From Streptomyces sp. TLI_053 (GTDB lineage Bacteria; Actinomycetota; Actinomycetes; Streptomycetales; Streptomycetaceae): a stretch of DNA of 64,000 nucleotides. The notes below the pieces were generated by a model, which was not told the origin of the DNA, did not search any database, and saw only the letters and a program-made list of their open reading frames with translations. The DNA lies in contig NZ_LT629775.1 of the NCBI RefSeq assembly GCF_900105395.1, forward strand, positions 1,178,001 through 1,242,000. The letters are read 5' to 3'. Positions 1-64,000 of the stretch are shown here, piece by piece. The position numbers were made by a program, and so were the translations under genes. Positions within the stretch are counted from its first letter, which is position 1, and the number at the start of each line of letters is the position of its first letter.

Positions 1-112
1 CCACCGCCGCCGCGGGGCGGTCGCTCATCCCGGACGCCGTCCGCAGCCGCCGGAAGGTCGCCACGTCGGGTACACCGACCCGCACCTCGTAAGGGTCATT
101 AACGGTATTCAT
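1..112 (-). CDS. GNAT-type N-acetyltransferase, N-terminal fragment cut by window edge
   Basis: Only the first 37 codons lie in the window, starting at an ATG at 112-110 and reading off the left end. The peptide has the stretch VPDVATFRRLRTASGMSDR, which resembles the first beta strand and helix of small actinobacterial GNAT acetyltransferases. The acetyl-CoA binding motif would lie outside the window, so the family call rests on this N-terminal resemblance alone. The TATATTA-rich bases just upstream (111-118) are unusually AT-rich for this genome and may belong to its promoter. Confidence 0.5.
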   Translation of the reverse strand, partial: MNTVNDPYEVRVGVPDVATFRRLRTASGMSDRPAAAV

Positions 113-462
113 ATATTACAGCATACCTGCCGGCCGTCCCGGTCCCGCTCCGCGGGTTCCCCATCGGGCAAGGAGGCGGGGACGGTGCAACCACGCGGGC
201 GCCCCGGCGGGTCGTTCACGGGTATGAGCCCTCGCCACCACCTCCTCAGCAAGCTCGGCCCCACCCCGCTCCGGCGCGCCCTGGCCGCACTCCTCGCGTC
301 CCCGGGGGCGGCCGCCGGCCCGCCTTCGCGGTCCGGCCGGACCGGCGCACCGGCCGGGGTCGCGGCACGGTAACCCCGCATCCTCGCAACCCGGCTTTCC
401 CCGCGTCCACTTGGGACGACGGTGCGGGGCGGCCGGTGCACACCCCGCGTTACGGTGGGGCC
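113..462. other. intergenic region with no well-supported gene
   Basis: This is a 350-base gap between the truncated acetyltransferase and the ArsR regulator. The left end is AT-rich and probably carries the promoter of the minus-strand gene. The only coding candidate is the short reading frame at 185-373, listed separately. I see no tRNA, repeat or clear terminator here. Confidence 0.5.
185..373 (+). CDS. possible small basic protein (doubtful)
   Basis: A 62-codon frame starts at a GTG preceded by a consensus Shine-Dalgarno sequence (AAGGAGG at 170-176, 8 bases before the start). The product would be short and rich in Arg, Ala, Gly and Pro, with no recognisable domain, signal peptide or membrane segment. 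The good ribosome site is the only support. In DNA of this GC content random frames of this size are common, so it may not be a gene. Confidence 0.2.
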   Translation: MQPRGRPGGSFTGMSPRHHLLSKLGPTPLRRALAALLASPGAAAGPPSRSGRTGAPAGVAAR

Positions 463-813
463 ATGAGCTACCGCCACCCCGACCGCGAGCAGATCCGGAT
501 CGAACACGTCCTGACGGCCCTCGGCAACCCCGTCCGCCTCTCCGCCGTCCGGGTCCTGAACGGCGGCGGCGCGCACAACTGCGGGAGCGTGCTCACCGCG
601 ATCGGCATCACCGCCAAGTCGACGATGACCCACCACTGGCGGGTGCTGCGCGACAGCGGCGTCATCCACCAGCTGCCCTCCGGCCGGGAGAACCTCCTCC
701 GGCTGCGCCGCGAGGACCTCGACGCCCGTTACCCCGGCCTGCTCGACGCCGTCCTCTCCGGCGCCCACGACGACGAGCGCCACGGCACCCCGGCCGACTC
801 CCCGGCCGTCTGA
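463..813 (+). CDS. ArsR-family winged-helix transcriptional regulator
   Basis: A 116-residue protein with the compact winged-helix layout of ArsR regulators. A leading helix (IRIEHVLTALGNPVRLSAVR, residues ~9-28) is followed by the recognition-helix region TAKSTMTHHWRVLRDSGVI (~49-67) and a basic wing (~70-82). I took the ATG at 463 because the homologous region begins there; an in-frame start at 436 would add nine residues. A Cys sits at ~38 (HNCGS), but no obvious metal-binding CxC is seen, so the inducer cannot be predicted. It precedes a convergent AhpD-like gene and may control local genes, which is inference. Confidence 0.8.
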   Translation: MSYRHPDREQIRIEHVLTALGNPVRLSAVRVLNGGGAHNCGSVLTAIGITAKSTMTHHWRVLRDSGVIHQLPSGRENLLRLRREDLDARYPGLLDAVLSGAHDDERHGTPADSPAV

Positions 814-878
814 CTCTCCCCGGGCCGCCCAGCCCGGGCCGACGGTCCCCGCCGTCCGACCCGGGCCGCTCCCCCGGC

Positions 879-1334
879 CTACCAGGTGTCCCCGGCGGGC
901 TGGCGGGTGGTGGCGTTGATCCGGTTGAAGAAGTTGGTCAGGCTGATCCACAGCACCAGCGAGGCCAGCTGCTTCTCGTCGAAGTGCTCGGCGGCCGCGT
1001 TCCACACCTCGTCCGGCACCACGGCCCGGTCCGCGAGCCGCGTCACGTGCTCCGACAGCTCCAGCGCGGCCCGCTCGGCCTCGGTGAAGAACGGCGCCTC
1101 CCGCCACGCGGCCACCGCGTGCAGCCGCTCGTCGGTCTCCCCGTTCTTCTTCGCACTCGCGACGCCGCCCACCACGCAGTAGCTGCAGCCGTTGATCTGG
1201 CTCGCCCGCAGGTGCACCAGTTCCAGCACGCTCTCCGGCACGCCGCCCTTCTTCGCCGCCTTCACGACCCCGAGGATCGCCGGCATCGCCTCGGGAATCA
1301 CCACGGCCGGGTTCGCCATCCGCGCGTCGGTCAT
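879..1334 (-). CDS. carboxymuconolactone decarboxylase / AhpD-like protein
   Basis: A 151-residue all-helical protein with the AhpD-type redox motif: NGCSYC places Cys50 and Cys53 in a CxxC pair after the LRASQIN helix. Family members reduce peroxiredoxins or lipoyl partners, or act as decarboxylases. One oddity is that the histidine usually found four residues after the second Cys (CxxCxxxH) appears to be Gly57, which argues against a classical AhpD proton relay. The start is ATG 1334, preceded by a purine-rich ribosome site (GGAAAGAGG). The upstream neighbour is a divergent methyltransferase. The C-terminal half (LWISLTNFFNRINATTRQP) is typical of the family. Confidence 0.8.
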   Translation of the reverse strand: MTDARMANPAVVIPEAMPAILGVVKAAKKGGVPESVLELVHLRASQINGCSYCVVGGVASAKKNGETDERLHAVAAWREAPFFTEAERAALELSEHVTRLADRAVVPDEVWNAAAEHFDEKQLASLVLWISLTNFFNRINATTRQPAGDTW

Positions 1335-1458
1335 GATCTGTCCTCTTTCCGTCCGTCCGGTTTCTCGTTCACTGCACTGACGCGCGCCGAGAGAGGAATG
1401 TGACAGCGTCGCCGTGTTCTCCTGCCACCGGCCTGCGGCCGCTGCGAGGATGCGCGCC

Positions 1459-2103
1459 ATGAACGAGGACTCCGCAGCCGTCGCCGCGTACTGGGACGCG
1501 GCGGCGGCGGGCTTCGACGACGGACCCGATCACGGGCTGCGGGCCGAGCACGTCCGCTCGGCGTGGACCGCACGGTTGACGGCCTGGATGCCGTCGGGCC
1601 CGGCCGACGTGCTCGATGTCGGCTGCGGCACCGGCTCGCTGTCCCTGCTGCTGGCCGAGGCCGGTCACCGGGTCACCGGGGTGGACCTGTCGCCGGAAAT
1701 GGTCGCCCGGGCCCGCCGGAAACTGTTCGACGCAGGGCTCGCGGGCCGGTTCCTGGTCGGTGACGCGGCGGCCCCGCCCACCGGCGGGGCCGCCTTCGAC
1801 GTCGTACTCGCCCGCCACCTGCTCTGGACGCTGCCCGAGCCCCGGGCCGCCCTGCGGGAATGGGTGGCCCGACTGCGCCCCGGCGGCCGGCTGGTCCTGG
1901 TCGAGGGCCGCTGGGGCTCCGCCGGACCGTACGTGCCGGAAGCGGCACGCCACCCGTGGACCGGTGGTGTCGGCGCCCATGACCTGGCCACCGCCGTACG
2001 TCCGCTGGTCGCCGAGCTGCGGATCGAGCAGTTGGCCACCGACCCGGACCTGTGGGGCGGGCCGGTGAACGACGAACGCTACGCCCTGATCGCGCGCGCC
2101 TGA
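1459..2103 (+). CDS. class I SAM-dependent methyltransferase
   Basis: A 214-residue Rossmann-fold methyltransferase. Motif I is VLDVGCGTGSLSLL (residues 51-64), followed by the acidic ribose-binding position in VTGVDLSPEMVARAR and motif IV in AFDVVLARHLLWTLPEP. The glycine-rich LRPGGRLVLVEG is the usual post-motif strand. The substrate is unknown; the layout is that of the broad Methyltransf_11/25 small-molecule group. The start was set at ATG 1459, because GAGGA at 1446-1450 is well spaced for it; an ATG at 1450 overlaps that site. It is divergent from the AhpD-like gene and convergent with the DUF397 gene. Confidence 0.85.
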   Translation: MNEDSAAVAAYWDAAAAGFDDGPDHGLRAEHVRSAWTARLTAWMPSGPADVLDVGCGTGSLSLLLAEAGHRVTGVDLSPEMVARARRKLFDAGLAGRFLVGDAAAPPTGGAAFDVVLARHLLWTLPEPRAALREWVARLRPGGRLVLVEGRWGSAGPYVPEAARHPWTGGVGAHDLATAVRPLVAELRIEQLATDPDLWGGPVNDERYALIARA

Positions 2104-2114
2104 CGCCGCGGCAG

Positions 2115-2312
2115 CTACTCCGCGAGGTGGTCGAACTCCCCTGCCTTGACACCCAGCAGAAGCGCCCGCAGCCGCCCCGGCGTGGTGGTGAGAACGGTGT
2201 CGGGCTCGTCGCTCTCCCGAAGCTTGACGGCACCTTCGGGCGCAGCCGCGAGGTAGAGGCAGTTGGCGGTGTCGCCACTGAAGGAGGACTTCTGCCAGAT
2301 GTAAGCGGTCAT
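2115..2312 (-). CDS. DUF397 domain protein
   Basis: A 65-residue protein with the DUF397 pattern: an N-terminal WQKSSFSGD, the middle NCLYLA, then VKLRESDEPD, and a C-terminal stretch ending in LLLGVKAGEFDHLAE. DUF397 genes are nearly always found directly after an XRE/DUF5753 regulator in streptomycetes. That holds here, with only 13 bases between them. Members studied in Streptomyces (BldB-like and WhiJ-associated small proteins) are thought to modulate the partner regulator and development. The molecular role of this one is not known. Confidence 0.9.
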   Translation of the reverse strand: MTAYIWQKSSFSGDTANCLYLAAAPEGAVKLRESDEPDTVLTTTPGRLRALLLGVKAGEFDHLAE

Positions 2313-2325
2313 GATTCTTCCCGTC

Positions 2326-3177
2326 TCAAATGCTCTGGGCGACACGGCGGATGAGGTCGCGAGAAGCGCCAGGTTCGAGCGCACTCGCTTCCAAACGATC
2401 CAGCACAGCTCGATACTTGATGAGCTGCGGTTCGGTGTCAATGAACTCGAATCTGTCCCCATCGACCTGAACGCTGTCCAGGCGCGCCACCTCGGCGCCG
2501 AAGTACACAATCGCCGCACCGGAGCTCGGGAAGCTCCCAGTGCCGAACGGGATGACCCGAAGGTCGATGTGGGGGTGCTCGCTCGCGGTCAGCAGGTATT
2601 CCAGCTGAGCCCGCGCAACCTCCGGTCCGCCGAATTCCATGCGCAGGGCTGTCTCATGGACGACAGCCGACAACGGAATCGGACTCGTGCCGAACAGGAC
2701 GGCCTGCCGTTTGATGCGATGCGAGACCAGGTGCTCCACCTCGGGCGGAGACAGAGGTGGGACCACGTCGCGAAAGAGCGCGCGAGCGTGCTCAGCGGTT
2801 TGAAGAAGCCCTGGCATGTGAACCACCGAGGTGATCCGCATCGACACCGCATGGTGCTCGAGTTCCGCCAGGTCGAGCGCCCCGGCCGGAAGGATCTCGC
2901 GGTACTCGTCCCACCATCCACGCGTGCGACCACCGGTCATGCCGGTGAGCGCCTCGACCAGAGCATCGTCCGCACAACCGTAGAGCCGGGCCAGCGCCCG
3001 GACCCGGTCCGCGCTCACCGGGTATCCCCCGGATTCGATGTTGCTGATGCGGGACTGCTGGGTGCCGTGCAGTTCCCCGGCGCGTGTCACCGACAGACCC
3101 GCCTGCTCGCGCAACCGGCGCAGCTCCGCGCCGAGTCGCCGCTGCCGAATGCTCGGCGGGACCTTGCTGGGCGGCAT
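2326..3177 (-). CDS. XRE-family regulator with DUF5753 domain
   Basis: A 283-residue WhiJ-like regulator. The N-terminal helix-turn-helix lies at about residues 12-66 (RRLREQAGLSVTRAGELHG, then QQSRISNIESG). The rest is the DUF5753 ligand or partner-binding domain, recognisable by WWDEYREIL, VVHMPGLLQTAEHARA, VVHETALRMEFGG and the ending that contains a VYFG segment. The start is ATG 3177, with GGAAGGG upstream. It forms a two-gene unit with the following DUF397 gene. It is divergent from the hypothetical gene at 3367, and the 189-base gap between them is AT-richer than average, as expected for a shared control region. Confidence 0.9.
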   Translation of the reverse strand: MPPSKVPPSIRQRRLGAELRRLREQAGLSVTRAGELHGTQQSRISNIESGGYPVSADRVRALARLYGCADDALVEALTGMTGGRTRGWWDEYREILPAGALDLAELEHHAVSMRITSVVHMPGLLQTAEHARALFRDVVPPLSPPEVEHLVSHRIKRQAVLFGTSPIPLSAVVHETALRMEFGGPEVARAQLEYLLTASEHPHIDLRVIPFGTGSFPSSGAAIVYFGAEVARLDSVQVDGDRFEFIDTEPQLIKYRAVLDRLEASALEPGASRDLIRRVAQSI

Positions 3178-3366
3178 TCGCTGCTCCCTTCCTTCGCGCA
3201 CCACGGCCAAACCCTGGTCACCCTTTGGAGTGACAGCGCCATGGATTCCCTCAAGACGGTGGACTACATACTACCGACTGGCTACTTTTGATGATGCATC
3301 AGGGCTGTGGACTGCCGCTGGTGGTGGCAGCTCGGCATTCAACTCCCTCACAGGCAGGAGACTTCC

Positions 3367-3693
3367 ATGCCCGCTGTACCCTCGCAAAACTCCCTCCCCT
3401 CCTTCGACGAGGAGCTGTGCGGACTCGTACTTGACACCGCACCCAGGCAATTCGCGGTGGTCCAGGTGTACGACGTCGGCGGCCAGGGCGCCGACGGGTG
3501 GGTCGCGGCCTGGGGGTTCGCCGACAGCGACGGTCTGACACAGCTCCTCGTCGTCGACGGGCGGACGCGGATGACACTCACCTCGCCCGAGCGGGCCCTC
3601 CGCCTGTTCGCGGGGCGACCGGGCCTCTCCGCCAGACTGGTCTGGCTCGCGCGACCGGGTACCGCCGCACTGGACCGGGCCGATGCCGCTTGA
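3367..3693 (+). CDS. hypothetical protein, 108 aa
   Basis: I do not recognise a named family. The protein is small and acidic, with an aromatic- and Gly-containing core (AVVQVYDVGGQGADGWVAAW) and a C-terminal part RLFAGRPGLSARLVWLARPG. No signal peptide or membrane segment is visible. It sits divergent to the XRE/DUF397 pair, which is a common position for a target of such regulators. It ends before a strong terminator hairpin. A decayed copy of its 3' end lies about 2 kb downstream at 5679-5749. The start ATG 3367 was chosen over an upstream in-frame codon because it follows a GGAG-containing stretch. Confidence 0.7.
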   Translation: MPAVPSQNSLPSFDEELCGLVLDTAPRQFAVVQVYDVGGQGADGWVAAWGFADSDGLTQLLVVDGRTRMTLTSPERALRLFAGRPGLSARLVWLARPGTAALDRADAA

Positions 3694-3705
3694 GCCGGAA
3701 CGAGG

Positions 3706-3737
3706 CTGTGCCCCGCCGACCGGGCGGCGGGGCACAG
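3706..3737 (+). terminator. intrinsic terminator hairpin
   Basis: A perfect 13-base inverted repeat (CTGTGCCCCGCCG / CGGCGGGGCACAG) with a six-base loop lies 13 bases after the stop of the 108-aa hypothetical gene. There is no long U-tract, which is usual for actinobacterial terminators. Confidence 0.75.
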
Positions 3738-3853
3738 CGGATCCCCCCACAGCATCACGAACCCCGCCTTGACGTTCGGTATCCGGAAGTCCTCCCTCGA
3801 GCCGACCACGTTGCCGACGAATGCCCACCCGCAACGGCTGGTATTACTGGGGC

Positions 3854-4231
3854 ATGCAGGAAGAGACGGCACGCTCCGCGATCGACACTTTCATCTCCGC
3901 GTTCAACGCCTCGGACGACACCTATGTGACTGCCCTGCTCCCCCAAGCCCTGACCTCGGACGTGGTCTTCTGGGGACCGTTGGGTCGCAGCGAAGGAATC
4001 GCGGCGGTCGAGCGGTTCGTGCTGGACATCCGGCGCCACCCGGCGGGGGCCGGCACGATGGTGCGCTGCTCGGCGGTGGACATGCCCGACGAATGGGCCC
4101 GGTACCGGTGGGTCTTCACCACGCCCGACGGAGGTCCGCGCCTGGCGGGTACAGACGTCGTCCATCTGCGACGGAACCTCATCGACCAGATCATCGTCTT
4201 CGCGGGGGAGATCGAGCCGTCCGCCCCCTGA
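3854..4231 (+). CDS. NTF2/SnoaL-like domain protein
   Basis: A 125-residue protein with the SnoaL_2/NTF2-like pattern: an N-terminal helix (ARSAIDTFISAFNASDDTYV), then a 'VFWGPLGRSEG' turn, then strands ending in DVVHLRRNLIDQIIVFAGEI. Family members are small cone-shaped alpha+beta barrels, acting as polyketide cyclases, isomerases, limonene epoxide hydrolases or ligand-binding proteins. The substrate cannot be told here. An in-frame ATG at 3821 would add 11 residues outside the domain, so I prefer 3854. Confidence 0.75.
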   Translation: MQEETARSAIDTFISAFNASDDTYVTALLPQALTSDVVFWGPLGRSEGIAAVERFVLDIRRHPAGAGTMVRCSAVDMPDEWARYRWVFTTPDGGPRLAGTDVVHLRRNLIDQIIVFAGEIEPSAP

Positions 4232-4356
4232 GCCGTCCTTCTTTCCCCGCCCACGGAGCAAGCGCCCACCAACCCGGCGCACCTTCCCGGTTAGAGCTCC
4301 GGGCAGGGCAATCGCACAGGAAGTCGGCGGGGCCGACGTCCTGTGCGCGGGTGTCA

Positions 4357-4872
4357 CTAGCCGGTGGCGCCGTCGGTGAGTTCGCGGACGATGTCGAGGT
4401 GGCCCGCGTGGCGGGCGTACTCCTGGAGGACGTGGAACAGGATCCAGCCCAGGGTGGGGCGCTCGGTGCCGTCGTCGGGGAAGCGGCCGCCGGCTGCGGC
4501 CACGGCGGACAGGGGCGCTCCCGAGGCGACGGCCCGGGTGTGCTCGCCACCCGCGTGCAGCGCGGCGAGAAGGTCGGCAGCACTCTCCTGCGGGGTGACG
4601 TGCCAGCGGCCCTCCGGACCGCGGTCGCCCCAGGGGTCCGGGACCGGCTCGGCACGGAATCCCCATCGCAGCCAGCGCTGCTCCATGTGGACGAGGTGCT
4701 TGAGGAGTTCGAGCATCGTCCAGCCGGAGGGGAGGCAGCTGGTGCGCAGCTCCTCGTCGGACAGTCCCTCGATCTTGGCTCGGATCGCGGAGCGGTAGTG
4801 GTCGAGGTAGTCCAGCAACAGGGCGCCGGGGTCGGAGAGCTGCGTGCTCGGCTCGGGCAGGGGGGTGGTCAT
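4357..4872 (-). CDS. DinB-family (DUF664) protein
   Basis: A 171-residue four-helix-bundle protein. The first helix (LLDYLDHYRSAIRAKIEGLS), the motif SGWTMLELLKHLVHMEQRW and the late HVLQEYARHAGHLDIVREL carry the three histidines that usually bind a metal in this family. DinB-like proteins include mycothiol- and bacillithiol-dependent S-transferases. This one is closest in form to the DUF664 subgroup of actinobacteria, where mycothiol is the natural thiol cofactor, but the actual substrate is not evident. It is a single gene upstream of the GNAT gene on the same strand. Confidence 0.85.
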   Translation of the reverse strand: MTTPLPEPSTQLSDPGALLLDYLDHYRSAIRAKIEGLSDEELRTSCLPSGWTMLELLKHLVHMEQRWLRWGFRAEPVPDPWGDRGPEGRWHVTPQESAADLLAALHAGGEHTRAVASGAPLSAVAAAGGRFPDDGTERPTLGWILFHVLQEYARHAGHLDIVRELTDGATG

Positions 4873-4998
4873 GGCGCCGATTCTGCCAGGGCGTATCGCA
4901 TCTCCTGCCGCTGCGCTGCCGCCTCGCCGAGCTCCCCGGACTCCTCGGACCTCTCGGCCTCGTACCGCGAGTGACAGCCCGAGGGGCTGCGGCCGGTC

Positions 4999-5616
4999 CT
5001 ACGGGTGGCCGCGGTGGCGCTGCCACTCGGGGGCGAGGATCGCCATGTCGTGGTCGTCCACCCAGACTCCGCCGTAGCGGAGCGCGTCGCGCCGGGTGCC
5101 CTCCAGGACGAAGCCGACCTTGGCGTAGGCCTGGCGGGCACGCGGGTTGTGGCCGAAGACGGTGAGCGAGATCCGGTGCAGCCCGAGCCGTTCGAAGCCG
5201 TGGCCGACGATCAGCCTGGTCGCCTCGGTGCCCAGCCCGCGGTCGCGGCCGGCGGCGGTGAGCGCGATCCGGAAGCCGCAACTGCGGTTGGCCGGGCTCC
5301 ACCCGTTGAGCACGACCTCGCCGACACACCGGCCGCTCGCCCGGTCGACGACGGCCAGGTCCAAGCGGTCCGCCTGCGCGGCGCGGCTCCCGTACCAGTC
5401 CCGCATCCGGCGCTCGGCGTCCGCGTCCCACGGCGGGGCCGGCTCCAACCCCGGATCCCCGTCGGTGAACCGCCCCACCTCGACGTCGGTGAGCAGGTCG
5501 CGAAGCGCCGGCGAGTCCTGCGCGAGGTCGAAGGGGCGCAGCAGCACCCGCTCTCCGGTGAGCACGGGTTCGTCGGAGAGGTCAGGCTGCCGGAGGTCCG
5601 CCGCAGGATCGTTCAC
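4999..5616 (-). CDS. GNAT-family N-acetyltransferase (RimJ/RimL type)
   Basis: A 205-residue acetyltransferase of the RimJ/RimL/Acetyltransf_3 type. It has the opening LTGERVLLRPFDLAQDSPAL, the acetyl-CoA loop RDRGLGTEATRLIVGHGFE and the conserved ARQAYAKVGFVLEGTRRDAL near the end. Such enzymes acetylate N-terminal alpha-amines or small amines; the substrate is unknown here. The GTG at 5616 is preferred because an upstream TTG (5652) adds only a short basic stretch outside the domain. The region just upstream contains the 3' remnant at 5679-5749. Confidence 0.85.
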   Translation of the reverse strand: MNDPAADLRQPDLSDEPVLTGERVLLRPFDLAQDSPALRDLLTDVEVGRFTDGDPGLEPAPPWDADAERRMRDWYGSRAAQADRLDLAVVDRASGRCVGEVVLNGWSPANRSCGFRIALTAAGRDRGLGTEATRLIVGHGFERLGLHRISLTVFGHNPRARQAYAKVGFVLEGTRRDALRYGGVWVDDHDMAILAPEWQRHRGHP

Positions 5617-5678
5617 GGGGGCGATTCTGTGCGGGCGCGACCGTCCGGGCAATCGGTTTCCGCAGCCCCGGCCCCAGA

Positions 5679-5749
5679 GGCTCTCCGCCGGACTCGTCCG
5701 GCTCGCGCGACCCGGCGGCGCCGCACTGCACCGGGCCGAAGCCGCTTGA
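5679..5749 (+). pseudogene. decayed 3' end of the 108-aa hypothetical gene
   Basis: These 71 bases closely match the end of the gene at 3367-3693. The translated remnant reads LSAGLVRLARPGGAALHRAEAA and then TGA, against LSARLVWLARPGTAALDRADAA and TGA in the intact gene. Upstream of about 5679 the similarity stops, and no start codon or N-terminal half remains. It looks like a duplication or recombination scar. Confidence 0.6.
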
Positions 5750-5795
5750 TCAGGGGCCGTTCACGGTTCCGGGACTCGAGAACGATGAAATCCGC

Positions 5796-5829
5796 CCGGT
5801 CGGGGTCACCGCGCGGCGACCCCGACCGG
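5796..5829 (-). terminator. terminator hairpin overlapping the stop codon of the RING/TerD gene
   Basis: A 12-base perfect inverted repeat (CCGGTCGGGGTC / GACCCCGACCGG) with a 10-base loop. It spans the last codons and the TGA of the minus-strand gene that ends at 5806, so it is partly coding. Confidence 0.55.
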
Positions 5830-8505
5830 CCCCGGTGCCAGACCCGCGACCAGGTCCCCTGCCGTCAGGCGCTCCAGGGCCTCCGGCGCGGCGTCGATCG
5901 GCCCCGGGTAGAGGCGGTACAGGGTGCCGGACACCTGCTCCGGCGCCGGGACGTCCCCGTCCACGAGCGCGACGAACGACCGTCGCCCGGCGAGGAGTTG
6001 TGGCAGGGCCGGCACAACTCCCCCGTCCTCGTCCCGGAGCGCACGCAGACGCTCCGCGAAGCCGCCGTCGTCCTCCCCCGCCCCGCGCCGCCAGCGCCGC
6101 AGCCCGCCGTCGAGCCCGCGCACCACCACCTCGTCCGTGCTCGCCGCCGCGCGGGCGGCGGCGAGCTCCCAGAGGGTGGCCCGGTTCTCCGGGGAGAAGT
6201 GGGCGAGGACGTCGCGGCTGAGGGCGCCCACCTCGGCCTGGTGCCGGTAGACGCTGTGGAAGCCGCCGTCCGCACCGGTGTTGAGGTCGGTCCAGGTGTA
6301 GCGGCGGTCGGCCAGGTCGACGATCATCGGCACGCACACCTTGGCGTCCCCGACCAGGTCCAGGCGCTGCCGGACGGCCCGGGGGTGGAAGTGCGGACTC
6401 CCCGCCGACGCGGCGCCGCCCAGGTCCATGAACCCGGTGAAAGCGTCGGTCAGTTGCTCGAAGGAGACGTCGTTGTAGCTGAACACGATCATCACCGCGT
6501 GCCGCGATCCGCCGGCGACCAGCCGCGCGAGATCCAGGTCCACGAACTCCGTTGCCCCGTCCGGCGGCGGTGCGGACACGTAGTCGCCGGAGTGCACGGC
6601 GGCCCGGTCGCCGTGCACCAGGTTGGTGTAGTCGCACAGGCCGGTGAAGTTCCACCGCTCGTCGTACAGCGCCACCGACAGGTCCAGGTCGACCCGCAGC
6701 TCCTCCGGCTGCATCCAGTGCAGGAACAGCCGCAGCCGCTCCCCCGCCGGCAGCCGCTGGCGGCTGCCGCGCGGCACGCACACCAGCGTTTTCGCGGCGG
6801 CGCGCTCGGCGAACGGCGCGACCAACTCGGTCAGCCCCTCGTCGAGCAGCGCCACCTCGTAGCGCTCGCCGTCGGCGCCGCTGCGGCGCAGCAGCTCGGC
6901 CTCGATCAGCTCCACTACCGGAGAGGCAACTTCGGTGGGTACCACCGTGCCGTGGTCCTCCCGGGCGTGGGCCAGCGACACCGTGCCGCGCGGGAAGTAC
7001 AGGCGCCGCTCCCCCGCCGTCCGGGTGCCGCGCAGCGCGCCGTACGCGCCGAGCAACGGCCCGGGGGCGACCCGGGTCAGCGCGGTGGCGACGGTGTCCA
7101 GCCCGGACGCGGACAGCGGCGTCCCGGGCGAAACGGTGGCGTGCACCCGCAGGACGTGGTGCAGCCTGCGCACCAGCTCCCCCGGCCGCGCGGCCAGCGC
7201 CCGCAGCGCACCGTCCGTGTCCCCGGCGGCGAGCAGGCCCTCGACCCGCGCCGCGAACCCGGTGAACCCCAGCCGGGTCCGCTCGCCCGCGCTCACCACG
7301 TGCAGCGGCCCGGCCGGCGGTTCGGCGTGCTCCCGCCCCACCTCGTGGGTGCGCAGGTCCGTCTGCCGCAGCACCACGAACGCCGCGGTGACGTTGGGGA
7401 GGCGCCGCCGGAACTCGTACGGGTGCAGCAGTTCGCCCGCCCGCAGCCAGGCCGAGCGGTGGCGGCGCAGGTCCTCGACCAGGGCGGTCGGGTGCAGCCC
7501 CTCCAGGAGGTCGAGCAGGCCCCGGCGCAGCGGCCGGGACAGGCCCTTGAGCCGCAGCCGCCGGGCGGTCGCGGGCAGCAGGTCGGGCTCGGCGCCGGAC
7601 CACGCCCAGAGCAGCCGCAGCACGTCGGTCGCGGTGTCGATCCGCTCGGCGAGTACTGGCAGGGCGTCCGTGCCGCCGCGCCGCAGCAGCGCGGCGAGCA
7701 CGGTGGCCTTGGTCTCCCGGACCGGGATCTGCGCGGGCAGCCGCTCCGGCAGGTCCTCCGGCGCGTGGCCGAGCAGCGCGGTCAGGTCGTCGCGGTCCTG
7801 CGGGGACAGCGGGGTGCGGCGGGCCAGCAGCCGGTCCAACTCGCCCATCGCGGCCGTGACCTGGTCGGCCGTGATCAGCCGCAGCGGACGCATCGCCTGC
7901 TCGCCGCCGAACTCCTCGGCGGCCTTCCGGCCGATCCGGTGGTCCTCGGGCAGGTAGGTGCCGGTGTGCAGGGGCGTCCCGCAGGTCGGGCAGCGCTCGC
8001 CCCGGCCCTCGGCCGTCAGCCCGTCGAGGCAGCCGGCGCAGAGCAGGTGCGCGCACGGCGCGAGCGCGCCGATCCCGGCCTCGGCTCCCCGGCGGCCGCA
8101 GTGGGCGCAGGGCTGCCGGGGCTGGTTGAGCAGGAACGCCCGGATCTGCCGGGTGAAGAACAGCTGCGCGTGGTCGGGCACGGCGTCGGGGAAGCGGCGG
8201 AACAGCGGTACGTGTTCCCGGTCCGCGCCGAGCAGGTGGTCGATCCGGGCGAGCAGCCCGTCCCCGGTCCCGGCGAGTGCGGAGGGCGACAACCTGGCCA
8301 GTGCCGAGCGCAGTTCACTGGTGAGCAGGTATCCGCGCCGCGCCAGATCGGCGTCCAGCGCCACCAGGCCGCGGGTGCTCCACGGGTCGGCTGCGGGGAG
8401 GAGGTCACCGGGGGCGACGGCGACGGCGCCGCGCCGGCGGAGGAGGAAGGAACCGAGATCGAGGTCGACATCGCTGTCGAAGGGAGCCGTGATGGCTCGG
8501 GGCAT
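5806..8505 (-). CDS. RING-domain / TerD-like protein, MXAN_6230/SCO0854 family
   Basis: An 899-residue protein. Residues 133-175 carry a zinc-finger pattern matching a RING fold: C133-x2-C136, C151-x-H153, C156-x2-C159, C172-x2-C175. A helical, HEAT-like middle follows. The C-terminal third (~600-770) resembles TerD: VDLDLSVALYDERWNFTGL, then 'DLGGAASAGSPHFHPRAVRQ' and a strand leading to RYTWTDLN. This architecture is that of the MXAN_6230/SCO0854 family. TerD proteins bind calcium and mark stress or phage-response complexes; the RING part suggests a binding or ligase-like role, which is inference. It lies last in a run of minus-strand genes after a MoxR-vWA-bpX operon, a context known for Ter-type conflict systems. 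Confidence 0.85.
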   Translation of the reverse strand: MPRAITAPFDSDVDLDLGSFLLRRRGAVAVAPGDLLPAADPWSTRGLVALDADLARRGYLLTSELRSALARLSPSALAGTGDGLLARIDHLLGADREHVPLFRRFPDAVPDHAQLFFTRQIRAFLLNQPRQPCAHCGRRGAEAGIGALAPCAHLLCAGCLDGLTAEGRGERCPTCGTPLHTGTYLPEDHRIGRKAAEEFGGEQAMRPLRLITADQVTAAMGELDRLLARRTPLSPQDRDDLTALLGHAPEDLPERLPAQIPVRETKATVLAALLRRGGTDALPVLAERIDTATDVLRLLWAWSGAEPDLLPATARRLRLKGLSRPLRRGLLDLLEGLHPTALVEDLRRHRSAWLRAGELLHPYEFRRRLPNVTAAFVVLRQTDLRTHEVGREHAEPPAGPLHVVSAGERTRLGFTGFAARVEGLLAAGDTDGALRALAARPGELVRRLHHVLRVHATVSPGTPLSASGLDTVATALTRVAPGPLLGAYGALRGTRTAGERRLYFPRGTVSLAHAREDHGTVVPTEVASPVVELIEAELLRRSGADGERYEVALLDEGLTELVAPFAERAAAKTLVCVPRGSRQRLPAGERLRLFLHWMQPEELRVDLDLSVALYDERWNFTGLCDYTNLVHGDRAAVHSGDYVSAPPPDGATEFVDLDLARLVAGGSRHAVMIVFSYNDVSFEQLTDAFTGFMDLGGAASAGSPHFHPRAVRQRLDLVGDAKVCVPMIVDLADRRYTWTDLNTGADGGFHSVYRHQAEVGALSRDVLAHFSPENRATLWELAAARAAASTDEVVVRGLDGGLRRWRRGAGEDDGGFAERLRALRDEDGGVVPALPQLLAGRRSFVALVDGDVPAPEQVSGTLYRLYPGPIDAAPEALERLTAGDLVAGLAPGPVGVAAR

Positions 8506-8707
8506 GCGGAAGGACCCCCACGAACGTGGCAGAGAGGTTGAAGAAGCGGGCGGAGAGGGGGCGCGCTACAGGTTTCGGAGTGAAGGAGAAGGAAGCACGC
8601 CGCGGAGCCGCCCGCGTTCGATCAACCTAGCGGCACCCCGCCACCCGGCGCCACCGATTAAAGATCCGCGCCTCCGGGGCCCACCGGCCGGAGGCCGAGG
8701 CGGGCGG

Positions 8708-8735
8708 AACCGGCAACCGGCAACCGGCAACCGGC
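8708..8735. repeat. 7-bp tandem repeat (AACCGGC x4)
   Basis: Four exact copies of AACCGGC lie in the intergenic space just downstream of the minus-strand gene that ends at 8747. The remaining gap (8506-8746) shows no coding frame. It could vary in copy number between strains. Confidence 0.85.
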
Positions 8736-8746
8736 CCGACGGGCGG

Positions 8747-9286
8747 TCAGTGGTCGTCGGTGACCGCCAGGGCGTCGGCGATCAGGCGGGTGGCGAAGTC
8801 CTGGTCGTCGCCGACGATCCGGTTGATGTGCTCGGCGAGCAGGACGGAGGTCGCCTCCAGGGGGTTCATCTCGGCGCCGGTCCAGTCGCCGTACTGCGCC
8901 CGCCACAGGTTGGGGCTCAGGCCGGTACCGGCGGCGATGAGCAAGCCCGCCATGGTGGGGATGACCTCGGGGCGGAAGGTGTTGGGCATCATCCGCATCG
9001 TGGCCACCAGGGTGGGCACCACGTGCTCGACCACCTCCTTGTCGTGCCGCTCGCAGACGACCCGCAGCCAGTCCATGTACATGTAGATGAGCGTGCACAC
9101 GCCTTCCAGCAGCGCGTCCGCCTCCGCGGGGCCCAGGGAGGCGGCGAACTGGTCGACCATCCGCTGCTGTTCGGGGTCGGTGCCGGTCCGGCCGTCGTAG
9201 ATGGCCTTGAGCCGCGAGTCGATCACCATGAGCGCGGTGCTCACGTCACCGACGGGCGCGTTGGCGGGGTCACAGGGCGATGACAC
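8747..9286 (-). CDS. hypothetical helical protein linked to the MoxR-bpX operon
   Basis: A 179-residue, mostly helical, acidic protein with no signal peptide and no recognised domain. Notable stretches are DPEQQRMVDQFAASLGPAEA, CTLIYMYMDWLRVVCERHDK and a C-terminal TSVLLAEHINRIVGDDQDFA. The start GTG 9286 is supported by a strong ribosome site (GAGGAGGA, 5 bases upstream). It follows the bpX propeller gene by 95 bases on the same strand, so it is probably in the same transcription unit, with the RING/TerD gene further downstream. It may be an accessory subunit of that system, which is inference from position. Confidence 0.75.
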   Translation of the reverse strand: MSSPCDPANAPVGDVSTALMVIDSRLKAIYDGRTGTDPEQQRMVDQFAASLGPAEADALLEGVCTLIYMYMDWLRVVCERHDKEVVEHVVPTLVATMRMMPNTFRPEVIPTMAGLLIAAGTGLSPNLWRAQYGDWTGAEMNPLEATSVLLAEHINRIVGDDQDFATRLIADALAVTDDH

Positions 9287-9381
9287 AGGATTCCTCCTCG
9301 GACGGACGCAGTGAGTAGCGTCGCATGTTCGCAGGGTGGCGCGTCGAGGAAAAGCGGAATCCGGGGCCGCCCGGTGTCCGG

Positions 9382-12300
9382 TCAGCGGACGGTGACCCTG
9401 AGGTTGGCGAGCAGGGCGGTGCCGTCGGCGGAGGTGGCGAGGACGCGGCCCGAGCGGTGCCAGTAGGTGACGGTGCCGGCGTGGTGGCGCACGCCGATCC
9501 GGTCGCCGGACGCGTTCGGCACCAGGACGGTGACGCCGGGCGCGGAGCACGGGCCGGAACCGGCGTACGCGCGCAGGCCGGTGCCGTCCGGGGTCGGCAC
9601 GGTGAGCGCCCAGTGGTCGCCGTCGGCGGCCGGGCCGAGCGGGGCGCAGCCGTCGACGGTCAGTTCGGCCGCGGGGAGGCCGGAGGTCCAGCGCAGCACG
9701 GTGCGGTCGGCCGAGGCCGTACCGCTCCCGGCGGGCAGCGCCTCGGCGGTGAGCAGGCCGCCGGCGGCGAGCGCGACCGGTTCGAGGGCGTCCGCCGGGT
9801 CCGTGCGGGAGAGCAGGTCCGACAGGGCGTCGTCCACCCGCAGCCGGGCCCGCAGTTCCCAGCCGGGCAGGTCCCAGCGCCAGACCTCGGTGAGCGGCGA
9901 GTGGGCGGTCGACGGGCTGCGGACGAGCGCCGCGCAGCCGTTCGCGGTTCGGGTGATGCCACCCAGCAGCGTTTCCTCGCCGCCGAGTTCGCGCCGGACG
10001 GCGACCGGGCGCGGGGCCGTGGTGTCGAGGACGACGATGCCGCCGTCCGCCGCGGCGATCAGCCGGTGGCCGTCGTAGGTGGGGGCCGGCCGCCGGGCCC
10101 GCAGGGTGGTCCAGGGCCGGACGGTGCGGGTGGCGAGATCGAGACGGGCGAGTCCGAGCAGGTCGGGACCGTGCTCGGTCACCAGCAGCGCACCGCCGCC
10201 GTGGTCGGCGAGGACCAGGCGGTCGGTGGGGGTGTCCCAGTGGGCCCGGGTGCGACCGTCGGGGGCGAGCAGCCGGACGCCGGCCTGGCCGCAGGCCACC
10301 AGCAGGGAGCCCGAGGCGAGCAGTACCGCGTCCAGGACCGGCAGGGTGCCCGGCCGGTCGACCGCCGTGTGGGCGGGAGCGGATCCGCCGGGCCGGCGCA
10401 CCGGTCGCGGGCGGGGGCGGGGCAGGTCGGCGGCGGTCAACGGGTCGGCGCGGCCGAGCAGTCGGTCGAACAGGGGGTGCTCGGCGACGCCGCCGCCGAG
10501 GCCGCCGTCGCGGACGGCCGCCCGGGCGGCGGCGGTGGCGAGTTCGCGGTCGGTGGCCGGGTCGGCGGCGGGCAGGCGGGCGAGGGCCGCGGCCAGCGCC
10601 GAGCGGCCGGTGGCGTTCGGGTCGCCGTCGCCGTCGAGGATTGCGCGGGCGAGCGCCCGGGTGGCGGTGCCGAAGCCCTGGGCCGTCAGGTCCGGCAGGG
10701 CGAGCAGGTAGGGCAGGGCCCGGCCCCGGGTGGGGCCGCCGAGGGCGACCGCGTCCCGCAGGTCGGCGGCGACCGACGGCCGCAGCGCCTCGTCCGGCCA
10801 GACCGCCTCGACGGCGCCCAGCCGGTCGCCGGCCGCGCGGCAGTGTCCGGCCCAGGCCGCGCGCAGTTCGCGGGCGGCCTGCGGATCGGTGGCGGCCAGC
10901 CGTTCGACCGCGGTGGCGAAGGCGCCCCGGCGGTGCGCGGTCCGCACGGCCCGCGCGCGTTCGCCGGCCCGCCACCACAGGCGGACCACCAGGTCGGCGG
11001 CGAGCTCGCGGCCCTCGGCGAGTTCGGCGGCCCGGGTGAGGCGGTCGTGCCGTTCGAACAGGGCGACGGCCTCGGCGGGTGCCTCCAGCAGGTCGGCCAG
11101 GACGAAGGCCGCCTCGTCGTACCGGCCCTGCTGCTCCAGCCGCTCGGCGGCGGCCCGGTAGAGCTCGGTGAGGTGCTGGTGCACGGTCGGGCCGGAGAAC
11201 GCGTTCGCCGCGGCCGGGCCGATCCGGAGCAGGGTGGGGCGCAGTTGCCCGGTGAAACGCGTGGGCAGGGCGAGGGAGACCAGGGGGCGTTCGGTCGCGG
11301 CGCCGCGCTCCCGGCCCGCGAGCGGCGGGGCGTCGCGCAGGGCGTCCTCCCAGCGCTGCTGCTCGAAGGCGCGGGTGAGGTCGCGCAGGTAGCGGGCGTG
11401 GCGCTGGTGGAGGAGGCGGGCGGCGGGGGTGCGCAGGGTGAACCGGGCCAGCAGGTCGCCGAGCCAGGGTCGGCGGCCCCGGCGCGGGGCGGGGGCGGCG
11501 CTGCCGGAAGGCCCGGGGGCGGCGGGGCCGGAAGGCCCCGCCGTGGCTCCGCCCCCGCCCCGGGCGGCGCGTCGGCCGAAGAGGGCCCCGTGGGCGAGAC
11601 CCCCGACGATCGAGGCGAAGACGACGCCGCCCGGGTCGAAGCCGGCGTCCTCGAGCAGGCCGAGGCCGAAGAGCACCACGAACAGCAGGGGCACCACCAT
11701 CAGCAGGACGACGACGACCGCCGCGTGGTGGGGGGCGAGGGTAATCGGCCGGGTGGTCTGCCACCAGGCGGGCCCTCGGCCGGCGCCTCGGCCGGCACCG
11801 CCCCCGGCGCCGGTGCGCCCGGCGGACGGCGGGTCGGTCGGCCGCTCGGACTGCCGCCGGGCCCGGCGGGCGCGGGCGCGCGGCGTCCCGGCGGTCAGCC
11901 GCCGGGCCCGCCCGGACGGCGGCCGGATGCCGGCCGCCGCCCTGAGGTCCGGCCGGGGGACGTCCGGGACCGAGTCCTCGACGGGCGGCGCCTCCGGTGC
12001 CGGGGCCGCACCGACCGGGCGCGGCCGGTGCAGGGCGAGGCCGGTCGGGTCGAGCCAGTCGGCGGGGTCCAACCCGGGCAGCTCGGCGACGAGGTGGGTG
12101 ACCGTCGATCCGCCCGCCGTCAGCACGAGGCGGCCGTCGGCGGTGACCGCGGCGGAGCCGGAGGCAGGAGTGTCCGCAACCGACGGCCCGCCGTGCCCGG
12201 CGCGCTCCAGCGGGAGCCCGGGCGCCCGGTCCACCCGGGTGCGGACCGGCTCGGGCAGCAGCAGGAGCCAGCGGCCGTCGGGCAGTTCGCACAGCCGCGC

Positions 12301-12420
12301 GTCCGCACGCCAGAGTTCGAGGACGCGCCCGGCGGCCTCCGGCGCACCGATCAGCGGCACGTCGAGCACGAAGCCGGTGGCGAGGACGGTCCCGGCGGCA
12401 CGCCGGAGGGGGGCGTTCAC
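9382..12420 (-). CDS. bpX-type membrane-anchored beta-propeller protein of a MoxR-vWA ternary system
   Basis: A 1012-residue protein. The N-terminal ~115 residues (VLATGFVLDVPLIGAPEAA, later DGRWLLLLPEPVRTR) resemble the bpX6-type domain described for MoxR-vWA-beta-propeller systems. A disordered Arg/Pro/Gly linker follows, then one clear membrane segment at ~228-254 (AAVVVVLLMVVPLLFVVLFG) and a second hydrophobic stretch at ~265-282. A helical repeat region (~310-660) and a C-terminal beta-propeller (~680-1012) with repeated strand pairs such as GSLLVACGQAGVRLL complete it. The GTG start overlaps the stop of the vWA gene (GTGA). It probably anchors or scaffolds the complex at the membrane. 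The bpX number is from memory and needs a profile search. Confidence 0.7.
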   Translation of the reverse strand: MNAPLRRAAGTVLATGFVLDVPLIGAPEAAGRVLELWRADARLCELPDGRWLLLLPEPVRTRVDRAPGLPLERAGHGGPSVADTPASGSAAVTADGRLVLTAGGSTVTHLVAELPGLDPADWLDPTGLALHRPRPVGAAPAPEAPPVEDSVPDVPRPDLRAAAGIRPPSGRARRLTAGTPRARARRARRQSERPTDPPSAGRTGAGGGAGRGAGRGPAWWQTTRPITLAPHHAAVVVVLLMVVPLLFVVLFGLGLLEDAGFDPGGVVFASIVGGLAHGALFGRRAARGGGGATAGPSGPAAPGPSGSAAPAPRRGRRPWLGDLLARFTLRTPAARLLHQRHARYLRDLTRAFEQQRWEDALRDAPPLAGRERGAATERPLVSLALPTRFTGQLRPTLLRIGPAAANAFSGPTVHQHLTELYRAAAERLEQQGRYDEAAFVLADLLEAPAEAVALFERHDRLTRAAELAEGRELAADLVVRLWWRAGERARAVRTAHRRGAFATAVERLAATDPQAARELRAAWAGHCRAAGDRLGAVEAVWPDEALRPSVAADLRDAVALGGPTRGRALPYLLALPDLTAQGFGTATRALARAILDGDGDPNATGRSALAAALARLPAADPATDRELATAAARAAVRDGGLGGGVAEHPLFDRLLGRADPLTAADLPRPRPRPVRRPGGSAPAHTAVDRPGTLPVLDAVLLASGSLLVACGQAGVRLLAPDGRTRAHWDTPTDRLVLADHGGGALLVTEHGPDLLGLARLDLATRTVRPWTTLRARRPAPTYDGHRLIAAADGGIVVLDTTAPRPVAVRRELGGEETLLGGITRTANGCAALVRSPSTAHSPLTEVWRWDLPGWELRARLRVDDALSDLLSRTDPADALEPVALAAGGLLTAEALPAGSGTASADRTVLRWTSGLPAAELTVDGCAPLGPAADGDHWALTVPTPDGTGLRAYAGSGPCSAPGVTVLVPNASGDRIGVRHHAGTVTYWHRSGRVLATSADGTALLANLRVTVR

Positions 12421-14141
12421 GCGCTGCTCCCGATCACGTGGTGGATCCGGCCGGTGGTGGCGTCGCCCACCACGACCCGGCCGGGCGGGCGCTCGGCCGC
12501 GATCAGCGGTCGGGCGGGGTGCACGGCCGGCGGGGCGGTGCCGCCGGAGAATCCGTTCAGGGTCCGGACACCGTCGTGCCGGATCGCCCGCACCGTCCGG
12601 CTCCCGGGTGCCCAGGTGATCAGCACCGGCTCGCGCCCGTCGTGCACCAGGCCCGCCACCTGGGCTTTCTCTCGGAACGAAAGCCGGCGTTCGTCACCGA
12701 GCCGGGTCCGCACCGTCCAGGTCCTGCCGTCCTCGGACCAGGCCGCGGTGCCGCCCGCGTGCACCAGGTGCCTGGCCCGCAGCGCGTCGGTAGGCAGCGT
12801 CTGCTCGAACAGCCTTGGCTCGCGGCATCGTTCGAAGCCGAACGGGCCCTCCGCCCGCCGGCCGACCGGGCCGTCGTCGGTGACCGCGCCGTCGGGCCCG
12901 ATCCGGCGCCAGCGGCCGGCGACCGGGACGAGCAGGTCGTCCCCGGAGCGCAGCAGCGGCAGCACCGGGCGGCTCGCCAGGGCCCCCAGGACCGTCCCGT
13001 CGAGGCCGAGGAAGGCCGGGTCGACGGCGAACTCCGCGCTCCCGCCGACCTGTCGCCCGCTGACGTACCGGAGTACCCGGTCCCGGTGCAGGTGGAGGGC
13101 GAACAGGCGGCGGCCGGTCCGGCCGGCGGCGATCACCCGGCCGTTCAGGTGGTGCGACTTGGAGCGGGTGGCGGCGGCGTGCTTGTGCTCGGGCTGCCGA
13201 ACGTCCGTGGCGAGCAGGACCCCCTCGTACTGGCCCCGGGTGAGCAGCACGGTCGTGTCGGTGGTGAAGACGGGCAGGGCCAGGCCGGCCGGACCGGCCG
13301 CGTCGGCGGGGGTCGGGACGAGCACCGCACCGTTGCGCCGGAACTCCGCGCCGCGCAGCGCGCGGACGGCGATGTCGGCCGCGGGCAGCGGCAGTTCGGC
13401 CTCGGTGCGGTCGAGGCGGACGGTGACGTGGGTGGCGCCCTCCGGGCCCCAGCGGGCCACGTCGGTGGAGAGGACGCGGGGCGGGCCGGACGGCGAGCCG
13501 TCCGGCGGACCGAGCAGCCCCGGGAGCCCGTCGGCGAGCCGGGACGAGGTGAGCAGCCAGACCCGGTCCGCGGCGTCGAGTCCGGCGACGGCCTGCCGCA
13601 CGTGCTCGGCGGTCGGCTCGGTGGGGCGGCGGGCCGCGAGCCAGGAGGGCAGCAGGTCGGCCGGTTCACCGGCGAGCCACCAGCCGGGCGGGTCGCCGAG
13701 CACGCCCACCCGCAGTTCGCTGCCGCGGGCGGTGGCCCGGCGGTGCAGCACCAGCAGCGCGGCCAGTTGGACCAGTCGGCCGGCGCCGGCCTGGGACGGG
13801 CCGGCATCGACCAGCACGACCGTCCGGCCGCGCGTGGCGGTGCTGCGGAACTCGGGTGCCAGGTACAGGAGTTCGCGGTCGACGAAGCGGCGCAGGAACT
13901 CCTCGGGGTGCTCCTGGGCGAGCAGCCACTCGGCGGGCAGCAGCTGGTCCGGCCGGCCGTGGCGGCCGATCCCGCCCGTGCCGTCCGGCTCCCCCGGTCC
14001 GTCGGCCACCGGCTCGCGGGCACCGACGAGTCGGTCCAGCCGTCGCAGCAACGGCCCGAGGGCGACCGCGAGTTCGGGGGTCAGCGCGGACAGCGTCCCG
14101 GCCCACGGGGCGAGTGCGGCGGGCAGTCGGGTGGCGCTCAT
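12417..14141 (-). CDS. vWA-like protein with C-terminal beta-propeller-like region (bpX system)
   Basis: A 574-residue protein. Residues ~105-250 look like a von Willebrand factor A domain: RTVVLVDAGPS is the first strand with the metal site, followed by LVQLAALLVLHRR and later VWLLTSSRLADGLPGLLG. The MIDAS signature DxSxS is changed to D112-A-G-P-S116, so metal binding may be weakened or different. From ~300 on there are repeated short strand pairs (HLNGRVIAAGRTGRRLFALH and similar), consistent with a beta-propeller. It has ATGA overlap with the gene before it and GTGA overlap with the gene after. In MoxR-vWA pairs the AAA+ protein remodels or is controlled by the vWA partner. Confidence 0.7.
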   Translation of the reverse strand: MSATRLPAALAPWAGTLSALTPELAVALGPLLRRLDRLVGAREPVADGPGEPDGTGGIGRHGRPDQLLPAEWLLAQEHPEEFLRRFVDRELLYLAPEFRSTATRGRTVVLVDAGPSQAGAGRLVQLAALLVLHRRATARGSELRVGVLGDPPGWWLAGEPADLLPSWLAARRPTEPTAEHVRQAVAGLDAADRVWLLTSSRLADGLPGLLGPPDGSPSGPPRVLSTDVARWGPEGATHVTVRLDRTEAELPLPAADIAVRALRGAEFRRNGAVLVPTPADAAGPAGLALPVFTTDTTVLLTRGQYEGVLLATDVRQPEHKHAAATRSKSHHLNGRVIAAGRTGRRLFALHLHRDRVLRYVSGRQVGGSAEFAVDPAFLGLDGTVLGALASRPVLPLLRSGDDLLVPVAGRWRRIGPDGAVTDDGPVGRRAEGPFGFERCREPRLFEQTLPTDALRARHLVHAGGTAAWSEDGRTWTVRTRLGDERRLSFREKAQVAGLVHDGREPVLITWAPGSRTVRAIRHDGVRTLNGFSGGTAPPAVHPARPLIAAERPPGRVVVGDATTGRIHHVIGSSA

Positions 14142-14572
14142 CGTCCGGCCCGCCGGGTCAAGGGCGTGAGGGCGTCCGGGTCGGTGGCGGCGGCCGGCGG
14201 TGCGGCCACCAGGGCGTGGCCGGGGACGAGCACGCAGAGGTCCCCGGGCCGGGCGCCGAGGGCGGACCGCCAGAGGGTCGCGGCAGGCCGGGGGCGGGCG
14301 GTGGTCGGGACGAGCAACTCCTCGTCGTGGCCGAGGTAGTGGGCGCCGTCCGCCCACGGGAGCCCGTCCTCGGCACCGAGCACGAGCAGGGTGGTGTCGT
14401 CGGCGAGCACGCCGAGCCGGGCGCCGTCGGCGAGGCGGTCCCGGGTCGCGGCGGCCAGGGCCGGGACGGCGTCGCCGACCGCGAGCACGGCGGCGGCGGT
14501 CAGCGGGGGCTCGCGGCGCTCCCAGGTGAGCGCCACGGCGGGTGGCGGGGTCGGTCCGTCGGTGGCGGTCAC
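14138..14572 (-). CDS. small bpX-type component of the MoxR-vWA system
   Basis: A 144-residue protein starting at a GTG that overlaps the MoxR stop codon. It begins VTATDGPTPPPAVALTWERR and contains TTLLVLGAEDGLPWADGAHY and 'HDEELLVPT'. The size, position between MoxR and vWA, and the AEDGLPW motif fit the small bpX5-like proteins of MoxR-vWA-beta-propeller systems. No enzyme motif is visible. A role as adaptor between the ATPase and the vWA protein is inference. Confidence in the gene is high; confidence in the exact bpX class is moderate. Confidence 0.65.
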   Translation of the reverse strand: MTATDGPTPPPAVALTWERREPPLTAAAVLAVGDAVPALAAATRDRLADGARLGVLADDTTLLVLGAEDGLPWADGAHYLGHDEELLVPTTARPRPAATLWRSALGARPGDLCVLVPGHALVAAPPAAATDPDALTPLTRRAGR

Positions 14573-15771
14573 GAGGGCGCGACCGCCGCGACGAGCTCGG
14601 CGCGTATGCCGGCCAGGGCGGCGGGCAGGTCGGCCGGGGCGAAGCCGGCGTCGATCTCGCGCAGCGCGGCCTCCAGGCGCAGCCGGGAGTCCCGGCCCTC
14701 GGGCAGGCCGCGGTGGCCGGCGAGCAGGGCGGCGCCGGTGCGGGCGAGTCGTTCGGCGCGGGCCGCCGAGCTGCGCGACAGCTCCTCGGCGGCGTGGGCG
14801 AGGCTCTGGTTGGCGGCCTTCTCGATCAGGTCGCCGAGGGTGTCGCGGGCCAGCGCCTGGGTGTCCGCGGTGGGCGCGACCAGTGGCAGCACCCACAGGT
14901 CGCGCGCGGTGGCGACGGTCCGGCCGTCGAGGACGGCGGCGGCCGCGACCAGGCGCTGGGAGCGGACGGCCCGCCGGTCGCTCACGGGCACCCCGGCGGC
15001 GCGCAGCCGGCGCAGCGCGGAGGCGAGCAGCGGGGTGACGCCGTCGAGTCCGCAGCCCCGGGCAGCGTCGGCGAGCCGGTCCAGCGCGCCGAGCCGGCCG
15101 TCCGGGCCGGCCCCACCGCGTGGGCCGTCGGGGAGCTGCACGACCGGGGCCGGGGCCGGCCGGCGCCCGGCCTCCAGGAGTTCCTCCAGCCGGGCGTCGG
15201 CCACCGGATCGACGAACACCCGGGCGAGGAAGCGGTCGGCGAAGGCGGCGAGCGCCGGGTCCTCCGGCAGGTGGTTGGCGGCGCCGACGCAGACCCGCAG
15301 CGGGCTGGCCAGGACGGTGCCGCCGCGCCGGAACACCCCCTCGTTGAGCAGGCCCAGCAGGGTGTTGAGGACGGCCGTGGAGCCGAGGAACACCTCGTCG
15401 AGGAAGGCCACGTCCGCCTCGGGCAGCATGCCGGAGGTCTCGAACTCGACCCGGCCCTCGCGCAGGCTGCGCAGGTCGACCGGGCCGAACAGCTCGTTGG
15501 GCTCGGTGAACCGGCCGAGCAGGTACTCGAAGTAGCGGCCGCCGAGCTGCCCGGCCACCCGGCGCACGGCCTCCGACTTGGCGGTGCCCGGCGGTCCGAC
15601 GACGAGCAGGTGCTCCCCGGCGACGGCGCAGAGCGCCACCACCTCGGCGACCGCCTCCCGGTCGACCATGTCGCGCCCGGCGGCGGCCACGACGCCCGCG
15701 ATCAGCTCGGCGTCCTGGCGGAGCGCGGCGGGAGAGGCGTCGGAAGGGGTGCTGGTGTCGGTCACAGACAC
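14569..15771 (-). CDS. MoxR-family AAA+ ATPase
   Basis: A 400-residue AAA+ ATPase. Walker A is GPPGTAKS (59-66), Walker B is VAFLDE (121-126), and sensor 1 is the CVGAANHLPEDPAL region (~162-175), followed by 'FADRFLARV'. The helix insert EPNELFGPVDL is typical of the MoxR branch, which includes RavA-like chaperones that act with vWA partners. It is the first gene of a four-gene unit (MoxR, bpX5-like, vWA, bpX6-like), each overlapping the next by four bases, so they are almost certainly made together. A palindrome at 15782-15803 sits just before its start and may affect expression. Confidence 0.92.
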   Translation of the reverse strand: MSVTDTSTPSDASPAALRQDAELIAGVVAAAGRDMVDREAVAEVVALCAVAGEHLLVVGPPGTAKSEAVRRVAGQLGGRYFEYLLGRFTEPNELFGPVDLRSLREGRVEFETSGMLPEADVAFLDEVFLGSTAVLNTLLGLLNEGVFRRGGTVLASPLRVCVGAANHLPEDPALAAFADRFLARVFVDPVADARLEELLEAGRRPAPAPVVQLPDGPRGGAGPDGRLGALDRLADAARGCGLDGVTPLLASALRRLRAAGVPVSDRRAVRSQRLVAAAAVLDGRTVATARDLWVLPLVAPTADTQALARDTLGDLIEKAANQSLAHAAEELSRSSAARAERLARTGAALLAGHRGLPEGRDSRLRLEAALREIDAGFAPADLPAALAGIRAELVAAVAPS

Positions 15772-15781
15772 GGGATTCTAC

Positions 15782-15803
15782 GGAGGCCGGACCACCGGCC
15801 TCC
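15782..15803. promoter_or_regulatory. 9-bp inverted repeat in the leader of the MoxR operon
   Basis: GGAGGCCGG and CCGGCCTCC flank a four-base loop (ACCA), starting 11 bases upstream of the MoxR start codon. In the transcript it would form a hairpin that could hide the ribosome site. It could equally be an operator, or the outer end of a termination region for the lectin gene. Confidence 0.45.
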
Positions 15804-15830
15804 AGCGGGTTTCCGCGGCTCCCCGCCGCC

Positions 15831-15875
15831 GGGGCTACCGGGCACGAGCCGCAGCGGCTCGTGCCCGGTAGCCCC
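15831..15875 (-). terminator. 22-bp perfect hairpin terminator after the lectin gene
   Basis: The arms 15831-15852 and 15854-15875 are perfect inverted repeats around a single central base. The hairpin lies eight bases past the stop of the minus-strand lectin gene and upstream of the MoxR operon, so it would insulate the two. It is one of the strongest stem-loops in the window. Confidence 0.85.
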
Positions 15876-15883
15876 GGAGGCCG

Positions 15884-16972
15884 TCAGCCCGCCAGCTTCC
15901 AGAGCTGGCCACCGCCCAGGCCCTTGGTGCAGTCCAGCGCGGCCAGCGGGCTGCCGGCCGAACCGGCGGTCAGGCAGCCGCCGTTCGGGTAGCCGTTCTG
16001 CATGTTGTAGACGCCCCGGATCCGGTACCAGCCGTTGCCGTACTCCTCGAACCGCCACAGCTGGTTGCTGCCACCGTGCGCCTTCACCAGGTGCGTCCGC
16101 CAGTCGTTGGGGATGACGTCCACCAGCATGGCGCCGCGGTAGTCCGTCTCGATCTGCCAGTTGCCGTTGCCCACGTCCCACAGCGCCCACTTCTGGGCCT
16201 GGTTGCCGTTCGGGTACTGGCCCTGGATCCACGCCCCCGCGTTGGTGTTGGCGTCCTGGAGGTCCACCGCGAGGCCGTTGTCGGCGATCAACGTGGTCAC
16301 CTTCCCGTGCGCGGGCCGGCCGCCCTCGCCCCTGGCCCGGGCGTCGGCCGCCTCGTGCGCGGACTTCTGCGAGGTGGTCGGGAACCAGTAGGTGTACTTG
16401 TCGCTGGTGCTGCCCGCCGTGCCGGTGGAATGGGTGTGCCCGTAGTGACGCCAGTTCTGGTAGCCGTAGTTGCCGTCGTTGCTCCAGACCTGGCCGTCGG
16501 AGTCGAAGACGTACACGTCGTAGAGCGCCTTGTCGTCGGAGCCCTCGTACTGGACGGTGCCGAAGCAGTTCGACTTCTGCAGGATGTTCTCCCGGAAGCC
16601 CTTGCCGGACCGGAAGATGCTGATGTTGTACTCGCCCCGGGTGAGGTACTGCAGCTTCTTGGACAGGCTCTCCAGGAACCCGGCCTGGTTCTCCCGCAGT
16701 TCGGCGCTCTTCCGGGCCTCGTCGATCAGCGACTTCACGAAGTCGGCTCCCGCGAAGACACCGCCGATCAGCGCACCCGGGTCGATGCCCCCGGCCGAGC
16801 TCCTGGGCGTGATGGGCGAGGTCCGGACCACCGGGGTGCTGATCCCGCCGACGATCTGCCGGCACTCGACGCCCATGCTGATGTCGGCGGACGCCTGGGT
16901 CGGCGCCACGAGAGCGATGCCGGCGGTCGCGGTGACGGCGGCGAGCGCCGTTCCGAGGAACTTGCGAAACAT
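15884..16972 (-). CDS. secreted protein with C-terminal ricin-type beta-trefoil lectin domain
   Basis: A 362-residue exported protein. The signal peptide is FRKFLGTALAAVTATAGIAL followed by VAPTQASA (residues 1-~30). The middle (~40-230) has no assigned fold; it contains SFLSKK-like helices and an aromatic-rich 'NYGYQNWRHYGHTHSTG' part. The last ~125 residues are a beta-trefoil carrying QxW-type repeats (NQAQKWALW, NQLWRFEEY, GGQLWKLAG). Such domains bind galactose-containing glycans or plant polysaccharides. It is transcribed divergently from another RICIN protein, and the 225-base gap between them must hold both promoters. The start ATG 16972 opens the signal peptide. Confidence 0.85.
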   Translation of the reverse strand: MFRKFLGTALAAVTATAGIALVAPTQASADISMGVECRQIVGGISTPVVRTSPITPRSSAGGIDPGALIGGVFAGADFVKSLIDEARKSAELRENQAGFLESLSKKLQYLTRGEYNISIFRSGKGFRENILQKSNCFGTVQYEGSDDKALYDVYVFDSDGQVWSNDGNYGYQNWRHYGHTHSTGTAGSTSDKYTYWFPTTSQKSAHEAADARARGEGGRPAHGKVTTLIADNGLAVDLQDANTNAGAWIQGQYPNGNQAQKWALWDVGNGNWQIETDYRGAMLVDVIPNDWRTHLVKAHGGSNQLWRFEEYGNGWYRIRGVYNMQNGYPNGGCLTAGSAGSPLAALDCTKGLGGGQLWKLAG

Positions 16973-17197
16973 GATGTCCGTCTCTCCGTGAGTCGCTGCC
17001 CGGGCGGCATCCGGCCGGCCGGGTCGAGCGGAACGGGAACGACTCTGGCCCGCCCGCGTACACACGCCGTACACGACCGGTGGACCGTCGCCGCCACGGC
17101 GTCCACGGATCGCTGACGTCCTGTGCACACGCCGCTGGTGTCCTGCTCATGCCCGCCCCGCAACCGGGGCGGGACCGTCGAGCAGTAGGAGAACCCC

Positions 17198-18109
17198 GTG
17201 AACGACACCTCCACCCGCACCACCCGTGTCCGCGCCCGGTCGGCGGGGGCGGTGCTCGCCGCGTGCGCGCTGTCGGTCACCGGCCTCGCGCTGTCCGCCG
17301 CGCCGGCGAACGCCGCCGCCACGGACGTGGTCGAGCAGACGATCACGATCCAGGACCACCAGAACCACCACGCGCTGGCCGGCGCGGACGGGGAGGGCTC
17401 TCGGATCGTCGCGCGCAACTACCGCGACAGCTCCACCCAGTTCTGGATATCCAACAAGCCGAACGGCCGGGTCGACTTCGTCCGCAACGTCAACGGCACC
17501 GAGCGTGTCGTCGAGATGGACACCAGGGACGGCCGGACCACCCAGTTCGTCCACTGGTGGGCGGGGGACAACCAGCAGTGGACCCTGGAGAACGCCGCGG
17601 AGGGCGGCACCTACCTGCACAACGCCCGGGACAACCGCTGTCTGACCTACCACGGCCAGGACCGCGAGGTGACCGTCGAGTCCTGCGACGGCAGCATGTC
17701 CCAGCGGTTCGACCTGGTGCCCGGGTCCGGCACCACCCAGCCCCCGACGTCCTCGAACGAGCAGCGCTTCCTCCAGCGCCTCAACGAGCTGCGCGCCCAG
17801 TACGGCAAGGCACCGGTGCGGCTCGACGCGACCCTCGGCCAGGCCGCCCGGTGCAACGCCGGCCAGATGGACCAGCGTCACGTGTCCGGCCACTTCTGCG
17901 ACTCGGGCGCCATCGCCAAGGGCCTCGGCTACAACTGGCGGGCCTGGGGCGAGATCGCCTTCTACGGCCCCACCGGCATCGACGCCGCCTTCGACGGCTG
18001 GGTGAGGTCCTCGCTGCACTTCAACATCATGATCGACGGCAACTACACCGAGGTCGGCCTCTCCCAGGTCGGCGCGGCCTCCTGGAACGCCGACTTCGGC
18101 ACTCGCTGA
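17198..18109 (+). CDS. secreted RICIN-CAP domain protein
   Basis: A 303-residue exported protein with an N-terminal signal peptide (LAACALSVTGLALSAAPANA, ending near residue 40). It has a beta-trefoil at ~45-180 (STQFWISNK, DNQQWTLEN, SQRFDLVPG repeats) and a CAP/SCP-like domain at ~188-303 (FLQRLNELRAQYG, HVSGHFCDSG, WGEIAFYG, HFNIMIDGNYTEVGL). CAP proteins bind lipids or act as proteases or inhibitors; the lectin part probably targets it to glycans. The GTG start has AGGAGA six bases upstream. It ends at a bidirectional hairpin shared with the DUF4240 gene. Confidence 0.85.
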   Translation: MNDTSTRTTRVRARSAGAVLAACALSVTGLALSAAPANAAATDVVEQTITIQDHQNHHALAGADGEGSRIVARNYRDSSTQFWISNKPNGRVDFVRNVNGTERVVEMDTRDGRTTQFVHWWAGDNQQWTLENAAEGGTYLHNARDNRCLTYHGQDREVTVESCDGSMSQRFDLVPGSGTTQPPTSSNEQRFLQRLNELRAQYGKAPVRLDATLGQAARCNAGQMDQRHVSGHFCDSGAIAKGLGYNWRAWGEIAFYGPTGIDAAFDGWVRSSLHFNIMIDGNYTEVGLSQVGAASWNADFGTR

Positions 18110-18123
18110 CCTCCCCCGTGAGG

Positions 18124-18144
18124 GACGGCCGGACCACGGCCGTC
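18124..18144. terminator. bidirectional terminator hairpin
   Basis: GACGGCCG and CGGCCGTC flank a five-base loop between the convergent RICIN-CAP gene (stop 18109) and the DUF4240 gene (stop 18143). Confidence 0.65.
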
Positions 18145-18649
18145 AGAGGTTCGGCCATCCCTCGCGGTTGGAGCACGACTCGTAGTCGTAGCGGGTGACG
18201 TGCTCCCACTCCTCGCCCGTCGCCGCCTCGAAGGCCTCCTCGTGGACGTACAGCAGGGCTTCGCCGCTGCGGAAGGAGTGGGCGGCGAACAGCTCCGGAT
18301 CGGCGAGCACCCGGTCGTACGCGGCCCGGCCGGCGGCGACCACGGCGGCGCGGGCGTAGAGGAAGCCGTCGTCGCTCAGCGGCACCGGCACCCCGGGGAG
18401 GTCCGGGTCCACGGCCCGTTGGGTGCCGTACTCCTCCCGGTCGAGGCGGTACAGCGCTTCGACGAGGCGTTCGCCGTAGCCGAGGATCTCCTCGACCGGA
18501 CCGGCGGCGAGCACCTCGCCCAGCCGCTCGCAGCCCTCGTCGAGGGTCGCGCAGACGGCGACCGCGGACTCGCCGCCGATCAGGTCGATCAGCTGCCAGA
18601 ACCGCTGCCAGGACAGCTCTGCCGCCGGTGCCTCGTCGATGGTGCTCAC
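18143..18649 (-). CDS. DUF4240 domain protein
   Basis: A 168-residue cytoplasmic acidic protein. The pattern SWQRFWQLIDLIGG at the start, a helix with LVEALYRLDREEYG, the late 'LSDDGFLYARAAVVAAG' and the ending VTRYDYESCSNREGWP are those of DUF4240, common in streptomycetes. Function is unknown; some members have a WGR-like or SMI1-like context in toxin-immunity loci, but nothing here proves that. The GTG 18649 start leaves the domain at the N-terminus. It converges on the RICIN-CAP gene and is followed upstream by the nar operon on the same strand, from which it is probably separate. Confidence 0.75.
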   Translation of the reverse strand: MSTIDEAPAAELSWQRFWQLIDLIGGESAVAVCATLDEGCERLGEVLAAGPVEEILGYGERLVEALYRLDREEYGTQRAVDPDLPGVPVPLSDDGFLYARAAVVAAGRAAYDRVLADPELFAAHSFRSGEALLYVHEEAFEAATGEEWEHVTRYDYESCSNREGWPNL

Positions 18650-18724
18650 GGTCGTACCGTTCCGTTCCGGATTCGGGTGGGTCGGCACCGATCCTGGCAC
18701 GGACCACCGACAACCGGACGGCGG

Positions 18725-19450
18725 TCAGTCCTCGACCCCCTCCCAGCCGCGCCGGGGCGGCGCGCCGGCGGGCTGCTTCGGGTCGCGGGAGCGGTAGACG
18801 ATGTACGGGCGGAAGAGGTACTGCACGGGTGCGCTGAACATGTGCACCAGGCGTGTGAAGGGCAGCAGCGCGAACAGCAGCAGGCCGACCACCGCGTGCA
18901 CCTTGAACGCGACCGGCACGTCCGCCATCCGGTACACGTCCGGGCTCAGGGTGAACAGGCTGCGGACCCACGGGGCGATGGTGGTGCGGTAGTCGTATCC
19001 GGCGTCGAGCGAGGCGTGCGTCAGCTTGGCGACCAGGCCGAGCACGATCGCCGCGAGCAGCACCGCGTACATCAGCTTGTCGTTGCGGGTGGTGGCGCGC
19101 AGCACGGCCGGGTTGGTGCGCCGGCGGTAGAGCAGCACCAGGATCCCGGTGACGGCGAGCAGTCCGGCCGCGCAGCCGGCGAACAGCGAGAGCAGGTTGT
19201 AGGCGTGCTCGTCCAGGCCGACCGCGTCGGTCCAGGAGGCGGGCACGAACAGGCCCATCAGATGGCCGACCAGGACGAACAGGATGCCGTAGTGGAACAC
19301 CGGCGAGGCGAGGTTCAGCAGCCGGGACTCGTAGATCTCGGAGGAGCGGGTGGTCCAGCCGAACCTGTCGTAGCGGTAGCGCCAGACGAGGCCGGAGACG
19401 AGGAGCGCGAGCGCGATGTACGGCAGCGCGCCCCAGAGGAAGGTGTCCAT
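18725..19450 (-). CDS. narI: respiratory nitrate reductase gamma subunit (cytochrome b)
   Basis: A 241-residue membrane protein with five transmembrane helices that carries two b hemes, oxidises menaquinol and passes electrons to NarH. The four axial histidines appear at His53 and His63 (VFHYGILFVLVGH), His185 (KVHAVVG) and His203 (RLVHMFSAP). They match the spacing of E. coli His56, His66, His187 and His205. The C-terminal tail FRPYIVYRSRD is cytoplasmic and typical. It is the last gene of narGHJI, 49 bases after narJ. No terminator hairpin is obvious after it. Confidence 0.97.
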   Translation of the reverse strand: MDTFLWGALPYIALALLVSGLVWRYRYDRFGWTTRSSEIYESRLLNLASPVFHYGILFVLVGHLMGLFVPASWTDAVGLDEHAYNLLSLFAGCAAGLLAVTGILVLLYRRRTNPAVLRATTRNDKLMYAVLLAAIVLGLVAKLTHASLDAGYDYRTTIAPWVRSLFTLSPDVYRMADVPVAFKVHAVVGLLLFALLPFTRLVHMFSAPVQYLFRPYIVYRSRDPKQPAGAPPRRGWEGVED

Positions 19451-19499
19451 CGGCGGGTCTCCGGTCGGGGTTCGGAAGGGTTCGGTCGGGACAGCTCCG

Positions 19500-20129
19500 T
19501 CAGGACGGCTCGGTCAGCACCGGCAGCAGCCCGAGGTGCCCGTACGGCGTGAGCGGGTCCAGCCCGACGTCCTCCCGGGGCGGCCCGCTGCGGGCCAGGG
19601 CCAGGGCGGCGGCGCGGTCCTTCGGCGAGGGGCCGGGCAGGGTGGCGCAGACGGCGGCGAGCACGTCCGCGTACGGCGTGCCGTGCTCGGTGAGGGCGAG
19701 CCGCAGCAGTTCCAGCGCGGGCCGGTGCTCGCGCAGCAGGGTGTCGTCGCCGGTGGCGGCGGTGAACTCCAGTACGGCGGGCAGGAAGTCGGGCAGGTCC
19801 TCGCCGGTGAACTCCAGGGCGTGCGCCCGGTAGGCGGCCTTGAAGCGCAGCAGCGCCGCGCCCCGCCGGCGGGTGTCGCCGTCGGTCCACCAGCTCAGGT
19901 GGAGGCTGTGCCGCTGCCGGAAGTCGAACACCTCGACGTACTGGCGGGCGAGTTCGCCGGGCGGGAGGCCGGCGGCGCGGCCGAGGAAGGCCCGCAGCGG
20001 CGCGGCGGCGGCGTGCCGGACCGGGGCCAGCAGCGCGGTCAGCTCCGTCGGCGGCGTGGTCCGGTCGGGGTAGCAGAGGCATTCGGCGGCGACCCGGCGC
20101 ACCACCGCCGCCGCCCCGTCGCCGCTCAC
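19500..20129 (-). CDS. narJ: nitrate reductase molybdenum cofactor assembly chaperone
   Basis: A 209-residue helical chaperone of the NarJ/TorD class. It binds the NarG N-terminus and helps insert the molybdenum cofactor and FS0 cluster before membrane docking; it is not part of the final enzyme. Recognisable parts are the early AECLCYPDR, the QYVEVFDFRQRHSLHLSWW signature and FLPAVLEFTA. The GTG start overlaps the narH stop (GTGA), so the two are coupled. The size matches actinobacterial NarJ proteins. Confidence 0.95.
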   Translation of the reverse strand: MSGDGAAAVVRRVAAECLCYPDRTTPPTELTALLAPVRHAAAAPLRAFLGRAAGLPPGELARQYVEVFDFRQRHSLHLSWWTDGDTRRRGAALLRFKAAYRAHALEFTGEDLPDFLPAVLEFTAATGDDTLLREHRPALELLRLALTEHGTPYADVLAAVCATLPGPSPKDRAAALALARSGPPREDVGLDPLTPYGHLGLLPVLTEPS

Positions 20130-21733
20130 CGGCCGGCCTCCGGCGGGTCCTGCCGGTCGCCGGTCTGGCGCCGGCGCAGCGCGTGGAAGCTCTCGACCGT
20201 GATCAGCGGCAACGAGCGGCGCCCCGATCCCTCGCCGAACGGCCCGTCCGCGCCGCCGGGGTCGCCGTCCGTGTGGTCGAGGCCGCAGCCGGTGGGCACG
20301 GCGGACTCCTCCAGGCGTTCGGCGTCGGCGCGGGCGGCGGTCGGGATGACGTAGCGGTCCTCGTACTTGGCGATCGCGAGCAGCCGGAAGAGGTCCTCGA
20401 CCTGCCGGGCGTCGAGCCCGACCGCCTCGGCGGCGGCGGGGTCGGGGGTCCGGCCGAGGTTGACGGCGCGCATGTGGGCGCGCATCGCGGCCAGCCGGTC
20501 GAGGGCGGCGCGCACCGGCACCGGGTCCCCGGCGGTGAAGAGCTGGGCGAGGTAGTCGACCGGGATCCGCAGGGCGTCGATCGCGCCGAAGAGGTTGCCG
20601 GCGTCCTCGCCGTCGTGGCCGCTGGCGGCGACCTCCTCGACGACCGGGGAGAGCGGCGGGATGTACCAGACCATCGGCAGGGTGCGGTACTCGGGGTGGA
20701 GCGGCAGCGCGACCCGGTAGGTGCTGATGAGCGCGTGCACGGGCGAGCGGCGGGCGGCCTCGATCCAGTCGTGGGGCACGCCGTCGCGTTCGGCGGCCCG
20801 CCGCACCTCGGGGTCCTCCGGGTCCAGGAAGACGCCCAACTGGGCCCGGTAGAGCTGGTGCTCGTCCGCCACGGAGGCGGCTTCGGTGACCCGGTCGGCG
20901 TCGTAGAGGACGATGCCGAGGTAGCGCAGCCGCCCGACGCAGGTCTCGGAGCAGACGGTGGGCAGGCCGACCTCGGTGCGCGGGTAGCAGAAGGTGCACT
21001 TCTCGGCCTTGCCGGTGCGGTGGTTGAAGTAGATCTTCTTGTAGGGGCAGCCGGTGACGCACTGGCGCCAGCCCCGGCAGCCGTCCTGGTCGACCAGGAC
21101 GATGCCGTCCTCGGCCCGCTTGTAGATCGCGCCGGACGGGCAGGCGGCCACGCAGGCGGGGTTGAGGCAGTGCTCGCAGATCCGGGGCAGGTAGAACATG
21201 AAGCTCTGCTCGTACTCGAACCGGATCCGCCGCCCGACCTCCTCGCGCATCCGCTCGACATTGGGGTCGGCGGGTCCGTGCTCGGGGGCGCCGCCGAGGT
21301 CGTCGTCCCAGTTGGGGGACCATTCGACGGCCATCGGCCGGCCGGTGATCATCGAGTGCGGCCGGCCGACGGGGTAGTCCTCGCCGAGCGGGGCGTCGGT
21401 GAGGGCGCGGTAGTCGTACGTCCAGGGCTCGTAGTAGTCCTGGAGGGTGGGCAGCACCGGGTTGGCGAAGATGGTGGCGAGCTTGTACAGCCGCCCGCCC
21501 TGGCGGAGTTTCAGCCGCCCGTGGCGGTCCAGCCGCCAGCCGCCGCGCCACTTCTCCTGGTCCTCGTAGCGGCGCGGGTAGCCGAGCCCGGGGCGGGTCT
21601 CGACGTTGTTGAACCAGACGTACTCGGTGCCGGCGCGGTTGGTCCAGGTCTGTTTGCAGGTCACCGAACAGGTGTGGCAGCCGATGCACTTGTCGAGGTT
21701 CATCACCATGGCGAGCTGGGCCATCACGCGCAT
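20126..21733 (-). CDS. narH: respiratory nitrate reductase beta subunit (iron-sulfur protein)
   Basis: A 535-residue electron-transfer subunit that carries three [4Fe-4S] and one [3Fe-4S] clusters and links NarI hemes to NarG. The first ligand set, C16-x2-C19-x2-C22-x3-C26 (CIGCHTCSVTC), matches E. coli numbering exactly. The others are in ICEHCLNPACVAACPSG, in CRGWRQCVTGCPYKK (where Trp replaces one Cys, as expected for the 3Fe cluster) and in KCTFCYPRTEVG with VCSETCVGR. The ATG 21733 shares one base with the narG stop (TGATG). The long frame that runs on past this start into narG is not coding. Confidence 0.97.
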   Translation of the reverse strand: MRVMAQLAMVMNLDKCIGCHTCSVTCKQTWTNRAGTEYVWFNNVETRPGLGYPRRYEDQEKWRGGWRLDRHGRLKLRQGGRLYKLATIFANPVLPTLQDYYEPWTYDYRALTDAPLGEDYPVGRPHSMITGRPMAVEWSPNWDDDLGGAPEHGPADPNVERMREEVGRRIRFEYEQSFMFYLPRICEHCLNPACVAACPSGAIYKRAEDGIVLVDQDGCRGWRQCVTGCPYKKIYFNHRTGKAEKCTFCYPRTEVGLPTVCSETCVGRLRYLGIVLYDADRVTEAASVADEHQLYRAQLGVFLDPEDPEVRRAAERDGVPHDWIEAARRSPVHALISTYRVALPLHPEYRTLPMVWYIPPLSPVVEEVAASGHDGEDAGNLFGAIDALRIPVDYLAQLFTAGDPVPVRAALDRLAAMRAHMRAVNLGRTPDPAAAEAVGLDARQVEDLFRLLAIAKYEDRYVIPTAARADAERLEESAVPTGCGLDHTDGDPGGADGPFGEGSGRRSLPLITVESFHALRRRQTGDRQDPPEAGR

Positions 21734-24700
21734 CAGTACCGCACCTCCTGGCTCCGTCGGCGGATCACCGTCACCTCGTCGCGCTGGTTCCCGGTCGGTC
21801 CGAGGTAGTTGAACGCCCAGGAGAGCTGGGCGTAGCCGCCGATCAGGTGGGTGGGCTTGAGCAGCACCCTGGTCAGCGAGTTGTGGATGCCGCCGCGCTT
21901 GCCGCCGGTCTCGGCCCGGGGCACGTTGACGGTGCGTTCCTGCGCGTGGTGCATGTAGACCGTGCCGGGCGGCATCCGGTGCGAGACGACGGCCCGGGCG
22001 ACGACGACTCCGTTGCGGTTGACGGCCTCGATCCAGTCGTTGTCGGCGACTCCGATGGCGGCGGCGTCCTCGACCGACATCCAGACCACCTGCCCGCCGC
22101 GGGAGAGCGCGAGCATGAACAGGTTGTCCTGGTACTCGGAGTGGATGGACCACTTGTTGTGCGGGGTGAGGTAACGGACCGTCACTTCGGCGCGCCCGTC
22201 CGCGCCGAGGGCCGGTTCGCCGAAGAGCCGGCGCAGGTCGAGCGGCGGCCGGTAGACCGGCAGCGCCTCGCCGAGTTCGTGCATCCAGTCGTGGTCGACG
22301 AAGAAGTGCTGGCGCCCGCTGAGCGTGTGCCAGGGCTTGAGGTGCTCGGTGTTGACGGTGAACGGGCTGTAGCGGCGCCCGCCGGACTCGCTGCCGGACC
22401 ACTCGGGCGAGGTGACCACCGGGGCGGGGGCGGCCTGGGTGTCGGCGTAGGTGACCCGGCGGCCCTCGTTCTCCGCCGCGAGGTGCGCCAGCTCCCGTCC
22501 GGTGCGGCGCTCCAGGTACCGGAAGCCCTGGGTGGCGAGCCGCCCGTTGGTGGTGCCGGAGAGCGCGAGCACGGTGTCCGCGGCCTTGACGGCGGTGTCC
22601 AGCAGCGGGCGGCCGTCGGCCGGGCCGCCGCGGGCGGTCCCGTTGCGTGCCTTGAGCTGCTCGACCTCCTGGTCCGGCCGCAGCACCACGCCCTTGACGG
22701 GCAGGCCGAGTTGCTCGACCAGCGGACCCAGCGCGGCCATCTTCGCCGCCACGGCGGGGTAGTCGCGTTCGACCACGGCCAGGTTCGGCAGGGTGACGCC
22801 GGGGACGGGCTCGCAGTCCCCGTCGCGCCAGTCGGCGTCGGTGCCGCCGGGCTGCGCCGTCTCGCCGGGGGTGTCGTGCTGGAACGGCGTGGCGACGACG
22901 TCGTGCCGCACCCCGAGGTGCTCGGCGGCGAGTTCGGAGAACCGCCCGGCGATCGCGTGGAAGGCGTCGAAGTCGGTGCGGGCCTGCCAGGGCGGGTCGA
23001 CGGCCGGAGCGAAGGAGTGCACGAAGGGGTGCATGTCGGTGGAGGAGAGGTCGTGCTTCTCGTACCAGGTGGCGGCGGGCAGGACGACGTCGGACAGCAG
23101 GGTGGAGGAGGTCATCCGGAAGTCCAGCGAGAGCAGCAGGTCGAGCTTGCCCTCGGGTGCCTCCGGGTGCCAGCGGACGTCGCGCGGGCGCTGCTCCGGC
23201 CCGGCCTCGCGGGCCCGCAGCGAGGAGTGGGTGCCGAGCAGGTGCTTGCTGAAGTACTCGGCGCCCTTGGCGGAGGAGCCGAGCAGGTTGGCCCGCCAGA
23301 GCGTCATCACCCGGGGCCAGTTGGCGGGTTCGTCCGGGTCCTCGCAGGCGAACCCCAGGCGTCCGGCGCGCAGTTCCGCGACCACGTGCTCCTTCGGGTC
23401 GCGGCCGAGGTCGCGGGCCTCGTCGGCCAGGTCGAGCGGGTTGCGGTCGAAGGTCGGGTAGGAGGGCATCCAGCCGACCCGGGCCGAGCGGGCCAGCAGG
23501 TCGACGGTGGCCAGGCCGCGGAACCGGCCGGTGCCGAGCGGGGAGGCGAGCACGTCGGCGGGGTAGGTGTCGTAGCGCCACTGGTCGGTGTGCAGGAAGA
23601 ACCAGCCGGTGCCGATCATCTGCCGGGGCGGGCGGGACCAGTCGGTGGCTCCGGCGAGGGTGGCCCAGCCGGTGAACGGGCGGCACTTCTCCTGGCCCAC
23701 GTAGTGCGCCCAGCCGCCGCCGTTGCGGCCCTGGCAGCCGGTCAGGGTGAGCAGGGCGAGGAAGGACCGGTAGATGGTCTCGGAGTGGAACCAGTGGTTG
23801 GTGCCGGCGCCCATCAGGATCATGCAGCGGCCGCCGGACTCCTCGGCGGTGCGGGCGAACTCCCGGGCCACCCGGACCACCTGGGCGGCCGGGACCGAGG
23901 TGTGGCGTTCCTGCCAGGCGGGGGTGCCGGGGGTGTCGGCGTCCTGGTAGGAGTCCGGCCAGCGGCCGGGCAGGCCCGGGCGGCCCACGCCGTACTGGGC
24001 GAGCAGCAGGTCGTGGACGGTGGTGACCAGCGCGCCGCCGTCGAGGCGCAGGGCCGGGACGCCGCGGCGGACGATCCCGCCCAGGCCCTGGCCGTGCTCG
24101 CCGCCGTCGGTGTCGAAACGCGGCAGCAGCACCTCGACCGGGGTGGCCGCCTCGTCGCCGTACAGGGTGAGGCGCGGGTGCACGTCCTGGAGGTCGAGGT
24201 TCCAGCGGCCCTCGCCGGAGGCGGTCCAGCGGAAGCCGAGCGAGCCGTTGGGCACGGCGGGGCGGCCGGTCGCCCCGTCGAGGACGACGAGTTTCCAGTC
24301 GGCGCCCTCGACGCCGTCGCCCCCGTCCCCGCCCCCGTCCTCGCCCGAGCCACCGCCCCCGAGGTCGCTCGCGCGCAGGAACTTGGCGGGCACGTACCCG
24401 CCGTCCCGTTCGGTGAGGGTGACCAGGAACGGCAGGTCGGTGAAGCGGCGGACGTAGTCGTCGAAGAAGGGCGTCGTGCGGTCGACGAAGAACTCGCGCA
24501 GGATCACATGGCCCATCGCGAGGGCCAACGCAGCGTCGGTGCCGGGGTGGGGGTGCATCCACTCGTCGGCGAACTTGGTGTTGTCCGCGTAGTCCGGGGA
24601 GACCGCCACCACCTTCTGCCCCCGGTAGCGGGCCTCGGCCATCCAGTGCGCGTCCGGCGTCCGGGTGACCGGCACGTTGGAGCCCCACATCATCAGATAG

Positions 24701-25524
24701 GCGGCGTCCCACCAGTCCCCCGACTCGGGCACGTCGGTCTGGTCGCCGAACACCTGCGGGGAGGCGACCGGCAGGTCCGCGTACCAGTCGTAGAAGGAGA
24801 GCATCGGCGCGCCGATCAGCGCGTGGAAGCGGGCGCCGGCCGCGTGCGAGACCATCGACATCGCCGGGATCGGCGAGAACCCGGCGATCCGGTCCGGCCC
24901 GTACCGCTTCACGGTGTGCACGTGCGCGGCGGCGACGATCTCCACCGCCTCGTCCCAGCTCGTCCGCACCAGGCCGCCCTTGCCCCGGGCCCGCTGGTAG
25001 GAGCGGCGGCGCTCCGGATCGTCCTGGACGTCCGCCCAGGCGAGCACCGGGTCCCCCAGCCGGGCGAGCGCCTCCCGGTACAGCTCCAGCAGCACCCCGC
25101 GCACGTACGGGTGGCGGACCCGGGTGGGCGAGTAGGTGTACCAGGAGAAGGCGGCGCCGCGCGGGCAGCCGCGCGGCTCGTACTCGGGGCGGTCGGGGCC
25201 GACGGACGGGTAGTCGGTGGCCTGGGTCTCCCAGGTGATGATGCCGTCCTTGACGAAGACCTTCCAGCGGCAGGAGCCGGTGCAGTTGACGCCGTGGGTG
25301 GAGTACACGACCTTGTCGTGGCTCCAGCGGTCCCGGTAGAAGGAGTCGGAGTCCCGCCCGCCGGTGAGCCGGACGCTGTGCAGGTCGGGCGCCGGGGTTC
25401 CGGGGCGGAAGAACCGGCCCGCCCGCAGGAACGCGGCCCCCGGCTCGCCCGGAGCCGGGGCGCCGGTGCCGGCGTTGCCACCATCACTGCCGATACCGCC
25501 GGTGCCGCTGGTCGGCTCCCGCAC
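21733..25524 (-). CDS. narG: respiratory nitrate reductase alpha subunit (molybdopterin catalytic subunit)
   Basis: A 1263-residue catalytic subunit that reduces nitrate to nitrite on the cytoplasmic face using bis-MGD molybdenum. The FS0 ligands are His77, Cys81, Cys85 (THGVNCTGSC) and Cys120 (RGCPRG), each exactly 28 residues after the E. coli positions. Asp250 (FYDWYADLP) matches the molybdenum ligand Asp222 of E. coli. The GTG at 25524 is preceded by GGGAGGG and is preferred; ATG 25563 would add 13 residues. A Gly/Glu-rich low-complexity insert (LGGGGSGEDGGGDGGDG, from about residue 386) is an unusual surface loop. It is first in the narGHJI operon. No narK-type transporter is seen. Confidence 0.97.
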   Translation of the reverse strand: MREPTSGTGGIGSDGGNAGTGAPAPGEPGAAFLRAGRFFRPGTPAPDLHSVRLTGGRDSDSFYRDRWSHDKVVYSTHGVNCTGSCRWKVFVKDGIITWETQATDYPSVGPDRPEYEPRGCPRGAAFSWYTYSPTRVRHPYVRGVLLELYREALARLGDPVLAWADVQDDPERRRSYQRARGKGGLVRTSWDEAVEIVAAAHVHTVKRYGPDRIAGFSPIPAMSMVSHAAGARFHALIGAPMLSFYDWYADLPVASPQVFGDQTDVPESGDWWDAAYLMMWGSNVPVTRTPDAHWMAEARYRGQKVVAVSPDYADNTKFADEWMHPHPGTDAALALAMGHVILREFFVDRTTPFFDDYVRRFTDLPFLVTLTERDGGYVPAKFLRASDLGGGGSGEDGGGDGGDGVEGADWKLVVLDGATGRPAVPNGSLGFRWTASGEGRWNLDLQDVHPRLTLYGDEAATPVEVLLPRFDTDGGEHGQGLGGIVRRGVPALRLDGGALVTTVHDLLLAQYGVGRPGLPGRWPDSYQDADTPGTPAWQERHTSVPAAQVVRVAREFARTAEESGGRCMILMGAGTNHWFHSETIYRSFLALLTLTGCQGRNGGGWAHYVGQEKCRPFTGWATLAGATDWSRPPRQMIGTGWFFLHTDQWRYDTYPADVLASPLGTGRFRGLATVDLLARSARVGWMPSYPTFDRNPLDLADEARDLGRDPKEHVVAELRAGRLGFACEDPDEPANWPRVMTLWRANLLGSSAKGAEYFSKHLLGTHSSLRAREAGPEQRPRDVRWHPEAPEGKLDLLLSLDFRMTSSTLLSDVVLPAATWYEKHDLSSTDMHPFVHSFAPAVDPPWQARTDFDAFHAIAGRFSELAAEHLGVRHDVVATPFQHDTPGETAQPGGTDADWRDGDCEPVPGVTLPNLAVVERDYPAVAAKMAALGPLVEQLGLPVKGVVLRPDQEVEQLKARNGTARGGPADGRPLLDTAVKAADTVLALSGTTNGRLATQGFRYLERRTGRELAHLAAENEGRRVTYADTQAAPAPVVTSPEWSGSESGGRRYSPFTVNTEHLKPWHTLSGRQHFFVDHDWMHELGEALPVYRPPLDLRRLFGEPALGADGRAEVTVRYLTPHNKWSIHSEYQDNLFMLALSRGGQVVWMSVEDAAAIGVADNDWIEAVNRNGVVVARAVVSHRMPPGTVYMHHAQERTVNVPRAETGGKRGGIHNSLTRVLLKPTHLIGGYAQLSWAFNYLGPTGNQRDEVTVIRRRSQEVRY

Positions 25525-25685
25525 GTGAACACCCTCCCGATCCGGGCCGGACTGTGTGCCCATCGAAACCGCGCGGCCGCGGCACCGCACCCGGGGACGT
25601 CCCGTCGGGTGACCTGTCGCCCGGCCGCGGCCCGGTCCGGCGGGCCCGGCTGGCAGGACGCCCGCGCGGGCGGTGCGATGGGGTC

Positions 25686-26747
25686 ATGGACGACAGAGCC
25701 GTGGGAACAGCGGACGGGCACGGCGCGGACCGCGGTGGACCCGGCGGGCGGCGCGGGGGACCGCGGTGGGCCGCCCTCCCCCCGGCGACCGGGGCGGCGG
25801 TGATGGCGACCGGCATCATCTCGATCGGCTTCCACCTCAGCGGCTTCGACGCGCTGTCGGCCGCCGCGCTCTGGATCGCCGCACTGCTCTGGCTGCTGCT
25901 CGCCGCCGCCTTCGTCGCCCTGCTCGTCGGCGACCGGAGCGACTGGACCGCCCGGGCGCACACCCCGCCCGCGCTCACCGCCGTGGCCGCGACCACCGTG
26001 CTGGGCGTCCGGCTCGACCAGCTCGGCCGGACGACGGCGGCGGAGGCCCTGCTCGCCCTGGCCGCCGCGGCCTGGCCGGTGCTGCTGACCTCCGTACTGC
26101 GCCACCTTGGACGCCGGTTGCCCGGCGGCGCCTTCCTGATCTGTGTCGCCACCCAGGGCCTGGCCGTCCTGGCCGCCACCCTCGCCCCGCACACCGCCGA
26201 CTGGCTCGCCCGGGCGGCCCTGGCGCTGTTCCTGCTGGGGCTGCTGCTCTACCTGGACGCGCTGCTGCGCTTCGACCTCCGCCAGGTGACCGAGGGCGCC
26301 GGTGACCACTGGGTGGCCGGCGGCGCCCTGGCGATCTCGGCCCTGGCCGGCTCCAAGCTGCTCGCCTCCGGCGTCTGGAGCGGCGGCGCGCACACGGCGC
26401 TGCGGGTGGTCACGCTGGTCCTGCTGGGGATCGCGCTGCTCTGGTACGCCGTGCTGGCCGTCGCCGAGCTGACGCACCCCCGCTTCCGCTACGACCTGCG
26501 CCGCTGGTCGACCGTCTTCCCGTTGGGCATGACCTCGGTGGCCTCGCTGTCGACCTCCGCCGCCGCCCGGGTGGAGTGGCTGGACCCGCTGGGCCGGGCA
26601 CTGCTCTGGGTCGCGGCGACGGTGTGGCTGCTGGTCGCGTTCGGCGCGCTGCGCACCCTGCGGCGCGGCCGGCGGCGCCCCTCCGCCGGGGCCGGTACGG
26701 CTCCCGGTCCCGGTCGCGACCGGGCTCTCCCCGTCCGGGACGACTGA
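25686..26747 (+). CDS. TDT-family (SLAC1/TehA-like) membrane transporter
   Basis: A 353-residue membrane protein with about nine to ten hydrophobic helices, starting with the family opening PPATGAAVMATGIISIGFHL (~residues 32-51). It ends in an Arg-rich cytoplasmic tail. The TDT family includes tellurite-resistance TehA, C4-dicarboxylate carriers and plant SLAC1 anion channels, which conduct nitrate and chloride. It is transcribed divergently from narG with a gap of about 160 bases. An anion channel role in nitrate or nitrite movement is tempting, but that is inference from position and family only. The start is ATG 25686. Confidence 0.8.
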   Translation: MDDRAVGTADGHGADRGGPGGRRGGPRWAALPPATGAAVMATGIISIGFHLSGFDALSAAALWIAALLWLLLAAAFVALLVGDRSDWTARAHTPPALTAVAATTVLGVRLDQLGRTTAAEALLALAAAAWPVLLTSVLRHLGRRLPGGAFLICVATQGLAVLAATLAPHTADWLARAALALFLLGLLLYLDALLRFDLRQVTEGAGDHWVAGGALAISALAGSKLLASGVWSGGAHTALRVVTLVLLGIALLWYAVLAVAELTHPRFRYDLRRWSTVFPLGMTSVASLSTSAAARVEWLDPLGRALLWVAATVWLLVAFGALRTLRRGRRRPSAGAGTAPGPGRDRALPVRDD

Positions 26748-26748
26748 C

Positions 26749-26803
26749 CCCCCGACCGATCACCCCCACCGATCACCCCCCACCGATCACCCCCCACCGA
26801 TCA
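26749..26803. repeat. 14-bp tandem repeat (CACCCCCCACCGAT, about 4 copies)
   Basis: Directly after the transporter stop there are about four slightly varying copies of CACCCCCCACCGAT, ending in a degenerate copy. The region 26804-27022 that follows has no supported gene and lies downstream of the converging C2-like gene. Confidence 0.8.
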
Positions 26804-27022
26804 TCCCGACGGACCGTCAAGACCGACCGCCACGGACCCGCTCCCGACCGGGCGTCCCACTCACACGTCCCGGTCCCGGTCGCCGCACCCGCGCCCGTGT
26901 CCGCGACCGGGTCCACCTCGTTCTCCTCGCCCACGAGTCCGGCCCGGTCCCGCCGGCCGCCGGTCCGTCGACGGACCGGCGGTGACAGCGGGTCGGCCCC
27001 CCGGCGCGGGAGCCACGGGGGC

Positions 27023-27508
27023 TCAGTTCACGGCGTAGGTCACGTAGTAGACGGAGCCCTCGACGTCGGACTTGGCGAGTTTGGCGATATTTCCCCTCCC
27101 CTGCTCGTCCTCGCGGATCTGGACGGAGCCGAGCAGGTCGTCGCTGGACACGGAGTCGTAGTCCCAGAGCGAGAGGTTCTGGGCGAAGGAGACCGGAACG
27201 TCGATGCCCGGCTGGGCGGACTGGCCGGCCTGGATGCTGGTGGTCTGCTCGCCGCCGGGCCAGATGCTGCGGTCCAGGCCGCCGGCGGTGTCGGTGGTGA
27301 GGTACAGGTCGTCGGGGTCGGAGCGGGCGGTGTCGATCATCTGCACGGCCGAGGGGATGCCGCGCACGATGGACTCCAAGGACCCCAGGCCGAGCTCGTC
27401 CAGCGGAATGGACTCGGCGAGGTTGGCGATGGCTTCGTTGACCCCCACATCGGTACCGGTCGCGGCGTGCAGGCACCACACGTCCCGGATTGTCGCGGTC
27501 GCGGTCAT
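27023..27508 (-). CDS. small protein with C2-like calcium/lipid-binding motif
   Basis: A 161-residue protein with no signal peptide. The N-terminal half (~1-60) is helical (VNEAIANLAESIPLDELGLG). The C-terminal half is beta-rich and contains FAQNLSLWDYDSVSSDDLLG, which reads like the last calcium-binding loop of a C2 domain (DxDxxxxDDxxG), followed by a strand and VYYVTYAVN. C2 domains bind phospholipid or calcium; the call is mine from the motif only. The start ATG 27508 has AGGAGG upstream. It is divergent from the DUF6603-type operon across a 511-base gap and could be functionally tied to it. Confidence 0.7.
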   Translation of the reverse strand: MTATATIRDVWCLHAATGTDVGVNEAIANLAESIPLDELGLGSLESIVRGIPSAVQMIDTARSDPDDLYLTTDTAGGLDRSIWPGGEQTTSIQAGQSAQPGIDVPVSFAQNLSLWDYDSVSSDDLLGSVQIREDEQGRGNIAKLAKSDVEGSVYYVTYAVN

Positions 27509-28019
27509 GACGGCCTCCTGGGTCGACTTGATCGGGTCGGCTCTCATCGAGCGTCGAAAGGATCGAAAGGAGACGAATGACGGAATGCGACCATTGTCGC
27601 TCCGATCCGGGAACACGGTCCACTCCTCACGGTGACAAGTCCGAGGGGCGCAAAGAATCTCACGGAAAGTGTTGGAGCACCCGCGGGCTCGGGAATAGAG
27701 TGGGTCACATACCCGACAACTTTCCCTGCCGGGAGTTCTTTCCCGCAGGTCGACCCGCTGTTGAGGAGCTGGGTCCGGAATGTCCCGGACCATTGCCGTC
27801 GGGCCCGGAACCGGCGCTTCATCAGATCGGCAGCGCTTCGTCCCATCGGCGCGACCGATTCCCCTCGGGGGCGGTGCGGCATTCCACGGTCCGATCGGTG
27901 GCGCAGTGCCACCGGCGCGGCGTTCCCGCATCGATCACCATCCGTGGCACGGGCCGTGAATTGTCACTGCCCGTGATATTTCCCGGCCATTCTCCCGGAT
28001 TCGCCGCGAGGAGTCCGCC
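27509..28019. promoter_or_regulatory. long divergent intergenic region upstream of the DUF6603 operon
   Basis: 511 bases without a supported gene, clearly poorer in GC than the flanks. It should hold promoters for the C2-like gene (leftward) and the five-gene operon (rightward). A possible ECF-type promoter is GGAAT at 27692-27696 with CGAC 16-18 bases later; I could not find convincing -35/-10 boxes for the housekeeping sigma factor. GAGGAG just before the ATG at 28020 is the ribosome site. Confidence 0.4.
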
Positions 28020-28736
28020 ATGCCCCAGCTCAATCCCTTCCCCCACGACGGCGAGGGCGGACTCGGTCCGTCCGCCTCGGCCAAGGGCTGGCACCAGGGG
28101 TACGTCGCCGCGGTGAGTTCGCCGTCCGCACCGCCCCGGACCCCGCTGGTGCGCAGCACCGAATTCATGGACGCGTTCGAACTGGGCGCGGCGGCGGGCC
28201 GGGCGGACGGCCTGGCCGAGGGCTGGCGCTGGCGGTACTTCGGCGAGGACGCGCGGACCGGCGACGACACCGGGCAGGGACCGCAGCCGGCGCAGAGCCC
28301 CGCCGAGCCGGTGAACGCCGGGGAGGGCGGACCGGCGCGGGCGGACTACCCGCTGGCCTGGCACTGCGTGGGCGCGGCGGCGCTGCGGGTGCTGCTGGAG
28401 CAGTTCGCCCCGGGCTCCGACCGGGAGTTCCCCGGCCTGCGCCTGGACCGGGCCTGCGCCGACAAGGGCGTGCTCGGACTGTACCTGCCGGTCCGGCTGG
28501 TGCCCCGCGATCCCCCGGCCGAGCCGACCGGCGACCCGCTCGCCGATCAGGGGTACTGGCACGGCACCGCGACCGACTCGCTCGCCGACGCCGCGGCCGA
28601 GGGGCCGGACGGGCCCGACGCACCGGCCACCCGGGCGCCGGCCTTCCTCGGCCTGGTCCGCTACCGGCCCGCCGGGGAGCACGACTTCTGGGACGTCCTG
28701 CCGGCCGGAGGCCGGATGCCGCCGACGCGCGGCTGA
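28020..28736 (+). CDS. hypothetical protein, first gene of the DUF6603-type operon
   Basis: A 238-residue protein that I cannot assign to a named family. It begins with a disordered Pro/Gly/Ser stretch, then GYVAAVSSPSAPPRTPLVRS and the helix FMDAFELGAAAGRADGLAEG (~50-69). A linker rich in acidic residues and Pro follows, then a more compact part (~113-165, YPLAWHCVGAAALRVLLEQF). The end contains the conserved-looking FLGLVRYRPAGEHDFWDVLP. There is no signal peptide or membrane helix. It is followed 18 bases later by the DUF6603-like gene, so it is most likely co-transcribed. GAGGAG precedes the ATG. Confidence 0.8.
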   Translation: MPQLNPFPHDGEGGLGPSASAKGWHQGYVAAVSSPSAPPRTPLVRSTEFMDAFELGAAAGRADGLAEGWRWRYFGEDARTGDDTGQGPQPAQSPAEPVNAGEGGPARADYPLAWHCVGAAALRVLLEQFAPGSDREFPGLRLDRACADKGVLGLYLPVRLVPRDPPAEPTGDPLADQGYWHGTATDSLADAAAEGPDGPDAPATRAPAFLGLVRYRPAGEHDFWDVLPAGGRMPPTRG

Positions 28737-28754
28737 CGAGGAGCGAGGTGTGCC

Positions 28755-30707
28755 ATGGGCGTCCTTCCGGGGCTCGACCTGGAGAAACTGGCGGACGGTG
28801 TTCTCCCGGACACGCTGAAGATCGACCTGCCCCTGCCTCCGGTGCGGTTGCGCGGGCAGCTGGACCGCAAGGGCACCAAGGAGCTGTCCGGCGTGCTGAG
28901 CGCGGCGATGCCGGTCACCACGGTGACGGCGTTCGGTCAGATCTCGCTCGGCCGGCCGCCGGCGTTCATCGTGCTGATGGGCGCGACCTTCCCCGAGCCC
29001 GGGCTGCAGATCGGGCTGGGCTTCGCGGTCAGCGGCATCGGCGGGGTGGTGGGCGTCAACAAGGCGGTCGACCGGGACACGCTGCTGGCCTGCATCGCCG
29101 ACGGCACCGCCGGCGAACTGCTGTTCCCGCCCGACCCGGTGGAGGCCGCGCTGCGGGTGGTCCCGCGCCTGGCGTCGCTGTTCCCGACCGTTCCGGGGCG
29201 GCTCGTGGTCGGACCGATGTTCCGGATCTCCTGGGGCGGCCGGATGGTCGACCTGTCGGCGGCCGTGGTGGCGGAGCTGCCCGATCCGGTGCGGCTGTCG
29301 GTCCTCGGCATCCTGCGGGTGATGGTGCCCGATCCGGCGGCGCCGGTCATCGAGCTGAAGGCGACCTTCGCGGGCCAGTACGACACCGCCGAGCCGAGCG
29401 CCTTCCTGATGGCCTCGCTGACGGGTTCGCGGATGGCGGGCATCCCGCTCGACGGTGACGTCCTGGTGCTCAGCCGGGGCGGGGCCGACCCGCTCTTCGT
29501 GCTCAGCGCGGGCGGCTTCCACCCGGCGTTCCCGGTCCCGCGCGGGGTGCCGAAGCTGCACCGGCTGGCGATGGACCTCTCCCCCGCGCCGTGGCTCCAG
29601 CTGCGCTGCGAGGCGTACTTCGCGGTGACCAGCAACACCGTCCAGTTCGGGGCGAAGCTGTCCCTGGTCGCCGAGATCGCGGACTGCGGCCTGCGCGGGC
29701 AGTTCGCCCTGGACGTCCTGATCCACTTCAAGCCCCAGATGGCGTTCACCGCGTCGATGCGCGGCGCGCTGTCGGTCGAGGCGTTCGGCGAGACCCTGCT
29801 CGGCATCGCCTTCGAGCTGGTCCTGGAGGGCCCCACCCCCTGGCACGCGGTCGGCCGGGGCCGGATCAAGCTGTTCCTGTTCAAGGTGTCGTTCAACTTC
29901 GACCTGAGCTGGGGCGACGGGCCGCCCCCGCTGCCCACTGCCCGCGTCGACCTCGGCGGCGAGCTGGTCAAGGCGTTCGCGCAGCCGTCGGCGTGGAGCG
30001 TGCTGCCGCCGTCCGCCGCCGAACGCAGCCCGGTACTGCTCTCCCCGTCCGCGAACCGGCTGCTGGCCGAGGGGAGCCGGGTGCACCCGCACGGCCGGCT
30101 GGCGGCCCGCCAGCACGTGCTGCCGCTCGGGGTCGACATCGCGCGCTTCGGGAACGCGGCGGTCGACCCGCCGGAGCGGTGGGACATCACCGTCCCTCGG
30201 CTCGGCAAACAGGACGCCGAGGGCCCGGTCTCCGACTCGTTCGCGCCCGGGCAGTTCCTGGACCTGACCGAGGACCAGCAGCTGAGCACCGACGCCTACG
30301 CCCAGTACCGTTCGGGCGTCCGGCTCGCCCCCGACCTCTCGGGACCCGCCGACGCGGCCTTCGTCGGGGCGGAGCTCGGCTGGGAGACCAGGATCGTCCA
30401 GGACCCGGTGCCGATGCGCACCCACTTCCTGCGCATGGTCCGCTCCCACGCCCACGTCTCCGCCGAGCACGTGGCCGCCGCCGCCTCGATCCGCGACGCC
30501 CACTGGTGGCGGACCGCCGGGCCGGCGCTCCGGGTGGCGGCGGAACAGCCGCTCGCGGCGGTGTCCAGCTGGTCGATGACGCAGCTCACGGTCGCGGCCG
30601 CACCGCCCGGCGGCGGCACCGGGATACCGAACGCCGAACTGCGCGGCCTGCTGCGCGACCGCGCCGGGGTCCGGGTGGTGGAGGCCTGGGAGGCGAGACT
30701 CCGATGA
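28755..30707 (+). CDS. DUF6603-like protein
   Basis: A 650-residue protein whose middle (~60-400) resembles DUF6603. It has many amphipathic beta strands with the hallmarks VSGIGGVVGVNKAVDRD, GGFHPAFPVPRGVPKLHRLA, YFAVTSNTVQFGAKLSLVAE and LVLEGPTPWHAVGRGRIKLF. The alternating strand pattern suggests a large beta-sheet or barrel-like fold. No signal peptide is present, so it is probably cytoplasmic or carried by partners. The C-terminal ~230 residues are a separate, less conserved part that ends RDRAGVRVVEAWEARLR. It overlaps the next gene by four bases (ATGA). Function is unknown for the family. Confidence 0.75.
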   Translation: MGVLPGLDLEKLADGVLPDTLKIDLPLPPVRLRGQLDRKGTKELSGVLSAAMPVTTVTAFGQISLGRPPAFIVLMGATFPEPGLQIGLGFAVSGIGGVVGVNKAVDRDTLLACIADGTAGELLFPPDPVEAALRVVPRLASLFPTVPGRLVVGPMFRISWGGRMVDLSAAVVAELPDPVRLSVLGILRVMVPDPAAPVIELKATFAGQYDTAEPSAFLMASLTGSRMAGIPLDGDVLVLSRGGADPLFVLSAGGFHPAFPVPRGVPKLHRLAMDLSPAPWLQLRCEAYFAVTSNTVQFGAKLSLVAEIADCGLRGQFALDVLIHFKPQMAFTASMRGALSVEAFGETLLGIAFELVLEGPTPWHAVGRGRIKLFLFKVSFNFDLSWGDGPPPLPTARVDLGGELVKAFAQPSAWSVLPPSAAERSPVLLSPSANRLLAEGSRVHPHGRLAARQHVLPLGVDIARFGNAAVDPPERWDITVPRLGKQDAEGPVSDSFAPGQFLDLTEDQQLSTDAYAQYRSGVRLAPDLSGPADAAFVGAELGWETRIVQDPVPMRTHFLRMVRSHAHVSAEHVAAAASIRDAHWWRTAGPALRVAAEQPLAAVSSWSMTQLTVAAAPPGGGTGIPNAELRGLLRDRAGVRVVEAWEARLR

Positions 30708-33556
30708 GCGGCGACGACCTGGAGTTCGCGCCGTACCTGCAGAGCCCGCTGGCCGCGTCGATCGACCACACCGCCGTCGAACCCGACCTGCGGCCCACCT
30801 TCACCCTGTCCGGGCCCCGGAAACTGCCCGTCCAGGGCCCGAAGCTGCGGATGCTCGGCCCCGAGGGCGTGGTGGGCCTGGACACCCGGCACATCCTGCG
30901 CGTCGAACCGGTGCCCGGCAGCACCGACGTGGAGCCCAACTACCTGCCCTTCGTGGAGTTCGACCTGCCCGAGCTGCCCTGGCTGTTCACCCCGGCCGCC
31001 GCCGAGCACGAACGTCTGCGGCCCTGGCTGCAGCTGATCGTGGTGGAGGCCGCCGGGCACGCCGTCCGACCGGGCAACCCGCTGCCCGTCGTCGACGTCG
31101 GGATCGGCCTGCTGCCGCCGCTCGCCGACGCCTGGCAGTGGGCGCACATCCAACGGCCGGCCGGACAGCCGGGGCCGATGATCTCCCGGCTGCTCTGCCC
31201 GCGCCGGCTCCAGGGCAACACCGACTACCTGGCCTGCCTGGTGCCGTCCTTCCAGGGCGGAGTGACCGCCGGGCTCACCGGCGGCATCATCGAGATCGAC
31301 CAGCCGGGCGACGCCTGGCCGTTCCCCGGCCAGGACGTCTTCCGGCTGCCTGTGTACCACTCCTGGGGCTTCCGCACCGGCGAGGAGGGCGACTTCGAGC
31401 AGCTGGCGACCGCCGTGGTGCCGCTGCGGCCGGAGGAGGCCGGACTGCTGGGCGGGCGGACCGTCGACGTCACCCGGCCCTGGCTGCACGGCGATCCGCT
31501 CGCCCCCGGCGACCCGGCGGCCGGCCGGCAGACCGTCACCGTCCAGGGTGTCCTCACCCTGTTCGACCCGCCGCCGGGCACCGTCACCCGGGCCGCGCTG
31601 GACGACTTCAGGACCAGGGTCGCGGCACACATCGACCGCGGCACCGAGACCGAGCTCGCACCGCCGCTGTACGGCGGCCACCCGGTCGCCGCCCGGACCG
31701 TCGAACCGGGTGCGACGGGCTGGCTGGCCGAGCTCAACCTCGACCCGGAGCGCCGGATCGCGGCCGCCCTCGGCGGCGACTGGGTGCGGGAGAACCAGGA
31801 GTTCCTGATGGCCCGGGCCTGGGACCAGCTGGGCGCCGTCCGGGAGGCCAACCGCAAGCTCCAGGAGACCGCCTTCTGCACCGCCGTCTCCGACTCGCTG
31901 TACCGGCGCCACCTGCAGACCCTCTCCCCCGGCGAGCTGATGGCGGTGGCCGCGCCCGTCGGCGACCGGGTCCGCACCGACAGCGGACTGCCGCTGCGGA
32001 CCGAGGTCGCGGTCAGCCCGGCCCCGACCGCGATGGCCGACGCCGCCTACCACCGGCTGCTGCGCCGGCGCGGGCCGCTCGCCCGCCGCGCCTCCCTCGA
32101 CGGCGACAGCCTGGCCCGGCGCACGATGACCGGCGCGCTGCTGCCCCCGCTGCCCGTGCCGCTGGTGACCCGGCCCGGCACCTCGCCCGCCTTCGAGGCC
32201 GCGGCCGGCGACGCGTTCGCGGAACGCGTCGACGGTGCCCTGCACTCCGCCGCCACCCGGCACACCACCGGGATGCTGCGCACGATGGCCGCGGTGGCCC
32301 CGGCCGCGCTGGCCAACGGCTTCACGGACCAGGCCGGGGCGATCACCGCACTGCTCGCCCCCTCGATCGGGCGGATGGCGGGCGGCCAGGAGGGATTCGC
32401 CGCGGACTCGATGACCGCCGACGACCTGCTGACGTCGGAGCAGCTGTTCGACTCCGGGACGGTCGCGCCGCTCGTCGGCGACCTCACCGGCACGACGGAA
32501 GCGCTCCCGGACGGCTTCGGCATGACGCTCCCCGCCCCGTTCACCGTGCTGTCCGGCCAGGAGTCGATGACCGACGACCCCGGCAGCCAACTGCTCCAGT
32601 ACGGGGTGCCGATCGACCCGGACGCCTACCGGCAGCGACTGGTCGGCGCGCTCGACCCGACGCCGCTGCTGACCGCCCGGCTGGCGGACCGGATCACCGT
32701 GACCGGCGAATCGCTGGTCGCCCTGCCGGAACAGGTCACCGACCCGGTGATGGTCTGCCCGGACTTCCCCGCCGCGATGGCACTCGCGATCAAGGAGAGC
32801 GAACCCGACTGGTTCCTGCCCGGCATCGCCGCCGTCCCGGACGACCGGGCCGTCCTGCTGAAGGCCAACGGGCCGTTCATCGCCGCCTTCATGGTCGGCG
32901 CCAACGACGAGCTCAACCGGGAGATGCGCTGGCGCGAGTACCCCACCGACCTGCGCGGCAGCCCGTTCACCCACTTCTGGCCGCGCCCCGACGGCCTCGC
33001 CGACATCCCGCCGGTGCACGGCTGGGCCCCCGACGGCGCCCTCGGCAGCCACCTCGCCCTGGACGCCAACGACCTGGACGTGCTGCTGATCCGCGGCCGG
33101 CTGGTGCACCGCTACCCCGGCATGGTCGTGGCCGCCGTCCCGCCCGCCGCCGTCCAGGACCCCCTGCTCGCCCCGGACAGCTGGGTGGCGCCCGTCATGG
33201 TGCTGCCCGTCGACGAGCGGACCTGCGCCTACGCCTTCCAGCTGCCGTCCGGCCAGGACATCCACGACTGGTGGATCGTGCTCGCCGAGAACGGCCGACG
33301 GCTCCGGTTCGGCTACGACACCGCACCCGGCACCGGCCCCGGCATGAAGACCTGGGACGACCTCAACTGGGACCGGGTCCTCGTCGGCGGCTTCGCCTCG
33401 CTCGGCCGGCTGCCGGACGACCCTCCGGTGTCGGAGCGGGAGAACCCCCGCACCGCCGGGCGGAGCTGGAACTCCGCCGACGTCGCCCGGGTCACCCTGC
33501 AACGGCCGTTCCGTCTGCTCCGCACCGCCCGCAGCCTGATGGGAGAAGCCCCGTGA
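30704..33556 (+). CDS. large hypothetical protein of the DUF6603-type operon (950 aa)
   Basis: A 950-residue soluble protein of unknown function. It opens with DLEFAPYLQSPLAASIDH and a beta-rich region with VEPNYLPFVEFDLPELPWLF. The most striking part is near residues 735-760, where NDELNREMRWREYPTDLRGS is followed by PFTHFWPRPDG. I recall this WREYPTDxRG pattern from uncharacterised proteins in other bacteria that carry DUF6603 genes. Later, VLPVDERTCAYAFQLPSGQD and DIHDWWIVLAENGRRLRFGY are also well defined. No catalytic motif, signal peptide or membrane helix is visible. ATGA overlap before and GTGA overlap after show tight translational coupling. Confidence 0.8.
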   Translation: MSGDDLEFAPYLQSPLAASIDHTAVEPDLRPTFTLSGPRKLPVQGPKLRMLGPEGVVGLDTRHILRVEPVPGSTDVEPNYLPFVEFDLPELPWLFTPAAAEHERLRPWLQLIVVEAAGHAVRPGNPLPVVDVGIGLLPPLADAWQWAHIQRPAGQPGPMISRLLCPRRLQGNTDYLACLVPSFQGGVTAGLTGGIIEIDQPGDAWPFPGQDVFRLPVYHSWGFRTGEEGDFEQLATAVVPLRPEEAGLLGGRTVDVTRPWLHGDPLAPGDPAAGRQTVTVQGVLTLFDPPPGTVTRAALDDFRTRVAAHIDRGTETELAPPLYGGHPVAARTVEPGATGWLAELNLDPERRIAAALGGDWVRENQEFLMARAWDQLGAVREANRKLQETAFCTAVSDSLYRRHLQTLSPGELMAVAAPVGDRVRTDSGLPLRTEVAVSPAPTAMADAAYHRLLRRRGPLARRASLDGDSLARRTMTGALLPPLPVPLVTRPGTSPAFEAAAGDAFAERVDGALHSAATRHTTGMLRTMAAVAPAALANGFTDQAGAITALLAPSIGRMAGGQEGFAADSMTADDLLTSEQLFDSGTVAPLVGDLTGTTEALPDGFGMTLPAPFTVLSGQESMTDDPGSQLLQYGVPIDPDAYRQRLVGALDPTPLLTARLADRITVTGESLVALPEQVTDPVMVCPDFPAAMALAIKESEPDWFLPGIAAVPDDRAVLLKANGPFIAAFMVGANDELNREMRWREYPTDLRGSPFTHFWPRPDGLADIPPVHGWAPDGALGSHLALDANDLDVLLIRGRLVHRYPGMVVAAVPPAAVQDPLLAPDSWVAPVMVLPVDERTCAYAFQLPSGQDIHDWWIVLAENGRRLRFGYDTAPGTGPGMKTWDDLNWDRVLVGGFASLGRLPDDPPVSERENPRTAGRSWNSADVARVTLQRPFRLLRTARSLMGEAP

Positions 33557-36500
33557 CCAGCGAGATCGCCGCCGCGCACCGCGCCGTCAGTGACGCCCGG
33601 ATCGCCCTGGACTGGTCGAGGACCGGACTCGCCGGCTACGAGAAGCGGGTACTCGCCCAGGAGACCGGTCTCGAGGCCGAGCACCTGGCCGCCGCCCAGG
33701 AGGCCGACGCCGCCCAGATCCGCCACCAGCAGGCCCGCGAGGCCTACCGCGACCTGGCGACCGCCGAGCCGCCGCTCTGGGCCCAGGACGGCTCCGACCC
33801 GCTGGTGCTCCTCCCGTTACGGCTGGAGACCGTGTACCGGGGCCTCGGCGGCCCCGAACCGCAGCTGTGGCTCCGGGCCTACCCCGACGACATCCACGTC
33901 GACTCCCACGAGACCGGCCTCACCGCCGAGGAGCGCACCGCCACCGAGGCCTACTGGCAGGAGGTCTGGGCCGCCGGGCCGGACGAGGAGGGCCGCGCGG
34001 ACGCCTGGAACACCCTCGTCGCCACCGTCGGCCCCGGCCGGGCCTGCTGGGCCGTCCGCGTCCTGCACCCGCAGGGCCCCCGCCCCGGGACGCGGACCCC
34101 ACCGGACGCGATCGCGCCCTCCCCGGAGCCCTGGGCCGCCGAACCGACCGTCGCCGACAGCACGTTCACCCGCGCCGCGCACAGCTACGTGCTGCCCGAC
34201 CGGCTGGTGTTCTCCGGTTACGAGACCACCGGTGACGGCCAGATCGGCCTGCTCTGGCGCCAGGAGGGCGAAGCGATCGACGCGGAGCTCGACGTCGGCC
34301 CGGCCCCGGGCCGACCGGTGCCACCGCGCTGGCTCGGCGACTTCGACGAGGCCGTACGGGTCGGCATGGGCGTCCGGGTGCCGCTGGCCGGGCTGCGCAC
34401 CGACTTCAGCCTGGTCACCGTGACCGGCGTGCGCGGCGGCGCCTCCGCCGACACCGCACAGCTGCTCAGCACCCTGCTGGAGGCCCACCGCTGCACCGAC
34501 GGCCTGGCCGTGCTGCCCACCGGCACCCCCACCAACAACACCGACGCCACCCGCTCGGCCTGGCACCCGCGCACCCCACCCGCGCCGCCGGACCGCGTCG
34601 ACGAGCAGCAGGCCGCCCTCACCCCCGACAGCACCCAGGCGGCGGCGCGGGCCGCGACCGCCCTCGGCCGGAGCGCCGCCGGCGTCCTCGCCGAGGTCAC
34701 CGACGGACTCGCCGACGACGAGCACGAGCTGCTGACCCTGCTCCAGACCGCGGCCGGCGCCTTCTCCGCCGCCTCCAGCAACTGGCGCACCCTCGAGGGC
34801 ACCACCCTGCCCGACCTCACCTTCCTGGTCTCGCACTACATCCACCACGTCCGCGGCCGGGGCCTGCTGCCGACCCTGCGGGTGGGCAACCAGCCGTACG
34901 GCCTGCTGCCCGTCACCTCGCTCGACCTGTGGCACGGCAGCGAGGTGGACCTGCGGATCCTCAACCACATCTCCGGCTTCCGGACCCTGGTCGAGTCGCA
35001 GGCCTTCCGCTCCCCCGGAGTCGGCGCGGGCGGCGACCCGGACCAGGTGATCAACGACCTGCTGCACCGGCTGCCCGCCTCCCGGCGCCTGCGGTACATG
35101 CAGCAGGACATCCTCGACGCGCCGTTCGAGCCGCCGCCGGACACCCCGATCGGGACCGTCCCGCACGACAGCCGGTTCACCTGGGCGCTGCCGCCCTCGC
35201 CGGACTTCGTCCCCTTCCCGGTGGAGTTCCTGTGCGACCAGCGGCCGACCCCCGAGATGGTGGAGCTCGCCCGGGCCCGACCGCTCCGCTTCATGTGGGG
35301 CTTCTGGCAGCAGGTGCTCCCCGGGCTCGCCTCGGGGCAGGGGGCCTCGCCGGAGCTCGTCGCCCGGATGCAGGCGCTGTCCGCCTCCACGGAGGCGATC
35401 AGCACCGGCCGGCTGGGGCTCTTCTACCACTACGCCACCAGCGTGATGTTCACCTACGCCTTCCACGTGGGCGAATTCCTCCGGGCCGGTGCGCCGGTGC
35501 CGGCGCCCGGGGTCGGGCTGAAGGACGGCGAGCTCGTCGCCGCCGCCGGCTTCGCGCCGCAGTTCCTCGACTGGCTCTCCCTCGCGTTCGAACAGCTCGC
35601 CGCCGCGGAGGACCTGTCGCTCGTCACCCCGCCCCCGCCCGGCCCGTCGGAGCCGCCCCCGCCCGAGGGAGCGGACCTGCCGTACGCCGACACTCCGCGC
35701 CTGGAACTGCTGCTCTGCGAGGCGCTGGACACCCAGACCCACCGGCTCGACGCGTGGATGTCCTCGGTCGCCCACGCCCGCCTCGCCAGGACCAGGGCCA
35801 CCCGACCCGACGGCACCCATCTGGGGGCGTACGGCTGGGTGGCCGACCTCCACCCGAGCGCGGCGTCGCTGCCCCCGGAGGAACCGCTGCCCGGTGACGA
35901 ACCGGGGCCGGTGCCCGAGGACGGCGAGGCAGGTGAGGCCGGTGAACCCGGTGGCTCCGGTGAGCCGCAGACCAACGACGGCTACCTGCTCGCCCCGTCC
36001 CTGCACCACGCCGTCACCGCCGCCGTGCTGCGCTCGGGCTGGCTCAGCCACACCGACCGCCAGGCCTTCGCCGTCGACCTCCGGGCCGCCCGGGTCCGCC
36101 GCGCGCTGGCCGTCGTCGACGGCGTCCGCTCCGGCCAGAGCCTCGGTGCCCTGCTCGGCTACCGGTTCGAACGCGGCCTGCACGACAACGGGCTCGACGC
36201 CCTCGTCGCACCGGTCCGGGAGGCCTTCCCGACGCCCCGGCTCGTCGACCCGAGCGTCCCCGGCAGCGACGAGGCCAGGACCGCGATCGCGGCCCGCGAC
36301 GTCGTCGACGGACTCGCACTGCTGGCCGACTGGCGCGCCCACGGCCAGCAGCTGCAGGACGTCCTCGGCAACCTTCCCCCCGAGGACCTGCCCCTGCTCG
36401 ACGCGGCCACCGCCCTGGTGCTGGAACTCGACGACACCCTCGACGCGGTAGGCGACCTGCTGCTCGCCGAGAGCGTGCACCAGCTGGTAGCCGGCAGCCC

Positions 36501-38070
36501 GCTGCGGGCCGCTTCCTCGGCCGACGGCATCACCCGCGGCGACCGCCTCCCCCAGGACTTCGAGGTGATCCGCACCCCGCGCGCCGCCGTCGCCCTGACC
36601 CACCGGGTCGCGGTGCTCGCGCCCCGGGCCCCCGTTCCCGGCTGGGACGCGACCCGGCCGCTCGCCCAGCTGGAGCCCGCCGTCGAACGCTGGTGCGAGG
36701 CCCGGCTCGGCGACCCCGGCGGCTGGCGGTTCGACTTCGGCGACCCGGCCGCACCGCTCACCCTCACCCTCGCCGACCTCGGCATCTGCGCACTCGACGC
36801 GGTCCTGGGCGCCGGGCCGGCGGGCGACCGTGACACCGACCCCGCCCAACAGGACACCGCCCTCGCCCGCCGCCTGCTGCGCCGGGCAAGCGCCCTGGCC
36901 GGCGCAGCCACCACCCCGCCCGTCACGCCGGCCGGCGCCGCCCGGTTCGCCGAACTGCGGCTGCTCTGCAACGCGCTGGCGGGCGTGCTCGCCGGGGCCG
37001 AACCGCTGCTCACCTCCCACCTCGACCAGGGGAGCGGCGACGACCGGGCCGGCGCCGACCTGACCGGCCTCGCCGCCCGGGTGGAGACCTGGCACAGCGC
37101 CACCACCAGCGCCCTGGCCAACCTGGTCGAACAGGTGAAGGTGCTGCCGGGCCTGGCCGACACGGTCTCCCGCACCCTGGACAGCCTCGCCGATCTCGGG
37201 ATCACCTCCGCCTACAGCCTCGGCCCGCCGACCGACGAGGCCGGGATCGCGGAGCTGCGGAACCAGGCCGCCACCGTCCTCAACCGCTTCGCCGCCGACC
37301 CGCTCGCCCCGCTGCCCGGCCCCCCGCCCGCGGAACCGACCGCGGCACTCGGCTGGGTCACCGCCGTCACCGCCGCCGTCTCCTCGGCACTCGCCGGCAC
37401 CCTGCCCGTCCTCACCGAGCTGCGCCTCGGCGGCACCCCGGCGGGCGACGCGCTCACCGCCGGGCCGCCGGAGGGCGCGGACGAGGACGGCACCGGCACC
37501 TGGCTGGTGCAGATGGAACGCGTCCGGCCGGCCGTCCGCGCCCTCGACGACGCGCTCGCCGCCGCAGAGGTCCTGGCCGACACCCCGCCCAGCGGAACGA
37601 CCGTCGTCCAACTCCCCGCCGGACAGCCCTGGATCGCCCGCGGCCCGACCCCCGTGCCGTCCAGGACCAGGCCCGCGGCCCGCCACAGCGCGCTGCTGCG
37701 CACCGACGGCGCGCCCGATCCGGACCGGGTCGCCGGACTCCTGATCGACTCCTGGACCGAGTCCGTGCCCGAGCCGCCCCCCGCTCCTCCCGCCGACGCC
37801 CCACCGGCCGAGGGCGACGCCGAACCCGCCGTCGAGGAACTGGGCGGGCTGGCCTTCCACTACAACCAGCCCGACGCCCGCGCCCCGCAGGCCCTGCTGG
37901 TCGCGGTGCCGCCCGACCCGCTGCGCGGCTGGCGGATGGAGGACGTGCACGCGGTCGTCGAGGAGACCTACGCCGTCGCCCGGATCCGCGGGCTGGACCT
38001 CAACGACCTCACCGAGTTGCGCGGGCTGCTGCCCGTCCAGACCAAGACCCCGCCGCACCAGCTGGTCTGA
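33553..38070 (+). CDS. very large hypothetical protein of the DUF6603-type operon (1505 aa)
   Basis: A 1505-residue protein starting at a GTG that overlaps the previous stop. Residues ~5-70 are a probable coiled coil (Ala/Glu/Gln/Arg heptads). Then comes VLLPLRLETVYRGLGGPEPQ with LWLRAYPDDIHVDSHE (~85-120), and near 436-456 GLLPTLRVGNQPYGLLPVTS, which are conserved-looking landmarks. An acidic Pro/Gly/Glu linker lies at ~780-810. The helical second half contains several LAG/LLAD-type repeats and ends in a compact LRGWRMEDVHAVVEETYAVA segment with 'AFHYNQPDARAPQALL' before it. No enzyme motif or export signal was found. The size and coiled coil suggest a structural or scaffold role, which is inference. 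Confidence 0.8.
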   Translation: MTSEIAAAHRAVSDARIALDWSRTGLAGYEKRVLAQETGLEAEHLAAAQEADAAQIRHQQAREAYRDLATAEPPLWAQDGSDPLVLLPLRLETVYRGLGGPEPQLWLRAYPDDIHVDSHETGLTAEERTATEAYWQEVWAAGPDEEGRADAWNTLVATVGPGRACWAVRVLHPQGPRPGTRTPPDAIAPSPEPWAAEPTVADSTFTRAAHSYVLPDRLVFSGYETTGDGQIGLLWRQEGEAIDAELDVGPAPGRPVPPRWLGDFDEAVRVGMGVRVPLAGLRTDFSLVTVTGVRGGASADTAQLLSTLLEAHRCTDGLAVLPTGTPTNNTDATRSAWHPRTPPAPPDRVDEQQAALTPDSTQAAARAATALGRSAAGVLAEVTDGLADDEHELLTLLQTAAGAFSAASSNWRTLEGTTLPDLTFLVSHYIHHVRGRGLLPTLRVGNQPYGLLPVTSLDLWHGSEVDLRILNHISGFRTLVESQAFRSPGVGAGGDPDQVINDLLHRLPASRRLRYMQQDILDAPFEPPPDTPIGTVPHDSRFTWALPPSPDFVPFPVEFLCDQRPTPEMVELARARPLRFMWGFWQQVLPGLASGQGASPELVARMQALSASTEAISTGRLGLFYHYATSVMFTYAFHVGEFLRAGAPVPAPGVGLKDGELVAAAGFAPQFLDWLSLAFEQLAAAEDLSLVTPPPPGPSEPPPPEGADLPYADTPRLELLLCEALDTQTHRLDAWMSSVAHARLARTRATRPDGTHLGAYGWVADLHPSAASLPPEEPLPGDEPGPVPEDGEAGEAGEPGGSGEPQTNDGYLLAPSLHHAVTAAVLRSGWLSHTDRQAFAVDLRAARVRRALAVVDGVRSGQSLGALLGYRFERGLHDNGLDALVAPVREAFPTPRLVDPSVPGSDEARTAIAARDVVDGLALLADWRAHGQQLQDVLGNLPPEDLPLLDAATALVLELDDTLDAVGDLLLAESVHQLVAGSPLRAASSADGITRGDRLPQDFEVIRTPRAAVALTHRVAVLAPRAPVPGWDATRPLAQLEPAVERWCEARLGDPGGWRFDFGDPAAPLTLTLADLGICALDAVLGAGPAGDRDTDPAQQDTALARRLLRRASALAGAATTPPVTPAGAARFAELRLLCNALAGVLAGAEPLLTSHLDQGSGDDRAGADLTGLAARVETWHSATTSALANLVEQVKVLPGLADTVSRTLDSLADLGITSAYSLGPPTDEAGIAELRNQAATVLNRFAADPLAPLPGPPPAEPTAALGWVTAVTAAVSSALAGTLPVLTELRLGGTPAGDALTAGPPEGADEDGTGTWLVQMERVRPAVRALDDALAAAEVLADTPPSGTTVVQLPAGQPWIARGPTPVPSRTRPAARHSALLRTDGAPDPDRVAGLLIDSWTESVPEPPPAPPADAPPAEGDAEPAVEELGGLAFHYNQPDARAPQALLVAVPPDPLRGWRMEDVHAVVEETYAVARIRGLDLNDLTELRGLLPVQTKTPPHQLV

Positions 38071-38120
38071 TCCGCCCGGCCCGCGAGGGCCCGCGGCCCG
38101 GAAGCCCGTCAGGAGGAGCC

Positions 38121-39905
38121 ATGCCGACGATGTTCCGGTACGAGCCGGTACCCCGTGACGTCGGCGTCGAGGAGGCGCTGGCGGCCCGGATCGGCGACGC
38201 CGCCCATCTGCTCGCCCGCCAGTACGCGTTCGGCGAGTTCGCCGGCGACGACGCCGCCTCGCCGGTCGACGTCGCACTCGCGCAGGAGATCCATCTGCTG
38301 GACGGCTGGCGGCCCGGCAGCTCCGGGACCGAAGGAGAAGGCGAGGGCGAAGGAGAAGGAGAAGGCGACGGCGAGGGCGAGGGCGAGGGCGGCTGGCAGC
38401 CGTACCGGCCGGGCCGGATGGTGCTGGAGGAACTCGTCGAGCAGGAGCCCACGACCGGACCCGACGCCAGGCTGACGCTGGCCGCCGGCCTGCGCTGGCG
38501 CCGCGAACTCGCCTCGGCCGGCCTCGCCGCGCTGCTCCCCGCGTTCGCCACCACCTGCCCCTGCCCCGTCGACGGGCCGCTGGCGCCCGCCCCGCTCGCC
38601 GCCGCCGTCCGGAGCCGGCTGCCCGACCCCGTCGCGCTGGCGCCGTGGCTGGCCAGGCTCGTGGACCGGGACGAGACCGCGGCGAAGGAGTTCGGCGCGG
38701 CCGCCCCCGACCAGGAGGCCCTGGCCGGCGCGGCGGCGCGCTGGCTGGACTGGTGGGCGCCGCGTGCGCCGGACGGGGCGCCCGACGGCGCCGCCCCCGC
38801 ACCGCCCGCGCCCCCCGCCGCCTGGAACCCCAACCGCCTCGAATACGCCTTCGCGGTGCGCTCCTCCACCGTCCCCGAGCTCGAACTGCGGGCCCAGGAG
38901 TACCCGGGCGGCCACCTGGACTGGTGGGCCGTCGACGCCCTGCCCGCCGACATCCCGGTCACCGAGGCCGCCGTGACGCGCGAACAGCGCGCCGTCGTCC
39001 CCACCCCGGCGATCTTCGGCGGCATGCCCGCCTCCCGCTACTGGGAGATGGAGGACGCCAGGATCAACTTCGGCGCCGTGGACACCAGCCCCGCCGACCT
39101 CGGACGCCTGCTGCTGATCGCCTTCACCACGGTGTACGGGAACGACTGGTTCTGCTGCCCGCTGCCGAGCCCGGTGGGCTCGCTCAGCCGGGTCGTGCAC
39201 TGCTCGGTCACGGATGTCTTCGGCGGCGCGACGGTGCTCTCCCACGCCGCCCGGGAGGACCCCGAGTGGAACCTCTTCGGCCTCGGCGAGGACCGCGGCG
39301 GCGGGGCCATGGGCGGCGGCGCCGGGGACGGCACCGAACCACCGCCCTCCCCGTGGTTCTACCGGGCCGCCGCGCTGCCCGCCGGCCTGGAGAGCCCGCC
39401 CGACGAGTCCGTGCTGCTGCTGCGCGACGAGGCGGCGAACCTCGCCTGGGCGGTCGAGGAGACCGTCGGCGACCTGGCCGGCGAGCCGCTGGACCGCTAC
39501 GCCCGCTGGGTGGCGGCCCTCCCGCCCCGCCCGACCCCCGAACCCGGCGACCCGCCCGCCGACCGGTACCTGCTCGCCACCGAGGTCCCGGGCCACTGGT
39601 ACCCGCTGGCTCCCCAGCCGGTCGACCCGGCCGCCCCGGAGCAGATCCGGCTGCTGCTCGCCGGTCTGGTCCGCGACGAGAACACCCCGGCGCGCCCGCT
39701 CGGCCGCCTGCTCGGGGAGCAGCAGTGGCTGTTCGAGGAGGAGGTCCCGCGCTCCGGCGTCCGGGTGGAGCGCAGCCGCCAGTACACCCGCTGGCACGAC
39801 GGCTCCGCCCACGCCTGGTCGGCCCGGCGCAAGGTCAGCGGCACCGGCTCGGGCTCCAGCGGGCTGCGCTACGACGTGCTGGAGCCCCCGGCCGACGAGG
39901 CGTGA
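38121..39905 (+). CDS. hypothetical protein with (Glu-Gly)n tract, last gene of the DUF6603-type operon (594 aa)
   Basis: A 594-residue protein starting 50 bases after the previous gene, with GGAGGAG as ribosome site. The start FRYEPVPRDVGVEEALAARI leads to helices HLLARQYAFGEFAGDDAAS and a nearly pure Glu-Gly run at ~73-90. A second domain (~300-380) has the landmarks MPASRYWEMEDARINFGAVD, LGRLLLIAFTTVYGNDWFCC and LPSPVGSLSRVVHCSVTDVF. The C-terminal region is RQYTRWHDGSAHAWSARRK-like and basic. I recall similar proteins beside DUF6603 genes elsewhere but no function. No signal peptide or membrane segment is seen. Confidence 0.8.
   Translation: MPTMFRYEPVPRDVGVEEALAARIGDAAHLLARQYAFGEFAGDDAASPVDVALAQEIHLLDGWRPGSSGTEGEGEGEGEGEGDGEGEGEGGWQPYRPGRMVLEELVEQEPTTGPDARLTLAAGLRWRRELASAGLAALLPAFATTCPCPVDGPLAPAPLAAAVRSRLPDPVALAPWLARLVDRDETAAKEFGAAAPDQEALAGAAARWLDWWAPRAPDGAPDGAAPAPPAPPAAWNPNRLEYAFAVRSSTVPELELRAQEYPGGHLDWWAVDALPADIPVTEAAVTREQRAVVPTPAIFGGMPASRYWEMEDARINFGAVDTSPADLGRLLLIAFTTVYGNDWFCCPLPSPVGSLSRVVHCSVTDVFGGATVLSHAAREDPEWNLFGLGEDRGGGAMGGGAGDGTEPPPSPWFYRAAALPAGLESPPDESVLLLRDEAANLAWAVEETVGDLAGEPLDRYARWVAALPPRPTPEPGDPPADRYLLATEVPGHWYPLAPQPVDPAAPEQIRLLLAGLVRDENTPARPLGRLLGEQQWLFEEEVPRSGVRVERSRQYTRWHDGSAHAWSARRKVSGTGSGSSGLRYDVLEPPADEA
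38333..38391 (+). repeat. in-frame GGCGAG/GGAGAA hexanucleotide microsatellite
   Basis: About nine imperfect copies of a 6-bp unit (GGCGAG, GGAGAA) encode the Glu-Gly run in the last gene of the DUF6603-type operon. Changes in copy number would keep the frame, because the unit is a multiple of three. Confidence 0.85.
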
Positions 39906-39961
39906 GCCGCGCGCGGCAGTGTCAGGACCGGGTTCGACGCGTTCAGATCCAGCGACACCGG

Positions 39962-40246
39962 TCAGCCGGCCCGGCCACCGGCCGTCCACCGGACGCACAG
40001 GTGGTGCACACGGTCGGGAAGGATCACCGGAAGCGACAACGGGCCCGTCCGGTCCAGGTATTCGCGCACGGTCCGCTCGGCGCAGGGGCCGGTGAGGAAG
40101 CGCTCGAACCACTCCCACTGCGGCCGGCTCATCGGCCGGAACCGCAGCGCCGCCCAGAGCGAGTCCAGCGCCTTCGGGAGCAGCAGGTACGTCGTCGGCG
40201 CCATGAGACCGGTGATCTCGGCCGTGACGAGTCGGTCGCCCTTCAC
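39962..40246 (-). CDS. small hypothetical partner of the RsbW-like ATPase (94 aa)
   Basis: A 94-residue basic, aromatic-rich protein that I do not recognise. It starts at a GTG overlapping the stop of the upstream ATP-binding gene (GTGA), so it is translated with it. Visible stretches are LVTAEITGLMAPTTYLLLPK, FRPMSRPQWEWFERFL and the ending VHHLCVRWTAGGRAG. No helix-turn-helix or STAS signature is visible. Its coupling to an anti-sigma-like kinase suggests a regulatory or effector partner, by position only. Confidence 0.65.
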   Translation of the reverse strand: MKGDRLVTAEITGLMAPTTYLLLPKALDSLWAALRFRPMSRPQWEWFERFLTGPCAERTVREYLDRTGPLSLPVILPDRVHHLCVRWTAGGRAG

Positions 40247-40677
40247 GCGACACCCTCCGCAGCGGCGGGCGACGGGGCGATCTCGCACCAGACGATCTTC
40301 CCAACCCCGGCTCTGGGGCAGCAACCCCACTTCTCTGACAGGGACTTGACGAGCATCAGGCCCCGCCCCGACTCGTCGTCCCGACCGGCGGCCCGGACCT
40401 CCGGCACACCGTCGGCCCGTGCGTCGTGCACCTCGATCCGCAGCCGGACCGGGTCGACGGAGAGTGCGAGCAGTACCCGGTTGTCGCGCGGGGTCGCGTG
40501 CAGCACCGCATTGGTCACCAGTTCGGTGACGAGCAACAGGCCGGTGTCGATGAAACGTTCGCCATCGACGGCGCCATCGAGAAGACGTTCGAGTCGGCGG
40601 CGGGCCTCGGCCGGCGATCGCCTGCTGCGCGGCAGCCAGCACTTGGCCTCGCGGGCCGCTTCGGAGAATCCGGACAT
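40243..40677 (-). CDS. RsbW/SpoIIAB-like ATP-binding protein
   Basis: A 144-residue GHKL-type ATPase of the HATPase_c_2 group, which is very common in streptomycetes. The N box is LVTELVTNAVLHATP (~50-64), the G1 region IEVHDARADG, and the G2 box DDESGRGLMLVKSLSEKWGC. Such proteins act as anti-sigma factors or serine kinases on anti-anti-sigma proteins, usually opposed by a SpoIIE-type phosphatase; one such phosphatase is encoded at 51240-53027. It starts at ATG 40677, divergent from the XRE gene. Its stop overlaps the start of a small unknown gene. Confidence 0.88.
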   Translation of the reverse strand: MSGFSEAAREAKCWLPRSRRSPAEARRRLERLLDGAVDGERFIDTGLLLVTELVTNAVLHATPRDNRVLLALSVDPVRLRIEVHDARADGVPEVRAAGRDDESGRGLMLVKSLSEKWGCCPRAGVGKIVWCEIAPSPAAAEGVA

Positions 40678-40985
40678 GGGGGAGCCACCTTCCGAACACG
40701 GGGGTTGAACCGGGGCGGCGGCGCGGCCGCAGGCATGGGCATGCGCACCGGTCAGCCGCACAACGCAAGAAGAGTCCGGCGGCCGACAGGAGAGTCACAG
40801 CTCGTCATCGGCTCGCTACGCACAGCATGGAGTACTGGTCGAGCTGCAAGCAAGTCATGTCGAGCAAATATGAAAACTTTCACTGATGCCCACAAGGTGG
40901 CACGTCTAGAGTCGAGTTGGCGGTGGCGAAGCACCGCCACCGCCGTGCACACTGGACTACGCACCACTCAGGAGGGGCTACACAG
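40678..40985. promoter_or_regulatory. divergent control region between the ATPase gene and the XRE gene
   Basis: 308 bases without a gene. The part at 40840-40915 is AT-rich for this genome (AAATATGAAAACTTTCACTG) and probably holds the rightward promoter, with TAGAGT at 40909-40914 as a -10-like hexamer. I see no terminator or repeat. Confidence 0.4.
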
Positions 40986-41831
40986 ATGGCAGTTGCAGTA
41001 CCGGCCGTGCGCTACCGGCGCATCGCGGCAGAGCTGCGGAGGCTTCGCGAGCTCAGGAACCTCTCGGCGGAGGAAGTCGTCGCCCAGGTCGACGGCGTCA
41101 ACCTGGTGAAGCTGAGCAGATACGAGAACGCCCGGGTCCAGCTGAAGCCCGACGTGGTGCGCGCGCTCCTGGACTTCTACGAGTGCGAGCCGGACCTCAA
41201 GGAAGTCCTCGTCGAGATCCTGCGAGACAAGCACCGGCCGGGCTGGGCTGCTGGATTCGATCAGCTCAACTCGCTGTATCACGATCTGATCAGACTCGAA
41301 GAGACCGCCATCGGCAACAAGTCCTACGAGCCTTCCTACATCCCTGGACTTCTCCAGACGCGACGGTACGCACACGCCATCATCTCCAGTGGCGTGTTCA
41401 CAACTCCCAGCGTCGAGGCCCGTGTCGATGTGCGGATCAATCGGCAGTCGGTTCTCACGCGCGCCGATGCGCCACTCAAACTGTGGGCGATCATCCACGA
41501 GTCGGCACTGACGATGAGAGCCGCAGACGGCCTCATGGCCGATCAGCTCGACAAACTCATCCAGTGGAGCGACCTTCCGAACGTCAGCATTCAGATCATG
41601 CCGGCGCTTGCCCCTCCACACCCCGGTATGAGCGGACCGTTCACGCTCCTGGAGTTCCGGCAGCGGGATCTGGACCTCGTGCTGCTCAGCGACATGCTCG
41701 CCAGCAACTGGGTGGAGAAGCCTGAGCACGTCGATCTCTATCGCGCGGCCTTCGACGAGATCATGGCGACCGCCCTCAGCCTCGGCGAGTCACTCAACAT
41801 CATCCGAGAGAAGAGAGATCAGCTCAAGTGA
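40986..41831 (+). CDS. XRE-family regulator with DUF5753 domain
   Basis: A 281-residue WhiJ-like regulator. The helix-turn-helix lies at ~10-65 (LRRLRELRNLSAEEVVAQVD, then LVKLSRYENARVQLK). The DUF5753 part shows FDQLNSLYHDLIRLEETA, YIPGLLQTRRYAHAIISSG and LWAIIHESALTMRAADGLM. It is the second XRE-DUF397 pair of the window but differs clearly in sequence from the first (2326-3177), so a recent duplication is unlikely. Base composition here is somewhat lower in GC than its neighbours, which hints at separate origin. The ATG 40986 is preceded by AGGAGG. Confidence 0.9.
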   Translation: MAVAVPAVRYRRIAAELRRLRELRNLSAEEVVAQVDGVNLVKLSRYENARVQLKPDVVRALLDFYECEPDLKEVLVEILRDKHRPGWAAGFDQLNSLYHDLIRLEETAIGNKSYEPSYIPGLLQTRRYAHAIISSGVFTTPSVEARVDVRINRQSVLTRADAPLKLWAIIHESALTMRAADGLMADQLDKLIQWSDLPNVSIQIMPALAPPHPGMSGPFTLLEFRQRDLDLVLLSDMLASNWVEKPEHVDLYRAAFDEIMATALSLGESLNIIREKRDQLK

Positions 41832-42046
41832 CCCACTATTCCGTCGCATCCGCCCTGCCTGTCGAGTGGAGGAAGGCGTCCGCAAGCAACCCGAACGAGA
41901 ACTGCGTCGAGTTCGGGCGCTTCAATACGTCTGTGGCGGTCCGCGACAGCAAGGACCCCCACGGGCCCGCGCTCTCGTTCCCGGCCGATTCCTGGCTCGC
42001 CTTCGTCGCCGGCCTCCGCGTCGGCGACTTCACCGCACGCCGCTGA
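41828..42046 (+). CDS. DUF397 domain protein
   Basis: A 72-residue DUF397 protein starting at a GTG that overlaps the stop of the XRE gene (GTGA). It has the pattern VEWRKASASNPNENCVEFGR, then VAVRDSKDPHGPALSFPADS, and ends in WLAFVAGLRVGDFTARR. It is the partner of the preceding regulator. It ends 24 bases before a strong terminator. Confidence 0.92.
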   Translation: MTHYSVASALPVEWRKASASNPNENCVEFGRFNTSVAVRDSKDPHGPALSFPADSWLAFVAGLRVGDFTARR

Positions 42047-42070
42047 GACCGGCCGCACGCACACGGCGTC

Positions 42071-42094
42071 GGCCCGCACCGGGCGGTGCGGGCC
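42071..42094. terminator. bidirectional terminator hairpin
   Basis: A perfect 10-base inverted repeat (GGCCCGCACC / GGTGCGGGCC) with a four-base loop lies between the DUF397 gene (stop 42046) and the convergent MFS gene (stop 42099). Confidence 0.8.
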
Positions 42095-42098
42095 GGCG

Positions 42099-43286
42099 CT
42101 ACGACCGACGCTCCGGCAGTCCGGCGACGAGCAGCGCCGCCACGCTCGCCGCGGCTCCGACACCGACCACGGCCGGCCAGCCGCCGTGCGCCCAGGCGAC
42201 CGAACCCACGAGCGAGCCCACGGCGATGCCAAGGAAGCGGAGGGTGAACCAGCAGGTGTTCAGGCGGCTGTGGAGCGCCGGGTCGAGGGTGAACAGGACA
42301 CCCTGGCAGACGACCTGGTTGCCCCAGGTGCCGACATCGAGCACGACGACCCCGGCCGTCAGCCAGACGATCCCGCTCCCGCCGGGCAGCAGCAGCGCCC
42401 AGGCGGCGGCGGTGACGGCGACCGAGGCGAGCACGACGCGGCGGCGTCCGAAGCGGTCCGCCACGCGCCCGGCGGCCGTGGAGGCGAGGGCTCCGGCCAC
42501 GGCGACCAGGCCGAACAGACCGACGACGGTGGAGCCGTAGTGGTAGTCCTGCTCGAGCAGGAAGGTCAGCGCGGTCCAGAAGGTGCCGAAGGAGACGCCG
42601 ACCAGGCCGCCGGAGAGGGTGATGCGGCGGACCTGCGGACTGGTGGCGAAGAGCCGGGGCACCGAGGCCAGCAGCTCGCGGTACGGCAACGCCCAGGCGG
42701 GCGGGGCGGTGAGCGGCCCGGTCGGCAGTGCCCGACGCAGCACCAGGGTCAGCAGCACGGTGAGCACGCAGGAGCACCCGTACACGGCGCGCCAGCCCGC
42801 CGCTTCGGCGAGGGCCCCGGAGTACGTCCGGGAGGCCAGCACCCCGATCAGCAGGCCGGCCTGGACGGTGCCGACGGTCCGGCCGGGGTCCCGGCCACCG
42901 GCCAGGGCGACGGCCAGCGGCGCCACCAGTTGCGGGACCGGGGAGAGCAGGCCGAGTGCGAGGGCCGCGACGACCAGCAGACCCGCCGTCGGGGCGAGCG
43001 CGGAGGCCGCGAGGGCAACGGCCGAGGCCGCGCACAGGCCCAGGATCAGCCGCCGCCGGTCCCGGCTGTCGCCGAGGGGAACGATGAGCGCGATACCCGT
43101 GGCGTAGCCGATCTGGGTGGCGGTCGGCACGGCACCCAACGTCGCCGGCGGGACGTGCAGTGCGGCGGCGGCGCTGCCCAGCAGCGGCTGTCCGAGGTAG
43201 ATGTTGGCGGCGGTCAGGGCGCTGGTCGTCGCGAGCAGCGCGGTGGTCCGTCGCGGCACACGGACCTCACGGTCGTTGTCGATCAC
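42099..43286 (-). CDS. MFS transporter (drug/sugar efflux type)
   Basis: A 395-residue, 12-helix major-facilitator protein. The loop between helices 2 and 3 carries PLGDSRDRRRLILG, and the matching loop in the second half is RVADRFGRRRVVLA. Its best-fitting group is the AraJ/YnfM-like efflux set. The substrate is unknown. Start at GTG 43286 (VIDNDREVRVPRRT). It is divergent from an AraC-type regulator that probably controls it, with a short palindrome (GCCAC-CT-GTGGC, 43307-43318) between the two starts. Confidence 0.85.
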   Translation of the reverse strand: MIDNDREVRVPRRTTALLATTSALTAANIYLGQPLLGSAAAALHVPPATLGAVPTATQIGYATGIALIVPLGDSRDRRRLILGLCAASAVALAASALAPTAGLLVVAALALGLLSPVPQLVAPLAVALAGGRDPGRTVGTVQAGLLIGVLASRTYSGALAEAAGWRAVYGCSCVLTVLLTLVLRRALPTGPLTAPPAWALPYRELLASVPRLFATSPQVRRITLSGGLVGVSFGTFWTALTFLLEQDYHYGSTVVGLFGLVAVAGALASTAAGRVADRFGRRRVVLASVAVTAAAWALLLPGGSGIVWLTAGVVVLDVGTWGNQVVCQGVLFTLDPALHSRLNTCWFTLRFLGIAVGSLVGSVAWAHGGWPAVVGVGAAASVAALLVAGLPERRS

Positions 43287-43306
43287 GGGACGAAACGCTA
43301 CGGAGA

Positions 43307-43318
43307 GCCACCTGTGGC
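43307..43318. promoter_or_regulatory. short palindrome between AraC and MFS genes
   Basis: GCCAC and GTGGC arms with a two-base centre lie in the 73-base divergent gap. It is a candidate regulator site, but at this length and GC content it could be chance. Confidence 0.3.
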
Positions 43319-43359
43319 AAGCTTTCGCCGATCTGCCGTCCCCTGTCGAGAGTGCGCCA

Positions 43360-44166
43360 ATGCATGGCAAGAGCGAGAACCGCGACGACTACCAGCACGT
43401 GCCGCGCCCGCTGGCGGCGATGGCGCGCGACCTGCCCGACGGCCACCACATCCCCCCGCACCACCACCGCCGGGCCCAGCTGATCTACGGAACCAGCGGA
43501 GCGATCACCGTCGTCACCGACCGGGGGACGTGGGTGGTTCCGGCCACCAGGGGCGTCTGGGTCCCGGCCGGCGTCGTGCACGCGATGACCTGCACCGGGC
43601 CGGTGCGGATGCGCACGCTGTACCTCGAACCCGGCGCCGCGGCCGGCCTGCCCGACACGCCGACGGTCGTCGCGGTGCCGCCGCTGCTGCGCGAACTCGT
43701 CGACGCCGCCACCCGCATCCCGCTCGACTACCGGGTCGACGGCCGCGACGGCCGCCTCGTCGACCTGCTGCTGCTCGAACTCGCACCGCGACCCGTCCCC
43801 GCCCTGCACCTCCCGGTGCCGACCGACCCCGCCCTGGACGCACTCTGCGCGGCGGTCCGCGCCGCCCCGGGCGCCCGCTGGACGACCACCACCGCCGCCG
43901 CCCACGCCCATCTCAGCCCGCGCAGCCTCCAACGGAGGTTCCCCGCCGCGACCGGCACGACCTTCTCCCACTGGGTCCAGCAGGCCCGGCTGATCCACGC
44001 CGTCACCCTGCTGGCGGGAAACACGCCGGTCACGGCCGTCGCCTCCGCCCTCGGCTACGCCACCCCGAGCGCGTTCACGGCAATGTTCCACCGTGCCCTG
44101 GGCGTGCCGCCGAGCGGCTGGTTCGAGGCCGGGGAACCCGCCGGGGAGCGCCGCACCGACAGCTGA
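43360..44166 (+). CDS. AraC-family transcriptional regulator (cupin sensor)
   Basis: A 268-residue regulator. The N-terminal cupin part carries HHIPPHHHRRAQLIYGTSGA, a His-rich ligand or metal pocket, and ends near residue 150. The C-terminal double helix-turn-helix (~165-260) has AAAHAHLSPRSLQRRF and VASALGYATPSAFTAMFHRA, the usual AraC signature. The divergent MFS gene is its likely target, as in many AraC-efflux pairs. The start is ATG 43360. Confidence 0.9.
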   Translation: MHGKSENRDDYQHVPRPLAAMARDLPDGHHIPPHHHRRAQLIYGTSGAITVVTDRGTWVVPATRGVWVPAGVVHAMTCTGPVRMRTLYLEPGAAAGLPDTPTVVAVPPLLRELVDAATRIPLDYRVDGRDGRLVDLLLLELAPRPVPALHLPVPTDPALDALCAAVRAAPGARWTTTTAAAHAHLSPRSLQRRFPAATGTTFSHWVQQARLIHAVTLLAGNTPVTAVASALGYATPSAFTAMFHRALGVPPSGWFEAGEPAGERRTDS

Positions 44167-44246
44167 GGCCGCCCCGGCGCGCCCCCGGGACCGACCGCGG
44201 GCGGACGCGGTACTCATGGGCTCCCGGAGCGAAACGGAGCACGCGC

Positions 44247-44903
44247 ATGCCCGACATCCAGTCGATCGAACAGCAACTCAAGCGCCTACGAAATGAGTTG
44301 GCACCGCCGGCCGAAGAACCGCCCGCCCTGGTGACCGAGTTCGCGACCGGACGCGGGCGGCTCGGCACCCTCGCCGCCCTCGCCGCACAGCAGCAACGGA
44401 TCATCGCCTCCGACCGCCGCAGCCTCCTCCTGCTCGCCACCCGTTGCGCGGACGCACCCCTGGGTGCCTGGTTCGCCGGCCTCGCGGACGGGGAGAGCGC
44501 GGCCCTGCGCACCGTGCCCGCCCTCGCGGCCGCCTGCGGACCGCCCGGAGCCGCGGCGGAACCCCTGCCCGGCTGCCAGGCCTACCCCTCCTACCTCGCC
44601 TGGCTCGCCCTGAACGGCCGCCCGCCCGCCGTCGCAGCCGCCCTGGTCGCCAACTTCACCGCCTGGGGCGGCTACTGCGCTTCGCTGGCCGGGGCGCTGC
44701 GCCGCTTCCACGGCTTCGGCGAGGAAGCCTGCGCCTTCTTCGACTTCTTCGCCCAACCCCCCACCGCGCTGGAGCGGGCGGCGGCCGAGGCGCTCGGTCC
44801 GGTGGGTCTCACCGGCCCTGACCCGGCCGCCGCCCGCGAGTACGGCCGACTGCTGCAGAGCTACGAGGCGATGTTCTGGCGCACGCTGGCCCAGCACCCC
44901 TGA
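44247..44903 (+). CDS. TenA/PqqC-like heme-oxygenase-fold protein
   Basis: A 218-residue helical protein. The region CQAYPSYLAWLALNGRPPAV, ANFTAWGGYCASLAGALRRF and ACAFFDFFAQPP resembles TenA-type proteins (thiaminase II, PqqC-like). Classical thiaminase II uses a Cys nucleophile in the late helices; here Cys residues occur in GGYCAS and EACAFF, but I cannot assign a nucleophile. There are no thiamine genes beside it, so a thiamine role is unproven. It ends at a terminator shared with the lipoprotein gene. Confidence 0.65.
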   Translation: MPDIQSIEQQLKRLRNELAPPAEEPPALVTEFATGRGRLGTLAALAAQQQRIIASDRRSLLLLATRCADAPLGAWFAGLADGESAALRTVPALAAACGPPGAAAEPLPGCQAYPSYLAWLALNGRPPAVAAALVANFTAWGGYCASLAGALRRFHGFGEEACAFFDFFAQPPTALERAAAEALGPVGLTGPDPAAAREYGRLLQSYEAMFWRTLAQHP

Positions 44904-44919
44904 GGTTCTGACGCACGCC

Positions 44920-44943
44920 GACCCGGCACCCCTGAGCCGGGTC
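44920..44943. terminator. bidirectional terminator hairpin
   Basis: GACCCGGC and GCCGGGTC with an eight-base loop, between the convergent TenA-like gene (stop 44903) and the lipoprotein gene (stop 44942, which it overlaps by two bases). Confidence 0.6.
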
Positions 44944-45535
44944 AGGCCTGCCAGTGCGGCTTGCCGCTGACCATCCGGCAGGTGATCACCCGGCCGCCGG
45001 CCTCGTGGGTGGTGCGGCCGAGGTCGGCGTCGCGGCAGAACTGGCCGGCCTTGTAGCAGTTGCCCGCGTTGGACTTGATCTCGCAGTCACCGGCGGCGGC
45101 CGCCGGCTTGGTCTCGACGGGCTTGGGCTCGGCCGGCACCGGGTCGGTGGGCGGCTGGGCGGTGGTCGCCTTGGGCTGGGGCGCGGCCTTGCTGGGCGTC
45201 GGCTGGGCCTTGGGCGGGGCGGTGGTCGGGACGACCGGGACGACCGGCGCCGGGTCGGCGGCCGGCTTGGTCGGTTCAGGTACGACGGCGGTCGGCGCGG
45301 GCGCCGGGGGCGGCGTCTGGACCGGCGCGGCCGCCGGGGCGGTGACGGCCGGGGCGGCCGCGGGCGGGGTGGTGACCGCGGCCGGGGCGGCGGGGGTGGT
45401 GGCGGGGGTGGTGACCGCGACGGTGGCGGTGTCGGCCGCCGTCGGGTCACAGCCCGTCAGGGCGAGACCGACCGTGAAGACGAGTCCGGCGACGGCGGCC
45501 AGGCCGCGACGACCGCCGCGCATCCGTGAAGGCAT
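44942..45535 (-). CDS. Pro/Ala/Thr-rich lipoprotein with Cys-rich C-terminal domain
   Basis: A 197-residue exported lipoprotein. The signal peptide is basic then hydrophobic (RGLAAVAGLVFTVGLALTGC), with lipobox LTGC, so it is anchored by a diacylglyceryl Cys near residue 29. A long Ala/Pro/Thr/Val spacer (~30-145) probably crosses the cell wall. The last ~50 residues form a small conserved domain with four Cys (GDCEIKSNAGNCYKAGQFC and later VITCRMVSGKPHW) that probably make disulfides. I recall this domain from other actinobacterial secreted proteins, without known function. Confidence 0.8.
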   Translation of the reverse strand: MPSRMRGGRRGLAAVAGLVFTVGLALTGCDPTAADTATVAVTTPATTPAAPAAVTTPPAAAPAVTAPAAAPVQTPPPAPAPTAVVPEPTKPAADPAPVVPVVPTTAPPKAQPTPSKAAPQPKATTAQPPTDPVPAEPKPVETKPAAAAGDCEIKSNAGNCYKAGQFCRDADLGRTTHEAGGRVITCRMVSGKPHWQA

Positions 45536-45702
45536 GGACGTGAACGCTCCGTTCCACTTGAAAGAGGATCGCGAGTCAATCAGTCCTGTCACACGGTCTG
45601 TACATACTTCAAACACTTGTAAGCAGATCGAGACCTGGCCATCACTCAGCGTCGATCAACCGGCCGGCCCCGATCACGCAGCGCCGGACCCCGCGCCCGC
45701 GC

Positions 45703-46920
45703 TCAGTCCGTCGGTGACGAGCGGCGCTCGAAGACCTCCGGGCGGGCGAGGTCGAGCGCCGTGGCGAGCGCGCCGAGCAGGACCGCCTCCTCGCCGAGGC
45801 GGCTGGCGGCCAGCGTGGGCCGCATCGGCGTGAGGCGGTGCAGTGCCTGGCCGAGGGGTTCGAGCAGCAGGTCCGCGCTGCCTCCTATACCGCCGCCGAG
45901 CACGATCAGGTCCGGATCGAGGACGGCGGACACCACGGCGAGGGCGTAGGCGAGCTGGCCGACCGCACGGTGCACGGCGGCGGCGGCGAGCGGATCACCG
46001 GCGCGGGCCCGGTCGAAGACCTGCTTGGCCGTCAACGGGCCCGTCATGCCGAGTTCCAGCGCCGTCCGGACGACCGCCTCCGCCGCGGCGACCTGCTCCA
46101 CGGTCCCGCCCGGGGTGCCGTCGGGGTGCGGCGGGAGCGGCACCATGCCCACCTCGCCGAGGGCGCCGTGGGCACCGAGGAGCGGCTCGCCGTCCTTGAC
46201 CACGCCGACACCGAGGCCCGTCCCGGCCACCAGGTAGGCGAACATCCGGCTGCCGCTCCCCCGCCCGGCGCCCAGGGTGTACTCGCCGAGCGCGGCCAGG
46301 TTGGCGTCGTTGCCGACGGTGATCGTGGTCTCCAGCCCGGCCGCGATCCGGTCGAACAGCCCGGGTCTGCCCCAGCCCGGCAGGTTGGTGGCGTACCGCA
46401 CGCCCCGCCGCTCCTCGTCCCAGACGCCCGGGGTGGCGATCACGGCGTGCACGATGTCGGCCGCGGCGACCCCGGCCTCGGCGGTGGTCTCCCGGGCGGC
46501 GGCCACCACGGCGTCGGCCACCGCGTTCGCCGTCCGCCCCTTGTTCGGGATGTCACGGCGGGCCACGATGTCCCCGGCGAGGTCGGCGACGGCGACCCTC
46601 AGCCGGGCCCGGCCGATGTCGACACCGAGCACGTGCCCGGCGAGCGGGTCGGGCTCGTACAGGACGGCCGTGCGACCGCGCTCGGGGACGAAGCGCCCGG
46701 CCTCCCGGGCCAGCCCGGCCTGTTCGAGGGCAGCCAGCGCGGCGGACACGGTGGGCTTGGACAGGCCGGTGTCACGGGCGAGTTGGGCCCGCGAGGACGG
46801 GCCGCCGAGGCGCAGCCGTTCGAGCAGCAGCCACTCGTTGTTGCTGCGCAGCCGCTGCCGGTTCCACGGCTGCGCCGGCGTGGGGCCCGGCGGAACGGTG
46901 GTCGGCAGGTCGCGGCTCAT
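45703..46920 (-). CDS. ROK-family transcriptional repressor
   Basis: A 405-residue NagC/XylR-type protein. The N-terminal winged helix (~25-80) shows LARDTGLSKPTVSAALAALE. The sugar-kinase fold follows, with the phosphate motif VLGVDIGRARLRVAVADLAG, the NDANLAALGEYTLGAG catalytic-type region and VAGTGLGVGVV. The zinc motif CxCGxxGC of many ROK proteins is replaced by PLPPHPDGTPGG, so it lacks the usual Cys ligands and may have lost normal sugar sensing or kinase activity. The start is ATG 46920. No sugar transport genes are adjacent, so its targets are not evident. Confidence 0.87.
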   Translation of the reverse strand: MSRDLPTTVPPGPTPAQPWNRQRLRSNNEWLLLERLRLGGPSSRAQLARDTGLSKPTVSAALAALEQAGLAREAGRFVPERGRTAVLYEPDPLAGHVLGVDIGRARLRVAVADLAGDIVARRDIPNKGRTANAVADAVVAAARETTAEAGVAAADIVHAVIATPGVWDEERRGVRYATNLPGWGRPGLFDRIAAGLETTITVGNDANLAALGEYTLGAGRGSGSRMFAYLVAGTGLGVGVVKDGEPLLGAHGALGEVGMVPLPPHPDGTPGGTVEQVAAAEAVVRTALELGMTGPLTAKQVFDRARAGDPLAAAAVHRAVGQLAYALAVVSAVLDPDLIVLGGGIGGSADLLLEPLGQALHRLTPMRPTLAASRLGEEAVLLGALATALDLARPEVFERRSSPTD

Positions 46921-47314
46921 CAGGTCCTCCGGTCTGGGGTCTTCTCCCGGGCACGACACGCCCTGGGCACCAGCCAGTATGACTCGTTGTCACGGCGCCC
47001 ACCGGGGGGTTCCGGTCCCGGCCGCCGGGGCGGGACGCGCCGGCGCGGAGAACCGGCCTCGTCGGGAAGGGGAACGGCCCTCGTCGAGGAGGACGCACCG
47101 AGGAGAGCGGAACGAGAGGGGAAGCGCGGCGGGAGCGGTAGGCCGTCACACTCCTCTTGCCACTCTCAAGATATAGCGCAAGGGGGGCCTTGCCGCAAGG
47201 CCCCCGTCCTGCCGCACAATCAACGACCTGAACCCGTCCCGCACCCGAACGAGCCCCTTGGAGTCCTGCTCAGTGCACCAGCCCCAGTCGGACCAACGGA
47301 TCGGAACCGCTGCC
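46921..47314. promoter_or_regulatory. intergenic region carrying the helR control element
   Basis: 394 bases between the divergent ROK and helR genes with no supported coding frame. The right half holds the inverted repeat described separately at 47182-47205, and a TATAGC hexamer at 47172-47177 that could serve as the -10 box of helR. An alternative GTG start of helR at 47273 lies inside this stretch. Confidence 0.6.
47182..47205. promoter_or_regulatory. rifamycin-associated element (RAE)-like inverted repeat
   Basis: The sequence GGGGGGCCTTGCCGCAAGGCC followed by CCC is a near-perfect palindrome whose reverse strand contains the core CTTGCGGCAAGG. From memory, this matches the RAE consensus found upstream of rifamycin-inactivating enzymes and helR in actinobacteria, where it mediates induction by rifamycins. 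It lies 110 bases before the helR ATG. Confidence 0.8.
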
Positions 47315-49504
47315 ATGACCACCCCCGCCACCAGCGTGTTCGACCTTCCCGACCGTCTCGCCGCCAAGGCGGACCCGGCCCTGGTCGGCCCGGACGAGCG
47401 GCACTTCGCGGCCGTCGCGGAGAGCCTGGAACGGACGATCGCCGAGGCCTCCGACAGCCTCGACGCCGCTCGCCGCGCACCCGGCGGCGCCGGCCGGGCC
47501 GCGATGGACCGGGACCTCGAGGTCCACCGCCTGACCGGCCGCCTGCGCGCCCTGCGCCGGTTCGGGCTGGACCTGTGCCTGGGGCGGATCGTCCCGGCGG
47601 ACGGCGCCGAGCCGGTGTACATCGGGCGCCTCGGTCTGACCGACGCCGAGGGCCGCCGGCTGCTGGTCGACTGGCGCTCGCCCGCCGCCGAACCGTTCTT
47701 CGCCGCGACCCACGCCGACCCGGCCGGCCTGGCCAGCCGCCGCCGCTACCGCTGGACCGGCGGGCGGATCACCGACTACTGGGACGAGGTGTTCGCCGCC
47801 GAGAGCCTCGACGGGCACGCCGCCCTGGACGACCAGTCGGCGTTCATCGCCACCCTGGGCGGCAGCCGTTCGGCGCGGATGCGGGACGTGCTGGCCACCA
47901 TCCAGGCCGACCAGGACGCCGTCGTCCGGGCCGGCTCGCGCGGCGCGCTGGTCGTCGACGGCGGCCCCGGCACGGGCAAGACCGTCGTCGCCCTGCACCG
48001 CTCCGCCTACCTGCTCTACTCCGACCCGCGGCTCGGACACCGGCGCGGCGGCCTGCTGTTCGTCGGCCCGCACCAGCCCTACCTGGACTACGTCGCCGAC
48101 GTGCTGCCCAGCCTCGGCGAGGAGGGGGTGCGCACCTGCACCGTGCGGGACCTGGTCGCCGAGGGCGCGGGCGCGACGGCCGAGCCGGACCCGGAGGTGG
48201 CCCGGCTGAAGGGCTCGGCGGACCTGGTGCGGGCGGTGGAGCAGGCCGTGCGGATCTACGAGGAGCCGCCGACCGAGGGCATGATCGTCTCGACCGACTG
48301 GGAGGACCTCCGGCTGGACCCCGAGGACTGGGCCGAGGCCTTCGCGGCCCCCGACCCGGGCACCCCGCACAACGAGGCGCGCGAGCAGGTGTGGGCGGAG
48401 CTGGCGGAGATCCTGCTGGCCAAGCTGGACGGCGGCGAGGACGTCCCGGTCGAGCTGTTCCTGCGCTCGCTGCGGCGGGACGGCGAGCTGGTCGAGGCAC
48501 TGCACCGGGCCTGGCCGCTGCTGGAGGCCGCCGACGTGGTCGGCGACCTGTGGACGGTGCCCGCCTACCTGCGGCTGTGCGCTCCCTGGCTCGCCCCCGA
48601 GGAGGTCCGCCGGCTGCAGCGCGCCGAGCCGCAGGCCTGGACGCTGTCGGACCTGCCGATCCTGGACGCGGCCCGGCAGCGGCTCGGCGACCCGGCGGAC
48701 GCCCGCCGCAGGCGCCGGGAGCAGGTCGCCCTGGCCGCCGAACGCGACCGGATGGCCGAGGTCATCAGCGACATCCTCGAGGCCGACCACGACGGCGAGG
48801 GTGCCGTCGCCATGCTGCGCGGCCAGGACCTCAAGGACACCCTGGTCGACGGCAGCTCCCTGCCCGCCGCCGACCCGGACCGGCTGGCCGGACCGTTCGC
48901 GCACATCGTGGTGGACGAGGCGCAGGAACTGACCGACGCCGAGTGGCAGATGCTGCTGCTGCGCTGCCCGTCCCGGAGCTTCACCATCGTCGGCGACCGG
49001 GCGCAGGCCCGGGAGGGCTTCACCGAGTCCTGGCCGGAGCGGCTGGCCCGGATCGGTCTCGACCGCGCCCGGGTGGCCTCGCTGAGCGTCAACTACCGCA
49101 CGCCGGAGGAGGTCATGGCGGAGGCCGAGCCGGTGATCCGGGCCGCTCTGCCGGACGCCAACGTCCCCACCTCGGTGCGCCGCAGCGGGGTGCCGGTCAC
49201 CCACGGCCCGGTCTCCGGTCTCGACGGTGTGCTGGCCGACTGGCTGGCGGCGCACGCCGAGGGCACCGCCTGCGTCATCGGCGACGCGGCCTTCGCCGCG
49301 GAGTTCGGTGCCACCTGCCGCGAGGAGTTCCGGGCGAGCGGCCGGATCCGGGCGCTCACGCCGCGGCTGGCCAAGGGGCTGGAGTTCGACCTGGTCGTCC
49401 TGGTCGACCCGGCGGGCTTCGGCGAGGGCGTCGGCGGCGCCGTGGACCGCTATGTCGCGATGACCCGGGCGACCCGGCAGCTGGTCGTGCTCACGGGAGC
49501 CTGA
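47315..49504 (+). CDS. helR: RNA polymerase recycling motor ATPase HelR
   Basis: A 729-residue superfamily 1 (UvrD/HelD-like) ATPase. The N-terminal coiled coil (~25-90, DERHFAAVAESLERTIAEAS) is the arm that enters the RNA polymerase secondary channel. Walker A is GGPGTGKT (216-223). Walker B and later motifs are AHIVVDEAQELTDAEWQMLL, SFTIVGDRAQ and the C-terminal VAMTRATRQLVVLT. HelR removes stalled or rifamycin-bound polymerase and confers rifamycin tolerance. The RAE-like repeat upstream supports this family over general HelD. The ATG 47315 fits known N-termini; GTG 47273 with GGAG upstream is possible. Confidence 0.92.
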   Translation: MTTPATSVFDLPDRLAAKADPALVGPDERHFAAVAESLERTIAEASDSLDAARRAPGGAGRAAMDRDLEVHRLTGRLRALRRFGLDLCLGRIVPADGAEPVYIGRLGLTDAEGRRLLVDWRSPAAEPFFAATHADPAGLASRRRYRWTGGRITDYWDEVFAAESLDGHAALDDQSAFIATLGGSRSARMRDVLATIQADQDAVVRAGSRGALVVDGGPGTGKTVVALHRSAYLLYSDPRLGHRRGGLLFVGPHQPYLDYVADVLPSLGEEGVRTCTVRDLVAEGAGATAEPDPEVARLKGSADLVRAVEQAVRIYEEPPTEGMIVSTDWEDLRLDPEDWAEAFAAPDPGTPHNEAREQVWAELAEILLAKLDGGEDVPVELFLRSLRRDGELVEALHRAWPLLEAADVVGDLWTVPAYLRLCAPWLAPEEVRRLQRAEPQAWTLSDLPILDAARQRLGDPADARRRRREQVALAAERDRMAEVISDILEADHDGEGAVAMLRGQDLKDTLVDGSSLPAADPDRLAGPFAHIVVDEAQELTDAEWQMLLLRCPSRSFTIVGDRAQAREGFTESWPERLARIGLDRARVASLSVNYRTPEEVMAEAEPVIRAALPDANVPTSVRRSGVPVTHGPVSGLDGVLADWLAAHAEGTACVIGDAAFAAEFGATCREEFRASGRIRALTPRLAKGLEFDLVVLVDPAGFGEGVGGAVDRYVAMTRATRQLVVLTGA

Positions 49505-49613
49505 CCGGGGCGCGCCCCGGCGGCGGGGCGACGGCCGTCCGTCGTGCCACCGCCGCCGGGGTGTCCGGGGCCGCCGCGTCGCCGCCGGACGTCCGGGGCC
49601 GCCGCGGCCGCGC

Positions 49614-50462
49614 TCAGGCCACCCAGCCGGCCGTGATCCCCTGGACGGCGGACCCGTCCAGGTCCGCGAGCTTGGCCCCGACGAAGGCCCGGGCCCGGTC
49701 CGAGGTCTGGACGCGGAACGGCGGCCGCTCGGCGGTGAGCGCGGCGACGATGCTCGCCGCGGCCGCCTCCGCGCTCTGCGCCTGGTCGAAGGCGGTCCTG
49801 GTACGGGCCACGTAGGCGTCCAGGGCGGGCGCGTAGGGTCCGGCGGCGGCGAGCAGGGCGGGCAGGTCGATGCCCTGACTGGCGACGAACTCGCTCGCCA
49901 CGGCGCCCGGTTCGACGACCGTGACGGTGACGCCGACGGTCGCGGCGACCGGGGCGAGCGACTCCATGAAGCCCTCGACCGCGAACTTGGCCGCGCAGTA
50001 GGCCTCGTTGAAGGGCTGGCCGACCACGCCGCCGACGCTGGTGACGGTGACGACCCGGCCGCCGCTCGCGCGCAGGTGCGGCAGCGCGGCGCGGGTCACC
50101 TCGACCACACCGAAGAAGTTGACCTCCATCACCTCGCGGACGGGGGCGAGACCGTCCTGCTCGACGGTGCCGACCCGGCCGGACCCCGCGTTGTTGACCA
50201 CGGCGTCCAGCCGGCCGTGCCGGGCGGCGACGTCCGCCAGGCACGCGGTCACGGAAGCGGCGTCGGTGACGTCGAGCCTGGCGATCTCGATCCGGTCCGC
50301 GACGCCGGCCGCCTCCGCGGCCTCGGTCAGCGGGCCGGAGCGGCCGGTGTCGCGCATGGTGGCGACGACCCGGAAGCCGGCGCCGGCCGCGGCGATCGCG
50401 GCGGCCAGGCCGATGCCGCTGGAGGTGCCGGTGATGAGAACGATCCGGTCGGTGGTGGTCAC
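49614..50462 (-). CDS. short-chain dehydrogenase/reductase
   Basis: A 282-residue classical SDR. The cofactor motif is TGTSSGIG (11-18), followed by NNAG and the active-site SVGGVVGQPFNEAYCAAKFA with Tyr-x3-Lys. The conserved PGAV then leads to VASEFVASQG. Asp in LDVTDAAS points to NAD(P) binding of the usual type. The substrate is unknown. It is divergent from a MarR regulator, and both starts flank the operator-like palindrome at 50581-50622, so MarR control is probable. Start at GTG 50462. Confidence 0.88.
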   Translation of the reverse strand: MTTTDRIVLITGTSSGIGLAAAIAAAGAGFRVVATMRDTGRSGPLTEAAEAAGVADRIEIARLDVTDAASVTACLADVAARHGRLDAVVNNAGSGRVGTVEQDGLAPVREVMEVNFFGVVEVTRAALPHLRASGGRVVTVTSVGGVVGQPFNEAYCAAKFAVEGFMESLAPVAATVGVTVTVVEPGAVASEFVASQGIDLPALLAAAGPYAPALDAYVARTRTAFDQAQSAEAAAASIVAALTAERPPFRVQTSDRARAFVGAKLADLDGSAVQGITAGWVA

Positions 50463-50580
50463 GGGGACTCCTTGCCTTGCCGGAGCCGCGGCCGTCGGGC
50501 GGCCGTGCCCCGGAGCGGGGACTGGCGTGCGGTGGTCCGCACGCGGTGATTCGCGTGCCGTGGTTCGCACCCGGCAACTT

Positions 50581-50622
50581 GTGTGCGTGCACACACACCC
50601 TAGAGGATGTGTGCACGCACAC
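50581..50622. promoter_or_regulatory. MarR operator-like inverted repeat
   Basis: GTGTGCGTGCACAC (50581-50594) and its exact reverse complement GTGTGCACGCACAC (50609-50622) flank a 14-base spacer in the SDR-MarR divergent gap. Each arm is itself nearly palindromic around TGCACA/TGTGCA, so this may be two binding sites. TAGGCT at 50632-50637, about six bases before the MarR ATG, could be a -10 box of a nearly leaderless transcript. Confidence 0.65.
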
Positions 50623-50643
50623 GCAAACAGGTAGGCTTCCGGT

Positions 50644-51108
50644 ATGTCGCAGCGCACCGACCTCACCCTGGGCGACCTCACCGCCCGCGACCACGCCTTC
50701 TACGGCCTGGTCTGGGCGGGCACGACCCTGAGCGCCCGGGTCGACCAGGCCCTCGCCCGGGCCCACGACCTGCCGCTCTCCTGGTTCGAGGTGATGCTCT
50801 GGCTGCGGGGCCAGGCGGAACCGGTCGCCGCCTCCGACCTGGGCGCCAAGACCCTGCTCAGCCGCAGCCAGGTCTCCCGGGTCACCGACGCGCTGCAGGC
50901 CCGCGGCCTGGTCGAGCGCGCACCCTCCCCCACCGACGCCCGCTCCGTGCGGATCGCACTCACCGAGGAGGGACGACGGCTGTTCACCGAGGCCGACGCC
51001 ACCCGCCGGGCGGCACTCGCCGAGGTCTTCGACGACCGCCTCGACGACGGCGACATCGCCGCTCTGGAGGCCGTCTGGGCCAAGCTCAAGCGCCCCGCCG
51101 GGGCCTGA
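50644..51108 (+). CDS. MarR-family transcriptional regulator
   Basis: A 154-residue winged-helix regulator. Helices 1-2 (ARVDQALARAHDLPLSWFEV) precede the recognition helix region ASDLGAKTLLSRSQVSRVTD and the wing with VERAPSPTDARSVRIALTEE, where the DxRS/R motif is typical. The C-terminal helix forms the dimer. It is likely autoregulatory and controls the divergent SDR gene, judged by the shared palindrome. The start is ATG 50644. The inducer is unknown. Confidence 0.9.
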   Translation: MSQRTDLTLGDLTARDHAFYGLVWAGTTLSARVDQALARAHDLPLSWFEVMLWLRGQAEPVAASDLGAKTLLSRSQVSRVTDALQARGLVERAPSPTDARSVRIALTEEGRRLFTEADATRRAALAEVFDDRLDDGDIAALEAVWAKLKRPAGA

Positions 51109-51239
51109 CCCGCCGACCCGCGCGCGCCGGCGGGCCAACCGCCCCCGCGGCCCGCCGCCCCGATACCGGAATCCCACCGGGCGGTCAAGAATGCGCGACT
51201 CCCTGGGCGAGCCGCGCCGCGGAGCGTGATCATGGACCT

Positions 51240-53027
51240 ATGCGGTTCCGGCACGACGACGGAGGAGACGGCGGCACCCCCACGAACGCGGACACCCCCG
51301 CGCTCGCGGCGGCGGCCGCGGCGCTCTCCGGGAGTGCGCCGGACACTACCGACAGCGACGACCCCGACCTCCTGCGTCAGCTGCTCGACGTCCTGCCGAC
51401 CGGGGTCGCCCTGCTCGACCCCGAACTGCGCTGGTCGTACCTGAACGCCGCCTTCACCACCGTCACCGGTCTGCCCCGGGCCGACCTGCTGGGCCGGCCG
51501 GCCCCGGACACCGCCTTCGCCGACGCCGTCGGCACCGTGCGCCGGGTCCTGGACGACGGCCGCGACCGCGAGCGCGTCGCCGGCGGCCCGGACGGCCCGG
51601 GCCTCCCCGTCCCGGCGGGCCTGCGGATCCGCTACCGGCCGCTCACCGCCGGAGGCCGCGTCATCGGCGTGATCGTGGCCGTCCTGGACGATCCCGACCC
51701 GGTCCAGGAACTGCGCCGCGAGCTCACCCGGGCCCGGACCAGGCTCGCCCTCCTGGAGGCCGCCGCCGAGCTGATCGGCACCACCCTCGACATCGACACC
51801 ACCGGCGCCGAACTCGCCGCGTTCGCCGTGCCCCGGCTGGCCGAGCTCGCCACCGTCGACGTCCTGCCGCCGGCCACCGCCGCCAGGCCCGGCGGGACAC
51901 CGGGCCTGCGGTTCCACCGGGCCGGGCTGGCCGCCGCGCCCGCGCTGCGCGCGGACCTCGGCCCCCTGGCCCGCCCGGGCGAGTCGCTGCGCCACCGGGA
52001 GGGGTCGGTGGCGGCCCGCGCCCTGGCCTCCGGCGTCGCCGTGCTGCTCGCCCCGCGCGGCGCCGAGGAGCTCGCCGCGGCCGCGCCCGATCCGCACGCC
52101 GAGGCCGTCTTCCGCACCCTCGGGGTGACCTCGCTGCTGGTGCTGCCGCTCACCGCACGCGGTCAGCTGGTCGGCCTGCTGACCCTGGCCCGCACCGACG
52201 CCTCCCCCGGCTTCGGCCCGGACGACGCGGTGCTGGTCGGCGACCTCGCCGCCCGGGCGGCGACCGGCATCGACAACGCCCGCCGCTACAGCCGTTCCCA
52301 GGGCATCGCCCTCGACCTCCAGCGCGCCCTGCTCAGCGAACCGGGCAACCCGCACCAGAACCTCGAACTCGCCTCCCGCTACCTGCCGTCCGGCAGCAGC
52401 TCGGTGGTCGGCGGCGACTGGTACGAGACCGTCCGGCTGCCGTTCGGGCGGACCCTGCTGGTCATGGGCGACGTGATGGGCCACGGCGTCGAGGCGGCCG
52501 TCGACATGAGCAACTACCGCTCCACCCTGCGCGACGTCGCGGGCATGGACCTTCCTCCGCACCGGATCCTGCGGCAGCTGGACACCGTCATCGCCGCCAA
52601 CGAGTCCGCCCGCCCCGCGACCTGCCTGCTCGCGCTCGCCGACCCCGGCCGGGGCCGGTGGACCTTCTCCGGCGCCGGACACCTCCCGCCCGCGCTGATC
52701 GCGCCCGGGCGGCCCACCGAACTGCTGCGGATCCCGACCGGCCCGCCGCTCGGCACCGGGGTCGGCGGCTACGAACTCTCCACCCGGCCCCTCCTGCCCG
52801 GCGAGACCCTGTTGCTGTACACGGACGGTCTGGTCGAACGGCGCGGCGAGGACATCGACGTCTCGCTGGCCCGGCTGGCCGCCCTGCGCCTGCCCGTCAC
52901 CGGTCCGCTGGACGACCTGCTCGACGCCGCCCTGCACGCCCTCGGCCCGGCCCCCGGGCACCCGGCGGAGGACGACGTCGCCGTGCTGGCTGCCCGGCCC
53001 CGGCTCCGGCCGCCGCCCCGGGCATAG
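51240..53027 (+). CDS. PAS-GAF-SpoIIE (PP2C) serine phosphatase
   Basis: A 595-residue sensor phosphatase with no membrane segment. A PAS domain lies at ~45-155 (LLDVLPTGVALLDPELRWSY). A GAF domain follows at ~165-350 (LGVTSLLVLPLTARGQLVGL). The PP2C/SpoIIE catalytic domain is at ~375-585, with metal-binding motifs VVGGDWYE, LLVMGDVMGHGVEAA, LLYTDGLVERR and AEDDVAVLAA. These enzymes dephosphorylate anti-anti-sigma (STAS) proteins, opposing RsbW-like kinases. One such kinase is at 40243-40677, though a link is only inferred. The ATG at 51240 is the first start in front of the conserved part; an unconserved acidic leader precedes the PAS domain. Confidence 0.9.
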   Translation: MRFRHDDGGDGGTPTNADTPALAAAAAALSGSAPDTTDSDDPDLLRQLLDVLPTGVALLDPELRWSYLNAAFTTVTGLPRADLLGRPAPDTAFADAVGTVRRVLDDGRDRERVAGGPDGPGLPVPAGLRIRYRPLTAGGRVIGVIVAVLDDPDPVQELRRELTRARTRLALLEAAAELIGTTLDIDTTGAELAAFAVPRLAELATVDVLPPATAARPGGTPGLRFHRAGLAAAPALRADLGPLARPGESLRHREGSVAARALASGVAVLLAPRGAEELAAAAPDPHAEAVFRTLGVTSLLVLPLTARGQLVGLLTLARTDASPGFGPDDAVLVGDLAARAATGIDNARRYSRSQGIALDLQRALLSEPGNPHQNLELASRYLPSGSSSVVGGDWYETVRLPFGRTLLVMGDVMGHGVEAAVDMSNYRSTLRDVAGMDLPPHRILRQLDTVIAANESARPATCLLALADPGRGRWTFSGAGHLPPALIAPGRPTELLRIPTGPPLGTGVGGYELSTRPLLPGETLLLYTDGLVERRGEDIDVSLARLAALRLPVTGPLDDLLDAALHALGPAPGHPAEDDVAVLAARPRLRPPPRA

Positions 53028-53087
53028 CGGGCCCGGGGCCGCGGGGACGAGTCGGCGGGGAGGCGGCGGGGAGGGGGCGGCGTCCGC

Positions 53088-54281
53088 TCAGAGCTTGCCC
53101 AGGGCCTGCTCCAGGTCGGCCCAGAGGTCCTCGGGGTGCTCGATGCCGACGGCGAGCCGCACGGTGCCGGGGCCGATCCCGGCGGCGACCAGCTCCTCGT
53201 CCGAGAGCTGGCGGTGCGAAGTGCTGGCCGGGTGCATCACCAGGGTGTGCACCCCGCCGAGCGAGGGCGCGAGCGAGGCGAGGCGGAGCGCGCCGACGAA
53301 CGCGGCCGCGGCCTCCCGCCCGCCGGCCAGGTCGACGGCGAACACCCCGCCCTGGCCCTCCGGCAGCAGCCGGCGGGCCAGCTCGTGGTCCGGGTGGCCC
53401 GGCAGCCCCGGGTGGTGCACGGTGGTGACCGCCGGGTGGGCGGCCAGCCGTCCGGCGAGGTCGAGCGCGGACTCGCTGTGCCGGCGCATCCGCAGCCCGA
53501 GGGTCTGCATCCCCCGCAGGGTCAGCCAGGCGGCGAACGGGTCCAGGGAGGCGCCGAGTTCGACGCCGTGCTCCCAGACCCGGTGGTGCAGCGCGGCGTC
53601 GGCGAAGACGGCGACCCCGGCCAGCACGTCGGAGTGACCGCCCAGGTACTTGGTGGCCGAGTGGACCACGATGTCCGCCCCGTGCTCGATCGGGCGGCAG
53701 AGCAGCGGGGTGGTGAAGGTGTTGTCCACCACGCTCAGCACTCCGGCCTCGCGGGCGACGCCGATCAGGGCGGGCAGGTCGGTGACCCGTGCGGTCGGGT
53801 TGGAGACCGTCTCCAGGTACAGCAGCCGGGTGGCGGGCCGCAGCGCGGCGCGGACCTCCTCCGGATCGTCGCCCCGGACGTGGGTGACCGTCACACCCCA
53901 GCGCGCGGCGAGGTCGGCCAGGGCCGCGAAGGTGCCGCCGTAGAGGCTCTCCTGGGCGATCACGTGGTCCCCGGAGCGGAGCAGGGCGAGCAGCACCGTG
54001 TTGATCGCGCCCATCCCGGAGGAGGCGGCCAGCGCACCGCTGCCGCCCTCCAGCCCGGCCACCGCCTGCTCCAGCGAACGGACCGTCGGATTGCCCATCC
54101 GGTTGTAGAGGAAGGCGCGGCCCGGCCCTCCGAAGGCCTCCGCCAGCGCGTCGCCGTCGGGGAACGCGAAGACGTGGCCCTGGTGGATCGGCACGCCCAG
54201 CGGCCGGCTTCCGACCACCTCCTGCACGGGCGGGTGGACGATCCGGCTCTCGGGCCGCAGCCCGTCGTGGAAGTCGCTCAT
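53088..54281 (-). CDS. Cys/Met-metabolism PLP-dependent enzyme (cystathionine gamma-synthase/lyase family)
   Basis: A 397-residue fold-type I PLP enzyme. Key parts are NRMGNPTVRSLEQAVAGLEG, SSGMGAINT (phosphate contact), ETVSNPTARVTDL, VVDNTFTTPLL with the PLP-binding Asp, and SATKYLGGHSD with the Schiff-base Lys211. The end GTVRLAVGIEHPEDLWADL is typical. Family members are cystathionine gamma-synthase, beta/gamma-lyases and methionine gamma-lyase; residues near the substrate do not let me choose. It is a single gene divergent in layout from the phosphatase gene (convergent stops, 60 bases apart). Confidence 0.87.
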   Translation of the reverse strand: MSDFHDGLRPESRIVHPPVQEVVGSRPLGVPIHQGHVFAFPDGDALAEAFGGPGRAFLYNRMGNPTVRSLEQAVAGLEGGSGALAASSGMGAINTVLLALLRSGDHVIAQESLYGGTFAALADLAARWGVTVTHVRGDDPEEVRAALRPATRLLYLETVSNPTARVTDLPALIGVAREAGVLSVVDNTFTTPLLCRPIEHGADIVVHSATKYLGGHSDVLAGVAVFADAALHHRVWEHGVELGASLDPFAAWLTLRGMQTLGLRMRRHSESALDLAGRLAAHPAVTTVHHPGLPGHPDHELARRLLPEGQGGVFAVDLAGGREAAAAFVGALRLASLAPSLGGVHTLVMHPASTSHRQLSDEELVAAGIGPGTVRLAVGIEHPEDLWADLEQALGKL

Positions 54282-54404
54282 CCCCCCATCCTGTCCGCGT
54301 CCACCGCGACCGGACCAGGGCCAATCCCGTCCCGGTGGCCCCGGATTCCCGGTCGCCGGGTGCCCGTCGGGTGCCCGCTGCGTGCCCGTCGGGTGCCCGT
54401 CGGC

Positions 54405-54443
54405 CGTCCGTCCTTCCGCACCCCTGTCGCGGAAGGACGGACG
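54405..54443. terminator. 15-bp perfect hairpin
   Basis: CGTCCGTCCTTCCGC and GCGGAAGGACGGACG flank a nine-base loop in the gap between the hydrolase (stop 54519, minus strand) and the PLP enzyme (start 54281). It probably ends the hydrolase transcript, as a second terminator after the hairpin at 54489-54514. Short direct repeats of GTGCCCGTCGG precede it at 54357-54403. Confidence 0.7.
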
Positions 54444-54488
54444 GGTCCCGGGGTGTCCGGGGCCGGGGTGAGAGGTCCCGGGGTGTCC

Positions 54489-54514
54489 GGGGGCCGGGCC
54501 GCCGCCCGGCCCCC
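54489..54514 (-). terminator. 11-bp perfect hairpin next to the hydrolase stop
   Basis: GGGGGCCGGGC and GCCCGGCCCCC with a four-base loop end five bases past the stop of the alpha/beta hydrolase gene. Together with the hairpin at 54405-54443 it makes a tandem terminator. Confidence 0.7.
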
Positions 54515-54518
54515 GGGG

Positions 54519-55544
54519 TCAGAGGTGACGGCCGAGGAAGTCCCGGACCAGTGCGGCGATCTCCGGGCCGTGCGTCTCCAGGGCGAAGTGCCCGGCGTCG
54601 AGCAGGTGGATCTCGGCGTCCGGGAGGTCGCGGGCGAAGGCCCTGGCCCCCGCGGGGCCGAAGATCTCGTCGTTGCGGCCCCAGGCGACCAGGGTCGGCG
54701 GCCGGTGCGTCCGGAAGTACTCCTGGAAGTCCGGGTAGCCCTCCAGGTTGAACTGGTAGTCCCAGAACAGCTGGAGCTGGATCTCCCGGTTGCCCGGGCG
54801 GTCCAGTCCGGCCTGGTCGAGCGTCCAGCTGTCCGGGGAGAGCCGGTCCAGCCGGTCGGCGGGCACCCCGTGGGTGTACTGCCAGCGGGTGGCGGACGCG
54901 GTGAGCAGCTCGCGCACGGCGGGCTCGTGGGCGGGGCGGTCCACGGCGTGGGCGAACAGCACGTCCCAGAACGGGGTGAACCCCTCCGGGTAGGCGTTGC
55001 CGCTCTGGCTGATCAGGGCGGTGACCCGTTCCGGGTGCCGGGAGGCGATCCGCAGTCCGATCGGGGCGCCGTAGTCCTGGATGTAGAGGGCGAACCGGTC
55101 GAGGCCGAGCGTGTCCAGCAGGGCGAGGGTGTACTCGGTGAGCTTCTCGAAGCTGTACTCGAACTCACCGACGGGCGGGGTGGCGGACTGCCCGAAGCCC
55201 ACGTGGTCGGGGGCGACGAGGTGGTAGGAGTCGGCGAGGTCCCGCAGCAGGCCGCGGAACATCGCCGAGCTGGTGGGGAAGCCGTGCAGCAGGACCAGGG
55301 TCGGCCGGGCCGGGTCCCCCGCCTCGCGGTAGAAGACCGGCAGGCCGTCGATCTCGACCGTGCGGTGGCGCACCTCGGTGTGCGGGGCGGAACCGCCCGC
55401 GGTGGAGTCCTGGTCGGTGGTGGCGTGGTCTGCGTCGGTGGTCGTGCGGCCTGCGCCGGTGGCGGTGTGGATCGCGCCGGTGGTGGTGCGGCCTGCGCGG
55501 ACGGTGGTGCGGCCTGCGGCTTCGGTACGGGCGGCGGCGGACAC
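54519..55544 (-). CDS. alpha/beta hydrolase, haloalkane dehalogenase/epoxide hydrolase type
   Basis: A 341-residue hydrolase. LLHGFPTSSAMF is the oxyanion loop, and the nucleophile elbow LYIQDYGAPIGLRIA carries Asp rather than Ser, as in dehalogenases and epoxide hydrolases. The charge-relay parts are WGRNDEIFGPAG and DAGHFALETHG. The ~60 residues before the catalytic domain are a low-complexity Thr/Ala/Arg/Gly tail made by a degenerate DNA repeat. GTG 55544 has GAGGAG six bases upstream and is preferred. A GTG at 55631 overlaps the stop of the preceding MBL gene and would add 29 residues. The two hydrolases are probably one unit. Confidence 0.82.
   Translation of the reverse strand: MSAAARTEAAGRTTVRAGRTTTGAIHTATGAGRTTTDADHATTDQDSTAGGSAPHTEVRHRTVEIDGLPVFYREAGDPARPTLVLLHGFPTSSAMFRGLLRDLADSYHLVAPDHVGFGQSATPPVGEFEYSFEKLTEYTLALLDTLGLDRFALYIQDYGAPIGLRIASRHPERVTALISQSGNAYPEGFTPFWDVLFAHAVDRPAHEPAVRELLTASATRWQYTHGVPADRLDRLSPDSWTLDQAGLDRPGNREIQLQLFWDYQFNLEGYPDFQEYFRTHRPPTLVAWGRNDEIFGPAGARAFARDLPDAEIHLLDAGHFALETHGPEIAALVRDFLGRHL
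55392..55520. repeat. degenerate tandem repeat in the N-terminal coding part of the hydrolase
   Basis: Imperfect copies of a motif close to GGTGGTGGTGCGGCCTGCGC recur several times, encoding the AGRTTT/AGRTTV-like segments of the N-terminal tail. Strand slippage could change tail length, not always in frame. Confidence 0.6.
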
Positions 55545-55627
55545 GGGAGTGCTCCTCGGCTGGGTCCGGTGCTGGCGTTCGGTCGGGCGGGAGTCGGCGG
55601 TCGCAGCCCCCGGGCGTTCGGGGCCGC

Positions 55628-56461
55628 TCACAGCGACTCGGGAACGCCGGGGGTCAGCAGCCGCAGCCGGCCGGTCAGGTCGGGGGCCGAGAAGGCCCCG
55701 GTGATGGCGTCCGGGTCCTCGCCGAGGTGCTCCCAGGACTCGTAGTGGACCGGGACCACCGTGCGGGCGCCCAGGAGCCGGGCGAGTTCGGCCCCCTCGC
55801 GGGCGCTCATCGAGAACGCCCGGTCGCCGGTGGACGGGAAGTGGGCGTCACCCAGGTGCAGGAAGGCGGTGTCCACGGTGAAGCGTTCGGCGATGCCCGC
55901 CAGTTCGTCGTGGCGGACGGTGTCCCCGGAGAGGTAGAGGGTGCCGCCGTCGTACTCGACGACGAAGCCGGTGACCGGGCCGGTGACCTCCTCGGTGCCG
56001 GGCGGTCCGTGCCGGGCGGGGGTGGCCGTCACGGTGACGGTCGTGGCGCCGGCCGTGATCCGGCGGCTCTCCCAGGTCGCCAGCCCCTCGGCCGCTCCGC
56101 CGAGCCGTTCGGCGGCCTCGGGCGTGGTGAGCACGGTGGTGGCGCCGGCCAGCACGGTCCGGCCGGTCGGGTCGAGGTTGTCGGCATGCTGGTCGTGGGA
56201 GAGCAGGACGAGGTCGATCGGCGGCAGGCGGTCGGCGGTGAGCACCGGGCCGGCGGTACGGCGCAGCGGGCGGGCCGCCGGGTAGTCGGCCGGGCCGGGG
56301 TCGAGGGCCGGGTCGGTGAGGACGGTCAGGTCGCCGATCCGCAGCAGGACGGTGGCGGTGCCCAGGTGGGCGGCGGTGACGGTGACCGGGGTGGTGGGCG
56401 TCGGCGTGGTGGTGGGCGTGTTCCGTGCTGCTGTCGGTGCTGGTGTGCGGTGGTCGGACAT
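55628..56461 (-). CDS. MBL-fold metal-dependent hydrolase
   Basis: A 277-residue metallo-beta-lactamase-fold protein of the UlaG-like group. A Thr/Pro-rich N-terminus (~8-28) precedes the domain. The metal motif is VLLSHDQHADNLDPTGR (His, His, Asp), followed by TPARHGPPGTEEVTGPVTGF, GTLYLSGDT and a final VPVHYESWEHLGEDP with His. Family members hydrolyse esters, phosphodiesters or lactones; the substrate is unknown. Its stop overlaps a potential start of the alpha/beta hydrolase gene. It is separated from the FMN reductase gene upstream by 46 bases on the same strand, so the three may form one unit. Confidence 0.85.
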   Translation of the reverse strand: MSDHRTPAPTAARNTPTTTPTPTTPVTVTAAHLGTATVLLRIGDLTVLTDPALDPGPADYPAARPLRRTAGPVLTADRLPPIDLVLLSHDQHADNLDPTGRTVLAGATTVLTTPEAAERLGGAAEGLATWESRRITAGATTVTVTATPARHGPPGTEEVTGPVTGFVVEYDGGTLYLSGDTVRHDELAGIAERFTVDTAFLHLGDAHFPSTGDRAFSMSAREGAELARLLGARTVVPVHYESWEHLGEDPDAITGAFSAPDLTGRLRLLTPGVPESL

Positions 56462-56507
56462 CTCTCTGTTCCCCCCGTCGTACGGTGTGCGGTGCGCGGG
56501 CGGGGCG

Positions 56508-57095
56508 TCAGCCGCGGGCGGCGCGCTCCGCCTTGGCGTCGATCTTCTCCTGGAGCGCGGACAGCAGTCCCTGGAGCAGACCGATGGTGGTCTCGTCGGT
56601 GAGGTTGCCCTCCTCGTCGAAGCGCTCGTGCGCCCGGAAGACGATGACCTCGGGCTTCACCACCACGTCGGTCTCGGTCCAGACGAAGACCTGGCGGAGC
56701 GCCAGCTGGGCGCGGACGGTGCCGAAGTTGGTCGGCGCGGCGCCGAGGATGGCGGCGGGCTTGCGGTGCAGCGGCAGTCCCTCGGTGCGGGTCCAGTCGG
56801 TGCTCAGCCAGTCGATGGCGTTCTTGAGCACGCCGGGTATGGAGTAGTTGAACTCGGGGGTGGCGATCAGCAGGCCGTCGGCCTCGGCGACCCGGCGGCG
56901 CAGGTCCTCGACGACGGCCGGGCGCAGCTCGGGGGTGTCGAGGTCCAGGTCGTACGGCGGGATCTCGCGCAGGCCCTCGTAGATCTCGATCTCCTGGCCG
57001 CCCGGGTTGAACTTCTGGGCGGCCTTCAGCAGCCGGGTGTTGTGCGAGTCGGCGCGCAGCGAACCGGAGATGGCGAAGATCCTGGACGCGGTCAT
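56508..57095 (-). CDS. NADPH-dependent FMN reductase / chromate-quinone reductase type flavoprotein
   Basis: A 195-residue flavodoxin-fold reductase. The FMN phosphate loop is AISGSLRADSHNTRLL (8-23), and the conserved PEFNYSIPGVLKNAIDWLS contacts the isoalloxazine. It uses NAD(P)H to reduce FMN, quinones, azo compounds or chromate. The start is ATG 57095, with GAGGAG upstream. It is divergent from the pirin gene across a gap that contains several ACTGAAC/GTTCAGT half-sites, so TetR repression is likely. It probably leads a unit with the MBL and alpha/beta hydrolase genes. Confidence 0.9.
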   Translation of the reverse strand: MTASRIFAISGSLRADSHNTRLLKAAQKFNPGGQEIEIYEGLREIPPYDLDLDTPELRPAVVEDLRRRVAEADGLLIATPEFNYSIPGVLKNAIDWLSTDWTRTEGLPLHRKPAAILGAAPTNFGTVRAQLALRQVFVWTETDVVVKPEVIVFRAHERFDEEGNLTDETTIGLLQGLLSALQEKIDAKAERAARG

Positions 57096-57187
57096 GAGGT
57101 GCTCCTCGGTGGTGGGGTGACTGCTGGTGTTGTGGTGACTGTCGAGGTCGACACCGAGAAAACTAGACGGATCAGTTCACCTTGTCA

Positions 57188-57233
57188 ACTGAACTGTTCA
57201 GTCTTGACACTGAACTGAGTGGTGTAGTTCAGT
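57188..57233. promoter_or_regulatory. cluster of TetR-type operator half-sites
   Basis: A perfect palindrome ACTGAAC-T-GTTCAGT lies at 57188-57202. A second pair, ACTGAAC at 57209-57215 and GTTCAGT at 57227-57233, is spaced by 11 bases. They lie in the 144-base gap between the divergent FMN reductase and pirin genes. The same half-site occurs before the TetR gene (59411-59430). Confidence 0.8.
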
Positions 57234-57239
57234 CGAGCC

Positions 57240-58130
57240 ATGACCACGACACCCGTGCGCACCACACCGGCGACCGGCCGCTCCGTCGCCCGCGTCGTCC
57301 CCCCGTTCCACACCTTCGAGGGCGCGGGCTTCCCCGTCCGCCGCCCCTTCCCCACCGCCGAACTGCCCCTCCTGGACCCCTTCCTGATGGTCGACCAGGT
57401 CGGGCCGGTGGACCTCGCCCCCGGCGAGGCCAAGGGTGCTCCCCCGCACCCGCACCGGGGCTTCGAGACGATCCAGTACGTCATCGACGGCGACATCGCG
57501 AACGCCGACTCCCGGGGCCACCGCGCCGTGGTCCGCGGCGGCGGCGTCCAGTGGCTCACCGCCGGCTCGGGCATCGTCCACGAGGCCCTGCCCACCCCGG
57601 AGTTCCTCGCCGCCGGCGGCCGCCAGCACATGCTGCAGATCTGGGTGAACCTGCCCGCGCGGCTCAAGGGAGTGCCGCCGCACAGCCAGAACGCCGAGGC
57701 CGCCGACCTGCCCGTGGTCCGCACCGCCGAGGGCGCCGAACTGATCGTCCTCGCCGGAACCACCCACGGCGCGACCGCGCCCTTCGAGACCCGCACCCCG
57801 CTGCTGGTGGTGCACGCCCGGCTCGCGGCCGGCGGCTCGGCGAAGTTCACCGCGCCGGCCCACCACACCGCCGCGTTCCACACCCTGACCGGCCGCGCCG
57901 TGACCGCCGGCGTCCCGCTGCCCGACGGCCACCTCGCCGTCCTCGACCACGACGGCGAGAGCTTCACCGTGCGGGCCGTGGACGGGCCGGCCGAGGTGCT
58001 CGTCCTGGCCGGCGAGCCGATCGGCGAACCGGTCGCCCGCAGCGGGCCGTTCGTGATGAACACGGTGGCCGAGCTGCACCGGGCCCAGCAGGACCACTCG
58101 CGCGGCCTGATGGGCCGGATGCCGGCATGA
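57240..58130 (+). CDS. pirin family protein
   Basis: A 296-residue bicupin. The metal-binding cupin has the signature PHPHRGFETIQYVIDGDIAN (~74-93) with His ligands, then VQWLTAGSGIVHEALP, which is also typical. Bacterial pirins act as quercetin 2,3-dioxygenases or redox-sensing cofactors. The second cupin (~180-290) has no clear metal site. ATG 57240 lies seven bases after the last operator half-site, so the ribosome site and operator overlap. Its stop overlaps the MFS start (ATGA), making a two-gene unit, with tetR 120 bases further on. Confidence 0.9.
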   Translation: MTTTPVRTTPATGRSVARVVPPFHTFEGAGFPVRRPFPTAELPLLDPFLMVDQVGPVDLAPGEAKGAPPHPHRGFETIQYVIDGDIANADSRGHRAVVRGGGVQWLTAGSGIVHEALPTPEFLAAGGRQHMLQIWVNLPARLKGVPPHSQNAEAADLPVVRTAEGAELIVLAGTTHGATAPFETRTPLLVVHARLAAGGSAKFTAPAHHTAAFHTLTGRAVTAGVPLPDGHLAVLDHDGESFTVRAVDGPAEVLVLAGEPIGEPVARSGPFVMNTVAELHRAQQDHSRGLMGRMPA

Positions 58131-59428
58131 GCGCCGTCCCGTTCCCCGTCCCGGCCGTCCCGCACCCGCCCGCCGCCTCCGGGGCCCCCGCCGTCCCGCG
58201 CACCCGCGCCGCCTCGCGGGCCCCCGCCGCCGGCCACCGCCCCGCCACCACCGCCCCGGGCGGGCGGGCACCGGGGACGACGGCCGCGGCGCTGCTGATC
58301 GCCGCCGCCGCGAGCGGGATCTCCGGGCCGAGCCTGGCCCTGCCCACCGCCGCCCACGCCCTGCACGTCCCGACCGCCTCGGCGGCCTGGCTGATGACCG
58401 CGTACGGCCTCGGCCTGCTGGCCGGCACTCCGCTGCTGGCGGGCACCGCCGGGCGGCGCGGCCCCGCCGCCCTGGTCCGGGCCGGCGCGGCGCTGGTCGC
58501 CCTCGGCGCCGCGATCGTGCTGACCGCACCCTCCGCCCTGCCGCCGCTCGTGGCAGGGCGGGCGGTGGAGGCCGCCGGGGCCGCGGGACTGACCGTCGCG
58601 GCCTTCCGGATCGCCGGCCGCGACCGCTCCGGCCGCTCCACCGGCCTGGTCGCGATCGGCAACGCCGCCGGTGGCACGCTCGGCCTGTTCGTCGGCGCGG
58701 GCGCCGCGCAACTGCTCGGCTGGCGGGCCGCGCTGGTCATGCCGCTGCTCGCCCTCGCGGTGCTCCCCGCCCTACTGCGCCCGGCCGGGCGGGCGGGACG
58801 CGGCGAGCGGGAGGGGCAGGCGGCACGGGAAAGGCGGCAACGGCCGCAGGGGCACGGAGGCCACGGAGCACGAGCGGCGCGGGCCCGGCGCGCCCGGCCG
58901 GGGGCACCGGACGGGCGGTTCCGCGACGCCCTGCCGCTGGGCCTGCTGCGGCGGCCCGGCTTCCGCCGCCCGGCGCTGCTCATGCTCGCGCTCGCCACCG
59001 TCAACTTCGCCCTGGTGTACGGCGCCCCGCGCCGGGTGGCCGCCCTCACCGGCTGGGGCCCGCTGCCCACCGGCGCCGCGGTCGCGTCCGTGTCGCTCGC
59101 CGGCGCGCTGCTCTCCTGGCAGCTGGTCCGGCTCGCCCCGGCCCTGGGGACGGGACGGGTCCGGGTCCTGCTGGCGGCGGGTTCGGCGGCGGCCGCGACC
59201 GCGGCGGCCTTCGCGCCGTGGCCCCCGGTCGTCCTGCTCGGCTCGGGGCTCGGTTCACTGGTCACCGCCGGCGGGCAGGGGGTGCTCACGGGTTCGGCGG
59301 TCGGCGGGCTCGCACCGGAGCGGCAGGGCGGCGCGCTCGGCCTCTTCAATCTGGCCTTCCCGGCCGGCGTCGCAGCGGGTCCGGTGCTCGCGGGCTTTGC
59401 GGACCAAACGGTTCAGTTCCTATACTGA
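58127..59428 (+). CDS. MFS efflux-type transporter
   Basis: A 433-residue major-facilitator protein with a Pro/Ala-rich N-terminal extension (~1-50) and 12 predicted helices. The helix 2-3 loop is LLAGTAGRRGPAALVRAG. The central loop is an unusually long Arg/Gly-rich stretch (~220-265, RAGRGEREGQAARERRQRPQ and beyond). The group resembles the YcaD/AraJ-type and chloramphenicol-like exporters; the substrate is unknown. It overlaps the pirin stop by four bases. Its own stop lies inside a TetR operator-like repeat. Pirin, transporter and TetR together suggest a response to a toxic aromatic or quinone-like compound, which is inference. Confidence 0.85.
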   Translation: MSAVPFPVPAVPHPPAASGAPAVPRTRAASRAPAAGHRPATTAPGGRAPGTTAAALLIAAAASGISGPSLALPTAAHALHVPTASAAWLMTAYGLGLLAGTPLLAGTAGRRGPAALVRAGAALVALGAAIVLTAPSALPPLVAGRAVEAAGAAGLTVAAFRIAGRDRSGRSTGLVAIGNAAGGTLGLFVGAGAAQLLGWRAALVMPLLALAVLPALLRPAGRAGRGEREGQAARERRQRPQGHGGHGARAARARRARPGAPDGRFRDALPLGLLRRPGFRRPALLMLALATVNFALVYGAPRRVAALTGWGPLPTGAAVASVSLAGALLSWQLVRLAPALGTGRVRVLLAAGSAAAATAAAFAPWPPVVLLGSGLGSLVTAGGQGVLTGSAVGGLAPERQGGALGLFNLAFPAGVAAGPVLAGFADQTVQFLY

Positions 59429-59430
59429 AC
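59411..59430. promoter_or_regulatory. TetR operator-like repeat upstream of the tetR gene
   Basis: GTTCAGT (59411-59417) and ACTGAAC (59424-59430) flank six bases. This is the same half-site as at 57188-57233 but in the opposite order. It overlaps the last codons of the transporter gene and lies about 119 bases before the TetR start, consistent with autoregulation. Confidence 0.75.
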
Positions 59431-59548
59431 GGTCCAATCACCCGGACCGGTCACTACCGTCCCAAACGGTCGGTACCATCCCGTCGCAGAAGCCCGCCAC
59501 GCCTGGGAAGCCCCCTTCCCACCCCGACGAAGGACGAAGGACGGACGC

Positions 59549-60244
59549 ATGGGAGCCGAGCGCCAGGACGCCACCGACGAGTACGGGATGCCGATCATCC
59601 CGGCACCGGGCGACACCGCGGCCCGCAAGCGTCAGGCGATCATCGACGCCGCCCTCGCGGAGTTCCTCGCCGAGGGCTACTCGGCCGCTTCCATGGACGT
59701 CATCACCACCCGGTCCGGCGTCTCCAAGGCCACCATCTACAAGCACTTCGGCAGCAAGGAGCGCCTGTTCCTGGCCGTCGTCAGCGGTGTGCTGCCGAAG
59801 ACCTACGCCGACCTGACGCCGCCCGCCCGGGCCCTCGCCGACGCCCCGGACCTGCGCACCGCCCTGGTCCGGCACGCCACCGAGCTCACCCGCATCCTGC
59901 TGCGCCCCGAGATCATGCTGCTGCGCCGTCTGGTGATCGGCGAGATCGACCGCTTCCCGCAGCTCGGCCAGCTCTGGTACCTGGTCACCTACGACATGAA
60001 CAACGGCCCGCTGGTCGAGATGCTCACCGACCTCACCGCCAAGGGCGAACTGCACGTGCCGGACCCGAAGCTCGCCGTCCAGCAGCTGGTGGCCTGTACC
60101 GTCGGCATCCCGCAGCTGGTGCACACCTTCGCCCCCACCACTCCGGTGGACGACGACGAACTCGCCCGCACCATCGGGTCCGGTGTCGACCTCTTCCTCG
60201 CCCGCTACGGCCGTCCCCCCGGCTGGCACGGCCCGGCCGCCTGA
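59549..60244 (+). CDS. TetR-family transcriptional regulator
   Basis: A 231-residue regulator. The N-terminal helix-turn-helix (~27-75) reads RQAIIDAALAEFLAEGYSAA then VITTRSGVSKATIYKHFGSK, the standard TetR pattern. The C-terminal part (LRTALVRHATELTRILLRPE, LVIGEIDRFPQLGQLWYLVT) resembles the AefR-like C-terminal domain. It is preceded by its probable own operator at 59411-59430, and the same half-sites control the pirin and FMN reductase genes. The start ATG 59549 follows an AAGGA-containing stretch. The ligand is unknown. Confidence 0.93.
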   Translation: MGAERQDATDEYGMPIIPAPGDTAARKRQAIIDAALAEFLAEGYSAASMDVITTRSGVSKATIYKHFGSKERLFLAVVSGVLPKTYADLTPPARALADAPDLRTALVRHATELTRILLRPEIMLLRRLVIGEIDRFPQLGQLWYLVTYDMNNGPLVEMLTDLTAKGELHVPDPKLAVQQLVACTVGIPQLVHTFAPTTPVDDDELARTIGSGVDLFLARYGRPPGWHGPAA

Positions 60245-60363
60245 CCGGCCCCCGACCTTCCCCTCGGCCGTCGCCCCGACCGTCCCGACCGCCCTGACCG
60301 TCCCGACCGCTCTCGCGAAGCGGTCCGCCGCCGGGCCCGGCCCCGGAGGACCGGGGCGAGCAC

Positions 60364-60402
60364 GGCGGCGGACAGGTACGGCGGCGGACAGGTACGGCGG
60401 GC
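60364..60402. repeat. 16-bp direct repeat (about 2.4 copies)
   Basis: GGCGGCGGACAGGTAC is repeated at 60364-60379 and 60380-60395 with a partial third copy, in the gap between the convergent TetR and signal peptidase genes. No clear terminator hairpin separates them, apart from GC-rich folds. Confidence 0.75.
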
Positions 60403-60433
60403 CCGACGGGCACCCGGGCTCCCGCCTCGCTCC

Positions 60434-61477
60434 TCAGCGGTCGGCGTCCCCCGCCCGCTCGGTCCGCTCCGCCCGCCGGGTCCGCTTCCCCGTCTCCGCC
60501 CGCTCCACCCGGCGTCGCCGCAGCAGCACGAACGGGACGGCCGCGGCCACCAGGGCGGCCTCCGGCGCCGAAGGCTCGGCCGGACCCTCCCCGCCACGCC
60601 CGCCGAGGCCGTCCGGGGCCCCTGCCGCGAGACCCTTCTGGTCGAAGGTGTCCGGCACCGACAGGGTGTCCCAGCGCGACAGCGGCCAGGCGATCACGAA
60701 GGCCCGGCCGATGACGTTCTTCACCGGGACGAACCCACCACCGGGCTCGTTGACGTGGAAGCGCGAGTCGCGCGAGTCGTTGCGGTGGTCCCCCATCACC
60801 CACAGCTGGTCCTTGGGCACCGTCACCGTGCCCACCGGCGCGTCACCGCACGGCGTCGCCCCCGGGTACAGGTAGGGCTCGTCCAGCGCCACCCCGTTGA
60901 CCTTGACCGGGCTGCCCTCCCGGCACTCGACGGTGTCGCCGCCGACCGCGATCACCCGCTTGATGAGGTCCTTCTCGTTGTCGGAGGGCAGCAGACCGAC
61001 CGTGCCGAGCGCGGTCCGGATCCCCTCGACGAACGCGTTGCCCTTGACCCGCGGCACCGAGTCCAGCCAGCCGCCCGGGTCCTTGAAGACCACCACCTCA
61101 CCGCGCTCCGGCTCGGCGCCGAACCACGGGGTGAACTTGTCCACCAGGACCCGGTCGTCCTTCTCCAGCGTGTGCTGCATCGAGCCCGAGGGGATGGAGA
61201 AGGCCTGGACGAAGAAGGTCTTGATGCCCAGTGAGAGCAGCAGGGCGATGACGATCAGGATCGGCAGCTCCTGCCAGAACGGCCGTTTCTTCTTCGCCTT
61301 CCCGCGCCCGCCCCTGCCGTTCGCGTCCGCGCCGCCGTCGGCCCCTTCTCCGGTCCTCCCCTCCGCGCCTGCGTCGGCGGCGCGGCCCCCGGTGGCCGTG
61401 GCCGTGGCCGCCACCTCGGGGGTCTCCCCGTCGCCCTGACCGCTGCCCGCCGCACCGACGGTCTCCTCCACGCTCAT
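60434..61477 (-). CDS. lepB: signal peptidase I
   Basis: A 347-residue type I signal peptidase. A disordered N-terminus (~1-65) ends in Lys-rich AKKKRPFWQE, then one membrane anchor (~70-90, LPILIVIALLLSLGIKTFFV). The catalytic Ser99 is in SIPSGSMQ and the general base Lys173 in DLIKRVIAVGGD; boxes D and E show VMGDHRNDSRDSRF and NVIGRAFVIAWP. It cleaves Sec and Tat signal peptides on the outer face of the membrane. The C-terminus has a second hydrophobic stretch (LVAAAVPFVLLRRRR) that could be another membrane helix, as in some streptomycete SipW-like enzymes. Confidence 0.95.
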   Translation of the reverse strand: MSVEETVGAAGSGQGDGETPEVAATATATGGRAADAGAEGRTGEGADGGADANGRGGRGKAKKKRPFWQELPILIVIALLLSLGIKTFFVQAFSIPSGSMQHTLEKDDRVLVDKFTPWFGAEPERGEVVVFKDPGGWLDSVPRVKGNAFVEGIRTALGTVGLLPSDNEKDLIKRVIAVGGDTVECREGSPVKVNGVALDEPYLYPGATPCGDAPVGTVTVPKDQLWVMGDHRNDSRDSRFHVNEPGGGFVPVKNVIGRAFVIAWPLSRWDTLSVPDTFDQKGLAAGAPDGLGGRGGEGPAEPSAPEAALVAAAVPFVLLRRRRVERAETGKRTRRAERTERAGDADR

Positions 61478-61627
61478 CCCTGGCCCCCTCCGGACGGCCC
61501 GGCGGGCCCCCGTGCGGGACCCCCCGTTGTCAGCTAACGATCGACGGTTCCCGCAACCGGGCGGGGCCGCACCCCGACCGTTCCCGCCGCCGTCGCCCCG
61601 TCAGAACGTACACCCAGGGCCCCGGCG

Positions 61628-62713
61628 CTACGACACCCCACCGCCCAGCATGATCCGCGCGACCAGCTCCCTCCGGCTGGCCACTCCGGCCTTGGCGAAC
61701 ACCGACTTCAGATGGTCCTGCACCGTGTACGGCTTCATCGCGAGCAGCCGCGACACGTCCCGGGTGTCGCACCCCCGCACCAGCAGCAGCGCCACCTCCT
61801 GCTCCCGCGCCGTCAGTCCGTACGCCGAGAGGTACAGCGGCACCGCGTCGGCGGGCCCCGCCGGCGCCGCCACCACCGTCACCAGGTCCTCGGCGGCGCC
61901 CTGCATCGCCGAACCGTGCAGCACGTACCAGCGGCCCTCGCCGTCCTGCACCCGGATCTTCGACTGCGGCACGGGCAGGCCGTGCGCCACCCGGCGGGCC
62001 TGCTCGGCGGCGATCGCGACGGCCGTGGGCACCCGCAGCGAGGTCCGGCTCGGGTCGGAGAGCCGGCCGAGCAGTTCCTCCGCCGGACCGGAGACGGCGA
62101 TCGGCCGGTTCCCCCGGCCGAGCACCACCACCGCCGGCCCGGCGTCCGCCGCCCGGCCCGGCGCCACGGCCGCCGAGGGCACATGACAGGCCCTCAGCGC
62201 ATGGCCGAGGTGCCGCGCGGCGAGGTCCGCGAAGTCCCGGTGCCGCGCCAGGTACGGCCCCCGGCCGGGCACCCGGAGGAAGACCGCGCACCCCCACATC
62301 CCGCCGTTCGCGTCGAACACGGCCCGCAGCTCGTCGCCGAACCCCGCCGGCCGGATCTGCTCCCGGAACCGCACGCTCTCCGCCGGCCGCCCCCGGGTCG
62401 CCCGGCTCAGCGTCTCCGCCCGCACCCCGCTGCGCCGGATCCCCGAGAACGTCGCCACGTCGTCCGCCCACACCTCCAGGCGCACCGCGTGCTCGAACCC
62501 CTCCAGACTGAGGTCGTCGCTCAGCACCGAGTTCACCAGCCCGGTCGCCGGATCCGCCGAGTGCCAGCAGACCGCGTCGTACTCCAGGACACCCCGCAAC
62601 AGCTCGTCCGCCCTGCGGAACACCCCCTCGGCCCCCAGCCCCGCCCCGGCCAGCTCCCGCAGCTCCTCGATCGCCTGCCGCGCCGCCGCCCCACGTGCCC
62701 CGCGTGATCCCAT
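61628..62713 (-). CDS. LuxR-family transcriptional regulator with N-terminal sensor region
   Basis: A 361-residue regulator. The C-terminal ~65 residues are a LuxR/GerE helix-turn-helix: LTAREQEVALLLVRGCDTRD, YTVQDHLKSVFAKAGVASRR. Residues ~20-190 look GAF-like (VLEYDAVCWHSADPATGLVN), and there is a PAS-like patch (VVVLGRGNRPIAVSGPAEEL). There is no phosphoacceptor receiver domain, so it senses a ligand or partner rather than a histidine kinase. ATG 62713 was chosen; GTG 62734 would add seven residues. It lies on the same strand as signal peptidase but 150 bases upstream, probably separate. Confidence 0.88.
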   Translation of the reverse strand: MGSRGARGAAARQAIEELRELAGAGLGAEGVFRRADELLRGVLEYDAVCWHSADPATGLVNSVLSDDLSLEGFEHAVRLEVWADDVATFSGIRRSGVRAETLSRATRGRPAESVRFREQIRPAGFGDELRAVFDANGGMWGCAVFLRVPGRGPYLARHRDFADLAARHLGHALRACHVPSAAVAPGRAADAGPAVVVLGRGNRPIAVSGPAEELLGRLSDPSRTSLRVPTAVAIAAEQARRVAHGLPVPQSKIRVQDGEGRWYVLHGSAMQGAAEDLVTVVAAPAGPADAVPLYLSAYGLTAREQEVALLLVRGCDTRDVSRLLAMKPYTVQDHLKSVFAKAGVASRRELVARIMLGGGVS

Positions 62714-62916
62714 GCGCCGGAAGCTAACACGCACACCGAGCGCCCACCCATGCCCCGCCGGGCGGATCCGCCCTCCCCCTCCGGACGGTCCCCGGCCCCC
62801 TTCTCCTCATCCTCCGGTCGGTCCCCGACCCCGACGCCCGGTCCGGGTCGGCCGGCGCGGCGGGGGAACCCGATGTCCGGTCCTCCCGCCGCTCGACGGT
62901 CGCGACTCCCCGGCCG

Positions 62917-63981
62917 CTACAGCCAGTTGCGGCGCTTGAAGACGAGGTAGAGGCTCGTGCAGACGACGGCCATCAGGGCGATCGCGAAGGGGTAGCCGAA
63001 GGCCCACTTGAGTTCGGGCATGTCGGTGAAGTTCATGCCGTAGATGGTTCCGACCAGGGTGGGGGCGAAGAGGATGGCCGCCCAGGAGGAGATCTTCTTG
63101 ATCTCGTCGTTCTGGACGTGGCTGGCCTCGGCGAGCTGCTTCATCTCCTCGTTCTGGCGCTGGGAGACCAGGGTGGCGTTGAGGGTGAGGATGTTCTGGA
63201 GCATCTGGCGGAAGCCGTCGACGCGTTCGGCCGCGTAGGTGGCGTGGTCGGCGACGTCGCGCAGGTAGCGGCGGAGTTCCTCGTCGGTGCCGTACTTCTC
63301 GAAACCGGCCTCCAGGCTCTGCATGATCTCCAGCAGTGGCCGGGTGGCCCGCTGGAACTCGATGACCTCGCGGGAGAGTTCGTAGATGCGCCGGGAGACC
63401 TGCGGGTCGCCGCCGAAGACCTCGGTCTCGATCTCGTCGATGTCGTGCTGGAGGCCGGCGATCACCGGGGCGTAGCCGTCCACCACGGCGTCCAGGACGG
63501 CGTAGAGCACCGCTTCGGGGCCGAGGGCCAGGAGCTCCGGGTCCGCCTCCAGGCGGCGGCGGACCGTGGAGAGGTCGGGGGCCTGGGAGTGGCGGACGGT
63601 GAGGACGAAGTCGGGGCCGACGAAGAGGTGGATCTCGCCGAAGTCGACCTCCTCCACGTCGTCCAGGTAGCGGGCGGCGCGCAGCACCACGAAGAGGGTG
63701 TCGCCGTAGCGCTCCAGCTTGGGGCGCTGGTGGGCCACGATGGCGTCCTCGACGGCCAGTTCGTGCAGGTTGAACCGCTCGGCGGCCTCCAGCAGCTGGG
63801 CCTCGGCCGGGCGGTAGAGCCCGATCCAGGCCATCGTGCCGGGCTTGCCGGGCAGTTCGCGGTAGACGCCGGCGAGGTCGGTGGCGGAGGCCAGCCGGTG
63901 GCCGTCGCGGTAGACGCCGGCGTCGACGACGGAGCGCTCCAGGCTCACGTGCTCGACCGGCTGGTCCGGGCGCGGGTCCAT
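62917..63981 (-). CDS. corA: CorA-family magnesium/cobalt transport protein (possibly extended beyond window)
   Basis: A 354-residue CorA protein. The funnel domain (~30-290) leads into two C-terminal membrane helices. The selectivity motif YGMNF (GMN at 315-317) lies between them, followed by ELKWAFGYPFAIALMAVVC and a basic KRRNWL tail. CorA forms pentamers and takes up Mg2+ (also Co2+/Ni2+). The ATG 63981 is the last possible start in the window and is 19 bases from its edge; the reading frame stays open up to the edge, so a longer N-terminus is possible. No partner gene is visible. Confidence 0.93.
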   Translation of the reverse strand: MDPRPDQPVEHVSLERSVVDAGVYRDGHRLASATDLAGVYRELPGKPGTMAWIGLYRPAEAQLLEAAERFNLHELAVEDAIVAHQRPKLERYGDTLFVVLRAARYLDDVEEVDFGEIHLFVGPDFVLTVRHSQAPDLSTVRRRLEADPELLALGPEAVLYAVLDAVVDGYAPVIAGLQHDIDEIETEVFGGDPQVSRRIYELSREVIEFQRATRPLLEIMQSLEAGFEKYGTDEELRRYLRDVADHATYAAERVDGFRQMLQNILTLNATLVSQRQNEEMKQLAEASHVQNDEIKKISSWAAILFAPTLVGTIYGMNFTDMPELKWAFGYPFAIALMAVVCTSLYLVFKRRNWL

Positions 63982-64000
63982 CGAGTGCTCGGGGGCGGGC

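What the first reader, a model, noticed from the sequence alone, without database searches (positions are those of the whole stretch)
27023..39905. Uncharacterised five-gene operon of giant proteins with a DUF6603-like member and a divergent C2-like protein
Five plus-strand genes (238, 650, 950, 1505 and 594 aa; start-stop overlaps between genes 2-3 and 3-4, an 18-base gap before gene 2 and a 50-base gap before gene 5) have no catalytic, membrane or export signals that I can see. Only the second resembles a known family (DUF6603). Landmarks such as WREYPTDLRG (gene 3), RVGNQPYGLLPVT (gene 4) and VYGNDWFCCPLPSPVGSLSR (gene 5) look conserved. The coupling suggests one multi-protein assembly, possibly a large particle, matrix or conflict complex. 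A small C2-motif protein across a 511-base low-GC gap may link it to membrane or calcium. The functional idea is speculation; the gene arrangement is seen directly.
Basis: partly seen in the sequence, partly recalled or inferred. Interest (0 to 1): 0.85.

Follow-up and report, generated by a model that had tools for sequence, protein, structure and literature searches.

The report
Four-gene platform with swappable enzymes
Four large proteins of unknown function are encoded together, in the same order, in many bacteria and some archaea, often beside an interchangeable enzyme gene, so they look like an undescribed machine for packaging or delivering enzymes.

Summary
The five-gene arrangement is real. 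Genes 2-5 (DUF6603; 950, 1505, 594 aa) are a conserved quartet. Of 262 relatives in a GTDB scan the best 80 were examined: 70 carry all four families, 69 in order on one strand, from Actinobacteria to Cyanobacteria and haloarchaea. In 296 genomes of the phylum not chosen for it, the families co-occur far beyond chance.

The gene just upstream varies. Of 61 such genes, 35 fall in hydrolase groups, 11 are WD40 propellers, 15 are by-eye or unassigned. One of 61 has a signal-peptide-like start, against 58 of 393 controls. Sister quartets carry different enzymes. A 113-aa domain shared by trypsin-like and subtilase partners occurred only at quartets in 12 genomes.

The DUF6603 model is an amphipathic sheet resembling porins and ApoB.

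In the window the gap before gene 1 holds a decayed remnant of a probable cell-wall enzyme gene that is intact in relatives.

Best explanation: a cytosol-assembled platform carrying a swappable effector; delivery is inferred. Gene 1 and the C2-like gene are lineage-specific.

The parts
28020..28736 (+). gene 1 (238 aa), lineage-specific accessory gene of unknown function
   Evidence: no Pfam; 2 of 70 genus genomes
28755..30707 (+). gene 2, DUF6603 protein (650 aa); predicted amphipathic beta-sheet, residues about 17-386
30704..33556 (+). gene 3 (950 aa), core family; helical middle between two Ig/FN3-like pieces (about 58-229 and 714-947, weak matches)
   Evidence: family
33553..38070 (+). gene 4 (1505 aa), core family, holds RVGNQPYGLLPVT
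38121..39905 (+). gene 5 (594 aa), core family, holds VYGNDWFCCPLPSPVGSLSR
30704..30707 (+). 4-base start/stop overlap of genes 2 and 3
33553..33556 (+). 4-base start/stop overlap of genes 3 and 4
27854..27983 (+). decayed remnant of a probable cell-wall enzyme gene that is intact upstream of the quartet in L060, L062 and L063
   Evidence: DNA 74% over 124 bases with L060 (E 7e-16); 32 residues 56% with the L062 protein, 35.0 bits against at most 31.6 for 200 shuffles
27023..27508 (-). divergent 161-aa protein, C2-like below threshold; lineage-specific neighbour, not shown to belong

Best explanation
Genes 2-5 encode a conserved four-protein platform that is made in the cytosol and carries one exchangeable effector, often encoded just upstream. 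The effector is most often a hydrolase predicted to attack proteins, lipids, phosphate esters or cell wall. Shown: the quartet, its order, the variable slot, partner turnover on nearly the same core, near-absence of signal-peptide-like starts, and a quartet-restricted domain on two kinds of protease. Inferred: that this domain docks the enzyme, that the four proteins hold it, and that the assembly reaches a target cell (antagonism) by release on lysis or a membrane-active step; in that picture the DUF6603 sheet is the membrane- or lipid-contacting part. The window copy has an intact quartet, gene 1 in the slot, and only the remnant of a probable cell-wall enzyme gene, so it may now be unarmed or use another partner.
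For: Order and coupling: 69 of 80 loci ordered on one strand; gene 2-3 gap median -4 in 69 loci. Co-occurrence in genomes not chosen for it, own genome left out (n = 295): genes 3 and 5 in 7 and 6, both in 5, Fisher p 7e-9. Slot: 50 of 76 loci with family 2 have a same-strand gene within 60 nt upstream (gene-1 relatives not counted), 19 touching or overlapping. Families of slot genes; control set. Catalytic motifs: HExxH 10 of 11 M64, GDSG 10 of 10 trypsin-like, 4 of 4 subtilases, 5 of 7 PhoD-like. Swaps between sisters: L097 trypsin-like / L105 subtilase, L096 M64 / L124 subtilase, L081 M64 / L083; at least 24 changes over 58 labelled rows. Shared domain: 11 matches in 12 genomes, all 11 at quartets. 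Signal-peptide-like starts 1 of 61 against 58 of 393, p 0.002. Window clade: peptidoglycan-binding or M23 neighbours in L060, L061, L062, L063 and an enzyme-gene remnant in the window and L061.
Against: No delivery step, particle or target has been seen. No immunity-like small gene recurs (5 of 61 slots have a small coupled upstream neighbour). 11 of 61 slot genes are WD40 propellers, 11 unassigned, 4 assigned only by eye. 26 of 76 loci have no counted slot gene. The shared domain is in 12 of 15 proteins of the trypsin-like cluster and 2 of 4 subtilases, and was not found in M64 or PhoD-like partners; 10 of the 11 genome matches are rows of the model itself. Partner classes are also more clustered on the tree than shuffled labels (36 changes against a mean of 54.8), so much is inherited. 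Hydrophobic 19-residue windows occur in 14 of 92 family-2 and 23 of 95 family-3 proteins, about as in controls (75 of 393), so membrane contact of some members is open. Lack of signal peptides also fits an intracellular role. The window has no intact enzyme recognised next to the quartet.
Confidence: 0.5

Rival explanations
1. An intracellular defence or cell-death system: the quartet senses infection or damage and frees the hydrolase inside the producer.
For: Swappable proteases, a caspase-domain gene and an AvrRpt2-like peptidase gene just downstream of L136, phospholipase-D-like and Exo_endo_phos neighbours, few signal peptides; a known conflict system uses trypsin and subtilisin domains (PMC7159879, passage read).
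Against: No NTPase or sensor domain found in genes 1-5 by Pfam, no PADLOC match; peptidoglycan-binding domains on several partners point outside the cytosol.
Confidence: 0.25
2. A lipid-handling particle: the DUF6603 sheet wraps or carries lipid, ApoB-like, and the partners act on what it carries.
For: Strand alternation 3.32 against 1.43 shuffled, 0 of 2000; ApoB100 chains at Foldseek ranks 2, 6, 7 and 27, none below E 1e-3; alpha/beta hydrolase and PLD-like partners.
Against: Most classified hydrolase partners are proteases; porin-type barrels match as well or better.
Confidence: 0.12
3. An enzyme scaffold for ordinary degradation (processing or scavenging), without conflict.
For: Broad range of hydrolase families across many phyla.
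Against: Few signal peptides, so no usual export; partner class changes between sisters, more like effector turnover.
Confidence: 0.1

Closest known systems
Type VI / extracellular contractile injection effectors
   Same: Exchangeable phospholipases, peptidases, peptidoglycan hydrolases and pore-formers without signal peptides, and domains that route effectors (recalled; for the WHIX domain the start of the abstract of PMC12135965 was seen)
   Different: Genes 2-5 have no match to phage-tail families in PHROGs and gene 3 none in the viral fold library. The one sheath match in the own genome is 7.4 Mb away.
Polymorphic toxin systems (PMC3482391, passages read)
   Same: Constant part with a variable toxin part
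   Different: The variable part is mostly a separate gene; no recurrent small immunity-like gene.
NTP-dependent ternary conflict systems, incl. MoxR-vWA-beta-propeller (PMC7159879, passages read)
   Same: Propellers; trypsin and subtilisin domains
   Different: No NTPase found in genes 1-5. A MoxR ternary system lies elsewhere in this window.
Pfam DUF6603 (PF20248)
   Same: Gene 2 belongs to it
   Different: No function known; 0 papers in the held open library for 'DUF6603' or 'PF20248'.
Type-2 DUF6603 loci (L058, L142-L144)
   Same: DUF6603 gene followed by a gene with weak gene-3 similarity
   Different: In L058 the gene after that is unlike genes 4 and 5 by hhalign.

Membership tests
DUF6603 (PF20248) | Match above the gathering score | tested here: met
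   286.5 bits against 27
Contractile injection system / T6SS | Tail tube, sheath, baseplate or spike proteins in the operon | tested here: inconclusive
   No Pfam, NCBIfam or PHROGs match of that kind for genes 1-5; folds of genes 4 and 5 were not predicted; sheath match of this genome is 7.4 Mb away
Contractile injection system / T6SS | Contractile particle seen by microscopy | not testable with these tools
   -
Polymorphic toxin system | Constant trafficking part and variable toxin domain in one polypeptide | tested here: inconclusive
   Partner is mostly a separate gene; trypsin-like and subtilase partners share one domain; one very long gene 2 (L132, 2710 aa) has no same-strand upstream neighbour
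Polymorphic toxin system | Adjacent immunity gene | tested here: not met
   Small gene (under 200 aa) coupled to the partner in 5 of 61, and within 60 nt after gene 5 in 3 loci, one of them a cut gene; own gene caller, so very small genes can be missed
NTP-dependent ternary conflict system | NTPase (MoxR, STAND) in the operon | tested here: not met
   No NTPase family among Pfam matches of genes 1-5 at E up to 1
Tc (ABC) toxin complex | TcA/TcB/TcC domains (recalled) | tested here: inconclusive
   No such Pfam match for genes 1-5; no structure comparison for genes 4 and 5
Outer-membrane beta-barrel | Signal peptide and an outer membrane in the host | tested here: not met
   0 of 92 family-2 proteins with a signal-peptide-like start (crude screen); hosts include Streptomycetaceae and haloarchaea, without a Gram-negative outer membrane by general knowledge
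Outer-membrane beta-barrel | Closed barrel fold | tested here: inconclusive
   Z 14.2 but rmsd about 10 A over 257-263 residues; no Foldseek E below 1e-3

The most novel reading that the evidence does not exclude
A new kind of effector-delivery machine, shared by bacteria and archaea, in which a DUF6603 beta-barrel inserts into or contacts the target membrane, genes 3-5 form a cage around a signal-less hydrolase or pore-former, and a small docking domain lets catalytic modules be swapped.
Probability: 0.22. Interest if true: 0.95.

Novelty: categorically new. Interest (0 to 1): 0.8.

Why it matters
If right, it is an undescribed effector platform that crosses the bacteria-archaea divide. DUF6603 matched none of 14 well-known control genomes, so work on those organisms could hardly have met it. 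It turns an anonymous DUF into a testable machine, and the exchangeable hydrolase slot would be a source of antimicrobial enzymes and of modular docking parts.

Tried and rejected
Phage origin: P0003 and A2 found no relative in viral contigs. The one 'phages' hit (MT835531) is a high-GC contig whose other genes look bacterial by eye, so I treat it as mislabelled. The viral fold library gave no match for gene 3 (best E 0.14); gene 2 was not searched there. Solved structures by sequence: only coiled-coil and designed proteins for the helical N-terminus of the longer DUF6603 proteins (lowest E 5e-05), none for genes 3 and 5, best E 0.33 for gene 4. Gene 3 fold: best Z 5.5, Ig/FN3-like pieces only. 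Homology of gene 5 with genes 3 and 4: none convincing; genes 3 and 4 were not compared. Of seven neighbour proteins of L041, L062 and L063 tried against the window, one gave a match below E 0.01 (E 1e-4), which one search shows to be a real remnant; the 308-aa peptidoglycan-binding protein of L041 and its alpha/beta hydrolase left no trace (best E 1.1 and 2.9). Paper searches listed no title that describes this quartet; only listings and starts of abstracts were seen, except passages of PMC7159879 and PMC3482391. Subscription papers and preprints are not covered.

Limits. Genes in loci were called by my own script (codon scores), so some starts are wrong (the enzyme gene of L060 was called too short) and some odd long genes may be false. 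The classes CHAT-like, papain-like and 'hydrophobic', and the cell-wall role of the 262-aa L062 protein, rest on recalled motifs; that protein has only a sub-threshold SH3_3 match. The PhoD label rests on a sub-threshold match of L050 (23.6 bits against 27), DUF7800 in L130 and clustering. L039/L061, L040/L059, L041/L060 and L042/L066 are the same places fetched twice; exact duplicates were removed. Ten loci (L039-L042, L048, L049, L053, L054, L056, L057) and gene-3 pieces under 600 aa were left out of the tree, where 31 of 89 rows carry no label and the PG label of L060 and L061 uses a gene that is not in the slot. That tree is a fasttree with long branches. Only 80 of 262 relatives were examined. 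Of the ten loci without all four genes, eight end at or near a contig edge; L104 holds gene 3 by the scan itself but my caller missed it; L098 lacks a called gene 2; L066 has all four but genes 4-5 inverted. One search shows 25 of 53 families and 25 of 152, so rarer families are not all visible; S8 also matched 2 of 61 control genes.

Full report
What is there. The window (74.5% GC) lies in a 9.9 Mb genome; its quartet is nearest to those of Kitasatospora purpeofusca, Streptomyces sp. NRRL F-6131 and Kitasatospora indigofera (L061, L059, L060). Against these relatives dN/dS is 0.30-0.52 for genes 2-5, 0.40 for gene 1 and 0.17 for the divergent gene. Gene 2 is a DUF6603 protein; the other genes match nothing above cut-off in Pfam, and nothing convincing in NCBIfam, PADLOC or PHROGs.

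One system. Gene 3 was found in 12 of 70 genomes of the genus and 9 of 396 of the phylum, the window's own included in both. Where the fetched stretch is long enough, genes 2-3-4-5 lie together. A scan of one genome per 84,980 species gave 262 relatives, of which the best 80 were kept; they include Actinobacteria, Acidobacteria, Proteobacteria, Bacteroidetes, Cyanobacteria, Chloroflexi, Verrucomicrobia, Planctomycetes and haloarchaea. Profiles built from these loci find all four families in 70 of 80, in order on one strand in 69; the gap between genes 2 and 3 has a median of -4. Those loci were chosen by gene 3, so I also searched one sample of 296 phylum genomes with DUF6603, gene 3 and gene 5 apart: 9, 8 and 7 genomes match, and genes 3 and 5 share 6. 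Without the window's own genome the overlaps have Fisher p of 7e-9 (3/5), 2e-10 (2/3) and 2e-8 (2/5). Exceptions: G168 is a marginal gene-3 hit (E 7e-4); G330's gene-3 hit is weak and belongs to a type-2 locus; G275's gene-5 hit is a 53-residue piece on another contig; G338 has gene-5 pieces on a 3.2 kb contig; G315 and G273 have DUF6603 without gene 3 at that sensitivity. Plasmids carry gene 3 too: 13 records, five from Streptomyces (three of one species) and four from haloarchaea.

The variable slot. Of 76 loci with gene 2, 50 have a same-strand gene within 60 bases upstream (gene-1 relatives not counted), 19 of them touching or overlapping. Over named and unnamed loci I collected 61 such genes. 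By Pfam match, clustering and motifs they are: M64 peptidase 11, WD40 propeller 11, trypsin-like 10, PhoD-like 7, subtilase 4, CHAT/caspase-like by eye 3, an unassigned 651-673-aa group 3, hydrophobic (possible pore-former, by eye) 2, M14 1, M23 1, PLD 1, papain-like by eye 1, and 6 unassigned; 35 of 61 are in hydrolase groups without the by-eye ones. Near-copies are included (five Nitrosomonas rows). A control of 61 random genes from the same flanks hits 152 families; M64 is not among the 25 shown, while subtilase matches 2 and Kelch 5, the latter most likely the propeller gene that sits between genes 2 and 3 in one clade. Catalytic motifs are kept in most members of the classes tested. Further partners seen nearby: alpha/beta hydrolase, SLT transglycosylase, peptidoglycan-binding proteins, Exo_endo_phos, caspase C14, AvrRpt2-like C70, ferritin-like, sub-threshold DyP.

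Few export signals, and swapping. One of 61 slot proteins has a signal-peptide-like start against 58 of 393 control neighbours (p 0.002); families 2-5 have 0 of 92, 2 of 95, 1 of 95 and 0 of 87, by a crude rule of mine. The same screen finds hydrophobic 19-residue windows in 14 of 92 family-2 and 23 of 95 family-3 proteins, about as often as in controls (75 of 393). On a gene-3 tree the partner classes need at least 24 changes over 58 labelled rows. Well supported sister swaps are L097 (trypsin-like) with L105 (subtilase), both cyanobacterial at about 0.15 changes per column, L096 (M64) with L124 (subtilase), and L081 (M64) with L083 (CHAT-like by eye). Classes are nevertheless more clustered than shuffled labels (36 changes with the unlabelled group, mean 54.8 shuffled), and the WD40 partners are one group, so partners are inherited for a time and then replaced. 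The tree is a quick one with long branches; deep counts are unsure.

A candidate docking domain. A 113-residue domain lies in 12 of 15 proteins of the trypsin-like cluster (the other three are short second-upstream genes of Nitrosomonas) and in 2 of 4 subtilases. In 12 whole genomes with quartets its profile matches 11 places in nine; all 11 coordinates fall on genes at quartets and none elsewhere. Ten of these are rows of the model, so the informative part is the absence elsewhere. It has no Pfam match above cut-off. A domain shared by two protease folds and confined to this neighbourhood is the best evidence that partner and quartet work together; docking itself is inference.

Structures. 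DUF6603 (pLDDT 81.5, pTM 0.62) has about 20 strands between residues 20 and 386 with strong alternation of greasy and polar residues. Its best structural matches are porin-type barrels (Z 14.2, rmsd about 10 A over 257-263 residues) and ApoB100, with no Foldseek E below 1e-3. It may be an open or closed barrel-like sheet, and which face is greasy is unknown. Gene 3 (pLDDT 81.1, pTM 0.67) has weak Ig/FN3-like pieces around a helical middle and no convincing relative.

The window copy. Its quartet is intact. L060, L062 and L063 have, upstream of the quartet, an intact gene for a protein of up to 262 aa that looks like a cell-wall peptidase by recalled motifs, with a sub-threshold SH3_3 domain. 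The window's 511-base gap matches that gene of L060 at DNA level (74% over 124 bases, E 7e-16) and the L062 protein over 32 residues with an in-frame stop (35.0 bits; best of 200 shuffled queries 31.6); L061 shows the same decayed piece. So the partner gene here appears to have decayed before window and L061 parted. L061 keeps a peptidoglycan-binding gene downstream; L060 has that gene too, plus a hydrolase upstream; L059 has no close same-strand neighbour. Gene 1 is found in L060, L062 and L063 among the 80 loci, before or after the quartet. The C2-like family is found in L061 and in L063, where it lies just upstream of the enzyme gene, and as a 25-residue match in the L060 genome. Both look like clade accessories.

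Second kind. The same genome has another DUF6603 locus (L058), with relatives L142-L144. The next gene shows weak similarity to gene 3 (profile E 1e-6 to 4e-17 in L142-L144, none at 0.01 in L058, where hhalign gives 64%), while the gene after it in L058 is unlike gene 4 or 5. DUF6603 thus serves at least two related arrangements.

Mechanism and novelty. The facts fit a platform assembled in the cytosol that carries a replaceable effector; antagonism by delivery is my most likely purpose, with self-directed defence as the main rival. It lacks the NTPase of ternary conflict systems and the recurrent immunity gene of polymorphic toxins, and shows no profile match to injection-system or Tc proteins (inconclusive, since genes 4 and 5 were not folded). 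No paper in the held open library contains DUF6603 or PF20248. I call it categorically new with the reservation that function is inferred and closed literature was not searched.

Noticed in passing
window 5806-15765, minus strand: A MoxR-vWA-beta-propeller ternary conflict system (bpMoxR, bpX5, bpX6 by Pfam, plus a sub-threshold RING-like match), with similar genes near the two nearest quartets by eye.
   Followed up: partly
L058 (G000:C1:664001-684000) and L142-L144: A second, type-2 DUF6603 arrangement in the same genome and others, with different neighbours (one upstream protein in L143 has a sub-threshold metallo-beta-lactamase match).
   Followed up: partly
L045, L047, L048, L092, L096, L102, L111, L124: A gene of 381-395 aa sits between genes 2 and 3 in these loci; Kelch propeller by Pfam where sampled.
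   Followed up: partly
L066 / L042: Genes 4 and 5 are inverted relative to 2 and 3, the only strand exception among 70 full loci.
   Followed up: no
MT835531.1 (L139): A record labelled as bacteriophage from human faeces holds quartet genes and otherwise bacterial-looking genes; probably mislabelled.
   Followed up: yes
window 18143-25563, minus strand: Genes that look like a respiratory nitrate reductase cluster (read by eye), not seen at that place in the stretches read of the two nearest relatives.
   Followed up: no
L136 (Sulfuriferula): A caspase-domain gene and an AvrRpt2-like peptidase gene directly downstream of a quartet.
   Followed up: no
L063 3244-4472: A relative of the window's C2-like gene lies just upstream, same strand, of the probable cell-wall enzyme gene.
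   Followed up: partly
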